Below, one piece after another: positions 1 to 64,000 of a stretch of DNA of 64,000 bases (the first letter of the stretch is position 1; every line of letters starts with the position of its first letter). Made by a program: the position numbers and the translations under genes. The stretch is taken from the NCBI GenBank assembly GCA_963930775.1, contig OZ005697.1, positions 7,090,292 to 7,154,291 of the forward strand, read 5' to 3'. The stretch comes from Cliona cf. orientalis (Eukaryota; Porifera; Demospongiae; Clionaida; Clionaidae). Under the pieces are notes generated by a model, which did not search any database, was not told the origin of the DNA, and was given only the letters and a program-made list of their open reading frames with translations.

Positions 1-175
1 TGCCTGCATGGTATCCCACAAGGTCAATAATGAAGGCAAATAATAATATTATAAGAAATGCAAATAGGGCAATTAAAATAATTTCTATGTCCTATGATTT
101 GATCAAAATAGTATCCCCAAAAGTATTCCAATTAGCAGAATGGTAAGACAAATGTGAGGAAGGCCCAGGCAGGGG
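1..175 (-). pseudogene. SLC15/POT-like transporter fragment
   Basis: On the minus strand this stretch aligns by eye with the part of the intact transporter gene at about 23465-23640, which encodes the segment around the GYQAN motif and the transmembrane helix before it. It carries small insertions and substitutions and no long open frame. The fragment is cut by the window edge on the left and its similarity fades near 175. One difference is a 6-bp AATATT insertion near position 45. It is a decayed outlying member of the array that resumes at 11.6 kb. Confidence 0.7.
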
Positions 176-482
176 TATATACACTGCCTTCTGTAATTTG
201 TGAGATAGTCACTGTCTTGTATATATACTATTATAATAAGCAAGAAGGCTAGTGACAGTAACCGTGCTGCGAGAACAGCCTCTTCTGACCGTGGAGCTTG
301 CTTTAGCAGACTAACTCTCCTACCACTATTCTATACCCACCCTCCCCCTACTCCAATATCCACCATGGAGGGGAACTCTGTGAGCTCATTATGATTAGTC
401 AGCCGAGAAGCATTCCTTTTCTTTCTTGAAGTTGTATTCCTCGCTGATATAATGGTAGAGAAGCTGATAGATAGCAAGTGAA

Positions 483-886
483 TTAGGGGTGGGTAAATTA
501 TGCTAATTTTTTTGCCTATAATGCTATTCTCAAATGCTCAAAGATGCTCAAGAAGTGTACCTATAATTCCCACTACATTGCACATTATGCTCAAGTGTGA
601 ACCGACTATTATGTTAATAAAAATCGATATGAGACATGAGGAGACTCAGTTACACTATTGTCGAGTATAACCATTTCAATTTTACATGTGCTCGAATTCG
701 AAAGTGGTTACCAGCTAATTGATCAACCCTTTACCAGTCCATAATGTGTAGGTGTTGCAACAGAGGTCAATTAACAGCTACTTGCAATTGTGTACCCTAA
801 ATTCTCAAAATTATGCCAGTTGATGCCTATAATAATACACACCTATTATGCTCAAAATTATGCCATCATAATTTACCTACCCCTAA
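483..886. mobile_element. MITE with TTAGGGGT...ACCCCTAA termini
   Basis: The left end begins TTAGGGGTGGGTAAATTATG and the right end is its inverted complement with one mismatch, giving about 20-bp terminal inverted repeats around 404 bp. The interior is AT-rich and non-coding and repeats the words ATTATGC and TGCTCA. No transposase is present, so it is non-autonomous. The superfamily is not assigned and any target duplication is short or decayed. Confidence 0.6.
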
Positions 887-1969
887 AGTGGATCAGCCTT
901 CATGAAGCAGTCGTCAAGACCATATAGCTAGATGGGGCAATACAGGTAGGTCATATTGTGTATGTGCATTATTTTTACTAAGTTGGAATAGCTGTCCCTG
1001 ATGTTTTAATAATATTATTAGCAGGGGTTTCCCTTAGAAGATTCCTTAGGGCTATGATTATTAATTTTGTGGGTATAAATTTTAGCAGATTTCGTAAATA
1101 ATGCTTTTAGTGAGTACTGATTTTAGCAATTTCAATTTATTGGGGGTAAGTTGCTCATTTCGCTAAAATTGGTTTTAGTACAATGTCGTGTACCAGCAAA
1201 ACCAAAGCGGTAACTTCTGACTTATAACTGAGCAGTGATTATTACTAAGTTTTTGTATTAGTGAATTGTTATGTCTATGCAGGAGTACATGAAGAGCTAT
1301 AGGGACCGTTCTGCTGGCATTGAGAGACAGGAAGAGGGCATCGTTAGTAGACCTGGGCCAAATAATCATGAATAATTTTTGAATAATAGGCAGCTTCTTG
1401 AAGAAGTTAAATAATGGACTTTTTAACTGCTCGAGGAAGTAGTGCGCATACACAATGTCTGCTTAAACTAGAAAACTTTGTGTCATGTGACATGAGTCTG
1501 TGGTCAAATGGAGGAAGCACTTGAGCAAATAGCTCAGATAACTAGTCGTCGATCATTTTTGGGAGTGCTATAAGTTCCTTTAGCCTCAGAACTTACAAAG
1601 AGAAATTTGAATATAATCCAGCACTTGTTAGCCAAAATGTACATGTGCATTCTGGTCATATTCATATTTCACTTGCATTTTGTCAGCTTTTTTTAAGAAT
1701 AATATAGGTAACTTTCCTTGAATAATGGGGTAGACAAGTGAAGAATAATTATTTGAATAATGGACAAATTTAAAGGAATATTTGGCCTAGGCCTAGTTGT
1801 TAGTGTTGAAGATGAGTGCTACAGAAAGTGGACATCATCAGTGGAGAAAACTATACAGTTAGCTATACCAATTGTCAGTGTATTAAATGGTCAGCATACA
1901 AGTTAAAATGCATCATGAATATAATAATCAGTGTGCCACGCCATTCTCGACTCCATGTTGATCAATCTA
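887..1969. other. intergenic, no gene seen
   Basis: AT-rich non-coding DNA. A 92-codon open frame on the minus strand at 1175-1453 has no recognisable domain, no supporting splice sites and a composition like its surroundings. Short words resembling CGCTAAAATT near 1100-1180 may be traces of an old inverted-repeat element. Confidence 0.5.
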
Positions 1970-1979
1970 ACCTAGTCTA

Positions 1980-2051
1980 TAGCCTGGAACCCAGGCGCGA
2001 GGGGGAGGGGGAAAGAGCGCCTGGTACACACTGTATGCGCATGCGCTTAAT
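1980..2051. repeat. left terminal inverted repeat
   Basis: 72 bp identical, in inverse orientation, to 7280-7351. It is GC-rich and contains an internal inverted motif (CCAGGCGC near the outer end, GCGCCTGG further in), which could form a hairpin or a transposase binding site. The 10 bp just outside (1970-1979) are repeated at 7352-7361. Confidence 0.93.
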
Positions 2052-2267
2052 TAATCAATGGGAAACGCGTGGTTGCGGCCGCCAAACGTCACCAAGTTAA
2101 TGGGTGTGGTCTTATGACGTCTGTAGCGCAAGCGCATGGCGCAAGCTTACCGTACGCGCGGGGTACGCGTACACGGCGATCGCGCGTGCGCAAAACGATC
2201 GCGCGCAATATTGAAGCTACTTTGTACTGTTACTGTTTAACGAAGCTGTATCCTAAGCCACGTGGTC

Positions 2268-5200
2268 ATGGAGGTGCACTGTCGACTTTGTATTCTGAAG
2301 ATTACTTCCAAGCACAGTGTTAGTTTGTTCAAGAGTGAAAACTTTCAGCAAAGTCTAGCAGCTAGAGTGGTAGCCCTGTTGGATGTGCCAGTGGAAAGCA
2401 ATGATGGATTATCCCAAGTCATCTGTGAGCGGTGTAAACGACGATTAGTGCGATTGGAGAAGGCATCAGAGGAGCTTTCTGACTTTAGAAAGCTAGCACG
2501 TGACAGCTACCAATCGTTTCTGCCCAGATCCTCACTGAAACGCACCAAAGAGACAAGTGCCATGGTTGGTGTATCACCTGATACACAGAAAGCTAGGCCA
2601 CCACCGAAAAGATTAACTACGAGAAGGCTAGATTTTGGACAGACATCAACTGGTGAGCAAGTGAATGATGCATATAGTACTGTACATATAGAGCTACATA
2701 AAATTATTTTTAATAGGTGAATGTCCATCTGTTGAGGGAATGATTCCGAATTCATTGTCCACGATCTCACAAAAGGACATTCCAATTACTCCCTTGAAAG
2801 TAACGGAACCATTACCCCTGAGTGAATGTAAGAATAGCATGCTTAATTAGAGTACTATGATGGACATTTTTCACTTACTTTAGTGCACATTAACACCACT
2901 TCTCAGCTGGCTTTACCTAAACAGACAGTAACAGTAAGGGTTTGCATTATTCCTTGATTGAAATAATATTATTCTTGCTTAATACTCTATAGGTATGTGT
3001 GTCTTCTCGCTCTAAAATGACCTCTTATTCAAAAGTTCTCCCTGATGAATACACTAAACTTGGTAAAGAATTAGCCGGGGGCCATCTATCATCTGTAGCA
3101 ATAGCAGTAGTTGGGCATAAGCAGTTGCAGGAAGAAATTCTTAAATTACTACTTGATAAAGTTGATAATGAATGCAGTGAGCTTTGTCGTCGGCAGTCTA
3201 GTAGTCGATCATTGTTTCGGCGTGCTCCACTGATGCAATTTTTAGAATGGGATTGGAAGCTTGCTATAGATGAGCTTGCTAGTAAGGCACCAACCCTGCT
3301 GCATGTTCTTACCACTATTGCGTCGCGCTCTGACCATCGCAACTCAAAGAAGTTAGGAAGTGCTCACTATCCTGGTATTATTATGAGTGCCGCTGTCATC
3401 CTAAAAGAGAGAAATAGAGAAATGATAGGAATCCAATCGCTTATATCTCTACTTCTATTCAACTCACGAGTGGAAAAACAAGTAAACATTTTATCGATTT
3501 TGTATAATATTATTATAATTTATGCAAACAATGCTCTATAATCAGGTTTACCATCGCCTTAATCATGTTGGAATCTGTCTCAGTTACAATGGCACACTAA
3601 AGTTAATTGATGAGGTTAGTAAACTTCACAGTGTTCCACTGACGCAATGGATTGCTGATGGTGTTGTATTTAAATTTTGGGGTGATAACGTAGACAAAAA
3701 GAGGGGCGTGAGAGATGTTAGATCTGATCATCAAAAGTCTATGGTGCACATGTACAGTATTCTGGCAGGGCGCAGCCGCACTCCTGCTCCACACCTGTCT
3801 GATCAGGGAAATGTTGCTGACTTAGCAGGTCTATTTTATACAGAGTTTTTACCAACACAGCATGATGTGGAACGTGTTACATCCAACATGGTGGTAATTG
3901 TAAGTAGAATACTCACTGAGTACATAAGTGATCTTGCACCTTTGTCAAAGGCTGTGATAAAACATATTCCCCATAAATACTCGGCAGAGATGTCAAAAAA
4001 ATCGGAAGTAGTTGTGCTTGATGTATTGATGAAAAACGAAGCTAAACATAGTGACATGATTGATATTCTAAAGCAGATGGTGGGTTATCTAGGAGACGAT
4101 TATCCTCACGAGAAAAGGGTGGCATCTGGAGGAGATCAGTTAACAACGGAGAGACAGGTTGGAGCTCAGCGTCATGTTATGTGTGGAAATCGTCCAGAAG
4201 ATCGCCTGGATGTTCTCGAGCCACAAACAGAAGACTGGCATTGTCTTGTAGTTCTTTTGACAGTAAGTAACTATAAAAATTTATTCTATATACATGGCAT
4301 TATTAACAGTTATACTATTGTTATACTAATTGTAGGTGATTTGGAAGACTTTGTACAGACATTCTTCACGAGACCACGGTACACTTGGTTATTTTCAGAG
4401 TTTGCTGAATAGATATAATGTAAAAGACCCGAAGAAAGAGGTAGATGCTAGTATAGACTTTCTTCTGACGGTTGTAAAGGGTCATTTTTTGGCATGTGCT
4501 TGTAAGATACTCGGAATAACGTCACTCAACTCACGAGTAGCATTGCCACCACACATTTACAAAGCCACCATTGATCAGCAAAGGGCATACATCACATCAA
4601 TTGCAAAACAAGTAGTATATCAATGCACTTTAGTCAACGAAAGCTTCGTTAACGGAAAGGTATGCGACTCAGGCGACCACATCTACAACTATGCTAGGGT
4701 GCTGTGTCACTTTGGTACCATGGTCATGGAATTCGGAGGTGGATGGGGCAATGGTGATAGTGATAGAATGTTCACATGCTGGCGTCTGCTTTTACCTCAT
4801 TCATAGTAGCTGGACGAACAAAATATTCATTGGAGGCTTTAAGACTTCAAATACAGGTCAAGTCTGTGTTATCTCCTCAATTAGCACATCATGTCAAGTG
4901 GGATCGGTTTGTAAATACACATGGAGGGGCTGGGAGAAATATCCCATGTGACCTTTATAATGAGCACGTGAATAAACTTCTAAAGCATATCATTGTAACT
5001 ATGGGTGCAAACTTCACAGAAAAGGCACTACATAGAGCTGCTCAATCAGTAACCACCTTAGAGAGCATTTGTGAGAGATTTGATCAACAATCTGGAGTCC
5101 CAGTGGGCACTCATGCTCATTCAACCCGTTGTGATAAACAAGATATCAGCAAGGTTATTAATACAGTCTTAACTAGAGAACTACTTGAAATACATCCAGG

Positions 5201-5381
5201 AAGGGCACACACAGCTTTCAAAACAATGAGACTAAACCCCCTATGGAACTGGGACATTAGCAAGACTCGGGAGTGGATAGAAAAAAAGAAAAAGCAGTTT
5301 ATTATGTTTAGAGGAGCTATGAGAAGAGAGGATTCAGAGGAGAGCTGTAGTGAGGCTGATAGTGATTACGAAGATGACTAG
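2268..5381 (+). CDS. transposase of the helicase transposon (one frameshift)
   Basis: Six exons join with consistent GT/AG borders and phases: 2268-2652, 2717-2827, 2884-2933, 2993-3481, 3546-4262, 4336-5381. The product would be about 930 aa. The N-terminus has a ZAD-like zinc-binding pattern (CRLC ... CERC). The central part contains a GDNVDKKRG block and a GGDQLT block. The C-terminal part contains a GDxDR motif and an AGRTKYSLEAL block. This pattern fits a DUF6589-type transposase, with the Asp-rich blocks as candidate catalytic residues (inference). The last exon loses one base near 4798-4803, creating a TAG at 4804; the downstream frame to 5381 is otherwise intact and ends in an acidic tail. 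The lesion could be mutation or an assembly error. Confidence 0.8.
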
Positions 5382-5481
5382 CTTTTGAAAGACAATAATT
5401 GACTATCTTATGTACATAACATGTGCACGCACACAATGTATGTAATAAGCAAAATGTCATCATTATGAACACTTATTATTA

Positions 5482-7142
5482 TTATTGTGGGTGTGAACAT
5501 ACATCACAACAAGTATGTGGATTGGTACCTACACAAGCTATAGAAGGATCAAAGTAGTCCAGAAGCCATTTTCGACGACAAACAGTGTTATTTTCAAGAT
5601 ACCTCCTAACATTTGCAACCTCATGATCCCTTACGCTAGTTAGCTCCTTTCTCATGGGGCAGTCTTTGGGCTTCCAAAATACAATAGATTTAGCAGGATC
5701 ACCACTACGGCCTCCACGTCCACTTTCTTGGAAGTAATCGTCAATACTTTGTGGAGCACCATAGTGAATGATTGTGTTTGTAGCTTTGAGATCAATGCCC
5801 ATTCCTAGTGCAACAGTTGCAAAAATAGTCCGCACAACACCATCCTCTTGAGACAAGCTCTTTAGTATAACCTCCTTGTTGTACTCTGGAGTATGCGCAT
5901 GGAACATTCCAAAGAGACGGTTATCACTAACTTTGTCAGCACCATCTGGATAGTACGCTTTTTCACCTAGTTCATACAGAAAGTATGCATACAATTCTGA
6001 ACATACATTTAACGATCGACAGTAGATAATTGTCCTTGGTGATTTAACTCTAAGTTGCTTCAGGGATTCCAAATAAGGATTTAGATCACTTTCCATATCG
6101 GTTGATCTCAACACTTTGTAGAAAATATTAGGCCTATCTGGAGACTTGCTAATGATTTCACATCCTTCCATTTCAAGCCTCTTGATAATTTCATCACGTA
6201 CACTTTTGGTAACTGTTGCAGTGCAAGCAAGCAGGGGGGTAGATGGTGGGACAAGAGCTCGAATCTCATGTAATCGTCCATAGGATGGCCTAAAATCCTT
6301 ACTCCTGAAAGATATACAGAGGTATGGAAAAGGAAAAGAGAGCCAGGGGAGAGAGGGATAGAGATAGCGAAAGAGGGGGGGATAGTTGTGTAGCTTAAAG
6401 GAAATAATTGACAAAATTTAATATACATTGTATACGTACACGGTCACAGTGACTGGCTACAGCTAATTCTAAACAGGCATCGTAAAACACAGAATCTGAA
6501 GATGGATGCACAATATATTACTAAAGCACATACCAATGGATAGTGCTAGTAGCACAATCTATCACATACAGGGCCAAGCGTGGCTACTATTATACATGTA
6601 CTTGCTTCAGTACATGCGTATATTATGTACTAGTGAATTAGTGTTGCATACCATTTAGAAACACAGTGTGCTTCATCAACAATAACAGCTACGACTCTGT
6701 CATGGATGCCAGATTGTTGAAGCAACTCTCTCCATTTAGAGCTCACTAGGGCTTCAGGAGAACAAAATAAGAGGCTGTACATACATGAGTCACTGTGTTC
6801 ATCAGATGCTATGACTTCCTTTTGAGTCCCTTTTCCATATGAAATGACTGCAGCACTGACTCCATAACTTCTGAGAGTTATCACTTGACTGACCATCAGT
6901 GAAATCAATGGTGATATTACCAAAACCAGACTTCTGTTGTCCTTGTTGCCTAGCTTGTAGTCGTATGCGAAAGGCAAGGCTTCAAAGCATATAGATTTTC
7001 CAAATCCGGTGGGCAACCACACGAACGTATCTTTTCCCATGAGTACGGACTTGATGGCTTGAGTTTGCTCGGGCTTGAGAATAAGCGAAGGTCGCCCAAG
7101 ACGCTCAAGGGCGTACTGAAGGGCATAGTCAGCTTCCTCCAT
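5482..7142 (-). CDS. RecQ-like superfamily-2 DNA helicase (transposon-borne)
   Basis: Two exons on the minus strand, 7142-6652 and 6304-5482, join in frame to a complete 437-aa protein. Visible motifs in order are a Q-motif-like LKPEQTQAI (residues 22-30), Walker A PTGFGKS (about 44-50), SPLISLM, DEAH box, ACTATVT (motif III), IIYCRS (motif IV), LGMGIDL (motif V) and QESGRGGRSG (motif VI). A Cys-rich end (CRRKWLLDYF ... CCDVC) resembles the RecQ zinc-binding domain. There is no HRDC domain, so it is shorter than host RecQ proteins. It lies convergent to the transposase inside the same terminal repeats. It probably acts with the transposase by unwinding DNA during excision or integration (inference). 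All catalytic motifs look intact. Confidence 0.88.
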
Positions 7143-7279
7143 ATACGCGATACTGTAGCGGCCGTATGGCTTGCATGCACTATGGATGCATTACGTATTT
7201 ACGATTACGTAAGCACTACTGACGTCAGCATGAAACGGACTTTTACTGAGGAATACTGAAGCCGTGGAATGTCAGGGCG

Positions 7280-7351
7280 ATTAAGCGCATGCGCATACAG
7301 TGTGTACCAGGCGCTCTTTCCCCCTCCCCCTCGCGCCTGGGTTCCAGGCTA
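7280..7351. repeat. right terminal inverted repeat
   Basis: Exact inverse of 1980-2051. It ends ...CCAGGCTA and is followed at 7352 by the target duplication ACCTAGTCTA. Confidence 0.93.
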
Positions 7352-8119
7352 ACCTAGTCTAGTGAGCATGCGCACGCATGCCCAATGCAAACATATTGGT
7401 CATGTGATTTCATAAGTGGGCGAGAGTACGTCACAGACTATTGAGATGGTAGTAGTAAATAAAAATTAACTGGGCGTATCCCAGAGGTTTCTTTTCTCAA
7501 AAAATCTATTGCGCATGCTCAGAACATAATTAACCACGCCCTCTGGTCCTCAAAATTTTCTCCAAAAGTAGGATCGGACCCGAGAAGCAGAGTATTACCA
7601 TAGCGTCCGAACTATATCATCTATGGTAGCTATTACCGTAAAAGTTCTAATTACAGTACCGCTCTAATTTAAGCACCACTTGGCATTCATATTTTTCTGT
7701 TCCAATTATAGCGCTAACCTCCAGTCAGAAATATTAAAACTGGTGCTTATAATTAGAATGTGGTAAATTTCATAACGGCCACGCATAAGCATCTTCGGGA
7801 TTACCGTGCTCCCGCTGTGTTGCTAGTGCTTCTCTGACTGTAGCTAGCTAGGAGTCGAAATAGCTTGGTACACATGAAAGCCACATAGCTACCACAGCAT
7901 AGAAGCTGACTTCAACAAAAATCGAAATCACCCAGCATATCTGTAAAAAATGATACCGGTAAGTAGCTACCTGCAGGTACGCAATTCTAAGCACCGCTAG
8001 CTCGTTCTAATAATTAGTAAGCGCCACTGGCTACTTAACACAATTTTTTACGTTCTAATATAAGCGCCACACGAAGATTAGAATTATTTTTTTTTGGCGC
8101 TGTAATTAAGGTAGCATTA
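7352..8119. repeat. decayed inverted-repeat elements, no gene
   Basis: The words ACCGTAAAAGTTCTAATT (from about 7630), AAGCGCCAC and TTCTAATATAAGCGCC recur in both orientations and resemble the element at 37938-38922. They look like remains of one or more MITEs of that family, but clean ends cannot be fixed. No coding region is seen. Confidence 0.4.
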
Positions 8120-9110
8120 AAGTGCGTGGGCGTGAGCGTCAGGATTGGCTAATTCAATTAGCGAATCGTGAAGGGGCGTGGCCGAAGAGGCCATACGAGT
8201 GCTTTTGGTCGAAGGTGGGCGTGTCTAGAATCGGCCAGGGATGATTATGCGCGTGTAATTAGCGACCGGAAGTGGCCCCTGAAGAAAACACCGGTAATTG
8301 CCCACTTCAAAGCAAGATCAAAGCATTCTTTCTTAACTATTAACCGCAACGACTTAAAAAAAAAGCCTTATTAGGCCTAATTAAGCATGTGGGCGTGTTC
8401 CTGGCACTGTGTGGAGTGCGTGCGTGTGCGTTAATGCAGGTTTTATTGCTTCCGATTGGGCGTGGCTTCACGGGCCAGTGCTTGGATATCGGCGCCTGGG
8501 ACTTGGCCTCGGCGATAGGTGGGCGTGTCCCGGAAGCGGTGGTGACCTTTGAACCCCGCGAGGAGGCTTTGGGGGCGTGGCAGGAGGTCAAAGGTGAGGC
8601 CATGTCTGTTAATGAGGCACTGTACGCCGGTGCGATGGAGGGGACCGTACGGCTGGACGGAAGCTGACGATGGTTTGAAGCGGATGTGGTTGCGATGACG
8701 TGTTGTTACTCCGCCCACACAGGAAATGAGGTGAGCTCTTGCGTGGGCGGTGTGGCAGAACGGCCTCCAAGTGTTTGTGTGTGTTTTGGCCTTGAGGAAG
8801 CTGTGTGTTTTAATTGGGATTGATTGTGGGCTTCCGGTGGACATCCGGTGGTTAGTAGGCACTTGATTGAGAATGGTGGTCCTTGGGGAACAGGGTGGGG
8901 CTGTTTTGGGCGTGGCCTGGCCCCTCCCTTCCGGCTCGGCTTCCGGTCCATGGAGGATATTAAATGAACACTTCCGGCTCTAGCAGCCACACCCCTGAGA
9001 CCTGTGCAATTAAAAGGGCGTGGTTACACAACATGCACCTCACTAATGACTTTGATGTGGTTTAGGTGTCATATCCCCCACCTCACGCCCACGCAATTTG
9101 ATGGTACCTT
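8120..9110. other. GC-rich block with repeated GGGCGTGG motifs
   Basis: This kilobase is clearly richer in G+C than its neighbours. It carries many copies of GTGGGCGTG or GGGCGTGG, together with TTCCGG words near the right end (8830-8980). Several open frames of 60-140 codons overlap on both strands, but none has recognisable domains and all look like a by-product of base composition. It may be a CpG-island-like regulatory region or an unrecognised repeat. Confidence 0.35.
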
Positions 9111-9214
9111 AAAACTTTTAGGGTAAGTTGAAGTGGCCCACCACAAAATCACACACTCTAGAGATCTGCAGCCATGATAATTTCAGTAGTGATTCTCTTT
9201 CCTGCTTAGGGGAC

Positions 9215-9292
9215 TTATCCAAAGTCCTTGCTCTGAACCAAAGTCAGTCGCTCCTTCAGCTTCGAATTCTCCTCCTCCAAACGTTCGATCTC
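9215..9292 (-). CDS. possible terminal leucine-zipper exon
   Basis: On the minus strand an acceptor-like CTTGCAG-type end at 9293-9295 is followed by 26 codons rich in Glu, Lys and Leu (EIERLEEENSKLKERL...) ending in TAA at 9217-9215. The pattern resembles the last heptads of a bZIP or coiled-coil protein. The final codons coincide with a sequence like the terminus of the GGGGCTTGTCC MITE family, which would have supplied the stop. No upstream exon was found, so this is either an orphan exon or chance. Confidence 0.25.
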   Translation of the reverse strand, partial: EIERLEEENSKLKERLTLVQSKDFG

Positions 9293-9929
9293 CTGCAATT
9301 ATTATTATAGCAACTGTTTATGCTTAGGTTATAACATAAAGGGAGGCTTAATAATTATTATGATAAGCCAGTCTCATAAATTATTATTATGTAATTGCGA
9401 AGTCATACATTTCTGAGAAGTGAGTCTCCCCCAGATTGTGGAAAAATTAACATCATTATGACGTTAGGGGAGAGGGGGTCTTGGTCCATGACGTTTTACA
9501 ACTGCATTGTCAGCAGATTTTAGCTTTAGTTGTGATTATGCATTCTTGTGGTTGAACAAGTCTAAACACACCTCCAGCAGTGTCAAAATTTGCATTTTTA
9601 CCCCGCGCGCATGCGCAAGGGGTAAAGCAATCGAGTCTGTCGTCGTTGTCGTTGTCGTCGTTGTCGTCGGCACGAAAATCTCCAGATCTCGTGTTCTAGG
9701 CATCTATGTGTGCTGTAAGCACAACCAGTCGGTAGATATCGGTGAAAAACTGGTGTGTACGCGCTTCGAATTGCTCAAAACGGCTTACTGGTGCTACAAA
9801 TCGTGCATTTTCTGTTCAGCATGCCTGTGGTTTATCGACCACACCCATCTTTAGCATAAAAGTATGCTGATGCGACTGCGCATGCTCAAGCTCCGTGTTG
9901 GAAAAGGTCGTCAAGTCATAAAACAGCTA

Positions 9930-11221
9930 CTGTATAGCGGGAAATTTTCGTATGGTGCTAAGGCCACACCAATTTGATTTCATGTTTCACGGATCCGGCG
10001 GGTCCATTTTTAAAGAAATCAGGAAAAAAATATAAATTAGTGGGTGTGGCAAAAGCGTGTTAATTAGTATCTACTAGTACTAGTAATGACAGCTACATGT
10101 ACTAGTACAGCATGTACAGTGCAGTTGAAGTGACTGACTTTGTTGTCGATCGCCATCTGCATCATGGCTGCGTGGTTGAGCAATGCATCCGGGTCAAACG
10201 TGGTCGAGATGTCGTCAAATCTCGAACTGTGGTGATATTATCATGGGAGGGATACTTTTGGCGGTTTGTGGTTTCTTTTAATAACATTTTTAATGAGATT
10301 CATCGTTTTATTTTTATTTTTTTCCCTGCCACCCGGGTCAACATTTGTAGTCAGCCTGTCCGTGAAACATGTAATCAATTTGGTATGGCCTAATTTTCGT
10401 ATATTTCGTATGCTCCATCCCTTATACGAAAATAAAAACTGCGAAAATTTGAACGTACGATTTCTTTCGCGCGTGACCTTTGACCTATACGCCTACCACA
10501 GCCACAAGCGGTCGCTAGCGGCAGGTGCTAAATGCAAATTCTTTGCCAAGGCGTTGAAACGAAGTGACCTTTCTGATCCCAGTGGACCGCTATCGGCGTC
10601 GATTACGATCGAGGGGTTCGAAACTACCCTGAAATCTCGTACAGCACTTAAGAAATCTTAGCTGAAATCTTGAAATCTCACAAGTCTGAAATCTTGAAAA
10701 TAGATCCGAGTGTCCGTATATCCTTGTATATTTCCGCATTCTCGTTTATCAAGTGCGTGCCACACCCCCCAGAAGGGTGTGGCTAGCAAGACTACTTACT
10801 TACCTCGGGCCCGAACTCAAACTACCGGAGACTTCGAGTGTGTTAAAAGCTAGCTAGCTAGCTATACACCTCTCTGGTAATAGATTCTCAGTTTGATGAT
10901 ATTTACAGATGGTAAGCAATCAAAATTTCATAGGCCTAGCTACTTGAAATCTTACGTGAAAAAGTTTGAAATCCCAACGGAAACCCGGAAATCTCAAGCA
11001 AAATCTCAGGATTTCGAAATCTCGTACGTTTTTTGGGTGTGTTTCGAACCCCTCGATTACGATCAAGGAAGCCATGGGTGATGCTAGCGCCACACATAAG
11101 TGCGAGCGCTACCAGCTGCGCATGCGCGCAATCTCCCGCAGCTAGCATACGAAATTAAAAAATACGAAAATTTATTCTAAGGGTGTTTTGGCCAATCATA
11201 CGAAAATTTCCCGCTATACGG
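9930..11221. mobile_element. GTATAGCGGGAAATTTTCG-family element
   Basis: The ends read CTGTATAGCGGGAAATTTTC and, inverted, CCGTATAGCGGGAAATTTTC, with TA on each side (9928-9929 and 11222-11223). That suggests a Tc1/mariner-type TA target (inference). The 1.29-kb interior holds no convincing transposase. Relatives with the same termini lie at 50091-50300 and, with GTATGGCGGG ends, at 61704-62165. Confidence 0.7.
10611..11054. mobile_element. non-autonomous element with 10-bp target duplication
   Basis: Termini GAGGGGTTCGAAAC and its inverse enclose 444 bp. The 10-bp GATTACGATC stands immediately outside on both sides (10601-10610 and 11055-11064) without mismatch. The interior carries many direct repeats of GAAATCT. 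It is nested inside the 9930-11221 element. The duplication length fits Mutator-like or AcademH-like elements. Confidence 0.75.
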
Positions 11222-11570
11222 TATGCCTCAATACTGCGCTACAGTAGCTACAGAGCGCGCGGGGTATGTGCTCTACAGAGCTCTAGTTGTGACAGCTGTA
11301 TCAAGCACTAGCTACATAGCTAAGTGTGCACATAGCTACAGGCAAGCAAGAAACTGTCAAAGAAGCACAGGTATGCAATGAAAAAATAGCTAGCACTGTA
11401 GAATACAAGTGAATACCGAATGTGTAGGCTAAATGTAGCAGGATCAGAGTTTCAGTGTTGAATCTATGCTAAAATGCTGTGACGTTAAGAAAGGGGGGGA
11501 GTGGGGTAAAATGTTAACGTCATAATGATGTTAATTTTTCCACAAGGAATTTGGACAAGGCCCCTTAGCT

Positions 11571-12180
11571 ACATATGGATCATAATATTTATTATTTTGA
11601 GTACCAAAGCTGTTTGCTCGACTATTGGAATCACACTCTGTCTCTTGGGAGTTGTGAGATTACTAATTGCAGATGTTATGGGACATACACATGCATTGAA
11701 TAGATAATATAGTTTTTCTAATCACAGCCTAGCTATATATGTGTTTTTCAAGCAACAATATCCCAGACAAGTTGTTCACCTATCCTACACTCAACATGCA
11801 CTGGGAAATTCTATCCCACCAACTCTTCTTCCGGATTTGGACCCATGCTGGTCATTGCCACAACCTTGGAGTTCATCCCAGCTCAGAGCCCTCAGTCCAT
11901 AAAAGGTCTTCTTGTTTTGCCATCAGAGATCTCCTTCAGTTCCTCAATTCCATATATTGTCATCATTCCCTTGTCCCGTAATCAGCCGTGGGCCAGTAGA
12001 GAAATGATAGAGCATCCTCCAGTGACTAACTGTCGATTTATCTACCTTGCATTGACGGGTGTGACTGGATGGATCGGTTTGATTCTGTTCTCCTTAGCAG
12101 CCAAGTGGTACAAGTACAGGACAAGGGATGAGGGAATATTTAGTCAACACGATGTGGAGGTAGTGTTTGACAGATAGATT
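11571..12180 (+). pseudogene. SLC15/POT-like transporter 3' fragment, inverted
   Basis: The plus strand encodes pieces of the C-terminal third of the transporter family in several frames: the LLGVV helix, MLVIATTLEF, QPWASREMIEHPP and RYKYRTRDEG-like end. Frameshifts and a loss around the SMKGLLVG segment break it, and a stop follows at about 12176. It is the only family member on the plus strand and begins right at the boundary of the MITE ending at 11569. It is non-functional. Confidence 0.85.
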
Positions 12181-12508
12181 ACTCAGAATCACGTACCATC
12201 TAATTCATATTACACCTATATACTATTAATTAGTTTAGTATAACTAACTCAATATTATAGAGGTTTTATTACCTAGTGGTAGAGAACCATTATTTGCTTG
12301 CATGTATTCAATGGAATAATAGGTAATCCATACGTATTTCTTGGCTATGGCTGATAGTCTTTAAGTCCTCCTGGACCAAATCTCTCCTTGGCAAAGTCCA
12401 ATTATGATAGCTTTATTGTAACTCCGCTTACACATAGAAAATGATAATGATTATTTGTGATATCCACCAACACAGGTGCATGTACAAAATAATAATATTA
12501 TAATATTA
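12181..12508. pseudogene. short transporter remnant in intergenic DNA
   Basis: Mostly AT-rich non-coding DNA. At about 12365-12400 the minus strand keeps a short remnant of the transporter segment encoding LDFAKERFG. Nothing else is recognisable. Confidence 0.4.
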
Positions 12509-12961
12509 TTAAGGGGCTTGTCCAAAATCCTTGTGCAAAAATGAACCTTCCTCCCCCCCCCCCCCCCCCCCCCCCCGGCCCTTAACATCACAGCATTTCA
12601 GCCTAGATTCAATACTGAAAGTCTCATTCTGTTCCATTAACCTACACATTCGGTATTCACTATGCTAGTTATGGATTTATTGCATACCTGTGCTTCCTTG
12701 ATGGCTTTTTGCTTGTTTGTAGCTATGTGTACACACTTCTAGCTATGTATAGCTAATGCTTGACAGCTGTCAAATTTTGATACATTGCTGGAGGTATGTC
12801 CAGATTTGTTCAACCACAAGAATGTGCAATCACAACTAAAGCCTACCTGCTGATAATGCAATTCTAAAACATCATGGGCTAAGACCCCCTCCCCCCCCCC
12901 CCCCCCCACCCAACGTCATAATGACATTAATTATGCACAAGAATTTTGGACAAGCCCCCTA
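12509..12961. mobile_element. GGGGCTTGTCC-family MITE
   Basis: The left end TTAAGGGGCTTGTCCAAAAT and the right end, inverted TTAGGGGGCTTGTCCAAAAT, form about 29-bp terminal inverted repeats around 453 bp. It carries two long cytosine runs (12553-12576 and 12891-12907). Fragments of the same family occur at 9430-11569, 20020-20290 and 31940-32110. It is non-coding and non-autonomous. Confidence 0.65.
12553..12576. repeat. poly-C tract (24 bp)
   Basis: Uninterrupted run of 24 C. A second run of 17 C lies at 12891-12907 and a third of 22 C at 26883-26904. Lengths of such runs are unreliable in assemblies. Confidence 0.9.
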
Positions 12962-13283
12962 AATAGTAAACAATATAGCTTACATATCCATACAAATGAG
13001 TTACCTCTGTAATTATGCTAGGTCTAAATTTCATTTAGCTAATCATACTATTCACATTCCATTCAGCTAATTTTAAACATTTTTTAGTACAAGAATTCAT
13101 GATAATGATTATCAATCTATCGCCAGATAATCGATGATAATATTATAATTATTATAGCCTAGGGCTACATACTGTTACATTAAGAGTACATTGGCAACAA
13201 ATTGAGAGCGAATTAACAATAAAGATACATAGGGACACAGTACATACACTGAAATTAATGGTTAAGCATGCGCAGGTATACAG

Positions 13284-15143
13284 TCAATCAGAAGAGTTAT
13301 TGTATGAATAACCGTCTGTAACTGCTTGATCTATGTAGCGGCCATAGATCTCTTCCACATCGTGTTGACGAAACATTCCCTCATCCCTTGTCCTGTACTT
13401 GTACCTCTTGGCCGCTAATGAGAACAGAATCAAACCAATCAATCCAGTGACACTTGTCAATGCAAGATAGACAAACCCACAGTTAATCACTGGAGGGTGC
13501 TCTATCATTTCCCTACTGGCCCACGGCTGCTTCTGGGACAAGGGAATGATGACAATGGAATTGAGGAACTGAAAGAGACCTCTAATGGCAAAGAAGACTC
13601 CAACAAAAAGACCTTTCATGGACTGAGGGCTCTGAGCTGAGATGAACTCCAAAGTTGTGGCAATGACCAGCATGGGTCCAATTCCAAGAAGAAGAGTTGG
13701 TGGGATTAGAACTCCCCAGTGCATGTTGAGTGCAGGATAGGTGAAAGACCTATTTTGGGATATTGTTGCTTGAAATACACACAGGCTATGATGAGAAAAA
13801 CTATTTCTATTCAATACGTGTCCTATAATATCTGTGACTAGTAAACTCACAACTCCCAAGAGACAGAGTGTGATTCCAATACCCAGTCGCACAAACAGCT
13901 TTGGTACTTGCTTATGAAGATAATAAAATATGATCCATATATAAGTGGGAAAGAGAATCACTATGGAAACTAGATTCATCATTGCTCCGCTGCCCGTCAT
14001 TAATTTTAAGACAAATTCTTTTGTACATAGTTCATGATACTTTTTGTAATGATCATACGGATGTAGTAAATGCAATCCAAAAAGTGGGAAAATGAAGTAA
14101 GATGCTGGTACTTCCAAAGCAAATGAAGGTCCAATTGCAAATAGTATCACTAGCATCCGAAGAAATGTCTTGACATTTTCCACCTGCTCTGTAGTAAAGG
14201 GTCCTCCAAATCTCTCCTTGGCAAAATCCAGCCTGGATGGAATATAGTCATCATTATAGGTGAAGGCACTGCGTTGGAGAGGATGCTTGTGGCTTTTCGC
14301 AAAATTTATTATATTACATACCATCTTATAAGGATTTTGACGTCCAGGCTCAATATGGAACCACTTACGCTTCAAACAGCCAATCAGGAGTAATACAATC
14401 ATCAATATATTGAATAAAATAGTTGCAGTTAATGCTAATGTCTTGCGGCTTGACCAATCATGTGAACATAGCATTAAGAAAGAAACAATTATAAATGATA
14501 GTGATCCTGATCGAAAAGCCCATATAGCATAATGAATGAAGAGAACGAGATAACGACTTGGTGCTTCAAAGAGTTGGTCTAATCCAAGTTGAATAAAATT
14601 TGCCTGATATCCTGTCAGGCCAATAAGGAAAGCAAATATTGACAGAAAAGCTAAAATGACAATGGACATGGACGGCACTTTATCATATCTCAGAGCATGA
14701 TCAAGATTAGAAGCTGTGACTGTTTCCCCTATTGTCATGCCAATGAATAAAATAGTGAGACAAAGGAGAAGAATAATTAAGCTGATCACAACCGTTTTCA
14801 GTCGTCCACAGCAAACGTCGGCAATAAACCCACTCAGAGGGTAGAGCATCATGATGAATGCTAATATGGCGTATGGAAGAGGCTCATATATTGAGATACG
14901 GGAATTAATTCGTGATCCGTCAATTTCTTCCACGGCAGCAAAACCCATTAATACGTTATACAGAGCTCCAACAATGGCTGTCCATAGCAGGATAAGAATG
15001 GCCGCCTTTGATGGCAGACAGAGGTGCTTTGATGGAGGACATGAGATGGCAGCCCTCTGCTGTGGTTGAAGTGGAGAGGAGTCCTCCTCACTTGCAGTGT
15101 TAACCAGCAGACGACTAGATTCAGATGGATGAGCCATGGCCAT
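13284..15143 (-). CDS. SLC15/POT-like proton-coupled transporter, intact
   Basis: A single uninterrupted frame encodes about 619-632 aa. The conserved start among paralogs is the MAHPSES Met at 15137 or the Met two codons before it; the frame itself opens at 15182. The protein has about twelve hydrophobic segments. The GYQANFIQLGLDQL block at roughly residues 180-195 matches the PTR2/POT signature. SAQSPQSMKG in the C-terminal half matches the POT AYSQAP-SMK motif. The first helix lacks the classical ExxER proton-coupling motif, so transport mode is uncertain. The N-terminal tail has an acidic dileucine signal (ESSRLL), which in SLC15A4-type proteins targets endolysosomes. Substrate is unknown; peptides or histidine are family guesses. 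It is intronless, unlike other genes here. Confidence 0.85.
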   Translation of the reverse strand: MAMAHPSESSRLLVNTASEEDSSPLQPQQRAAISCPPSKHLCLPSKAAILILLWTAIVGALYNVLMGFAAVEEIDGSRINSRISIYEPLPYAILAFIMMLYPLSGFIADVCCGRLKTVVISLIILLLCLTILFIGMTIGETVTASNLDHALRYDKVPSMSIVILAFLSIFAFLIGLTGYQANFIQLGLDQLFEAPSRYLVLFIHYAIWAFRSGSLSFIIVSFLMLCSHDWSSRKTLALTATILFNILMIVLLLIGCLKRKWFHIEPGRQNPYKMVCNIINFAKSHKHPLQRSAFTYNDDYIPSRLDFAKERFGGPFTTEQVENVKTFLRMLVILFAIGPSFALEVPASYFIFPLFGLHLLHPYDHYKKYHELCTKEFVLKLMTGSGAMMNLVSIVILFPTYIWIIFYYLHKQVPKLFVRLGIGITLCLLGVVSLLVTDIIGHVLNRNSFSHHSLCVFQATISQNRSFTYPALNMHWGVLIPPTLLLGIGPMLVIATTLEFISAQSPQSMKGLFVGVFFAIRGLFQFLNSIVIIPLSQKQPWASREMIEHPPVINCGFVYLALTSVTGLIGLILFSLAAKRYKYRTRDEGMFRQHDVEEIYGRYIDQAVTDGYSYNNSSD

Positions 15144-16344
15144 CACTGTTGTGACTCTAATCGTAAAGTTGAAAACTGTCAAGTTATCAAAATCTAGCTA
15201 TTTGCTATTAATGACCACTCTTGATTCAACGCAGAATCGTATTTGATAATTATTTTTATAATACCTTACTATTAATCCTTATCGTCACTTTTACATAACT
15301 ATAACTGCAAAACCTTCAAGTTGTCGTTCTATATTTTTGCTACTTATGGACATGATTCATCATCATAACACTATGTCTTGTATTATCAGTTTCCCGAACA
15401 TGTACATGCACTGCCATGGCATCATATTTTATTTGCATGTTAGTTTATCAAGTTTCTATTCTGTGTTTACTCTCTTCCTTGCTCTATTTTTGCTATTAGT
15501 TTCAGTTTAACGGGTCCCAACCAATGATTCTATCCTTTGTTTACACTCGGGGCCCAGAGGGATTCAACCTTAGTTGGAGAGGACGCCTAATAGTATATGC
15601 TTTTGGAAACTCTTCATTAATAATGATCCTATTATAATATTGTACAGACTCAATCATAATTATTAATTTTATGATAATGAGCTAACGCCATGCATTATTA
15701 CAGGCTGATCTGGATCATGATCAAGGACCATTCACGTGACACCTGCATAATATTATAGATCGTAGGGAGTGGGGTTGGCTTGTGATCGCATAGCACACAC
15801 ACATAACATTATGCATGCATCCATAAGCTACAACCCCCCCTCCCCCAAACAATATCAGATCTAGATTCTGTAGCTAGTAACTCATTGATAAGATCATTGG
15901 GTAAACTTAGTTGACTATATTATGCATCCTTTGTGATACTTATTAAGTTAAGGGGATAATAGAAATGTGATGCAATATTGGGGTAATTATTCCACTATGC
16001 TAGGTGCTGGGTTGATCTTCTTCATGGGCGATCTGGTCTTCATTTCTGAATCTGTTTGCCGAGTGCTGATGATCCCTTCAAGTGCGGCTTTTAGGACGAC
16101 TTGGGTTAAAATAACTACTCGTGTAATTTTTCAGTCAGTTCTCTTGATAAGTAAGGTAAATCCAGCAGCGACTTGTACTGTGGTTTCTCCTTATCTGATT
16201 CTACAGTGCATGGCAAAGGAAATCAATTTCGAATTCTTCCTCTCCGTCCCTCCCTACCCTCACTCTCTACCTCTCATATAATATTATACACACATACTAA
16301 CTAGCCTTGTTCCCAAGCAACTCCCAGTTTCTTGAATTCAACAT
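15144..16344. other. duplicated 5' flank of the transporter gene
   Basis: The stretch 15480-16240 is similar to 24830-25700, the upstream flank of the other intact transporter gene, including the words GGGGCCCA, AGATCGTAGGGAGTGGGGTT and ATCATTGGGTAAACTTAG. The duplication unit therefore included several hundred bases upstream of the coding frame. Promoter elements may lie here but none is identifiable. Confidence 0.55.
15990..16215 (-). pseudogene. decayed exon shared by both transporter flanks
   Basis: The minus strand holds a coding-like stretch (ESDKEKPQYKSLLD..., LTEKL, SSALGKQIQK) interrupted by stops and frameshifts. A better preserved copy lies at 25467-25715. The sequence is not recognised. 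Because both copies lie at the same distance upstream of an intact transporter gene, it was carried along in their duplication. Confidence 0.4.
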
Positions 16345-16945
16345 TAAACTAGAGCTCTATAGAGCACATACCCCGTGCGCACATTGCGCAACATATAGAA
16401 CTGCTTTTGTTGCTGCTTGGTTGTATGAAGGGCTTATAGACCCCCATAAGCTCTTGGTTGTATAATATTATAGGGCTCTTGGTGATATCAGCAAAAGCAC
16501 CATTGACTCTCTCTCTGCACCAGATCTAAACTAGGTAGCTACATAATATAGGTATCTTACATTCTGATTCGGTGGATAGCTTACCAGCCAAACGTATGCC
16601 GCTAGCATTATTGACGACCTTTACCTTCATAAGAAGTTATGCGCATGAGCAGAAAGCACAAGCCATGCATAATGCATTGAGTGGGCACTGTCGATAGGCG
16701 TGGTTACGAAGGCTAACAAAAAGGCACCATTTGTGACGCTCGTGGACCACATCCCTCGATTCGAAGCATACTGAAGCCCGTTTTTCGCCAAATGCGACTG
16801 ATTCATTGTGCTTACTAGTCGCTCAGGTGCCTAGACCTCCAGATATGGCGATTTTTCTGCTAACAACAACAACTACAACAACGACAACGCCAACGACGAC
16901 ACGACCGATTACTTTACCCCCTTGCGCATGCGCACGGGGTAAAAA
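16345..16945. repeat. dispersed 600-bp family, inverted copy
   Basis: Starts AACTAGAGCTCTATAGAGCA and ends ATGCGCACGGGGTAAA. It carries the (AAC/GAC)n tract that is the complement of the GTCGTT tract at 9640 and 39827. It is the reverse orientation of the copy at 39785-40378, about 600 bp and non-coding. Confidence 0.65.
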
Positions 16946-17782
16946 GAGCGGGGAGCGTGGGGACAGGCTACACACACAACTATGAACGCACATCATATAA
17001 TAGGTACATGCATCACTGCGGCCTCATCGATGAGGCTAGCTGGTGCATGATATTGTAATTGATGAGACTGATGTATGTACCCATCATGTCAATGTGTGTG
17101 CGTCGTATCTCCAGGCCAAGGGACAAGGATAGCTAACACACATACACACGTATACACATACATACAAGTAACCACAATTGATGATAATAGCTAATGAACT
17201 AACTATCAATTGACAGTAAGACATAGGAGCCTGTGCCGTGAAAACTGATCACCCATTCTCTAAAGACTGTGAAAACTGAGCTAGCTCAATAATATGAGTA
17301 TTCTGCTTCGTCTTGGGGGTGGTATCTACAATTCCATCCACCTCTCAATAAACAATTTTCTCAACCAAAATCTAGATGAAATTATGCAGCTATAGCTACT
17401 GAATGATTAAATTATTTTGGGTGCACCATGGTTGTATGCATGGTTGTAATATAAAAATTAATATATAACATAAAATATATAGGGAGTAGCTATCATGCAG
17501 CAGCGGGCAAATCAACCTTAGCTTCAAGACTTGAGATTGATGTACAAGTACTTTCTTGTTGCCATGGTTTATGGTGTCTTATTATATGCATCAATGACTA
17601 TAATTTTGAGAGCTCGGATGTCTGACTCAACATAACTAACTAATTCTCTAAAGAATATAAACAATTATGGCAATAATAATAAGATTAGCTATAATAGTAA
17701 TTGAAAGCCTCAGGTCTATAATGTAATTAGTCAAGAATAGGGACACACTGACATTAATCATGATTCACAAGCGTGCATGCAG
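16946..17782. other. intergenic, no gene seen
   Basis: AT-rich DNA between a dispersed repeat and the 3' end of a broken transporter gene. The 17330-17520 part resembles 25790-25960 (AATTCCATCCACCTCTCAAT, CATGCAGCAGCGGGCAA), another trace of the array's duplication. No coding region or RNA gene is recognised. Confidence 0.45.
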
Positions 17783-19622
17783 TCAATCAAAAGAGCTATA
17801 ATTGTAGGAAGAGTAACTGTCGGACATTGCTTGATCTATGTAATGATCATAGATCTCTTCCACATCGTGTTGACGAAACATTCCCTCATCCCTTGTCCTG
17901 AACTTGTATCTCTTGGCTGCTAATGAGAACAGAATCAAACCGATCAATCCAGTCACACTCGTCAATGCAAGGTAGACAAACCCACAGTTAGTCACTGGAG
18001 GGTGCTCTATCATTTCCCTACTGGCCCACGGCTGATTATGGGACAAGGGTATGATGACAATGGAGTTGAAGAATTGAAAGAGACCTCTGATGGCAAAGAA
18101 GACTCCAACAAGAAGACCGTTCATGGATTGAGGGCTCTGAGCTGAGATGAACTCCAAGGTTGTGGCAATGACCAGCATGGGTCCAAATCCAAGAAGAAGA
18201 GTTGGTGGGATTAGAACTGCCCAGTGCATGTTGAGTGCAGGATAGTTCCATGACCTACCGGTATGGGATGGCGTTGCTTGAAATATACACAGGCTATGAT
18301 TGGAAAAATGATTTCTATTTGATGTATGTCCCATAACATCTATGATTAGTAAACTCATGACTCCCAAGATAGAGAATGTGATTCCAATACCCAATCGTAC
18401 AAACAGCTTTGGTACTTTCTTCCAGAAATAATGAAATATGATCCATATATAGGCGGGAAAGAGAATAACCAAGGAAACTAAATTCATCATTACTCCGCTC
18501 CCCATTATAAATTCCCAGGCAAATTTTTTGTGCAGTGTTTATAGTATTCACTTTGATTATGCAGGTTTAGTAAATGCAATCCAAAAAGTGGAAAAGTAAA
18601 ATAAGAAGCTGGTACTTCCAAAGCAAATGAAGGCCCAATTGCAAACAAGATCACTAGCATCAGAAGAAATGTTTTGACTTTTCCACTTGCTCCGTTGAGA
18701 AAGGTCCTCCAAATCTCTCCTTGGCAAAGTCCAGCCTGGATGGAATGTGGTCATCATTATGAGTGAAGGCACTGCGTTGGAGAGGGTGCTTGTGGCTTTT
18801 TGCAAAATTTATTATATTGTATACCGTCTTGTAAGGATTTTGACGTCCAGGCTCAATATGGAACCACTTACGCTTCAAACAGCCAATCAGGAGTAATATG
18901 ATCATACTGAATAAAAGAGTTGCAGCTACTACAATTATCTTATGGTTTGATCTATGATGTGAGCATCGCAAGAAGAAAATAGTAAATATTAATGATAGTA
19001 ATCCTGATTGAAAAGTCCATATAGCATAATGAATGTAGAGAACAAGATAACGACTTGGTGCTTCAAATAGTTGATCCAATCCAAGTTGAATAAAATTTGC
19101 CTGATATCCTGCCAGGCCAATAATGAAAGCAAACAGTAGAAAAATGCCAATGGACACGAATGTCACGTTGTCATATCTAAGAGCATGATCAATATCAGCT
19201 GTGACTGTTTCCCCTATTGTCATGCCAATGAATAAGATAGTGAGACAAAGGAAAAGAACGATTAAGCTGATTACAACTATTTTGAATCGTCCACAGCAGA
19301 CATCAGCAATAAACCCACTCAGAGGATAGAACATCATGATGAATGCTAATATGGCGTATGGAAGGGGCTCATATATTGAAATACGGGAATTAATTCGTGA
19401 TCTGTCAATTTCTTCCATGGCAGCCAAACCCATTAAGATGTTGTACAGAGCTCCAACAATGGCCGTCCATAGCAGGATGAGAATGGCCGCCTTTGATGGC
19501 AGACAGAGGTGCTTTGGTGGAGGACATGAGATGGCAGCCCTCTGCTGTGGTTGAAGTGGAGAGGAGTCCTCCTCACTTGCAGTGTTAACCAGCAGATGAC
19601 TGGATTCAGAGGCATGAACCAT
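17783..19622 (-). pseudogene. SLC15/POT-like transporter with two frameshifts
   Basis: The N-terminal 320 residues are open from the conserved MVHASES start (about 19619) to about 18680, and the C-terminal 240 residues are open from 18505 to 17783. Between them the frame shifts twice. One base is missing near 18678 relative to the intact paralog, and one A is missing in an A run near 18525. The rest, including the GYQANFIQLGLDQL signature, the ESSHLL dileucine and the SAQSPQSM motif, is preserved, so the breaks are recent or are sequencing errors. If real, the gene is dead or yields a truncated six-to-seven-helix protein. Confidence 0.8.
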
Positions 19623-20435
19623 CATCACTTGTGACTGTGATCAACTGCAAAAACCTTCAAGTTATTGTATTATTAAATTTTCGTGTGTTGATGGACATGA
19701 TACATACTAGATCTTGCTCTGTTTTTTTTTACCAGTTCCCCAAACATGCACTGTTGTCACATAATTATAATTTTGCTTGTTAGTTTTAATTAAATATTTG
19801 TTCATACTCTGTCTTGCTCTGTTTTTTTTTTTATTATTAGTTTCAGTTTCATCCCCAACATTTAATGAATGCACAGGTGTGCAGAACGCTCACCACTGCA
19901 TGCATAATATATGTGAATCCATGGGCAATTAATCTTCAAATCACTGTCAAACCTGTTGCAAATTTATGCATTCAAAACATATTTGACAATGTATTTCAGT
20001 TGGGTAATCTTGTCAGCTTTGGACCTCCATAGCTAGCCATGGATTTATTACATATCTGTGCTTCCTTAACAACTTTTTGCTTGCCTGTAGGCACATATAT
20101 ATTCACTTCTATATAGCTAATAGGTGTATAATCTAGACTTGCCAGTTCAACCACAAGAATTTATAATCACAACTAAAGCCTAGCTGCTGACAATGCAATT
20201 ATAAAAAGGCATATAGGCTATAGTAAGATCCCCTCCAACCCTAACGTCATAATGGTGTAATTTTCCATATTAAGGACTTTGAACAAGCCCCCTAAACAGT
20301 AAACAATAATAATATACCGGTAGCTTACATATTCATACAAATGAATTATAATGTGATATTAATGAACATACTGGCATCTATAGTGTAGCTAAATACCTCT
20401 TTTTTTTTAATAATAAACTCTCTTAGCTACAGAGT
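19623..20435. other. duplicated 5' flank plus MITE remnant
   Basis: 19625-20035 is closely similar to 31555-31940, upstream of the broken copy at 29699-31538, so those two genes form a sub-pair of the array. 20020-20290 is a fragment of the GGGGCTTGTCC MITE family, ending CAAGCCCCCTAA. No gene is seen. Confidence 0.55.
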
Positions 20436-21617
20436 AGGAGATTGTGGCAATGACCAGCATGGATCCTAATCTAAGAAGAAGAGTTGGTGGGATAAGAACT
20501 TCCCAGCTAGTGCTTGTTGAGCAATGGATAAGTGAGTGTTTCATTGTTTGATATGTTTGCTTGAAAAATACACTGGGTACGATTGAAAAAACTTTTCCTA
20601 TGCATGGCCCATAATATCAGTGATAAGTAAACTCACACTTCCTAATAGATAGAGCAAAATCCCAATATACAATCAAACGAAAACATTTGGTAAGTTTCTT
20701 TTAAGATGGCAGAAAATGATCTAGCTATATGTAAGCAGGAAAGAGTCTCAGAATGACAGTTGATATTACTGTAACAGTCATTGCTATTCCACTTTCGATC
20801 ATTACCTCCCAAAAAAATAATTTTACTTGTGTGCAGTACTCTTTGTGATATGTATACTGGTGGAGTGAATGCACTCCAAATAATGGAAAAATAAGATAAG
20901 AAGCCGTTACTTCTAAAACAAACACAGGAGTCCAAGTGCAAAAAGGATGAGAAGAATCCTTAAGAATATCTTAACATTTTCTACTTGCTCTGTAGTGAAT
21001 TGTCCTCCAAATCTCTCCTTGGCAAAGTCCAACCTAGATGGAATGTAATTTTCAGAGAAAGTGAAGGCACTGCGTTGGAGAGGATGCTTATGGCCTTTCT
21101 CTATTAATTTTACTGGTGCTTGTAATGTTAATAGTAATATTTCCTCACTGCAGTGTTGGTAAGTATGATCAATATTAGAAGCTATGATTGTTTCCATTAT
21201 ATTATCATGCCAAGGAGTAAGATTGTGAGATAAAGAAAAGAAACAATATTAAGCTGATCACAACTGTTTTCAATCATCCATATGCATAGCAAACATCGGC
21301 AATAAATCCACTCAGAGGATATAGAGCATCATGATGAATGCTAATATGGCGTATGGAAGGGGCTCGTATAATTGAGATACGGGGATTTCAATCGCAGCAG
21401 CCAACCCTATGCATAAACATGTTATACATAGAGCTGTAACAATGGCTGTCCACAGCAGGATGAGAATGGCTGCCTTTGATGGCAGACATTGCCAGACAGA
21501 GGTGCTTTGGTGGAGGGCATGAGATGGCAGCCCTCTGCTGTGGTTGAAGTGGAGAGGAGTCCTCCTCACTTGCAGTGTTAACCAGCAGACGGCTAGATTC
21601 AGAGGGATGAGCCATGG
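20436..21617 (-). pseudogene. SLC15/POT-like transporter, heavily decayed
   Basis: Minus-strand remains of the N-terminus (SESSRLLVNT, SSPLQPQQRAA), part of the first helices, the KHPLQRSAFTFSENYIPSRL linker and helices VII-VIII are recognisable. They lie in several frames with internal deletions; most of helices III-VI is missing around 21200-21300. The C-terminal quarter is absent: similarity stops near 20436 at the MLVIATT segment. Small local duplications (for example GGCAGACATTGCCAGAC near 21480) add breaks. Confidence 0.8.
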
Positions 21618-22159
21618 CCATCACTGTTGTGACTCTAATCGTAAAGTTGAAACTTTTCAAGTTATCAAATCTGTTTGCTATTGATGACCACAGTCACTGT
21701 GATTCAACACAGGATCATAGTTTATAATTATTGTTATAATATCTTACTACTAATTCTTATCGTCATGCACTTTCATATAATATTATAATACAAATAGCTT
21801 TATAAAACATACATCTTAGAACATAATAGCTAGCTCAGTATAGTTGCTTGTATAGGTATTACCTAACATGATATTATTATTAGCTACTGAACATGAGCAC
21901 TTTATAGCTATAAAGTTGCTGCATAATAATAATTATAATAAACAGACTTGCCCTATGTTTAGTAACACAATTTAGCTACCAACACTTTCCGTCCATCAGG
22001 CAGCCTCAATATCAAAGCCTAGGTTGTCAACATAACTGACTTAATTAGCTACAGCACAATAATTTAATGATAATCTAAAGTCAAGATACATAGCTAATTA
22101 TAATAAGTACACGTGTATTGACATTATCGTTCACTATATATAGTGTATGGTCAATTAAA
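21618..22159. other. intergenic, no gene seen
   Basis: AT-rich spacer between the decayed copy and the intact transporter. 21660-21780 resembles the flank just upstream of the gene at 13284-15143 (TTGATGACCAC, GATTCAACACAG). Nothing else recognised. Confidence 0.45.
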
Positions 22160-24004
22160 TCAGCTAGAAGAGTTACTGTGAGAATAACTGTCTGTCATTG
22201 CTTGATCTATGTAGCGATCATAAATCTCTTCCACATCGTATTGACGAAACATTCCCTCATCCCTTGTCCTGTACTTGTACCTCTTGGCTGCTAATGAGAA
22301 CAAAATCAAACCGATCAATCCAATCACACTTGTCAACACAAGGTAGACAAACCCACAGTTAGTCACTGGAGGGTGCTCTATCATTTCTTTACTGGCCCAC
22401 GGCTGATTCAGGGACAAGGGAATGATGACAAGGGAATTAAGGAAATGAAAGAGACCTCTGATGGCAAAGAAGACTCCAACAAGAAGTCCTTTCATGGACT
22501 GAGGGCTCTGAGCTGAGATGAACTCCAAGGTTGTGGCAATGACCAGCATGGGACCAAGTCCAAGAAGAAGAGTTGGTGGGATAAGAACCTCCCAGTGCAT
22601 GTTGAGAGATGGATAAGTTAGAGATCCATTGCTTGATATGGTTGCTTGGAATATACACTGAGTATGATTGACAAAACTTTTCCTGTTCAGTACATGGCCC
22701 ATAACATCAGTGATAAGTAAACTCACAACTCCTAATAAACAGAGCAAAATCCCAATACGCAATCGTACGAAAAAGTTTGGTAATTTTCTTTGAAGACGAC
22801 AGAAAATGATCCATATGTAAGCAGGAAAGAGAATCACTGTTGATATTACAGTCATCGCTGTTCCACTTTCGAACATTAGCTCCCAAACAAATTTATTTGT
22901 GCAGTACTCTTTGTGATATGTATACTGGTGGAGTAAATGCACTCCAAATAATGGAAAAATGAGATAGGAAGCCGTTACTTCTAAAACAAACACAGGTCCA
23001 AGTGCAAAAAGAATGAGAAGTATCCTTAAGAATGTCTTTACATTTTCTACTTGCTCTGTAGTGAACGGTCCTCCAAATCTCTCCTTGGCAAAGTCCAACC
23101 TAGATGGAATATAATTTTCAGAGAAAGTGAAGGCACTGCGTTGGAGAGGATGCTTGTGGCTTTTTGCGAACTTCAGAATTCCATAAACTATCTTGTAAGG
23201 ATTCTGGTAACCAGGTTCGATGTGGAACCATTTACGTTTCACACAACTGACTAGAAGCAACACAGCCATTGACAAGACAAACAGTATAGCAAAGGTTAAT
23301 ACTAAGCTTTTATTCAATTCAACATTATGTGAACATAGTGCAAGATAAAATATTGGTATAAATGATAGTGCTCCAGACTGGAAAGCCCATGTAGCATAGT
23401 GAATAAAGAGGCCTAGGTACTGACTTGGTGCTTCAAAGAGTTGATCTAATCCAAGTTGAATGTAGTTGGCCTGGTATCCCGCAAGGCCAATAAGGAAGGC
23501 AAATAATATAAGAAATGCAATTAAGGCAACTGTAATCAATATTCCCTTGTTATGTTTATCAATGTGGGAAAGTGCATTTATAGCATTCCCCAAAGTTATT
23601 CCAATTAGCAGAATAATAAGACAAATGAGAAGAATGACCAAGCTAATGATAGTTATCTTCAGTCGTCCACAGCACGCATCAGCAAGAAACCCGCTCAGAG
23701 GATAGAACATCATGACTAGAGCCAATATAGCATATATCAATGAATCATATACAGAGAAATTAGTACCATATTTTGACTTGTATATTTCAAGAATTACAGC
23801 CAGACCCAAGAAGACATAGTATATTCCTCCGATAATGGCTGTCCATAGCATGATGAGAATGGCCGCCTTTGATGGCAGACATAGGTGCTTTTGTGGAGGA
23901 CATGAGATGGCAGCCCTCTGCTGTGGTTGAAGTGGAGAGGAGTCCTCCTCACTTGCAGTGTTAACCAGCAGGTGAGTAGATTCAGAGGCATGAGCCATCA
24001 TCAT
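22160..24004 (-). CDS. SLC15/POT-like proton-coupled transporter, intact
   Basis: A single open frame without introns encodes about 612-625 aa. Three adjacent Met codons (24004, 24001, 23998) precede the conserved AHASES motif and are the likely start; the frame opens at 24037. About twelve hydrophobic segments are visible, with a POT signature GYQANYIQLGLDQL in the first half and SAQSPQSMKG in the second. The long hydrophilic loop between helices VI and VII contains KWFHIEPGYQNPYK and LDFAKERFGG, typical of this local family. ExxER is absent in helix I. The tail carries the dileucine signal ESTHLL. It is about as divergent from the 13284-15143 gene as any pair in the array. Substrate unknown. 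Confidence 0.85.
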   Translation of the reverse strand: MMMAHASESTHLLVNTASEEDSSPLQPQQRAAISCPPQKHLCLPSKAAILIMLWTAIIGGIYYVFLGLAVILEIYKSKYGTNFSVYDSLIYAILALVMMFYPLSGFLADACCGRLKITIISLVILLICLIILLIGITLGNAINALSHIDKHNKGILITVALIAFLILFAFLIGLAGYQANYIQLGLDQLFEAPSQYLGLFIHYATWAFQSGALSFIPIFYLALCSHNVELNKSLVLTFAILFVLSMAVLLLVSCVKRKWFHIEPGYQNPYKIVYGILKFAKSHKHPLQRSAFTFSENYIPSRLDFAKERFGGPFTTEQVENVKTFLRILLILFALGPVFVLEVTASYLIFPLFGVHLLHQYTYHKEYCTNKFVWELMFESGTAMTVISTVILFPAYIWIIFCRLQRKLPNFFVRLRIGILLCLLGVVSLLITDVMGHVLNRKSFVNHTQCIFQATISSNGSLTYPSLNMHWEVLIPPTLLLGLGPMLVIATTLEFISAQSPQSMKGLLVGVFFAIRGLFHFLNSLVIIPLSLNQPWASKEMIEHPPVTNCGFVYLVLTSVIGLIGLILFSLAAKRYKYRTRDEGMFRQYDVEEIYDRYIDQAMTDSYSHSNSSS

Positions 24005-24268
24005 TAATTTTATGTCACTGACTGTGACTAACTGCAAAAACCTTCAAGTTATCGTACTATTTTTTTTTACTATTTATGGACATGATGCATCAGGATATAC
24101 GTGATATAACAGTAACTCTATTATCTTGCTCTGTTTTTGTATCAGTTCCCCGAACATATACACTGCCATGGTATCACGTTTTTAAAGAGATTTTGCTTGT
24201 TAGTTTTAATTTAATATATACAATATTTCTATTCCATGTTTACACTCTTTCTTGCTCTGTTTTTGTTA

Positions 24269-24809
24269 CAGTAGAACTTTTGAATAACGGACACACTGGG
24301 AGAGGGCCTTTTGTCTTTTATATGGAGGTTGTACAACCCTTTATAGAAACGGAGATAATGTAAAACTATCATGACTGAGAGGTTCAATCAGGTCTGAACA
24401 ATCCGTTGGTTATAGTGAATTGGGAGATTATTAATTGTCCCCTCCTCAGAGGTTTGTAATGTACTATAATATTATGTGACCTGCTATGAGAAAAGGGACC
24501 GTTCGCAGTAGTAGACTGAGTATGAAACACGACCAATTTTATCACAACAGTGACCAACTTGCTTTCTACAAATGAAGTATAGTAAATATACTTGTATCAG
24601 GGTATTGACCCCAACATACAGCGGATACAGCTTATTATTATTCCCTACACACTATTAGGAGCTACATACGACAAATATGAATTCCAAATGGTCCCTTTTC
24701 TCAGAGCTGGTCACATATTATAGGTCTATTGCAGTTTCAATCCGTTCCGTAGTAGTTTAACTTAGTTGGTGGTCGCTCCTGGGAGGGTCCGTTATGAGTA
24801 GTTCCACTG
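24269..24809. mobile_element. pogo/mariner-like MITE (CAGTAGAAC ends)
   Basis: The left end CAGTAGAACTTTTGAATAAC and the right end (inverted CAGTGGAACTACTCATAAC) form imperfect terminal repeats containing AATAACGGAC, a form common in Tigger/pogo-type MITEs. The element is interrupted by another MITE at 24473-24717. No transposase remains. Confidence 0.55.
24473..24717. mobile_element. TATGTGACCTGCT-family MITE
   Basis: The left end TATGTGACCTGCTATGAGAA and the right end, inverted TATGTGACCAGCTCTGAGAA, flank 245 bp of AT-rich sequence. The same family occurs at 28867-29293. It is nested inside the pogo-like MITE. Confidence 0.7.
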
Positions 24810-25466
24810 TTTTATTACTTTCAGTTATATCCCCAACCAATAATTCATGTTAATATTAAAGTTCATTTCTATCGATCCTTTGTTTACACTTGGGGCCCAA
24901 ATATCGCATTGGAGGATTCAACGTTAATCGGAGAGGATGCCTTTGCCTTTTGGAAAGGTTTTGATATTATGATCCTTTTAATACTGTCCACACTCAATCA
25001 TATATTAATATTATTAATGATAATGAGCTATAGAATGCCGTGCACTACAGGCTGATTCAGATCGTAATCATGGATCAATCGCGTGGTGCCTGCATGGTAC
25101 AGCTTGCCAGGTACATGCATGTAGATCGTAGGGAGTGGGGTTGGCTTGTGGTCGCATAGTGCATGCACATATGCATGCATGCACAAACAACACCCACCCC
25201 CTCCCCCTCCCTTCACAATATCAAATCTAGATTCTATAGTAACTCATAACAAGATCATTGGGTAAACTTAGCTAGTTCTTCTCATCTGTTTTCATTATTG
25301 TAATACTAAATATTATTGTGATTCTTCTGTGGATATTAGCTGTCAATAAAAATGTAGTTGACCATAATAATTAGCATCCTTTGTGATACTTAAGGGGATA
25401 ATAAGAATTAAATATGAAGTGATCATTTGAAGTGTGATGCAATCTGGGGATAATTACTCCGCTATG
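24810..25466. other. duplicated 5' flank of the intact transporter
   Basis: Similar to 15490-15960 upstream of the other intact transporter, including GGGGCCCAAA, GATCGTAGGGAGTGGGGTT and the run of CCACCCCCTCCCCCTCCC. No gene; possible promoter-distal region. Confidence 0.5.
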
Positions 25467-25715
25467 CTAGCTAGGTGCTGGAGTGATCTTCTTCATGGAC
25501 AATCTCTTAAAAATTAGCACTGGTGGTCTTCGTTTCTGAATCTGTTTGCCGAGTGCTGATGATCCCATTGTTGCCCTTCGAGTGCGGCTTTTAGGATGAC
25601 TTGGGTAATTAGAATACTCATCTAATTTTTCAGTCAGTTTTCGTGACATGTACTAACATGAATCCAACAGCAACTTGTACTGGGGCTTCTCCTTATCTGG
25701 CTCTACAAGTGGACA
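25467..25715 (-). pseudogene. orphan exon, unrecognised
   Basis: An open minus-strand frame of 60 codons (LTEKLDEYSNYP, SRTRRATMGSSALGKQIQKRR) is preceded by a coding-like DKEKPQYKLLLD stretch that ends in a stop. It is basic and not recognised as a known domain. A more broken copy lies at 15990-16215. A third, weakly similar exon may be 27155-27424. No surrounding exons were found. Confidence 0.4.
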
Positions 25716-26500
25716 GCAAAAATTTTGTTGAGCAGGCTTCACTTGCTATGAATAAAACTATACTGCACTAGCTATATTAACAGTTTTGGGGTGGGATCTA
25801 CAATTCCATCCACCTCTCAATTAATAATCTCAACCAAATTTAGATGAGGTTATGTATACCGAATGAATAATTATAATTATTTGAAAAGAACAGGGAGTAT
25901 ATACATGTATCATGCAGCAGCGGGCAAGACTAACCACACGCACCCTCATGCAGCTTCAAGACTTGTGCTATTATTCATTGTTGTCTTGATTGTCATTTTC
26001 AAACCTTCAAATTACGAGTGTACAATACTGTCCCTGTGTTATTTTTCTGAACTAAGCAGTGTTTTTTGTGATCCTTATGTTTTTATACAAATCAATGCTG
26101 ACAACATAATGATTCAGCTTAAGCTTATCATCCAGTTGCATTGCTGTGGCCATTCTTAATCGCCCCTTTTCTATATGACCGGCCTTGTTCTTTAATGGAT
26201 CTCTTCAAGGGTATTGTCATTTTATATGAAAAACTTGATCACATCCCCAGTAGCTGCAAACGGTTCCTCATAGATTACGTCATAATATATTATACACTTT
26301 GTTAACATAATATTAATATAATAATATTATATTTTTCTTTGTATAATAATTACATGTTTTTTTTGTCAGGATCATATTAATATCAGCATAATAATATTAT
26401 TTTGTGCTGTTCATGATTCCTTGCATTGTATGCACAAACTATAAAATAACCACAGAAAAGTAAATCACTACTGGGAATGTAAATATAATTCAGTGGATGT
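25716..26500. other. intergenic, no gene seen
   Basis: AT-rich. 25790-25960 resembles 17330-17520 near the broken transporter copy. A 98-codon plus-strand frame at 25863-26159 has no domain and no support. Confidence 0.4.
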
Positions 26501-26960
26501 TTTTGAGCAGGGGGGCTGAAAGTAAGCAGGTGAAGACTCGCTTTACGCGCGCGTAGCGTGCGAAAGCTAGTGGGGTCTGGGGGCATGCTCCCCCAGGAAA
26601 ATTTTGGAGTTTTAGACCTTCTGAGAGCTTTTCTAGTGCATTTTCGAGGACATTCTGCACTCTTAGCTTGTCACATGTGAACACAGATCAGTAGTGACTA
26701 CTGATCTGTGTTCACGTGTGACAATTATTGATATCTATAGCACACCGTGGGGCTAAGATACACCACAATCATGAATAACTCAACCCTGATTGTGGCAACA
26801 GATGAAAAAGAAAAGTGCAAACCTCAGAGGGTGAGCCCCACCCCCTGGCTTGTACAGCAGTCTAAAAATCAGAGGGGCTCTGCCCCCCCCCCCCCCCCCC
26901 CCCCAATCTTATGACTGGGGGGGCAATAGCCCCCCAGCCCCCCTGGTTCTTACGCCAGTG
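26500..26960. repeat. decayed repeat with GC-rich ends and a perfect hairpin
   Basis: GGGGGCTGAAAG, GGGGCATGCTCCCCC and a 22-bp poly-C followed by GGGGGGGCAATAGCCCCCC give a low-complexity patch. It ends near TTACGCCAGTG, the inverse of a CACTGGCGTAA terminus reminiscent of hAT ends. Terminal structure cannot be resolved. Confidence 0.35.
26668..26724. repeat. 57-bp near-perfect palindrome
   Basis: Arms 26668-26695 (starts TTGTCACATGTGAACACAGA) and 26697-26724 are complementary over 28 bp with one mismatch, separated by a single G. Transcribed RNA would form a long hairpin with almost no loop. Confidence 0.9.
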
Positions 26961-27154
26961 TAATTGTCTATAATTATTATTGTGTTTTTTATGAAGAAAC
27001 GACCATGCATGGTCTTGCAGAAGCGGACTCGATTGACTCCATTCCTTATTGAATGGAATGTGAAGAGAATGGTGAAGAGAGTACTTAGTCTACTCAATGC
27101 TACAAACAAATGGTGTTTGGTAACAAGCTCATCAGCTATTATGGTGTACTGCAG

Positions 27155-27424
27155 TTACTCAGCAATGCTAGCAATTTGAACCATCTTTTTCGTTGATGGC
27201 CATTTCCTTGTGCTGGTGGGCCATTTCCTTGTGCTGGTACCGGTGTACATTGAGTGCTTTCGCTTTGGTGTTGTAGTCTTAAAGGGCACCATTGTGGTTA
27301 TCCTTCGAAGTTTCCTGGCCTGAGGTTGCAGTGGCTGGGGATTATTGAGCTCTTCCAGTTTCTCTGCTACATCTCTTAACATGTACAGAGTGATTTGTAC
27401 TGTGGTGTCCCCTCTACTGAATCT
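27155..27424 (-). CDS. isolated terminal exon, unrecognised basic protein
   Basis: After an acceptor-like TAGATTCAG near 27425, about 88 codons are open to a TAA at 27157-27155. The product starts with a leucine-rich helix (LYMLRDVAEKLEELNN) and becomes very basic (PQARKLRRITTM, TTPKRKHS). A 21-bp tandem duplication gives TSTRKWPTSTRKWP. It may be related to the orphan exon at 25467. No other exon is convincingly linked, so it may be a gene remnant. Confidence 0.35.
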   Translation of the reverse strand, partial: RFSRGDTTVQITLYMLRDVAEKLEELNNPQPLQPQARKLRRITTMVPFKTTTPKRKHSMYTGTSTRKWPTSTRKWPSTKKMVQIASIAE

Positions 27425-27605
27425 ATAGAAGGGTAGTATTAATATTGATAACATAATAATATTATTAAGTTCTCAGATTGACAGTATTATCAGTGAATTG
27501 TATTATTTTGGGGAGCTTGGCATGACACTAATTAGTAGCAATAGGGTTTTCCAATAATTAAGGTAGCTACAATTTACACTCAGAGAGAAGCAGGACATAA
27601 TTATA

Positions 27606-28286
27606 CAGTGTAGTCCACTTAATTCGAATTTATAAATCCACCCAAATAATTTGAATTAAAGGAAAATTTGAATTAGCTATAGCAATATCCACTTTAAGTC
27701 TGGAAATTTTCGTTGTAAAAATATTTTCATAGTCGATGGCGGCTACGAAAATTAATCTTACGAAAATTAGCATGCACTATTAACGCTAGTGCAGAAAGGG
27801 GTCGTTCCTACGAAAATTTTTTACACGAAAATTTATCACACGAAAGTTTCTTTACACGAAAATTTCCAGATCTACGGTAATTCGAATTTTGCTCATATGC
27901 ATTAAAGGGATAAAAGCTACCACACATAATAATATTTCTTTACGTATTCAGATGCAACAACCTTTTTCTTCTTCTCTGGAGGTAGACTGTTCACTCTATC
28001 TACTATTTCTAGCTTTAATTAAGTTAACAGTTTAGAGCCTGATACTGCTAGATATAGCTACTTCTGGCTATAGTGCTAGTGCAGCTGCACTCAGCTGCAG
28101 CCATGTGGTGCCCACGTGATCTATGTTCCGTATACTATAATATTATGTACACTAGACCTTGTGCTTATTCTAATTAAGCGAAGTGACATTTCGAATTTAT
28201 GTATTAGCTCTATGTGGGGAATTGGAAAGACTTCGAATTAGAAGAAAATTTGTGGTATGCAGATTCAAATTAGGTGGACTACACTG
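27606..28286. mobile_element. CAGTGTAGTCCAC-family element, TA target
   Basis: CAGTGTAGTCCACTTAATTCG at the left and the inverse CAGTGTAGTCCACCTAATT at the right, with TA on both sides (27604-27605 and 28287-28288), point to a mariner/Tigger-type MITE. It is interrupted by another element at about 27691-27879. ATTCGAATT words recur inside. Confidence 0.65.
27691..27879. mobile_element. GGAAATTTTCG-type MITE nested in another MITE
   Basis: The right end ACGAAAATTTCCAGATCTAC and the left CTGGAAATTTTCG are inverse. Several further ACGAAAATT words fill the interior. The left outermost bases are decayed, so the left boundary is approximate. It is related by sequence style to the GTATAGCGGGAAATTTTCG family. 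Confidence 0.5.
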
Positions 28287-28866
28287 TACTCCCCTACCGG
28301 CAAACTCAGATCGCGCATTTTTAAATTAGTTTAAATGTACTCCTAGGTCAATTAGCTGACATCCTTCATCTATGACATCTGTGATGGAGAGAGTCTCATC
28401 AGATGTGCATCACTAATTATCAATATTATTTTTACTGAATGGTATTTACCTTCTTCTTGGCAGGTATACATCAACATTGGCAATAGGGGATAGCAGTCTG
28501 AATTGATTATATATATATTTGTTGGTTATCAGCAGGATGGAAAAAGTACAATGATACTTTGTCTATACAGGTGATCGAAATTCATATCAAATTCCAATAG
28601 CTGTAGCTCTTTCAAGGACTTGTATACCTCCAAAATTTATTGTGAAGAAAGAGGCTGCTATAATTTATTCCATCATAGCGTAGCTGGTATCCTTGAAGTA
28701 AATTCAGGGGTGCTAAGCATTGATACCCTAAAAGTATGACAGGAAGTTCAGAAGCTTTGATCACTTTACCACTCCACCAGATCAAAGGTGTATAATAATA
28801 ATATGGTCCGGCTTATTCCATTGAGCAGCCATAAGCTGTGTACTAATATTGCTGCCATGTCTATAA
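28287..28866. other. intergenic, weak exon-like traces
   Basis: Two short minus-strand stretches look coding-like: about 28333-28390 (GCQLIDLGVHLN then stop) and about 28570-28640 (LKELQLLEF). Splice phases do not link them to each other or to 27155-27424, so they are not annotated as exons. Confidence 0.25.
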
Positions 28867-29293
28867 TATGTGACCTGCTCTGAGAAAAGGGACCACTTGG
28901 GATAAAATTGCATTTTACAATAATAGCTAAAATGTGGGGAAAATAAATATTTATCATTTTTCTGTATTTTAGTCTACCAGAAATGTAGAATTTTAGTTTC
29001 ATATTGATATGCTATGTTTATGTAGTTGCTGTAAACTATCGTAATGCTTGGGTGCAAACAATTGCTCGGACACATACAACTTAATACAAAATTTGATTAA
29101 ATATGTGTATTTTCCGAAAAACGAATATATCTACCTGCGTGTATAAAAATGGTCATAATTCCACTTATGATCGATATTTTTTCATGAAACTTGCACCATT
29201 GGATTCAGCACACACAAAGCTATCAATCCATGCTAAAAATTCAATTTTTATGAAATATCCCAAGTGGTCCCTTTTCTCAAAGCAGGTCACATA
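28867..29293. mobile_element. TATGTGACCTGCT-family MITE
   Basis: Terminal inverted repeats of about 38 bp begin TATGTGACCTGCTCTGAGAA and differ at one base between the ends. The interior is AT-rich and includes a 79-codon open frame without known features. The same termini bound 24473-24717. Confidence 0.8.
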
Positions 29294-29698
29294 TACAGAA
29301 TCTGATACAGCATGCATGAAGTCTACTCACACAATCAATTAATCAATGTCATTACATTTATAAACCATTCACAGTTGACAATATTCGTAATAATTATATG
29401 AACAGTAAATTTCAAGCTTAACAAACACAGCATTAATTTTGTCATAGCAATAACTTAAGACTATATATACTGTGGAACCTTTTTGCTGATTCAGTAATCA
29501 GGTCTGTTTTTATTTTTGGTAGCTATAACTCAGCTTTCCTCTTATCTATTCCTCACTTTTGAACTCCATGTCAATTACATTTCATATGATGATAATCCAC
29601 TAAATAAAAACCATTAACGTGAACTAAAAATGGTGCCACAACCTAATAATAATTACTATTGAGAGTTATTTGAGCTATAATCATAAATATCCATGCTA
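29294..29698. other. intergenic, no gene seen
   Basis: AT-rich spacer downstream of a broken transporter copy. Nothing recognised. Confidence 0.45.
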
Positions 29699-31538
29699 TT
29701 AATTATTTGTTAATTGATTCCGAGTAATGTATCTATCAAATATTTCCTCTCTATCGTGTTGACGAAACATTCCCTCATCTCTTGTCCTGTACTTGTACCT
29801 ATTGGCTGCCAATGAGAACAGAATCAAACCGATGAATCCAGTCACACTTGTCAACGCAAGATAGATAAACCCACAATTGGTCACTGGAGGGTGCTCTATC
29901 ATTTCCCTACTGGCCCACGGCTGCTTCTGGGACAAGGGAATGATGACAATGGAATTGAGGAACTGAAAGAGACCTCTGATGGCAAAGAAGACTCCAACAA
30001 GAAGACCTTTCATGGACTGAGGACTCTGAGCTGAAATGAACTCCAAGGTTGTGGCAATGACCAGCATGGGTCCAAGTCCAAGAAGAAGAGTTGGTGGGAT
30101 TAGAACTCCCCAGTGCATATTATAGAGAGATGGATAAGTGAAGGACCCATTTTGGGATATTGTTGCTTGAAATACACACAGGCTATATATGATCGGAAAA
30201 ACTATTTCTGTTCAATACATGTCCCATAACATCTGTGATTAGTAAACTCACAACACCCAAGAGACAGAGTGTGATTCCAATGCCCAATCGCACAAACAGC
30301 TTTGGTACTTTCTTAAGAAGATAAAATATGATCCATATGTAAGCGGGAAAGAAAATCACTATGGAAACTAGATTCATCGTTGCTCCACTCCCCATCATAA
30401 ACTTCCAGCCAAATTTCTTCGTACAGTATTCTTTATAGTCTTTGTGATGATTGTATGGAGGTTGTAAATGCAATCCAAAAAGTGGAAAAATAAAGTAAGA
30501 TGCTGGTACCTCCAAAGCAAATGAAGGTCCAATTGCAAACAAGATCACTAGCATCCGAAGAAATGTCTTGACATTTTCCACTTGCTCTGTTGAGAATGGT
30601 CCTCCAAATCTCTCCTTGGCAAAGTCCAGCCTGGATGGAATATGGTTATCATTATGAGTGAAGGCACTGCGTCGGAGAGGGTGTTTGTGGTTTTTTGCAA
30701 AATTTATTATATTGTATACCCTCTTGTAAGGATTCTGACGTCCAGGCTCAATATGAAACCACTTACGCTTCAAACAGCCAACCAGGAGTAGTACAATCAT
30801 CTATATATTGAATAAAACAATTGCTGCTAATGCAACTATCTTACGGCTTGATCGATGATGTGAGCATTGCATGAAGAAAAAAGTGAACATTAATGATAGT
30901 AATCCTGATTGAAAGGCCCATATAGCATAATGAATGAAGAGAACGAGATAACGACTTGGTGCTTCAAAGAGTTGGTCTAATCCAAGTTGAATAAAATTTG
31001 CCTGATAGCCTGCCAGGCCAATAATGAAAGCAAATAGCGACAGAAAAGCTAAAATGACATAGGACACAGATGGCACTTTGTTATACCTCAGAGCATGATC
31101 AATATCAGCTGTGACTATTTCCCCTATTGTCATGCCAATGAATAAGATAGCGAGACAAAGGAAAAGAACAATTAAGCTGATCACAACTGTTTTGAATCGT
31201 CCACAGCAGACATCAGCAATAAATCCACTCAGAGGATAGAACATCGTGATGAATGCTAATATGGCGTATGGAAGGGGCTCATAATATTATATTGAGATAC
31301 GGGAATTAATTCGTGATCTGTCAATTTCTTCCATGGCAGCATAACCCACTAAGATGTTGTACATGGCTCCAACAATGGCTGTCCATAGCAGGATGAGAAT
31401 GGCCGCCTTTGATGGCAGACAGAGGTGCTTTGGTGGAGGACATGAGATGGCAGCCCTCTGCTGTGGTTGAAGTGGAGAGGAGTCCTCCTCACTTGCAGTG
31501 TTAACCAGCAGACGACTATAGATTCAGAGGTATGAACC
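29699..31538 (-). pseudogene. SLC15/POT-like transporter with several lesions
   Basis: The whole family length is present on the minus strand but broken. A 2-bp TA insertion lies near 31515. A 6-bp insertion at about 31283 brings a stop into frame after RISI. A TTG-to-TAG nonsense change lies near 30800. A 4-bp TATA insertion near 30185 shifts the frame before the last 140 residues. The GYQANFIQLGLDQL and SAQSPQSMKG signatures remain. Its upstream flank matches that of the copy at 17783-19622, its closest relative. The 3' end of the frame diverges after REEIFDRYI. Confidence 0.85.
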
Positions 31539-32111
31539 ATCATCACTTGTGACTGTGATCAACTGCAAAAACCTTCAAGTTATTGTACTATTAAATTTTC
31601 GTGTGTTGATGGACATGATACATACTATATCTTACTCTGTTTTTGTTACCAGTTCCCCAAACATGCACTGTTGTCACATAATTATAATTGTGCTTGTTAG
31701 TTTTAATTAAATATTTGTTCATACTCTGTCTTGCGCTGTTTTTATTATTAGTTTCAGTTTCATCCCCAACAATTATTAATGAATGCACAGGTGTGCAGAA
31801 CTCTCACCACTGCATGTATGTGAATCCATGGGCAATTAATCTTCAAATCACGGTCAAACTTGTTGCAAATGCATGCAGTCAAAACATATTATTTGACAAT
31901 GTATTTCAGTTGGGTAATTTTGTCAGTTTTGGACTTCCATAGCTAGCCATGGATTTATTGCATTTTTGCTTACACGTATTTACTTCTAGCTAATAGATGT
32001 ATAATGCTCGATACATTGCTGGCGGTATGTCTATAGACTTGTCAGTTCAACCACAAGAATTTATAATCACAACTAAAGCCTATAGCTATCTGCTGACAAT
32101 GCAATAATAAA
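31539..32111. other. duplicated 5' flank plus MITE remnant
   Basis: 31555-31940 matches 19625-20035. 31940-32110 is a GGGGCTTGTCC-family fragment. The transporter-type sequence stops here, and DNA homologous to the 53.4-kb region begins at 32112. Confidence 0.5.
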
Positions 32112-33390
32112 AAGGCATAGCTTGAGCTTGAGGATGTACTTCACTGTGTGCTGTCACTCACCAGTCTGCACAAGAATAGACTTCAGTGACAGTTTTTACC
32201 ATTGGGCAACGAGGATAGATAGGAGCATTTTAAATCGGCATGACTATACTCAGTGTGGGACCCTGTACCCATATGCTCAAGCTCCTGAACGTTTTTTTGT
32301 TACAGATGATGGTTGTAAGGTATTGCTATACTCAGTGTGGGGCCTTGTACCCATGCTCAAGCTCCTGTCAGTTTTTTTTGTTGTAAATAATGGGTGGAAG
32401 GTGTCGCTAAATTGATTAAAGATAGGACCTCCCTCTAGCATAATTATTACTAAGGTATTTAAGTATGGTATTGGGGTGGCCTAACTGGTTGCATGACACA
32501 GGATATATAATTCACAAGACTAGCAATAATTATTATACCTTTGCTGGCGTAGGGTTCCCCTTCACCTCACAGCAAGATAGAAGGACTTGACACTGGTATA
32601 TGCATTCAACTTGTTCTCTCAGGATATCAGATATAGTGTTGTACACACATGCATAGTCGAGCTATATTATGCACACTTCAAAACAGCTGTACAAGCTCCA
32701 TATTAGTCATGCATACAGTGCCACTGGTATGAAAATACACCCTACAGCTGCATAGTAATGGCGCTTGTGGTGAGGAAACATTTCCTATAATGTGGTTGTG
32801 GCATCAGCTCTACTGTGGTTTCCTGACATGTGCATGTGGCTTGTACTGGAATCCCATTACACTACACTCACACTCACAGTACAAATTGTCCAATACCCAT
32901 GTGTACATACACCTTAATATAGTCACTGCATAATTGTTGAAAGATCAACGGACCCCCTAGCCACGTTGCACATGCTATAACATCCCAGCCCCTGTTCTCT
33001 CCTCCTTCACTGCAGCGTTCTCAAAAGTAGCCAAGTGCCAAACAGCTGAACTGGCTGCAGTGCAGCACTATAGGTAGGGTGGACCAGCCACCACAACAGA
33101 AGACCCAAGGCACTATATAGGGGGCTTAAGTAAGCTTAGAGTCCTAAAGCACTAGTAACATGCAAAGGTACAAGGTCGTGAAAATTAGCCATGTCCCCAG
33201 GCCACTCCCAGCTTTCTGTGAGTAACTTTGAAAACTGGGAGTAGCCTGGGAACGAGGCTAGTGAAGATTGTTAAAGAAAGTTCTTGTCTTATCTGCAGTA
33301 TGCATGTGTGTCGTGATTATAAAATGACAAAAATCAGAACACAAAGTGGTAGCTACATAGAGAGAACAGCTATACCTTGAAGTACGCGAT
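32112..33390. repeat. 3' flank of the first ROCO-like gene, duplicated at 53.4-55.2 kb
   Basis: 32112-32210 is a broken copy of the exon at 53433-53565, with two stops in its frame. 32540-33390 aligns with about 53950-55206, where two extra insertions (54142-54306, 54373-54570) are present. The stretch is non-coding here apart from these remnants. Confidence 0.6.
33186..33260. mobile_element. 75-bp mini-element with TAGCC ends
   Basis: Bounded by TAGCCATGTCCCCAGGC and the inverse TAGCCTCGTTCCCAGGC, with GTGAAAAT at 33178-33185 and GTGAAGAT at 33261-33268 as an 8-bp duplication carrying one mismatch. Its counterpart lies at 55006-55080, so it predates the segmental duplication. The ends resemble those of the helicase transposon. 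Confidence 0.6.
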
Positions 33391-36300
33391 CTAGACAGCA
33401 TTATCCACAGCTTGCTTGAGTTCAGTGGCCACCTGACCGAGTTCACTGTGATCAAGGAGCTTGTAGAGACCCTCCCAGGTGGCAGGGTAGTGGCGGGGAG
33501 GGTGGTCTAGCCAGTGACAGAGAACAGCAGTGCAGCGAGCCTTGGCATCCTTTTCATTTGCCCATACATCAAGTAGTTGCCTGGGAACCACCAAATCACC
33601 AACGTCCCTCCACCTGTGCATGATGGACAGCTTCAGCCGAAACTGCTTCTCCTCTCCTTTCTCATCCCTCCATATGATCAAGGTCATATTAGTGGAAGTG
33701 GGCTTGGCTATGTGTGTAAACAGAATGTGTGAGTATGGCCTGTACTATGAACTACATAGCACTGAATACTCACCCATTTGATTTATCTCTTCAGTAGACA
33801 TGGAGCTGACATCCTCTGGGACACATGGTGCGGGTGGGTTGGAGGCTATGCAGGGATTCATAGATTATCAACTGCTGGTACAAGCCCAATACTATCCAAA
33901 TGCACACACACATACATTATATTATGAAATCAGCAAACTCTTACACGATATTCAGTCCTTGAGTATTATTCTCTTAGCCTTGTACCAGCTCCCGTTTTCA
34001 GTGGAAAACTGGCAATGGGCCTGGGGATGAGGCTACGACTCTCTAATTATTGTACACTTTAGAAATATCGAGAGGAAAATCAACCCCAGGGGTAGTCTGT
34101 GCTCCCAAACCCTTTAGAGACTGCCATTATTATTAAAATTTAATAATGTTAGGAGGAGTGATTTACATGTAGCTACTGATAACACATGGATGTTTTGTTA
34201 CTCTAACTCACCAGAATGGTCTGTGGTGGACTGGGTGGTGGACCTAACTGCCGCTGACTGTGTCGGTGGTCTACCAGAAGGCGTGGACGCTACAAGATGC
34301 ATGGATTACGACAAGACTGTTAATACGGACACTATCCAAGTGCACATTCATGTACATGTACATAAACATGTACAAAAAATTATGTATCATTACGACCAAA
34401 TTAGCAAACCCTTACATGATACTGTGTCTTTAGCTGCTCCAGATGATATGGAGATGTACTCTGGAATGTGTGGAAGGTGAGGGGCTGTAGGTGGCAGGTC
34501 ATAAGGTTAATCACTGTAAGTAGATATTTTCAGTTTCAACTTACTAGAGGAAGTGGTTTGTGCACTGATTGATTGAGTGGGCAAAGATAAACCAACTGAA
34601 GTGGATGTACAGGATCCAGATGCTGGAAATAAAAATAATATTGTGTGTGATGACAGTACTTTCCCCTCATTTTGCATGCACCTCACCTTCGGAGGAGGGT
34701 GGCTGGGAAGTGGCATACAGACTAGCGGATGAAGCTGAATTGTCGAGCACTACAGAGCAAAAAATTAAAGAAGCGAAGTGGCTTGAAGGCAAGATCAGAA
34801 GGCATAGATTCAGCAAAACATACCTTTTCCAAACCAGATGTGATGACAGTTCTCAAGTCGACCGCTGATCTTAGTGTCAACATCGCAGCACCAAAACAGT
34901 TCATCTGAGGTGATAGAAGCAGAGTGCAGTTCAGACTGCAGTGAGGCATCCGGGGAACCAGCCTCAGAATGTGGGCAGACAAAGCCAATCTCAGGGTAGG
35001 TGTGTGTGTACTTCAGTGCTCTACAAGCAGCAGTGATCCCAGCAAAGATGGACCCCTTCAGAATGGGAAGCAGTCGAGCGCATTCATCGAGTGTGGCTTG
35101 TAGGCTGACATCAGCGTGAACTTCAATGAAGGAGTTTGAATCGATCACTGTTACTGTACACGGAGGGCTGACCATGAGATGAAACTTGATGCAGTTTCGG
35201 TAAAGAGGCTCTTTGGTGTCCAGCAAAAGCTTCCACCCACAGTAACGAACTAGGTGGACCGCAAAGCAGCAAAACACTCCAGCGCGTCGAGAGGCTTGAG
35301 GAAACTTTACCAGTAGGGTAGCTACTGCTGTAGAAGATGTGCGATGCTTTTTCAGCTCAGCATCCGAAAGGGTGACTAGAGAAGCAGGCATTACAAAGTG
35401 AGGCTCTGAGTCCTGAGGGGGGCTCGCTGAAGGGGAATCGGCTGGTGGAGGGGAGCTAGTGGTAGCGGAGCTAGTGGGAGGTGAATCTGGCGGAGGCTTT
35501 GCCCAATCAGGAGTGGGTATGGGAGCAAAGACCAACGACTCCTTGAGAAGCTCAGAGAGGTCATCGATAGTGAATATTCCAGGGACATAATGACTTGGAA
35601 ACTTTTTCATCAACTCTGGGCTAAGCACACCGTGGTCTCGAAAGTGCCTCCATTTACCTTCGCCAGGAGTAGAATTGGAACTCGACTGTTCCATTGGTAG
35701 ATCTCCCCTGAGAAGATAACTTTCTCTGACAAGCTCTGAGACTTTATCGAGTGGAACCTGTGAATCTGCAAAAACGATATTGGGAAGCACTTTGGGGGAA
35801 TATTTGATGACATTGAGCTTGTCAAAAAACACTAAAGCAGCTTCTAAAGCTTTCTCCTTAAATCCAAGCGTATTTGCAATCTCAAGGCACTCTGCTTTGC
35901 TGAGAACCTTTCTTCCTAATCTCTTTGCTAACTCTTGGAGTAGCAGTTCAAAAATGTACCACCAGATTGGCACCTCTACTTCTTGTGCTGGTGAGTTCTC
36001 CACAGCCTTTCGGACCACGGTAGCCCTGGCTTTGTCTGTCTCTTCTGGGTTGAGAGTGTTGAGAGGAATCAGTAGCTGCTTCATATCCTTGGAATGGTAC
36101 ACCAGCTGATCGGAAAACTCTGGCTCAAGCATTTCACGTAACTGCTGGTCTTTGTCTTCCAGTGACTCAAAGGGCAAAGAAGCTGCTGACGATCCTTGTA
36201 GTTGACTGGATTCACCAACAGCAGGAGTGACAGAAGCCGCCTGCTCAGCTTTCTCCTCCAACAGATCTCGGTGAGTGCCAGCTAGGATGATGCTGGGCTT

Positions 36301-39300
36301 CTGGCCTTTGGTAGAGAATGACTGAATGGTGTTGACAAGACATCGAATGGTGTCCTTGGCAGAGAGCTGGGACTGCTGAGCAACACCAAGGAGCTGATTC
36401 TCACTGTAGTACTCGACAGCTTGAACTTTGTCGAGCTGGTCGGGAAGGCGAAGGACACACAGAGCGGCTGAGATGTGCTGAATGAACAGTGGCAGTAGCT
36501 CGTGGTACTGAGGCTGTCCACCGCAATCTGAAAGGTAGACCCAGATGGATTCAAGAAGATTCGTTGTAGCCTGAATGGAGGAGGCTTCTCGTGGCTTTTT
36601 ATTTCTCAACGTAGTAATAATTTTCACCAGCTTATCCATGATATCACTCACTGCTGTTTGGTAAGTTTCAGAGGGGACAGTAGGCTGTGGGGCTAATGCC
36701 ACGACTGGAAGATTGGCACCATGGGAATATTCGAGCTGTTGGTGTGTTCGCTTGCGGCTTCGAGTTTTGACCCAGCGAACAAATCTTGAAAGTGGATTCT
36801 CCTTTGCCACCTTCTTCACCTCCACTTCACCGCAGCTCTCTGCTTCTCCACCTTGCTGAGGTAGCCCTGCCTCCCTGGTCAGCTCATCACTGATTTTCTG
36901 GAATTGAAATCTTTTGCTTTGGGGGTGCTGCTCAGATGCAAGGATGATCATTTGTGCTACAATCTCCAGCATTCCTTCGTTGTCGACTTCTACCCACCGT
37001 TCTCCACTAGCTCTTAGTTTGATGTCAGAAATGGCCCGCACTTGGACCTCGATCCTGATAGGTGTCTCGGCACAGATGGTGCTGCTGCGTAGCTCTGGTG
37101 GAGGTAGTCCCATCAGGAGGAACTTCAAACACGTCTTCCCCACTCCAGGTAGACCAATGATGATGCAGACGATGTACCTCATCTTCACTGATCCCTCCTT
37201 CAAACCTTCTTCAAGAAGTTTTTTATTTTGAGCCTCCTCTGAAAATTCAAAACATGCCATAGTCAGCTATTGCCAGCCTCTCAAGTAACTTTAGTGAAAC
37301 TACTATCACTGGATAGCTATGAGATTTAACTCAATGCTCAGTGTCATAGGTGTGCACCATTTAAGGGCGATCTTCAAATCAAAAACCTAAGTACATGTAC
37401 ATTGTACATGTAGTTTTATTAAAGGGATATCATATAGACTCCTTTATACCTACATGTTTTAAGTGGTTTCCCTACTATATAATTATGAAAGGGATAATGG
37501 GATCTATAAGCCCTGCAGCTACAAATGTATAATTATGCTAAATTTACCTTTCCTGTAGAGAACCTTGCTATGGTACCACCTTACTACTTAGTGGGGATAT
37601 ACATGTACATCCAAAGTAGACAATCGTATCTCTACACATGCATAATAAATTAACTCATCCCCCAAAACTTGTTACGACTGTTGGATGACACTTAAATGGA
37701 ACTTGTGCCTATGGTGTGTGTTCTTCAGATATTTTTACACAAGTTTAGGATACCCCACACATAATCGATCTGTAGCGTGTGGGCAGCAAGTGTGATGTAA
37801 CCAGGAAGTTCAAATCACGACCATGTGACATCATCTGTACATCACCAAAATTTAATTGGCCAGACCTTCCCCCCTTTTTGCATGTAACATTGAAAATATG
37901 GAATAGGGCTGGGCACGAGGAAGCAGCCAGCAGTTACTACCGTTTATGTTCTAATATAGGCACCACCCTAATTTAGGCGCCCTTTGGGGCCTGTGCAATT
38001 TTTTCGGTTCTAATTTAAGGCGCCTTTCCGGACATCAATTATTTTTAGGCGGCGCCTATTTAATTGGAACGTATTGCCACGTGCAATATGGCAATACCGC
38101 GGTACCGTACCGTACCATCGATTGATCTATCGAGCTAGCTGTTTAGATGTCAAACTAAGCTGCCTCTTACATTTATATGGACACTTACCGACTGCTTTGA
38201 TGTCTTTCTGGAGTTAGAAACAATCGTTCTGATGGCTACGGTATCGACAACTCGAGAGTGATTCAGCGATCAGAGTGAAATTTCCAAAAAGAACTGAAAC
38301 TAGAACCATGTTTTAGTTGTTCTCGTCACCGTCATATTCACTGCCACTAAATAGGACCAGTTAGCTACTGATAGCGCTTGTGCTCTGGCAAAACTTCCAG
38401 AACCGTTCTAATTGCAGCTCTTAGGCGCCTCCCTAATTTAGGCGCCCTTTGACCCGCTCGTGAATTTTTTGGTTCTAATTGGAGGCACCTGCGCGATCTG
38501 TAATTACCGTAGAAACTGGTTGTTAAGCGCTGCTCGCTGTTAAGCGCATACTTTTTATTAAGCGCATAGTTTTGTGCGAGCTTTACCGCTCTTTGTTAGG
38601 CGCATATGCCCAGCAAGCCAGCTAAACAATGAGCGGTCGGTTACATGAGCCCAGAAAGAAGGCTAGAAGTAGGCTGGAGAAGAAAACGTCGAGAATTACG
38701 CTCTCTGGTCGCTTCTTGGCCACCGTTGTAGGCCTTTCTACCCTCGACACGTTCTTTACGCACGCCCCACCTACCGTGTTATAGCGCTTTTAATTAAGCG
38801 CATGCTTCCTGTTAAGCGCATACTTTTTGTTAAGCGCATATTTTCTTGCTGCCGCGTGTTATAAGCGCATGCGAGTTTCTACGGTATTTTTTGGGGGCGC
38901 CTATATTAGAAAGTATACGGTATTCTACTAGGACAGGATACATATACATGTATGTGTATCTAATACTGGAATGGGACTTCGTGTCACAGGCAACCACAGT
39001 ACATACCAAAAGCTTACCTCATTATGTTGCTACACTAAGCAGCGTCAGATTTTACTTTACACTCAAAACAATATCATACAGTACAGATCACAGCTAACTT
39101 GACAAACGAGTGCGAGTAGCGAGGAGGTGACTCGCGTGGCCTGGACGTTCACGTGCGCGTGCCAAAGGCGCCCTCGACGCGCAAGCGCGAGTACTCGCAC
39201 GCTCGCGCATATCCCCACGCACTCGCGAGTACGTATAGGGCGTGGTCCAATTATTGCACCAACAAGACAATGGTGGCAAGATCGAGATAACAGGCAGTTC

Positions 39301-42300
39301 GCGCGCTTATCGTACTTTTTGATGAACGCTGGTGAGTTTACTGAGCGAAGAGAGGTAGTAGAAGATTCGCTAGGCATAGATAAGCTTCCTATTCTCCGTA
39401 TTTTTTCATGACAAGTCTCGAGTACTCGTGAACGTGATCGTGAGCAGCCGAGGCACGAGACTTTTAGAAAGCTTTAGCAGCTTGTTGAGAGAAGAGAGGC
39501 AGTAAAACTATACCTAGCTCACAAACGAGCTAGGTTTTTTGCTGTCGAGTCTCGAATACTTGCGTGTGCCCTCGCGAGCGCGTGCACTCGAAACGCGGGT
39601 TACTGGGGTACACGCGGTTGCCGGAAATTGACTCGCGAGCACGCGCTTCATACACGCGTGTCACTCGCACTCGTTTGTCAAGTTACCTGTGAGCGGTACT
39701 GTATATCAGTATTATGGTAGTGTGGTGTAGTGGTGCAAATCATAACCATTGGAAATTTCATATGGTCACCAATTGAATGCACGTTATTACCCAGCGTGCA
39801 TGCGCAAGGGGTAAAGTAATCGGTTGTGTCGTCGTTGTCGTTGTTGTAGTTGTTAGCAGAGAAATTGCCATATCTCAAGGTCTAGCCACCTCAGCGACTA
39901 GTAAGCACAATGAATCAGTCGAATTTGACGAAAAACAGGCTTTAGTGTGCTTCGAATCGAGGGATATGGTCCACCAGCGTCACAAATGGTGCCTTTTTGT
40001 TAGCCTTCGTAACCATGCCTATCGACAGTGCCCACCAATGCATTGTGCATGCAGGCCTTGTGCTTTCTGCTCATGTGCATAACATTCAATATATTATGGA
40101 CTGGTAAAGGTCGTCAATAACGCTAGTGGCACACGTTAGGCTGGTAAGCTATCCACAGACTGGAATGCAAAGCCCCAGTCTAGATCTGGTGCAGAGAGAG
40201 AGAGAGAAAGTGGTGTTTTGGCTGGTCACATGATCACCAAGAGCCCTATAGCTATTATAACCAATGGCTTATGGGGTCTATAAGCTCTTGATGCAACCAA
40301 GCAGCAACAAAAACAGATCTATAGATTGTGCAATGTGCATGCGGGGTATGTGCTCTATAGAGCTCTAGTTTTTATATCAGCCATATTATTATATTTATAG
40401 TAAAGAAAAATTCATAACTTGTAGTTCCGAATAACCGAACCCACATAACTTATAGTACGCACTGATAGGACAAGACACCACTCAACACAAAACAAACCTT
40501 CCTCTTTTATTGTTGACTCCAGCTGCTTGAGTTCCTCTCCATCTCGATTGGCCGCCCCCTCCCAGTAATGCACCTCACTCTTACAGCTCTGAATCGTCCT
40601 ATCCACCTCCTTCAGTCTCTGTTGTATCCTCTCCCTCTCCCAGAAGCTGGTGGCTACTTTCTGGTCATCTTTAAGTTGAGATTTCTCCTGTAAAATGAAC
40701 ACACATCCACTTTGAGATGTCAGTTCTGAGACAAATGAGGTGGGAATACACAACTGTACATTGGCTTTCTACTATAACACTGGTTGCATCATGCTCACGC
40801 TCATAGTCAAGAGGAAGTCATGGAATCAATACACAATCACTCAACAAACAAACCTTCAACTTGACATCATGTACCACTTGCAGTGGTTTCAGTAGTCTAC
40901 CTTTATGATAGCTAACAATAAGCTAAACTACTCACAGTTGAAGGATGAATGGAGTGGACATGCAATAAATAATTATTATTAGTGAGCTTTGTTTACAACT
41001 ACTACATTCACACCATGTTCCACCTCCCACACACACCAGTACTCACCAGTTCATGTTCTCTTTGCCATCGCTGTTTGGATGCCACCTCCTATTAGTAGTA
41101 GAAGGTAGGGGATGATCATATTATTATTCACATTCACATAATTGGAAGAGTGTAAACACAGGCAATACTGATGACCTTAATTACCACCCCCAGCATGTAA
41201 TCATGACTGATACAGCTAAGATGTACACTTCATCCTCTATATCACCAGGGAATTATTGAAGCCAGCCTCTCGTGTTCACTCCCCACTGCCAGTACCTACT
41301 ACCACTGCCCACTACATGGCATACACTATCTCCCATTCTCACTGACTCATGCTTCTCTCTCTTACCGACTTTGAGTTTGCCACTTGTCGTCTTAGCTCGA
41401 ATATTTTCACTTGTTTAGACTCTGCATTTGTTTCCTTCAGCTCCTTAATTTCCTATAGAAAATTAATATCAGTACTGCTGAGACCACACCCACCCACTCT
41501 CACTCATGACTGGTCTAACCAGCTAGACCTTTCACTAATTTCCACACTTGTCATTCATTAAATCAAGGGTGTATTTGGGGGTGGATCAATACAGCCTTGA
41601 TTAAACACAGTACACTATATGCAGCCTCAGCACTTACACTAACTCATAGCAAATTTAGTACATACCTCCAGCAATCTGTTGTTCTCCTCCTGTGAACAAT
41701 GAGATGATACAGGCACAATCAGGAGCACATGATAGAAGGAAGGAAAGAAGAGAGGAGGATGAGAGTGAAGTGACCATAGGTTAAGGAAATTTTTATGCAT
41801 GTACACAATGTCTGTGATTTGAGTTACAGTACTGAATTACTTACTGCTTGGCAATTCCCCTCATCCTGCAACAAAGAGGAAGAGTCAGATCATACAGCTA
41901 CACATGAATGTACATGTAGCCTCATCTCCAGCTTATAAACACATGATGAAACTCCCTACTACTATTTTTAGAACTAGACAGAAGGAGCCTGGAGATGAGG
42001 CTAACACAAACATTGCTCTACTTTCTGCCATGAAGCAGCAGTCACTCATGCTCTTAGTGGCCTATGCTATGACTGACTTTGCTCTATGACAGTTGGTATA
42101 TTCTTGACGTCATGAGGTGACAGTGTACATGATAACTTACAACAAACTGGTTCCACTTTGGATCTCCCTCACATGCTGCCTGCAAAAGTGGAAACAAGAA
42201 ACACAGCACATGTTTACATGATCCACATGGTAAATGGAACTGGTATGTATAAACTACACAATCCCCGGACCTCCTCACAAACACCCTATTCCCATATCCA

Positions 42301-42462
42301 TATGCAGTCTTAAGGAGAAACATGCCAGTACACATAAACATCTCAACCTCTACTCAATAGCTATGCTGATATCAAACACATACATCTGACACTCACCCTC
42401 AGTCTATGGTCCAGCCCTGACAAGAGGTATTCTCTATTCCATACTATCAAACGTCCACTCAT
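33391..42462 (-). CDS. coiled-coil/ROC-COR/Death-domain protein, gene 1
   Basis: Fourteen minus-strand exons chain in frame to 1186 aa: 42462-42397, 42179-42141, 41865-41845, 41689-41666, 41452-41366, 41088-41047, 40687-40498, 37238-34824, 34749-34687, 34622-34545, 34484-34416, 34289-34212, 33845-33774, 33707-33391. Residues 1-180 form a charged coiled coil. The ROC-type GTPase has P-loop GLPGVGKT (about 185-192), DCGGQ (about 394-398) and THRD (about 478-481), with a long insert between the first two. A COR-like region, a Pro/Ser-rich stretch, a CPH...H-IWF module, a Ser/Thr linker and a Death domain (about 1100-1180) follow. The ATG at 37260 is not the start: it is missing in the paralog and sits before a conserved acceptor. 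Probable role is death or innate-immune signalling (inference). Confidence 0.85.
33975..34035. mobile_element. 61-bp mini-element with TAGCCT ends
   Basis: TAGCCTTGTACCAGCTCCC and the inverse end CCTGGGGATGAGGCTA enclose 61 bp in an intron of gene 1. No clear target duplication. It probably belongs to the same small-element group as 33186-33260. Confidence 0.4.
37938..38922. mobile_element. MITE in intron of gene 1, TTCTAATATAGGC family
   Basis: The left end TACCGTTTATGTTCTAATAT and the right end, inverted TACCGTATACTTTCTAATAT, share GGCGCC-rich subterminal sequence, with TA at each edge. Words like TTCTAATTTAGGCGCC repeat inside. A second MITE (38505-38886) is inserted near its right end. 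The paralogous introns at 43.5-44.1 and 59.3-59.9 kb lack it. Confidence 0.65.
38505..38886. mobile_element. TACCGTAGAAACT MITE nested in another MITE
   Basis: TACCGTAGAAACTGG at the left and the inverse ...GAGTTTCTACGGTA at the right bound 382 bp that carries many copies of TTAAGCGCATA. TA borders suggest a TA target. Confidence 0.65.
39095..39685. mobile_element. GC-rich MITE, TAACTTGACAAACGAG ends
   Basis: Terminal inverted repeats of about 24 bp begin TAACTTGACAAACGAGTGCG and enclose 591 bp with many CGCG, ACTCGCGAG and AGCTAGGT words in both orientations. It is absent from the paralogous introns, so it was inserted after the duplication or lost there. Open frames of about 60-105 codons on both strands are compositional. 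Confidence 0.7.
39785..40378. repeat. dispersed 600-bp family, full copy
   Basis: Begins TATTACCCAGCGTGCATGCG, contains the GTCGTT tract, and ends GCGGGGTATGTGCTCTATAG AGCTCTAG. It is inverse to 16345-16945. A 101-codon frame across the tract is shared loosely with the copy at 9597 but is driven by the repeat. Confidence 0.65.
41917..42003. mobile_element. 87-bp mini-element with TAGCCTCATCTCCAG ends
   Basis: TAGCCTCATCTCCAG and its exact inverse CTGGAGATGAGGCTA bound 87 bp. Homologous copies lie in the other N-terminal cassettes (about 45918-46008, truncated near 61398), so it predates cassette duplication. No target duplication is evident. Confidence 0.55.
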
Positions 42463-44123
42463 GTTGTCTTTCCCAGTGGTCCCTGTAGTTGTGCACATTC
42501 CAATAACTGAATCCCATAATCAGACTACACCCTCTCCCAACATCATGCTCCTGAACAGAGGTGTACCTTCATTAGCTGTAGTGGCCCATTTTAGTACATA
42601 TATCCTTTATCTAAGCGTGTGTGGGTTAGTACCGTGTAACCTGGGGTTGGTCCAGCTGGGCTGTGTATTCCCCTGTGTGGTTAGTGAGCAAAAGTGAATG
42701 TCATTACTAAATTCTTGAGTGTGTGTGTGAACCATGGCATCCCTACACTCTTGCAGAGTTCTCCCAGTAGAAGCAATCGGGTACAATCACCCCTCTCCAC
42801 CAAGACTGGAGGCAGCAACCCAACAAGACAGAGTTGATAAAATAAGGAGGAGGGAGGGAACACTCCCATAAGCGGCCCTGTGTCCCGAGCTGCGACCGTG
42901 GTCAAGAAAGTCACGGGCCAAGAGGCGTGTCCGAGTGTTTGCACATGTTCAGTTAATTAGTGGTCAAAGGGTTAATTAAGAGCAAAAACTCAGTATGGTC
43001 AGCTGTCAGGTTGATACAGCACTTTATCATAAAAGTGTCCCCCCCCTCCCCCCCCCCACTCAGTTTACCCACAAATATCATTAAAACTGCCTTAAAACTA
43101 TCCATGTTTTCCTACATTACAAAGTAACTTTATCATTGGGGTATTCCAGTTTATGCCATTTTAATGAATTCTTGTGGGGTAAAACAGATTTGTACATGTA
43201 GATGGGTAAGTCGGAAATCTAGACTGGGTACAGTGAATTAAACTATTATGCAAAAATATGTTTCAGCATATTAATCTTTTTATTGCAAATCTTGGAGGGT
43301 TCAAGTCCTCTAGCTCCTAATGATTTCCCGACTATTATCAAAGGGATAATGGGGTCTATAAGCCCTGTAGTTATAATTTACCTTTCCAGGCTGTAGAGAA
43401 CCTTGCTATGGTACCACCTTACTACCTAGTGGGGATATACATGCAAAGTAGAAAATCATATCTCTACACATGCATAATAAATTAATCCAATCCCAAAATT
43501 GTTGGATGGAGGTTGTATGTATGGTGTGTTTGTTTTAGATCATAGATATTATATACATGTGTACATTACACACGTATATAATATATATAATGTTTAGATA
43601 TTTTATACCGGTACACAAATTTAGGACACCCCACATAATCAATTTGTAGCGTGCATGTGGGCAGCAAGTGTGATGTAACCAGGAAGTTCAAATCACGACC
43701 ATGTGACATCATCTTTACATTGTACGTCAATTTAAATGGCCAGACCTTCTCCCTTTTCCGCATGTACATGTAACAAATATGGGCATGAGGCTACAGAAAA
43801 GCAGCCAGCAGTTAGTCTAGGACAGGATACATGTATGTGTATCTGGAACTGGAATGGGACTTTGTGTCACAGACAACCACAGTACATACCAAAAGCTAAC
43901 CTCATTATGATACATAAGCAGCACCTACTTTATAATATCACCAAAACCATTATAATAGTGGTGTAGTGGTGCAAATCACAACCATTGAAAATTTTGTATG
44001 GTATTGTATCACCAATTGAATACACATTATTAATATTCATACCAGCCATATTATTGTGTAAATTATTTAGTAGAAAATTTCATAAGTATTCACTGACAGG
44101 ACACCACTCAACACAAAACAAAC

Positions 44124-47100
44124 CTTCCTCTTTTATTGTTGACTCCTCTCCAGCTCGATTGGCCTGCCCCTCCCAGAATTGCACCTCACTCTTACTGCTC
44201 TGAATCTTCCCATCCACCTTCCACAGTCTCTGTTGTATCCACCTCCTCTCCTGGAGGCTGGTGGCTACTTTCAGGTCATCTTCAAGTTGAGATTTCTCCT
44301 ATAAAATGAACACACATCCACTTTGAGATGTCAGTTCTGAGATAAATGAGGTGGGAATACACAACTGTACATTAGCTTTCTACTATAACACTGGTTGCAT
44401 CATGCTCACGCTCATAGTCAAGAGGAAGTCATGGAGTCAATACACAATCACTCAACAAACAAACCTTCAACTTGACATCATGTACCACTTGCAGTGGTTT
44501 CAGTAGTCTACCTTTATGATAGCTAACAATAAGCTAAACTACTCACAGTTGAAGGATGAATGGAGTGGACATGCAAAAAATTATTAGTGAGCTTTGTTCA
44601 CAACTACTACATTCACACCATGTTCCACCTCCCACACACACCAGTACTCACCAGTTCATGTTCTCTTTGCCGTCGCTGGTTGAGTGCCATCCACTATTAG
44701 TATTAGAAGATAGGGGATGATCATATTATTCACATTCACATAATTGGAAGAGTGTAAACACAGGCAATACAATAATACCGTACCTACTACCACTGCCCAC
44801 TACATGGCATACACTATCTCCCATTCTCACTGACTCATGCTTCTCTCTCTTACCATCATTGAGCGTGCCACTTGTTCCAATATTTTCACTTGTTTAGACT
44901 CTGCTTTTAATTTCTTCAGCTTTTCAATTTCCTGTAGAAAATTAACATCAGAACTGCTGAGACCACACCCACCCACTCTCACTCATGTCTGGTCTAGCCA
45001 GCTAGACCCCTCCACTAATTTCCACACTTGTCATTATGCACTCAGTAGCAATTTATTTTTTTGCAGTTATTAAGTAATTAAACGTTAATCATGATGAAAC
45101 CTATGGTGTAATCTATGAGGTAATTATGAGAAAATTCAGGACCTCGATGGAGCCCTTCCGGGACTTGAAATTCAGTGAAATATTATGTAGAGTATCTTGC
45201 GCGTGTATCCAGCGAATACCTTACAAGCAGCATGTTGCCTTCTCTGACGAGCAGCGACGGCCGAACTTCACGCGTTCTCAAGCTAGGTTGACGTAATCCT
45301 GTGGATATATATAGATAGCCCTGCGCTATATATAACACGCACCATGAGCAGCGTGCCGCCGGACCAATCTAGCTGTACTACGCTGTTGAGTTCTTCTTAT
45401 AGCTTTGAAACTTTTCACTATCGAGGTCAAGAGCCACTATCAGAGGCTAGTCTGCGACTGAGGCACCAGCATCGTACTGTATAGTACAGTGAACCCATTA
45501 TATTGACGACCTTTACCACACACAATTTTCCTCTATGCAGCTACTGAGAGAGTTTTTCATTCATTAAATCAATTAAGGGTATATTTGGGGGTGGGTCAAT
45601 ACAGCCTTGATTAAACACAGTACACAACATGCAGCCTCAGCTCTTATATTAATTCATAACAAACTTAGCATACCTCCTCCAATCTGTTGTTCTCCTCCTG
45701 TGAACAATAAGATGATATAGGCACAATCAGGAGCACATGATAGAAGGAAGGAAAGAAGAGAGCAGGATGAGGGTGAAGTGACCATAGGTTTTATGTACAT
45801 GTATGTACACAATGTCTATGATTAGAATTACAACATTGAATTACTTACTGCTTGGTGACTCCACTCATCCTGCAATAAAGAGGAAGAGTCAGATCATACA
45901 GCTACACATGCATGTACATGTAGCCTCATCTCCAGCTTACAAACACATGATGAAACTCCCTACTACTATTTTTAGAACTAGACAGAAGGAGTCTGGAGAT
46001 GAGGCTAACACAAACATTGCTCTACTTTCTGCCATGAAGCAGCAGTCACTCATGCTCTTAGTGGCCTATGCTATGACTGACTTTGCTCAATGACAGTTGG
46101 TATATTATTCTTGATGTCATGAGGTGACAGTGTACATGACCAGTGGCGTATCTAGACTTGTAAAGTTACCTGGGCACTTGGTGGACCCAGTAGTGACTTG
46201 AGAATTTGAGACTCCTATTGACCTCGATCTCTCCCAATCCAATCAAAACTAGAGCTCTGTAGAGCACATACCCCGTGCGCACATTGCGCAATCTATAGAT
46301 TTGTTTTCGGTGCATGGCTATATTTTGTGAACTTGAGAGAAATATAAATGGAAATGTTGCTTAGTTGCTCCACCCTCTCTGCACCCAGACTAGGAAGACA
46401 TGAACTTGTACTTGTAATAATAGTATAGCTATCTTACATACTGATTGGTTCCATGGGGCTTCAGATTTCAGCATAAATGTGATTTCAGTCACTATAGACA
46501 TCACGAGAATTATTTAGAACATCGCACTATCTTTACCAGTCATACGCTTGTTAGTTGTGCGGATGAGCAGAAAGCACAATTGGCATGCATTTATGCATTG
46601 TGGGCACTGTCGATAGGCGTGGCTATGGTGGCCAACAAAAAGGCCCTATTTGTGACGCTCGTGGACTGTATCCCTCGATTTGATGCATACTGAAGCCATT
46701 TTTTGCCAAATTTGATAGATTCGTTGTGCTTACGAGACGCTTAGATGCCTACATCTCAAGATATGGCGATTTTTGTGCTAACGACGACGATACAACCGAT
46801 TACTTTACCCTTTGCACATGCGCGCGGGGTAAAAATCTGACTACATTTATAACAGCTATATACCTCATAGCCAAAACAAGTGGGTTGTTAACCCATAATG
46901 TGGGTTGCCTAAGTTGCATGCATACATGCACTACCTTCTCAGTGGTTCTCAAAATAACTCAGTTAATCGTAGTGATTAATGAACTATTCACTCCACTATA
47001 CATAACTATGTCAAACATATGAGTTTGTCAATAACAAACTGGCATAATATTACTTGCACTTACTATTTAATTGTCCCATGATAGTTTTCAAGACTGGACA

Positions 47101-47694
47101 AGAAGTATGTGCAAATATGCCAGACTGAAGAATAACGCTTTGGTATGCTTGACATAATTATGTGTAGTGGAGTGAACAGTGTGTTAATTACTATGACTGG
47201 ATTATGTTGAGAGCTATCATGGGAGAATTAAAACGTGTGTGCAACTGATTCAGAAGTATACTTGATCCTTAAATTGGCTATTTTACCAGGGCACAGGCCA
47301 GTTTGACCTTGGCCTATGCCCTGGTAGGCCCTGGTGTAGATACGCCACTGTACATGATAACTTACATAAAACTGGTTCCACTTTGGATCTCCCTCACATG
47401 CTGCCTGCAAAAGTGGAAACAAGAAACACAGCACATTTACATGATCCACATGGTACATGGAACTGGTATGTATAAACTACACAATCCCCGGACCTCCTCA
47501 TAAACACCCTCTTCCCATATCCATATGCAGTCTTAAGGAGAAACATGCCAGTACACATACATGTAAACATCTCAACCTCTACTCAATAGCTATGCTGATA
47601 TCAAACACATACACCTGACACTCACCCTCAGTCTACGGTCTTTCAGCCGTGACAAGAGCTCTTCTCTACTCCATATCTTAAAACATGTACTCAT
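44124..47694 (-). CDS. extra N-terminal coiled-coil exon cassette
   Basis: Seven exons paralogous to the first seven exons of both ROCO-like genes are present and open: 47694-47626, 47404-47366, 45869-45849, 45697-45674, 44931-44854, 44693-44652, 44298-44124. They start with a conserved MST and encode about 149 residues of charged coiled coil; a 9-bp and a 15-bp deletion keep the frame. No ROC-COR exon follows: similarity to the pre-ROC intron runs to about 43317, then cassette 1 begins. The last donor leaves phase 1, which fits the ROC exon acceptor at 37238. It also fits the acceptor of the next cassette at 42482, whose 20 bases before its ATG are open in that phase. It is either an alternative or an additional N-terminus of gene 1, or an orphan duplicate. 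Confidence 0.65.
45036..45557. mobile_element. 522-bp insertion in cassette 2
   Basis: Absent from the matching introns at 41560 and 61038, which read straight through TGTCATTCATTAAAT. It is flanked by CATT on both sides. The ends carry a short inverse word CTCAGTAGC/GCTACTGAG. The class is not assigned. Confidence 0.6.
45344..45484 (+). CDS. short ORF behind TATA-like sequence inside insertion
   Basis: A 46-codon frame begins in the good context CGCACCATGAG. TATA-like sequences lie just upstream (GATATATATAG at about 45304 and CTATATATAA at 45327). The peptide (starts MSSVPPDQSS) matches nothing I recognise. It may be a captured promoter and first exon, or chance. Confidence 0.2.
   Translation: MSSVPPDQSSCTTLLSSSYSFETFHYRGQEPLSEASLRLRHQHRTV
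46141..47350. mobile_element. hAT-like element in cassette 2
   Basis: Ends CAGTGGCGTATCTA and its inverse TAGATACGCCACTG are flanked by TACATGAC (46133-46140) and TACATGAT (47351-47358), an 8-bp duplication with one mismatch. The empty site is visible in cassette 1 (TGTACATGATAACTT at about 42124). It contains a copy of the dispersed 600-bp family and no transposase, so it is non-autonomous. Confidence 0.8.
46245..46838. repeat. dispersed 600-bp family copy inside hAT-like element
   Basis: Same orientation as 16345-16945, starting AACTAGAGCTCTGTAGAGCA and ending ATGCGCGCGGGGTAAA, with the trinucleotide tract shortened. It probably inserted into the hAT-like element. Confidence 0.6.
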
Positions 47695-47874
47695 GTTGTC
47701 TTTCCCAGTGGTCCCTGCAGTACACGTGCACATTCCAAAAATTAGTAATAACTGAATCCCATAATCAGACTACACCCTCTCCCAACATGCTCCTGAACAG
47801 AGGTGTACCTTCATTAGCTGTAGTGGCCCATTTTAGTACATATTATATCCTTTATCTAAGCGTGTGTGGGTTAG

Positions 47875-48266
47875 TAGCCTCGTTCCCAGGCTCTCCCCCT
47901 CCTCTTTATTTTATACGCGCGATCATATTTACACGAAATTATTGTGCAGAGAGAAGGGAGGGGGAGAGCCTGGGAGGCTTTGATCACGTGCGGACACTGA
48001 TGACGCGTTCCATATGTCCATGTATGGGAGTCCAAAAGAACGAGAAAGAAGCCCGGATCAGCATGCTAGTAGGCTTTTTAGAGTGCTCTACTGATGGCTC
48101 GATCGATGGACAAGACTGCCACCAAACTTTTTGACGCCTCGCGCTCTTGAACCTCTTACAGTGCCAGTGAGTTGGCTGCCATGATCCAATGATGATCGTT
48201 CTCAGAGATTCAATATGATCGCGCATATAAAATAAAGAGGAGGGGGAGAGCCTGGGAACGAGGCTA
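47875..48266. mobile_element. 392-bp MITE with TAGCCTCG ends
   Basis: Inverted repeats of about 55 bp begin TAGCCTCGTTCCCAGGCTCT with one or two mismatches. The flanks GTGGGTTAG (47866-47874) and ATGGGTTAG (48267-48275) form a 9-bp duplication matching at 8 positions. The empty site is readable in cassette 1 at about 42620-42640. Terminal TAGCCT and duplication length resemble the helicase transposon. Confidence 0.8.
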
Positions 48267-49214
48267 ATGGGTTAGTACTGTGTAACCTGGGATTGGTCCA
48301 GCTGGGCTGTGTATTCCCCTGTGTGGTTAGTGAGCAAAAGTGAATGTCGTTACTAAATTCTTGAGTGTGTGTGTGAACCATGGCATCCCTACACTCTTGC
48401 AGAGTTCCCCCAGTACAAGCAATCAGGTACAATCACCCCTCTCCACCAAGACTGGAGGCAGCAACCCAACAAGACAGAGTTGATAAAATAAGGGGGAAAG
48501 AGGGAACACTCCTGTAAGTGGCACTGTGTCCCGAGCCATGACTGTGGTCAAGATACAGTCACGGGGCCAAGAGGCGTGTCCAAACATTTGCACATGTGCA
48601 GTTAATTATTAGCGGTCAAAAGGTTAATTAATTAAGAGCAAAAACTCAGTGTGGTCAGCTGTCAAGTTGATACAGCACTTCATCATAAAGGTGTCCCCCC
48701 TCCCTCTCTCCATGAGTTCACCCACAAAAATCATTAAAACTGCCTCAAAACTATCCAAATTTTCAATACAATATCCCATAAACTATGAAGGCACTTTATA
48801 ACTCCAGTCAATAGTGATAGTCCCCATAGAAGAGCCATAATTTGTTCCGAGGGATCTAAGTTTAATAAATTCTTGTGGGGTAAAACAGATTTGTAGATGG
48901 GTAAGTCTGAAATCTAGGCTGGGTACAGTGAAGGTGATAGCTAATAATTTATAAATATACTAGTTTTATTGTTGATTTCAGCATATTTTTATTTCAAATC
49001 CTGGAGGGTTCAAATCTTCTCTTTAGCTACTTGATTTTTGATGGTTGAAACAGGCTTCGTCAGGGGATAAATTAAATCTTTCATGCGGGGGTGTATCTTT
49101 TGAAATAGGTTTATTTCCTTGAAATACAGCCCTATGGACTGCTACCGTTTTTTTTTGTTATTTAACTTGATATTAGGTCCAAGTAAGCAACAGAAACTCA
49201 AGTTACACTCACAG
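48267..49214. other. duplicated upstream DNA of cassette 2
   Basis: 48270-49040 is homologous to 42630-43316 upstream of cassette 1. It contains no exon that I can support. Confidence 0.5.
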
Positions 49215-49300
49215 ACTTACGTATATCAAGTCCGCGAATATTAAAACAAGAAGCATCACCAGTACAGAGCCGACCTCGCCCACAAATGCACAGAATGGAA
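49215..49300 (-). promoter_or_regulatory. candidate 5' leader exon and promoter of the ROCO unit
   Basis: On the minus strand a stretch containing TTTGTGGGCGAGGTC is followed by a good donor (ATATAC|GTAAGTCTGTG) at about 49219. The same DNA lies upstream of gene 2 at about 63250-63345, and homology between the two ends just beyond. It looks like a non-coding first exon. Cassette 1 lacks this DNA. No TATA box is obvious. Confidence 0.4.
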
Positions 49301-49320
49301 CATAATATATTATTATTAAT

Positions 49321-49938
49321 TGGGGCGAGCCTGAGCGAGCCCCACATAGACGAGATGAACGCTCGCAATCCATATATTATGTTTATATATGTATGGTACG
49401 TCCGTCACGCGCGAACCGCCATAGACATTGTACAGCGCTGCGCGGTATATTTCAAAAGGCCGCATGAAAACATTTGCGTCAGCATAGTCTGGACTACGGG
49501 CCGTATACACACCGTTCTAATTTAGCGAATTGCAAATTTACACTCGTGCCTGCATGTATTGTTGATCAAGTGGCTAGCTAGCTACGTAGCTACCGTAGCG
49601 CTCCGGGCTCCAAAGGAGGAGAGAGCGAGACAGAGCTCGTCGTCAGCTCAACAACGCAAGGATCAGCTAAGAACGCGATGAAGATAGACATATTGCTAAC
49701 TGGCTGACTCTGACAATAAAGCCAGTAAAATTAAATTTTCTCTAGACTGTTGGTATGTGGAGGGGACTATCATGCAGCTGTATAATAGGCCTACATGGCA
49801 CTATGAGACTGTCTCAGTGTCTGTCATTGTCTGCTTGGATATATTGTGTCAGTCGATCTATTGTGCTATAGCTTTGTTTAAAGTTTTTGAGTCTCAGCTA
49901 CTGACAAAATTTCAGAGGCTCAGCTCAGGCTCGCCCCA
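49321..49938. mobile_element. TGGGGCGAGCCTGAGC-ended element
   Basis: TGGGGCGAGCCTGAGC at the left has its inverse at 49923-49938. The 618-bp interior includes GC-rich and AT-rich parts and no gene. No target duplication is recognised. Confidence 0.5.
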
Positions 49939-50090
49939 AACAGGCCCTGCATGACACTAGTAATAATAATATATGGGCCAGTATGATCACATGATTGTAC
50001 CTCCACTGCACATGCGCAGAGGAGGTTGGACATGCATAACGCGCATATCGCGCATTTACGCTATAGTCACATGACCTTGGTATGCAATTA

Positions 50091-50300
50091 CCGTATAGCG
50101 GGAAATTTTCGAGGGAGAAAACTTTCGCGGATCGGTAGGAAAGGAGCATTTCGCGGAGAAAACTTTCGCGGAATGTTAAAACTGGTCGCATAATGGGTGT
50201 GGCATGCTTAGAATTTCGTGGAGAAAACTTTCGCGGATGGCGGAAAAATCGCGAAATTCGTGAAAGTTTTCTCCCTCGACAGTTTCCCGCTATACTGGGG
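50091..50300. mobile_element. GTATAGCGGGAAA-family MITE
   Basis: CCGTATAGCGGGAAATTTTCG-type left end and inverse right end (CCAGTATAGCGGGAAA), with TA flanks. The interior repeats GAGAAAACTTTCGCGGA four times in both orientations. Confidence 0.7.
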
Positions 50301-50783
50301 TATACCACGCGTTCAAAAGAATGCCATTTGCGAGTGTAGCTAAAATGTTTGCGTTTGTGAACTATGGCCAAATCTAAAGCTGGAACGGAGATGAACCGTG
50401 TAGATCTAATGTTGTAACATCGAAAGAAGCCGACTGCAATCGACAAATACTGTTTTTGTTGTTGCCATTCTGAGAAATGAGTTTTCTCGATTTGCAAGAA
50501 GTATGAGGGGTGGACGGGCAGGGTATGGCGCTGGATCTTCTTTTTTTCATGGATTTCAACTTACTTTCACTTTTAAAACTGTCTTCAAGGCTTTAGATAA
50601 TGACTTACATTTTGTACAGTGTTGTTGTATCGCTGTGTCTACAGTGCCGGTACCGGCACCGCAATTTAAGCGTTATAGTGCCGGTAAGTCCATATAAAAT
50701 ACTGTATTCTTACGTAGCCCTAGTCCCCGCCCCCTCCTGCATATGGCAATATAAATTTGTACATAAATTTGCCGGCACTCTAG

Positions 50784-51175
50784 TAGTCTCGTCCCCAGAC
50801 CCCACCCCCAAAAGGAGGAAAAGGGTCTGGTGAACTTGGGCTGAATCCTCGGTTCTCGTTCTACGGCGCATGCGCATAATTGCTGACAAGCCCATGCAAA
50901 CCTTGGTTCTGATTGGTCGCTATGGCTGGGTTTGCATGTGATCGCATGCCCGCAACCGGCAGTAAAGCAAACCTTGAATCTGATTGGTCGGCGAAATTGA
51001 ATAGCTATACAGTACGGTATAGCGATGTTGCATTCCTGCGGTAAGCTTGTCATATGACTGAGCCAAAGCTACGATCTCATTGGCGCGTGGAAATTCCTCA
51101 GCGCAGGCCCAAGGATTCTGCCCAAGTTCACCAGACCCTTTTCCTCCTCGAGGGTGGGGTCTGGGGACGAGACTA
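50784..51175. mobile_element. 392-bp MITE with TAGTCTCG ends and 9-bp duplication
   Basis: Inverted repeats of about 67 bp start TAGTCTCGTCCCCAGACC. The exact 9-bp GCACTCTAG flanks it at 50775-50783 and 51176-51184. It is the same length as the element at 47875-48266 although the interiors differ. Confidence 0.85.
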
Positions 51176-51196
51176 GCACTCTAGACACTGCGTTGT

Positions 51197-51610
51197 CAGA
51201 GGAGGTTCGACAGGGTCAAAAGGTCAGCAAATAACCCTCCGTTAACGAGCATTCTTGTACTTTGACCCCGAATTTAGACAGTCCTGATTTATCATGGTGA
51301 CAGGCGCTGCTTTCTCCAAGGCGGATGATAGACATTTTAGAAGTAATCGGCGGCTTTTCTGTGTCATCATTCTCGCTACAGCAGCTTGCCTTGCTGTTCA
51401 AGGTCACAAAGGTCAGCCATATGGTAGCCTAGAAAATCGTTCACGAAGGGTACACGGCTCGAACTAGTATTAGACACGACGAAAACATGATAGAGATACT
51501 TTCGTAGCAGGATAGCTGGGGTACAGCGTAGAAATTAATACTCCCATACAAACATATGGGAGCACGTGATTAGCTAATTGTGACCTTTTGACCCTGTCGA
51601 ACCTCCTCTG
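51197..51610. mobile_element. CAGAGGAGGTTCGACA element with 9-bp duplication
   Basis: About 30-bp inverted repeats (CAGAGGAGGTTCGACAGGGT) enclose 414 bp. The exact 9-bp CTGCGTTGT stands at 51188-51196 and 51611-51619. It belongs to the same terminal family as the 50017-51678 element in which it sits. Confidence 0.85.
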
Positions 51611-51980
51611 CTGCGTTGTTATATCTGGGGCGACACGCCCACTTTTTGTGCGCACGTGATCGTGTCCAACCTCCTCTGGCACATGCGCGCGCATGTTCAC
51701 TGAGCTGCATGGGGCATGGCCTATAATATGGCTATGCACTAGCTATGTTGATGACCATTTCCACATCTTAGAACCGCATCATGCAATAATGATGTAGCTA
51801 GCAATGAAACTTCAAAGTGAGCAGTCAAAAATTAAAATTATAATATCAATAATATGGTGTAGTGATATTAAATCTTACAATTAAATTTTAAAAATCCAGC
51901 AATTTATAACGAGCACAAAACACAACACCATTATAATTTTGACACTGTAGACAAGATAAATTACCATGGCAACAATACAA

Positions 51981-52965
51981 TCACAGTAACAATAGATAGA
52001 GGACAAGAAATAAAATGACAGACACAGTTGGTAGTATGTGGTGAGTGCTCGATACTGAGCACATTAGTCTCCAGTTTGACTGCAGATCTGGCTCAGAGCA
52101 ATAGTCCTTACCACAAGCCACACAGGCAGTGGAAGAGTCTTGGAAAGCAATCGCATCGTCTATGTGATAGACATCGATCACAAACTGCCCTCCAAAATAG
52201 TTGCCTCGTCCACCGCTGCACGACTGAGACTCCCCTCCTCCGATGTAATCTGATATTTGATTGGAGCCGCTGAAGCATAATATTCCCTCACCAAGGGAGA
52301 AGTAGGTGTTGCCTTGGTCCAGCGAGGCAGTGCCACACTTTCTCACCGGCTCTGTTCTACTGGTGGGGCTGTCAGAGAGATCTCTAGTCATCTTCTCATA
52401 CATCTTTAATCTCGAGTGAGAGAGTCTGTAGCAACCAATGTGCCTCACACCTGAAATCAACAGATAGCCATGATTTTGAAGTTGCATCGTAATTATTAGC
52501 TATAATGCTATGTAAGAAAGCTGTGATCTTAATGTGATTTTGCCACCTTGAAGGCAAGTTTCATTGTGACAATGCTGTTCATTGCAGGTTCTATTGATGA
52601 TCTCTCCGCTGGAGTCTAGTCTCCACTGCACACCACCTCCATGGCACACTCCCTACTGCAGCCAGACCACTCCTCTGTGCCAACAAGAAAAGGTCACTGA
52701 TCACAACAGCACAATATGAATAGTGTCTGGTTTAACATTATCCTGTGTATATAGGATTGTGGTGCAGTTACCTTCATAGATCAATTTACTGCGATCTAAC
52801 ATCGTGAATAATATTATGCAATCAAAAAAGCTAGGTGATTTCAACATAGTGTGATGGGCTTAGATTTGTGTGTACCACAAGCGATAATGACGTTGCATGG
52901 CTCCTCCGGACCTTCTTCACAGGACCAGTGCAGTGGAGGCCTGGGTATGGCATTCCAATACTGAC
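51981..52965 (-). CDS. 3' end of a secreted or GPI-anchored TSP1-type protein (partial)
   Basis: The last exon 52450-51981 encodes about 156 residues: a Cys-containing HIGCYR...GGILCFSG-like domain reminiscent of WSC-type modules, then a hydrophobic C-terminal tail typical of a GPI signal or membrane anchor. The preceding exon (ending near 52553) contains a thrombospondin type-1 signature (WSGCS ... GGGVQW, HNETC). Its two halves lie in different frames, separated by what looks like a 2-bp insertion; alternatively the exon starts at an acceptor inside. A further exon-like stretch with PPLHWSCEEGPEEPC lies at about 52880-52965. The phases at the 52553/52450 junction agree. Upstream exons are missing, so the gene is partial and perhaps dead. 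Confidence 0.5.
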
Positions 52966-53432
52966 AAAATTGGCAAGCTCAAAAACATGCTCAAACTCGA
53001 GTAAGATATATGGTCAAACTCAAATATGTGGTCAAATTTGTTACCGATATATTATGTTCAAAGCCAAATATATGGTCAAATTTTATATTAAATGCAAAAT
53101 TTATTATATTAACCATAACTTACGTTTGACCATGTATTTGAGCTTGATCACCATGTAGCTATTTGAGCTACTGAATGCCCATATATGGTCAAACATGCAG
53201 CAATAATATTATCGAGAATAAAATTAATAATCAGAGACTCATAATCTTGCGAACCACTGAAGCAGTGTTCCCCTCGTTAAAGTAGGTAGCTAATCAATCT
53301 CTTTGGATTACTTGCCAAGTTATTGCAACAGTCTACAATGTGGTACTCTGACATGTTAAGGCCGGGGATTGTACACACTATTTGGTCATTATAAATTTTT
53401 ACTGCTTACTTCCAGGGATGATGTCAGATGAG
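52966..53432. repeat. repeated TATGGTCAAA motif region
   Basis: TATGGTCAAA, GTGGTCAAA and the inverse TTTGACCAT recur between 53008 and 53195, suggesting a small inverted-repeat element with decayed ends. The rest is AT-rich with no gene. Confidence 0.35.
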
Positions 53433-53565
53433 CTAAGTGAGTGAATCAAAGAGAGTGAGAAGTGACTTTGTAGTCTCCAGCAGCTTGAGGATGTACTTCA
53501 CTGTATGCTGTCGCTCACCAATCTGCACAAGAATAGACTTCAGTGACGGTTTTTCCCATTGGGAG
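53433..53565 (-). CDS. unrecognised terminal exon
   Basis: After the acceptor CCCTAG at 53566, an open frame (SQWEKPSLKSILVQIGE, then a leucine-rich helix LKLLETTKSLLTLFDSL) runs to a TAG at 53435-53433. It looks like the amphipathic end of a protein. The paralogous copy at 32112-32210 has two stops. Its phase does not fit the last donors of ROCO-like gene 2, so it belongs to another, unseen gene or is a remnant. Confidence 0.4.
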
Positions 53566-54141
53566 CTAGGGTAGTGGTTACATTATTATAAAAAGACTAC
53601 TTTATTCTGCGTCACCTTTGCTGCTGATGTGTGTTGGTTGGTTGTCTTGATGGAGGCCTTGTGTCTCTCCTCCTATCTTTAATTAATTTGGCAACACCTT
53701 CCACCCATTATTTATAGCAAAAGAACTGACAGGAGCTTAGGCCTCACACTGAGTATAGTCATGTCGATTTAAACTGCTCCTATCTGTCCTCATTGCCCGT
53801 TTCATGAGAAGTGTCTGCGTCCAGGGCTAGGCCACCCCAGCCAGAGAGAGCAGCTGGAGAACCTCTGTAGGAAGGAGAACATCCCTCTAGTATATCATAA
53901 TTAGGACATAATTAATTCACAAGACTAGCATAACATAATAATATACCTTTGCTGACGTAGGGTACCCCTTCACCTCACAGCAAGACAGGACTTGACACTG
54001 ATATATGCATTCAACTTGTTCTCTCACGATATCAGATAATATACGGTATTATACACACATGCACATGCACAAAGTCTAGCGAACTATAAGTTTGTACTAT
54101 GATAAAGCCACACTTCAAAACAGCTGTACAAGCTCCATAAT
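53566..54141. other. intergenic, one Cys/His-rich short frame
   Basis: The plus strand at about 53785-53905 encodes a short CPHCPFHEKC-containing peptide ending in a stop, zinc-knuckle-like but without exon context. The rest aligns in part with 32220-32690, including one inverted piece (about 32225-32265 versus 53735-53790). Confidence 0.3.
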
Positions 54142-54306
54142 CAGTATTCTCCCCAGCTTATAAGGTATGTCAGCCCAACAAGCCTTCGGTTTATAATTCC
54201 CTTTGATGTGGGAATAGTGCTAATCCATAAGTTTTGATGTGGCCACAGTCTCCACCCAAGCTGTGCCCTATTATCATGCCTTAAATTTTGCTTGGGGAGA
54301 ACACTG
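54142..54306. mobile_element. CAGTATTCTCCCCAG MITE
   Basis: CAGTATTCTCCCCAG and the inverse CTTGGGGAGAACACTG bound 165 bp that is missing from the paralogous site near 32705. CAG/CTG ends suggest a hAT-like MITE, but the 8-bp duplication is not clean. Confidence 0.6.
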
Positions 54307-54372
54307 ATAATATCAACAAAATTTAATCATGCACACAGTGCGACTAGTATGAAAATACATCCTAGCTGCATA

Positions 54373-54570
54373 CAATAGTTATCTGCCAGTAATTGGGGTG
54401 CATGAGATGCATGGTCGAACGCACCCCAGGCCCATTACTGGCAGTAACTATTTTGTTGGTAGTTGACCTCTGTTCATCATTGGCCTACTTTATGATGACC
54501 CATCCCCTTCCCACAGCCGGCAAATTGCCTATAAAAACTTTGGTTGCTAAGCAACTACCAACAAAATTAC
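54373..54570. mobile_element. double-hairpin foldback insertion
   Basis: About 198 bp absent from the paralogous site (GCATAGTAATGG near 32750). It has two consecutive inverted repeats: ATAGTTATCTGCCAGTAAT (54375-54393) with 54434-54451, and ATTTTGTTGGTAGTTG (54450-54465) with 54552-54567. It is flanked by TA. Confidence 0.65.
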
Positions 54571-55005
54571 TAGTAATGGTGCTTGTGGTGAGGAAACATT
54601 TCGCTATAATAACAACGTGTGGTTGTGGCATCAGCTCTACTGTGGTTTCCTGACATGTGCATGTGGCTTGTACTGGAATCCCATTACACCACTCACAGTA
54701 CAAACTGTACAATACCCATGTACATACACCTTAAATATAACTAACTGTATGATATAGCATAGGTTATAGTTATTGAAAGATTCACATACCCCCTAGCCAT
54801 GTTGCACACACAATAATATCCCCCTGTTCTCTCCTCCTTCACTGTATCGTTCTCAAAAGTAGCCAAGTGCCAAACAGCTGAACTGGCTGCAGTGCAACAC
54901 TATAGGTAGGGTGGACCAGCCACCTCAACGGAAGACCCAAGGCACCAAGGGGCTTAAGTAAGCTTAGAGTCCTAAAACACACAAAGGTACAAGGGTCGTG
55001 AAAAT

Positions 55006-55080
55006 TAGCGACGTCCCCAGGCCACTCCCAGTTTTCTGCATGTAGCTTTGAAAACTGGGAGTGGCCTGGGAACAAGGCAA
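55006..55080. mobile_element. 75-bp mini-element with TAG-CCCCAGG ends
   Basis: The counterpart of 33186-33260, with an exact GTGAAAAT on both sides (54998-55005 and 55081-55088). Confidence 0.65.
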
Positions 55081-55206
55081 GTGAAAATTGTAGAAAGTTC
55101 TTGTCTTATCTGCGGTATGCATGTGTGTCATGATTATAAGTTGACAAAAACAGTACACAAAGAGCTACGTAGAGAGAAAGAATAGCTATACCTTGAAGTA
55201 CATGAT

Positions 55207-58200
55207 CTAGATGGCATTGTCAACAGCTTGCTTGAGTTCAGTGGCCACCTGACCGAGTTCACTGTCATCAAGGAGTTCATAGAGACCCTCCCAGGTGGCA
55301 GGGTAGTGGCGGGGAGGGTGGTCTAGCCAGTGAGAGAGAACAGCAGTACAGCGAGCCTTGGCATCCCATTTGTCATTTGCCCACACCTCAAGCTGCTGCC
55401 TGGGAACAACCAAATCACCAACGTCTCTCCACTTGTGCATGATTGATTGCTTCAGTCGGAATTTCTTCACCTCTCCTCTCTCATCCCTCCACCTGATCAC
55501 CGTCAAATTAGTGGAGGTGGGCTTGGCTATGTGTGTAAACAGATTATGTGAGTATGGCCTGCATTATGAGCTACATAGCACTGCATACTCACCCATTTCA
55601 TTTATTTCTTCGGTAGACATGGAGTCGACGTCCTCTGGGATACATGGTGCAGATGGATTGGAGGCTGTGCAGGGATTCGTACAGGATTATCAACTGCCGG
55701 TACTTCAGGAGGGGGAGTCAGACGTGCTCCAGTACCATAGCTTCCCCATGCAGGCCCATTCCCATGCAGCTTACTCACTCCTGTTTTAGTAAAACTGAGC
55801 TGGGAATGGGTCTGGGGATAAGATTATGATTCTCTAATATTTGAGAGGGGAAATCAACCTCAGGGGTTGGAAATCCCATCCATCTAAATACTTCCGTGGA
55901 TTAAAAGATTTGTTTGGAGGAGGTAGTAATTTACTGGTAGAACACAGGATCTATTTTAACTCACCATAATGTTCTATGGTGGACTGGGTGGTGAACCTAA
56001 CTGCCGCTGACTGTGTCGGTGGTCTACCAGAAGGTGTGGACGCTACAAGATGCATGGATTAGGACAAGACTGTTAATACAGACACTATCCAAATGCACAT
56101 GCATGTACATGTACATGTACAATGTGCACATGTGTGTCATTACGACAAAATTCAGCAAATCCTTACACAATGTTGTGTCTTTAGCTGGTCCAGATGATAT
56201 GGAGATGTGCTCTGGAATGTGTGGAATGTGAGGGGCTGTAGGTGGCAGGTCATAAGGTTAATCACATTTATAAGTAGATGCACATGTCTTTTCAGTTTCA
56301 ACTTACTAGAGGAAGTGGTTTGTGCACTGGTTGATTGAGTGGGTAAAGATAAGCTAACTGAAGTGGACGTACTGGATCCAGATGCTGGAAATAAAATCAT
56401 AATTATTGTGTGAGATGACAGAAATTTCCCCTCATTTTGCATGCACCTCACCTTCAGAGGAGGGCGGCTGGTAAGTGGTATATAGACTAGCGGATGAAGC
56501 TGAATTGTCGAGCACTACAGAGCAAAAGGTATAAAAGTAAAGTGATTGAAGGCAATATCAGATATAGACTCAGTAAAACATACCTCTTCCTAACCAGATG
56601 TGATGACGGTTCTCAAGTCGACCGCTGATCTTAGTGTCAACATCGCAGCACCAATACAGTGCGTCTGAGGTGAAAGAAGCTGAGTGCAGTTCAGACTGCA
56701 GTGAGGCATCCGGGGAACCAGCCTCAGAATGCGGGCAGACAAAGCCAATCTCGGGGTAGGTGTGTGTGTACTTCAGTGCTCTACAAGCAGCAGCAATCCC
56801 AGCAAAGATGGATCCCTTCAGAATGGGAAGCAGTCGAGCGCATTCATCGAGTGTGGCTTGTGGGCTGACATCAGCGTGAACTTCAATGAAGGAGTTTGAA
56901 TCGATCAGTGTTACTGTACACGGAGGGCTGACCATGAGATGAAACTTGATGCAGTTTCGGTAAAGAGGCTCTTTGGTGTCCAGCAAAAGCTTCCACCCAC
57001 AGTGACGAATTAGGTGGACCGCAAAGCAGCAAAATACTCCAGCGCGACGAGAGGCTTCAGGAAACTTTACCAGTATGGTACCTACTGCTGTGGAGGATGT
57101 GCGATGCTTTTTCAGCTCAGCATCCGAAAGGGTGACCAGAGAAGCAGGCATTACAAAGTGAGGCCCTGAGTCCTGAGGGGGGTTCGCTGAAGGAGAATCA
57201 GCTGGTGGAGGGGAACTAGTGGGAGGGGAGCTAGTGGGAGGTGAATCTGGCGGAGGCTTTGCCCAATCAGGAGTGGGTATGGGAGCAAAGACCAACGACT
57301 CCTTGAGAAGCTCAGAGAGGTCATCGATATTGAATATTCCAGGGATATAGTGACTTGGAAACTTCTTCATCAACTCTGGGCTAAGCATACCGTGGTCTCG
57401 AAAGTGCCTCCATTTACCTTCGCCAGGAGTAGAATCAGAACTCGACTGTTCCATTGGTAGATCTCCCCTGAGAAGATAACTTTCTCTGACAAGCTCTGAG
57501 ACTTTATCTAGTGGAACCTGTGAATCTGCAAAAACGACATTGGGAAGCACTTTTGGTGAATATTTGATGACATTGAGCTTGTCAAAAAACACTAAAGCAG
57601 CTTCTAAAGCTTTCTCCTTAAAGCCAAGCATATTTGCCACCTCGAGGCACTCTGCTTTGCTGAGAACCTTTCTTCCTAATCTCTTTGCTAACTCTTGGAG
57701 TAGCAGTTCAAGAATGTACCACCAGATTGGTACCTCTACTTCTTGTGCTGGTGAGTTTTCCACAGCCTTTCGGACCACGGTAGCCCTGGCTTTGTCCGTC
57801 TCTTCTGGGTTGAGAGTGTTGAGAGGAATCAGTAGCTGTTTCATATCCTTGGAGTGGTACACCAGTTGATCGGAAAACTCTGGCTCAAGCATTTCACGCA
57901 GCTGCTGGTCTTTATCTTCCAGTGACTCAAAGGGAAAAGAAGCTGCTGGCGATCCTTGTGGTTGACTGGATTCACCAACAGCAGGAGTGACAGAAGCCGC
58001 CTGCTCAGCTTTCTCCTCCAACAGATCTCGGTGAGTGCCAGCTAGGATGATGCTGGGCTTCTGGCCTTTGGTAGAGAATGACTGAATAGTGTTGACAAGA
58101 CATCGAATGGTGTCCTTGGCAGAGAGATGGGACTGCTGGGGTACACCAAGGAGCTGATTCTCACTGTAGTACTCAACAGCTTGAACTTTGTCGAGCTGGT

Positions 58201-61200
58201 CGGGAAGGCGAAGGACACACAGAGCGGCTGAGATGTGCTGAATGAACAGTGGGAGTAGCTCATGGTACTGAGGCTGTCCACCGCAATCTGAAAGGTACAC
58301 CCAGATGGATTCAAGAAGACTCCTTGTAGCCTCAATGGAGCCTTCTGGCTTTTCATTTCTTAATCTAGTAATAATTTTTGCCAGCTTCTCCATGATATCT
58401 CTCACTGCTGTTTGGCAGGCTTCGGAGGGGACGGTAGACTGTGGCTGTTGGTATGTTTGTTTTTGTCTTAGAGTTTTGATCCAGCGGACAAACCTTGAAA
58501 GTGGATTTTCCTCCTCCACCCCAACTTCACTGCAGCCCTCTGCTTTTCCATCTTGCTGAGGTAGCCCTGCCTCCCTGGTCAGCTCATCACTGGTTTTCTG
58601 AAATTGAAATCTTTTGCTCTGAGGGTGCTGCTCAGATGCAAAGATGATCATTCGTGCTACAATCTCCAGCATTCCTTCGTTGTCGATTTCTATCCACCGT
58701 TCTCCACTAGCTCTTAGTTTGATGTCAGAAATGGCCCGCACTTGCACCTCGATCCTGATAGGTGTCTCAGCACAGATGGTGCTGTTGCGTAGCTCTGGTG
58801 GAGGTAGTCCCATCAGGAGGAACTTCAAACACGTCTTCCCCACTCCAGGTAGACCGATGATGATGCAGATGATGTACCTCATCTTCACAGCTCCCTCCTT
58901 CAAACCTTCTTCTAGAAGTTTTTTGTTTTCAGCTTCCTCTGAAAATTCAAAACACGCTTTAGTCAGCTACTGTCAGCCTCTCAAGTAACTTTAGTGAAAC
59001 CACCCTCACTGGATAACTATGAAAGTTGACTCAATGATCAGTGTCATAGGTATGCATGCATTAAATTTAAAATGATAATGTAAATTTGGCGACCTTCAAA
59101 TTAAAAACCCCGCCAAGCCTAAGTGGTTCCCTATTAGTACTATTACTAAAGGGATATCATATGGACTCCTATGGGGTCTATAAGTCCCTCCACTACTAAA
59201 TTTACTTCTGCTGTAAAGAACCTCTGCTATAATATCACCTCAGAGTCTACTCATGCATAATAAATTAATCCAACTCCCAAATATTGTTACAATTGTGGGA
59301 TGGCATTTAAATGGAACTTGTGCCTACAGTGTGTGTTCTTCAGATAGTGGAAACCCCACACATAATCGACCTGTAGCGTGTGCATGAGCAGCAAGTGCAT
59401 GCAATGCAATTAGGAAATTCAAACCATGACCATGTGACGTCATCTTTACGTCACCAAATCTGCCAGACTTTCCCTTGTTTCTGCATGTAACATTGAAAAG
59501 ATGGAATAGGGCTGGGTACGAGAAAGTAGAAAAGCAGCCAGCAGTTAGTGGTCTGCTAAGGACAGGGTGTATTTAGTACTGGAATGGGACTTTGTGTCAC
59601 AGGAAACCACAGTACATACCAAAAGTATTATTCTCAACCCCCTTTGCTGGAATAGGGCTGGGTACGAGAAAGTAGAAAAGCAGCCAGCAGTTAGTGGTCT
59701 ACTGAGGACAGGGCGTATTTAGTACTGCAATGCCATGGGACTTTGTGTCACAGGAAACCACAGTACATACCAAAAGTGTTGTTCTCAATCCCCTTTGCTG
59801 TATGCAGTCTATGATAAGTGGTAATGGTAATACTAGATGGGCCATCATGTAAAAATTATAATGATATCACTGAGGGCATTAATATTATGTATTATAGCTT
59901 TGTATCACTATTATATCAAGAAACCTTCATGATTTATAGTACTCACTGACGTCCATGATAAGATACCACTCAACACAAAACAAACCTTCCTCTTTTATTG
60001 TTGACTCCAGCTGCTTGAGTTCCTCTCTATATCGATTGGCATACCCCTCCCAGTGATGCACCCGACTATTATTGCTCCAAATGTCCCAATCCATCTTCTC
60101 CAGTTTCTGTTTTATCTTCCACCTCTCCCAGTGGCTGGTGGCTGCTTTCAGGTCATCTTCAAGTTGAGATTTCTCCTATAAAATGAACACACATCCACTT
60201 TGAGATGTCAGTGCTGAGACAAATGAGGTGGGAATACACAACTGTACATTGGTTTTCTACTATAACACTGGTTGCATCATGCTCGTACTCATTGTCAAGA
60301 GGAAGTCATGGAGTCAATACACAATCACTCAACAAACAAACCTTCAACTTGACATCATGTACCACTTGCAGTGGTTTCAATAGTCTACTTCTATGATAAT
60401 ATAATATTATAGTTAACAATAAGCTAAACTACTCACAGTTGAAGAATGAATGGAGCTGACATGCAATTACTAATAAGCTTTATTCACACCTACTACATTC
60501 ATATCATGCATGTTCCACCTCCCGTACACACCAGTACTCACCAGTTCATATTGTCTTCGCCGTCGCTGGTAGAGTGCCACCAACTATTAGTAGTGGAAGG
60601 TAGGGGGATGATCACATTATTCACATAATTGGAAGAGTGTAAATACAGGCAATACTGATGACCTTAATTACAACCCCTAGCAAGTAATCATGACTGATAC
60701 AGCTAAGGTATACACTTCTCCTTTATATCACCAGGGAATTATTGAAGCCAGCCTCTCGTGTTCACTCCCCACTGCCAGTACCTACTACCACTGCCCACTA
60801 CATGGCATACACTATCTCCCATTCTCACTGACTCATGCTTCTCTCTCTTACCATCTTTGAATTCGCCATTTGTCGTCTTAGCTGTAATATTTTCACTTGT
60901 TTAGACTCCGTGTTTGTTTCCTTCAGCTTCTCAGTTTCCTGTAGAACATTAACATCAATACTACTGAGACCACACCCACCCACTCTCACTCATGACTGGT
61001 CTAGGCAGTTAGACCCTTCACTAGTCCACACTTGTCATTCATTAAATTTGGGGGTGGGTCAATACAGCCTTCATTAAACACAGTATACAACATAATATAG
61101 CCTCAGCACTTACACTAACTCACAACGAACTTAGTACATACCTCCTCCAATCTGTTGAGCTTCTCCTATGAACAATTAATGAGATAATACAGGTACAATC

Positions 61201-63139
61201 AGGAGCACATGATAGAAGGAAAGAAAGAAGAGAGGAGGATGAGAGTGAAGTGACCATAGGTTAAGGAAATTTTGATGTATGTACACAACATCTACGATTT
61301 GAGTTACAATATCGAATGACTTACTGCTTGGCGATTCTGCTCATCCTGCAATAAAGAGGAAGAGTCAGATCATACAGCTACACATGCATGTACATGTAGC
61401 CTCATCTCCAGCTTACAAACACATGATGAAACTCAGTACTACTACTATATATTTTTAGAACTAGCTACTTTCTGCCATGAAGCAGCAGTCACTCATGCTC
61501 TTAGTGGCCTATGCTATGACTGACTTTGCTCTAGATGTATGACAGTTGGTATACTCTTGACGTCATGAGGTAATAGTGTATATGACAACTTACAGCAAAC
61601 TGGTTCCACTTTGGATCTCGCTCACATGCTGCCTGCAAAAGTGGAAACAAGAAACACAGCACTTAACATAATATTACAATCCACATGGTACATGGAACTG
61701 GTACCGTATGGCGGGTAATTTTCGTGGGGTGCCAATTTTCGCTATTATATTGGCTGACTTGGCAGTCACAAAATTTTCCCACCCACGAAAATTAATGCCT
61801 ACGGTGATATGGTACTATGTGAGTCCATGATGATGGGCGTGGCCACAAACATCGTGGCAGCGCGGCCAACACTTTCCAGTGTTAGTAAGCAACAGTAGCT
61901 AGCCACTGTCATCCAGCTGATAGTGTCTTTGACACTCATATTCTTCTATCTCATGCCTTTTATCCAAGTCTCTATAGGTATGGCTTAGTATTAAAGAAGA
62001 TCATGAGCGCGTGTATCGATTACATCATCACTTATGCAGCAGTGCCACGCCCCTAGACTGGTTGCTGTCACGAAATTTAAAACCACAAAAAATAATTTTG
62101 AGGGCCTTTTAGGACTTTCCACGAAAATTAGATCCCACGAAAATTACTAGCTACCCGCCATACGGTATGTATAAACTACACAATCCCCAAACTTCCTCAC
62201 AAACACCCTCTTCCCATATCCATATGCAGTCTTAAGGAGAAACATGCATATGCCAGTACACATGAAAGCACTGAAGTGCAAAACACTCTGCACATATTAA
62301 AACAGTATATATACAGTTGATGGTCGATATCGCTAAGATGTTGAGTCAAGATTGGTATTAAATGAAATAGTTTTGTGAAGATGACGTTTTCTCGGGGGTG
62401 TTCTTACAGTGCTATATACAATATTTAAAATGTGCTGATGCAGTGTGTGGCTCTGAAATGCTAACCAATGAGAGCTGACACTATAATTTAAAACAGCAAT
62501 GCTGGCCTGGTTGCTAGGTTGCTAGACTGCAGACAGCTACTGCCATCTAAAGATAGCTACATGTACAACCAAGCTTGGCCTCATGCACCACAAAGCTGAC
62601 AGGATCCTGTAGTCATATTATGGTTATAGACATTAGCTACCACAAGTAGTATACAGAGGGGATTTAACCCTAGTTTACGGTACTGCATGGGAACTGAAAA
62701 ATGGCTGACTTCACTATGCTAAAAACAAAGAATAAGCTATAAGTCATGAGAGAAAGTTTTTTTAGCAAAGTCTCTAGTTGAAAACCTTTGGAGTTTGGCA
62801 CAAAATTGGCTGGTGCATTCCAGCATTATATAGCTATGTTGCATAAATGCCCTACACAGGCGGTAGAGTTGTAGTTAGCTAACAAGCACACAATGTCATG
62901 CAGACAGAGACAGACTCGTAAACTGACTACTGTAACCCTCAATGACATGTGGATTGATGCGCACCCCATGCTCATAAATGTCTCAACCTCTATTCAATAG
63001 CTATGCTGATATCAAACACATGCAATGTCATAGCTAGCTATTAAATATTATTATTATACCTGACACTCACCCTCAGTCTATGATCTTTCAGCTGTGACAA
63101 GAACACTTCTTTACTCAACACCACCAAATGTGTACTCAT
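55207..63139 (-). CDS. coiled-coil/ROC-COR/Death-domain protein, gene 2
   Basis: Fourteen minus-strand exons chain in frame to 1168 aa: 63139-63071, 61632-61594, 61345-61325, 61165-61142, 60938-60852, 60583-60542, 60175-59986, 58938-56584, 56514-56452, 56384-56307, 56235-56167, 56042-55965, 55664-55593, 55526-55207. Order is an N-terminal coiled coil starting MST, P-loop GLPGVGKT, DCGGQ and THRD of a ROC-type GTPase, COR-like region, Pro/Ser-rich stretch, Cys/His-rich module ending WLG, Ser/Thr linker and a Death domain (DVGDLVVPR, WLDHPPRHYPATWEGL). The big exon is 60 nt shorter than in gene 1, mostly in the linker between P-loop and DCGGQ. No broken exon is seen. Closely similar introns show the duplication is fairly recent. 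Confidence 0.85.
61704..62165. mobile_element. GTATGGCGGGTAATTTTCG MITE in intron of gene 2
   Basis: CCGTATGGCGGGTAATTTTC and the inverse (CCGTATGGCGGGTAGCTAGT) lie at the ends with TA flanks (61702-61703, 62166-62167). Many CACGAAAATT words fill the interior. Absent from cassettes 1 and 2 (42240, 47465). Confidence 0.75.
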
Positions 63140-63661
63140 GTTGTCTTTCCCAGTGGTCCCTGTAGCTATACTCTATAGTTGTAGCTACACATTCCAAAAG
63201 TTAATTAATACTGACCCCATAATTTGACGACCAATAGCTATTATGTTACACTCACAGACTTATCAAATCGGCGCATACTATCATGTCACCAACGTCAAGA
63301 GCTGACCTCGCCCACAAAATGCATAGAAGTATCGCTATAATATTATAATTATTATAGAATCAATGCGGATGCGTTGACAAGCGGTTGTGCCCGCCCAGGG
63401 GAATTGATGGGTTTAATTTAATTAAACCGAGTTAGCTACGTAACTGGGAGCGAGCTCGAGGCCGGCGCCGCCGCGCCGAGTTTTGGGCGCGAAGGCGCCG
63501 GGCGCCGCTGCGCGGATATACGAGCTCGAGTAGGCCCGGCTAGGCATGCGCGCAGTTTAATACAGGTAGGATCGTTCGATAGTTATGCGTAATGTGATTT
63601 GGTGGAATCGTTGGGGTTGCCATGGCGTGTAGGGGTATATAATACTGAAAATTTAATTATG
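63140..63661. other. 5' flank of gene 2 with a GC-rich patch
   Basis: 63180-63345 is homologous to the candidate leader exon region 49200-49290, but the GT of the donor seen there is lost through a 4-bp difference. From 63430 to 63560 a very GC-rich patch with GGCGCCG words in both orientations follows, possibly a repeat or a CpG island. Confidence 0.4.
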
Positions 63662-64000
63662 ATCACATGATACAAACACCAGTCATTCCAGTCCTACAGT
63701 ATCTCCTGAGCAACCAGATGATCCCAATTCTCCTGGGTCTACCACAATTACACGTCAGTCACTACCGGAGAGTTCCTCTGACCAAGAAGCCTCGACTGAT
63801 ACAACAGCCGCGACTAATACAGATGCTACCTCCAGTCATTCCCAAGTACCCTCTAATGCTGTTCCGTCCCCTAACAAAAATCACCCATCCAATTCTCATT
63901 CTTTTTTAGAGATCACCCAAGTAGCTAACCCACTCCCCTCCCCCGTCAATTTAGTTAATTCCCCATCTTTTGTACATAATGCAAGCATGGAAGGTCATTT
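63662..64000 (+). CDS. Ser/Thr/Pro-rich reading frame running off the window
   Basis: Open for about 112 codons from after a TGA near 63654 to the window end, with the composition of a disordered region (EQPDDPNSPGSTT, SSSDQEAST, NHPSNSHSF). The first in-frame ATG is at the very end (SMEGH), so this is either part of an exon entered by splicing or upstream frame of a gene or retroelement outside the window. A second open frame from 63667 overlaps it and looks less protein-like. Not recognised. Confidence 0.35.

Follow-up and report, generated by a model that had tools for sequence, protein, structure and literature searches.

The window, a 64,000-nucleotide stretch of the Cliona cf. orientalis genome (contig OZ005697.1), carries at positions 1980-7351 a DNA transposon with a transposase gene and a convergent helicase gene. 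The features are listed by window position and strand, with the basis of each in brackets.

1970..1979, no strand: left target-site duplication ACCTAGTCTA (sequence; copy comparison)
1980..2051, plus: left terminal inverted repeat (TIR), 72 bp, tip TAGCCTGGAACCCAGGC (inverted-repeat comparison)
2268..2652, plus: transposase exon 1, zf-AD, Pfam E 4e-8 (Pfam; gene model)
2717..2827, plus: transposase exon 2 (gene model)
2884..2933, plus: transposase exon 3 (gene model)
2993..3481, plus: transposase exon 4 (gene model)
3546..4262, plus: transposase exon 5, DUF6589 (Pfam; gene model)
4336..5381, plus: transposase exon 6, DUF6589 (Pfam; gene model)
5482..6304, minus: helicase exon 2, second RecA-like domain, motifs IV-VI, RecQ Zn-binding region (Pfam; gene model)
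6652..7142, minus: helicase exon 1, first RecA-like domain, Walker A PTGFGKS, DEAH (Pfam; gene model)
7280..7351, minus: right TIR, 72 bp (inverted-repeat comparison)
7352..7361, no strand: right target-site duplication ACCTAGTCTA (sequence; copy comparison)
47875..48266, no strand: MITE, 392 bp, related TIRs, tip TAGCCTCGTTCCCAGGC (outside the element, terminus of the same type)

Ends and copies of the element

The perfect 72-bp TIRs and the 10-bp target-site duplication (TSD) ACCTAGTCTA on both flanks, which had been claimed in the initial annotation, were both confirmed. The sequence of the transposon starts with TAG. Its 20-bp tip is present in the window at the two element ends only, and was absent from 100 out of 100 shuffles when up to three mismatches were allowed. 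The perfect repeats and the shuffle control rule out a chance inverted repeat.

The search for further copies, which had been suggested initially, yielded two full-length sister copies on other contigs, L031 and L032, which differ from the window copy by 0.13% and 0.47% substitutions, respectively. With the window copy counted, this makes three near-identical full-length copies of the family. The sister copies have flanks different from those of the window copy and TSDs of their own (10 and 9 bp). Since each of the three copies has its own flanks and TSD, a single insertion that was later duplicated can be excluded. A stretch resembling an empty site (C9:7049942-7050124, 42 kb away) aligned in one piece over the joined flanks with 79% identity.

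Nine of the 16 fetched loci had both ends and an exact TSD, every one of 9 or 10 bp (lengths of 8-11 were tried in 15 of the 16). Together with the window copy there are ten elements with exact TSDs, 10 bp long in the window copy, L031 and L033, and 9 bp long in L032, L035, L040, L041, L043, L044 and L046; the duplicated target sequences are unrelated to one another. Both TIRs were found in L036 with an imperfect TSD, five loci (L037, L038, L039, L042 and L045) had one end in the slice, and L034 is a fragment with one end. The tip pattern TAGCCTSGWNCCCAGGC had 1657 + 1666 exact matches in the 217-Mb host genome, and its reversed control 0 + 0. The 392-bp MITE in the window, whose flanking 9-bp repeats differ at one position, had been missed in the initial annotation, as had the zf-AD domain of the transposase.

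Transposase and helicase genes

The transposase gene consists of six exons separated by GT..AG introns and encodes zf-AD and DUF6589 domains. DUF6589 was matched in three frames (Pfam E 6e-14, 1.6e-6 and 1.7e-17), in agreement with the multi-exon DUF6589-like transposase predicted earlier. Candidate catalytic residues were placed by eye: two Asp in exon 5, near 3684 (GDN) and near 4134 (GGDQLT), and a Glu in exon 6, near 4962 (DLYNEHVN). In the intact L031 protein the candidate triad is Asp392/Asp542/Glu794, with the spacing D-149-D-251-E. The GDN and the GD.LT-like motifs were each found in 14 of 15 loci and D(L/Q)..EH.N in 11 of 15. When the transposase alignment was run as a profile against the PDB, no transposase and only chance-like matches came up (the best was a glutathione transferase, E 0.008), and a search of the available papers for DUF6589, alone or with transposition, returned no match.

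Relative to L031 and L032, exon 6 of the window copy contains a one-base frameshift near 4799. The encoded protein diverges after residue 739 of 932 and soon terminates, upstream of the candidate catalytic Glu. Because of this frameshift the transposon, described initially as complete, is complete in its ends and its helicase but not in its transposase. In L032 the transposase is broken as well, exon 5 having lost 10 bp, and L031 is the only one of the three full-length copies in which both genes are open throughout. The window copy can still supply helicase but probably not transposase, and therefore would now move only in trans.

The least expected part of the transposon was the zf-AD (ZAD), a domain known chiefly from insect ZAD-zinc-finger transcription factors, in which it serves for dimerisation. 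Of the 27 zf-AD matches in the genome, 24 lie inside or within 6 kb of DUF6589/helicase transposons (23 by distance, plus C2:14118920 in element L042; the other three were left unresolved). The distant elements L047 and L055 showed no zf-AD match in their N-terminal frames, which counts against great age of the domain within the transposon lineage. It is conceivable, if unlikely, that ZAD is a transposase module that pairs the two transposon ends, and that host ZAD proteins are domesticated transposases.

The helicase is encoded, as had been proposed, by a separate two-exon gene with a GT..AG intron, convergent to the transposase gene. The 437-aa polypeptide has a RecQ core with Pfam matches to DEAD (E 2.5e-18), Helicase_C (E 1.6e-12) and RecQ_Zn_bind (E 1.8e-5), and no match to RQC or HRDC. 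For the part encoded by exon 2 the top PDB match was WRN (105 bits). Host RecQ fragments scored 232, 300 and 263 bits against PDB chains named BLM, Q1 and Q5, respectively; because the lengths differ, these scores are only a guide when transposon and host helicases are compared.

Linkage of the two genes across the genome

A convergent RecQ-type helicase was found at 99 of the 102 scored DUF6589 places (out of 338 candidates, 236 being unscored). One of the remaining three has a partly inverted helicase, and at the other two no helicase was found. Under uniform placement about 0.7% of the places would be expected to have a helicase nearby (calculated for one set of places). In the reverse direction, a scored DUF6589 partner was lacking for 47 of the 122 helicase places, and this group includes the helicase of the window copy. 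Convergent pairing persists between families down to 26-33% transposase identity. Around the RecQ-fused ORF of L057 a search for TIRs revealed no convincing ends, and Pfam gave no match to the C-terminal 690 aa of this ORF at E values up to 10.

The two genes co-diverge: over nine families (L055, L056 and near-copies omitted) the Mantel r was 0.95, and 0.82 (p 0.0006) after removal of the most distant family. The single-gene trees of helicase and transposase are weakly resolved and disagree at some forks. Both genes are under purifying selection. Among pairs with pN > 0.1, the median pN/pS differences were 0.284/0.744 for helicase exon 2 (125 pairs) and 0.339/0.793 for exon 1 (81 pairs), and 0.281/0.789 (109 pairs) and 0.327/0.787 (83 pairs) for two parts of the transposase; the maximum pN/pS of divergent pairs was 0.68-0.82. 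Since synonymous sites are saturated between families, selection is safe in direction only. For each locus and query this analysis took the best HSP only, frames with stops or of 100 aa or less were removed, and 14 (hel1), 17 (hel2), 16 (tp3) and 14 (tp5) rows were retained, with tp2 and tp4 left out. Constraint was relaxed in the degenerate copy L033 (helicase exon 2, pN.073, pS.119), and near-identical copies, with few changes, gave erratic ratios (e.g. 1.87 for helicase exon 1 of L031-L032).

An alternative is that the helicase is a mere passenger with no role in mobility, derived from a host RecQ gene that became trapped within the transposon ends. The host genome does contain BLM-, RECQ1- and RECQ5-like RecQ fragments. 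However, in a tree with these fragments and E. coli RecQ (host WRN and RECQ4 not included) the transposon helicase did not group with the RecQ orthologues, and the ten transposon helicases used formed one clade (100/99) apart from them. This was the phylogenetic check suggested initially, and for the RecQs included it leads to the rejection of a captured host gene. The passenger explanation is opposed also by the convergent pairing, with its persistence across distant families, and by the helicase constraint, which resembles that of the transposase; it is largely refuted and can hardly be maintained. The earlier proposal that the helicase is part of the mobile unit is supported by the pairing, the co-divergence and the purifying selection.

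Classification and possible role of the helicase

With high confidence, the element is a DNA transposon that has moved recently and most probably belongs to AcademH, the helicase-bearing lineage of the Academ superfamily, to which it is likened by description. The lineage is reportedly due to Kojima in 2020, a work cited in PMC10045372 and PMC10799480. The nuclease of AcademX, presumably of the same superfamily as our element, is XPG. No XPG match was obtained in the scanned frames of the element, and the four XPG_I matches of the genome are all away from the scored DUF6589 places, which rules out AcademX. PMC10045372 describes AcademX as Academ with a nuclease, gives TSDs of 9 or 10 bp for AcademH and 3 or 4 bp for AcademX, and carries in the reference list a title placing AcademH in animals and fungi; the occurrence of RecQ helicase in Academ is stated in PMC3627910. 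The window element has the 9-10-bp TSD and the RecQ-type helicase beside the transposase, so that the AcademH assignment suggested initially fits these descriptions, and it differs from AcademX in TSD length. A literature search joining Academ, XPG, transposase and TSD gave no match.

An improbable alternative is a different superfamily with a DUF6589 transposase that gained its helicase type and TSD length independently of AcademH. The likeness to AcademH is one of TSD length and helicase type, and Kolobok has also recruited RecQ helicases: according to PMC9587614, KolobokH has one downstream of the transposase and Kolobok-1_CCri one on the complementary strand, as in our element. According to the same paper, however, Kolobok has 5'-RR termini and duplicates TTAA (4 bp), whereas the window element begins with TAG and duplicates 9-10 bp. 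The TSD excludes Kolobok, and the agreement of TSD length and helicase type with the AcademH descriptions argues against independent gain. A transposon type with its own helicase is already known, and the element is not new in principle; that nearly all examined relatives keep the same pair lends good support to its membership of this known type.

As to mechanism, the zf-AD/DUF6589 transposase would bind and cut at the TIRs, with catalysis by the candidate residues Asp392, Asp542 and Glu794 of the intact sister protein, and would insert the element at target cuts staggered by 9-10 bp, from which the duplications arise. From the opposite end, the separate gene for the helicase supplies a RecQ-type core of two RecA-like domains and a Zn region without RQC. 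Cellular RecQ proteins (BLM, WRN, RECQ1 and RECQ5) share the core and the Zn-binding region; the transposon helicase differs from them in having no RQC or HRDC match and in forming a clade separate from the host BLM, RECQ1 and RECQ5 fragments. The likeliest role, which we favour tentatively, is that the helicase opens the DNA, at the junction with the target or along a displaced strand, for the host to fill the 9-10-nt gaps.

The helicase might instead drive replicative copy-out by peeling one transposon strand at a nicked end, with copying of the element taking the place of excision and repair. To our knowledge, simple cut-and-paste does not require a strand-unwinding enzyme, which speaks for copying, as does the abundance of the terminus type in the genome. 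Perfect TIRs and exact TSDs are, however, equally compatible with cut-and-paste, and the window element's family has just three near-identical full-length copies; we regard copy-out as unlikely. Somewhat less probable still is an action against the host, for instance in countering silencing or repair, outside the transposition reaction. This would agree with a helicase core that has no RQC or HRDC match and whose targeting must therefore differ from that of host BLM, but the near-constant linkage to the transposase lineage argues for a role tied to the transposase.

The elements amount to a natural experiment that bears on the retention of a helicase by a DNA transposon. With about 100 scored places, a nearly universal convergent pair and recent copies including the intact L031, the role of the helicase is testable, as is the connection reported between TSD length and the presence of a helicase. 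The zf-AD at the N-terminus of the transposase offers a lead to the origin of ZAD proteins.

The two-gene element and its full-length copies

The element lies between perfect terminal inverted repeats (TIRs) and is flanked by a direct repeat. Two further full-length copies, the loci L031 and L032, were found in the genome (217 Mb in 149 contigs; prefix C denotes a contig and L a locus).

Features of the element and of its sister copies
Window 1980-7351: element bounded by a perfect 72-bp TIR pair
Window 1970-1979 and 7352-7361: target-site duplication (TSD) ACCTAGTCTA, 10 bp
+ strand: transposase gene, 6 exons, GT..AG introns of 56-73 bp
Minus strand: helicase gene, 2 exons, intron of 347 bp, encoding 437 aa
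C3:3671571-3676943: L031, 7 substitutions/5372 and 1 gap column relative to the window copy
C1:19662040-19667407: L032, 25 substitutions/5356 and 28 gap columns relative to the window copy

The 20-bp TIR tip had no other occurrence in the window, and none of 100 shuffles contained a match with up to 3 mismatches. L031 and L032 share the ends of the window element and supply further copies with 9-10-bp duplications, which the initial annotation had named as support. Their flanks differ and each copy has its own TSD (CATTCAACAC, 10 bp, in L031; 9 bp in L032); the three copies are independent, recent insertions. When the window flanks were joined with a single TSD copy, they gave one unbroken alignment (query 5-204, 79%) to C9:7049942-7050124, 42 kb away, as expected for a related empty site.

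The transposase encoded by L031 is 932 aa long and carries zf-AD at the N terminus, followed by DUF6589. L031 is the only one of the three with an intact reading, because the window copy has a one-base frameshift near 4799, after which it departs from the L031 protein (residue 739) and stops almost immediately, and exon 5 of L032 carries a 10-bp deletion. The description of the window element as complete therefore holds for its ends (perfect TIRs and TSD) and its helicase, not for its transposase. Motif searches in 15 loci detected GDN in all except L055, a GD.LT-like motif in all except L056, and D(L/Q)..EH.N in 11 (absent from L036, L037, L041 and L046). With the spacing D392-149-D542-251-E794 in L031, the protein resembles a DDE enzyme in which a long insertion precedes the Glu. 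Sequence search found no PDB relative of the transposase.

The transposase and helicase genes are arranged tail to tail, and the stand-alone, convergent, two-exon helicase gene proposed initially was confirmed. It encodes the motifs PTGFGKS, DEAH, TAT, IIYC, FATVALGMG and QESGRGGR, and its product ends in a Cys-rich RecQ Zn region; no RQC or HRDC match was obtained in the two helicase frames. The best PDB relative of the exon-2 part was WRN (105 bits), followed by bacterial RecQ, BLM, RECQ1, RECQ5 and RECQ4.

The least expected part of the element is the zf-AD domain. It scored above the Pfam cut-off in the window frame (E 4e-8) and in all six relatives scanned (L035, L036, L037, L039, L040 and L045; L043 and L044 were left out as their frames held stops); scans of the N-terminal frames of L047 and L055, both distant relatives, did not detect it. 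Across the genome there were 27 matches, 25 of them above the cut-off. Among the fetched loci, the 27 included L031, L032, L035-L037, L039, L040, L042 and L044-L046 and none of L033, L034, L038, L041 and L043. Twenty-three were no more than 6 kb away from a place (merged domain matches) scored for DUF6589 or the helicase, and one more was inside L042, so that 24 of the 27 are in or within 6 kb of helicase-bearing transposons. The other three (C4:7184806, C9:5304639 and C1:20584530) were not assigned to a place. Among the papers that literature searches listed, no title linked zf-AD/ZAD with a transposase.

Elsewhere in the window, copies of one gene recur at 13284-31559 with a spacing of about 2 to 7.5 kb; the frame at 13284-15197 matched the POT/PTR2 transporter family (Pfam E 9e-9), and that at 22160-24043 had no Pfam match at 0.001. 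Nor had a long duplicated frame (34810-37266 and 56570-58966; 818 and 798 aa).

Linkage and constraint of the two genes across the genome

The DUF6589 search of the genome yielded 338 candidates. Scoring covered 102 of them, whose 122 matches merged into 102 places. In the first helicase search 142 matches merged into 122 places. A helicase lay within 6 kb at 74 of the 102 DUF6589 places, convergent in every case with a gap of 226-1755 bp; the chance expectation for this helicase set, assuming uniform placement, is about 0.7% per place. A place on C10 was counted apart, as its nearest match was an inverted helicase fragment and its main helicase body was convergent. The first search left 27 places without a helicase. 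One of these, L055, carries a more distant one, and a search with it revealed convergent partners at 25 of the 27, 1.9-3.3 kb off. In total, a convergent helicase was present at 99 of the 102 places in addition to the C10 case, and at two neither search found one. The helicase is thus a near-constant companion of the DUF6589 transposase. In the reverse count, 47 of the 122 helicase places, including that of the window, lacked a scored DUF6589 partner. This is due in part to the 236 unscored DUF6589 candidates and in part to the host and other RecQ genes in the list.

L055 and 24 further DUF6589 places form a subgroup in which the convergent helicase has diverged beyond the reach of the first search; its first exon lies downstream of the transposase match by about 2-3 kb. 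In L047 another transposase-like frame (6346-8076, - strand), which from its appearance may be of the hAT/TTF-zinc-finger type, adjoins the divergent element.

Among pairs with pN above 0.1, which are non-independent and saturated at synonymous sites, median nonsynonymous/synonymous differences were 0.284/0.744 for helicase exon 2 (125 pairs), 0.339/0.793 for exon 1 (81 pairs), and 0.281/0.789 (109 pairs) and 0.327/0.787 (83 pairs) for two transposase parts; the top pN/pS values were 0.68-0.82. Constraint on the helicase is about equal to that on the transposase. Near-identical copies, with few changes, gave erratic pN/pS, and in the degenerate L033 constraint looks relaxed. Pairwise identities of the two proteins covaried across nine families (Mantel r 0.95; 0.82, p 0.0006, after removal of the most distant family). 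The single-gene trees were weakly resolved, and some forks disagreed.

A helicase tree was built from 10 transposon helicases, host fragments named by PDB matches (BLM, L059, 232 bits; RECQ1, L061, 300 bits; RECQ5, L062, 263 bits), E. coli RecQ and five sequences of a second RecQ family. In this tree, which did not include RECQ4 or the nearest PDB relative WRN, the transposon helicases formed one clade (100/99), as did the other family (100/99); BLM and RECQ5 filled 27% and 46% of the columns, the letter make-up of E. coli RecQ deviates, and the host forks are left open. Grouping with host RecQ genes, which the initial annotation had considered, was not seen with respect to the BLM, RECQ1 and RECQ5 fragments.

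The second, multi-copy RecQ family (L057 577-4509, - strand; L064, L048-L052 and L063) has long open frames of up to 1310-1358 aa with the RecQ helicase N-terminal. The L057 frame continues beyond the helicase into a C-terminal portion of some 690 aa that has no Pfam match and, in our impression, recalls MULE-like transposases. Copies on C4, C6 and C10 had nearly equal scores, and an end search around the L057 frame found no clear TIR or TSD.

Ends of related elements and short relatives

Nine of the 16 fetched loci retain both TIRs together with an exact TSD (lengths of 8-11 bp were tried), which measures 10 bp in L031 and L033, and 9 bp in L032, L035, L040, L041, L043, L044 and L046, the last with one mismatch in its TIR tips. 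L036 has both TIRs and an imperfect TSD; L037, L038, L039, L042 and L045 showed a single end within the fetched slice, and L034 is a fragment. L033, the copy on C10, is degenerate: its transposase is partly missing, and a 3' fragment of the helicase (2322-2429) sits inverted within the element.

A 17-bp tip pattern common to the relatives occurred 1657 + 1666 times in the genome (reversed control, 0 + 0). Such ends far outnumber the DUF6589 places, which suggests that short relatives are numerous. A 392-bp MITE at window 47875-48266 has 55-bp TIRs (98%) whose tip, TAGCCTCGTTCCCAGGC, matches the terminus of the related families; its flanks GTGGGTTAG and ATGGGTTAG form a 9-bp duplication with one mismatch.

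Classification and proposed mechanism

Helicase-bearing transposons, even with an opposed helicase gene, are already known in kind. A passage in PMC3627910 noted a RecQ helicase in Academ in 2013, crediting Kapitonov et al.; AcademH is named as a lineage of animals and fungi in a title cited by PMC10045372; and the relevant text of PMC9587614 places a RecQ helicase downstream of the transposase domain in KolobokH and on the complementary strand in Kolobok-1_CCri, which, so described, shares the opposed RecQ gene with the window element. Compared by published description, the window element is probably an AcademH.

The observations comprise the ends with their exact duplications, the recent copies inserted independently, and two genes that are under constraint and almost constantly linked. 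As a mechanism, it can be proposed that a putative DDE transposase, its subunits paired through the ZAD, would cleave at the TIRs and transfer strands to target sites 9-10 bp apart. The RecQ-type helicase might then open the strand-transfer junction or the displaced strand, leading to gap filling; a copy-out role for it is also conceivable. Action at the junction would fit the account in PMC10045372, where TSD length in Academ is tied to the kind of accessory enzyme: 9-10 bp where this is a helicase and 3-4 bp where it is a nuclease.
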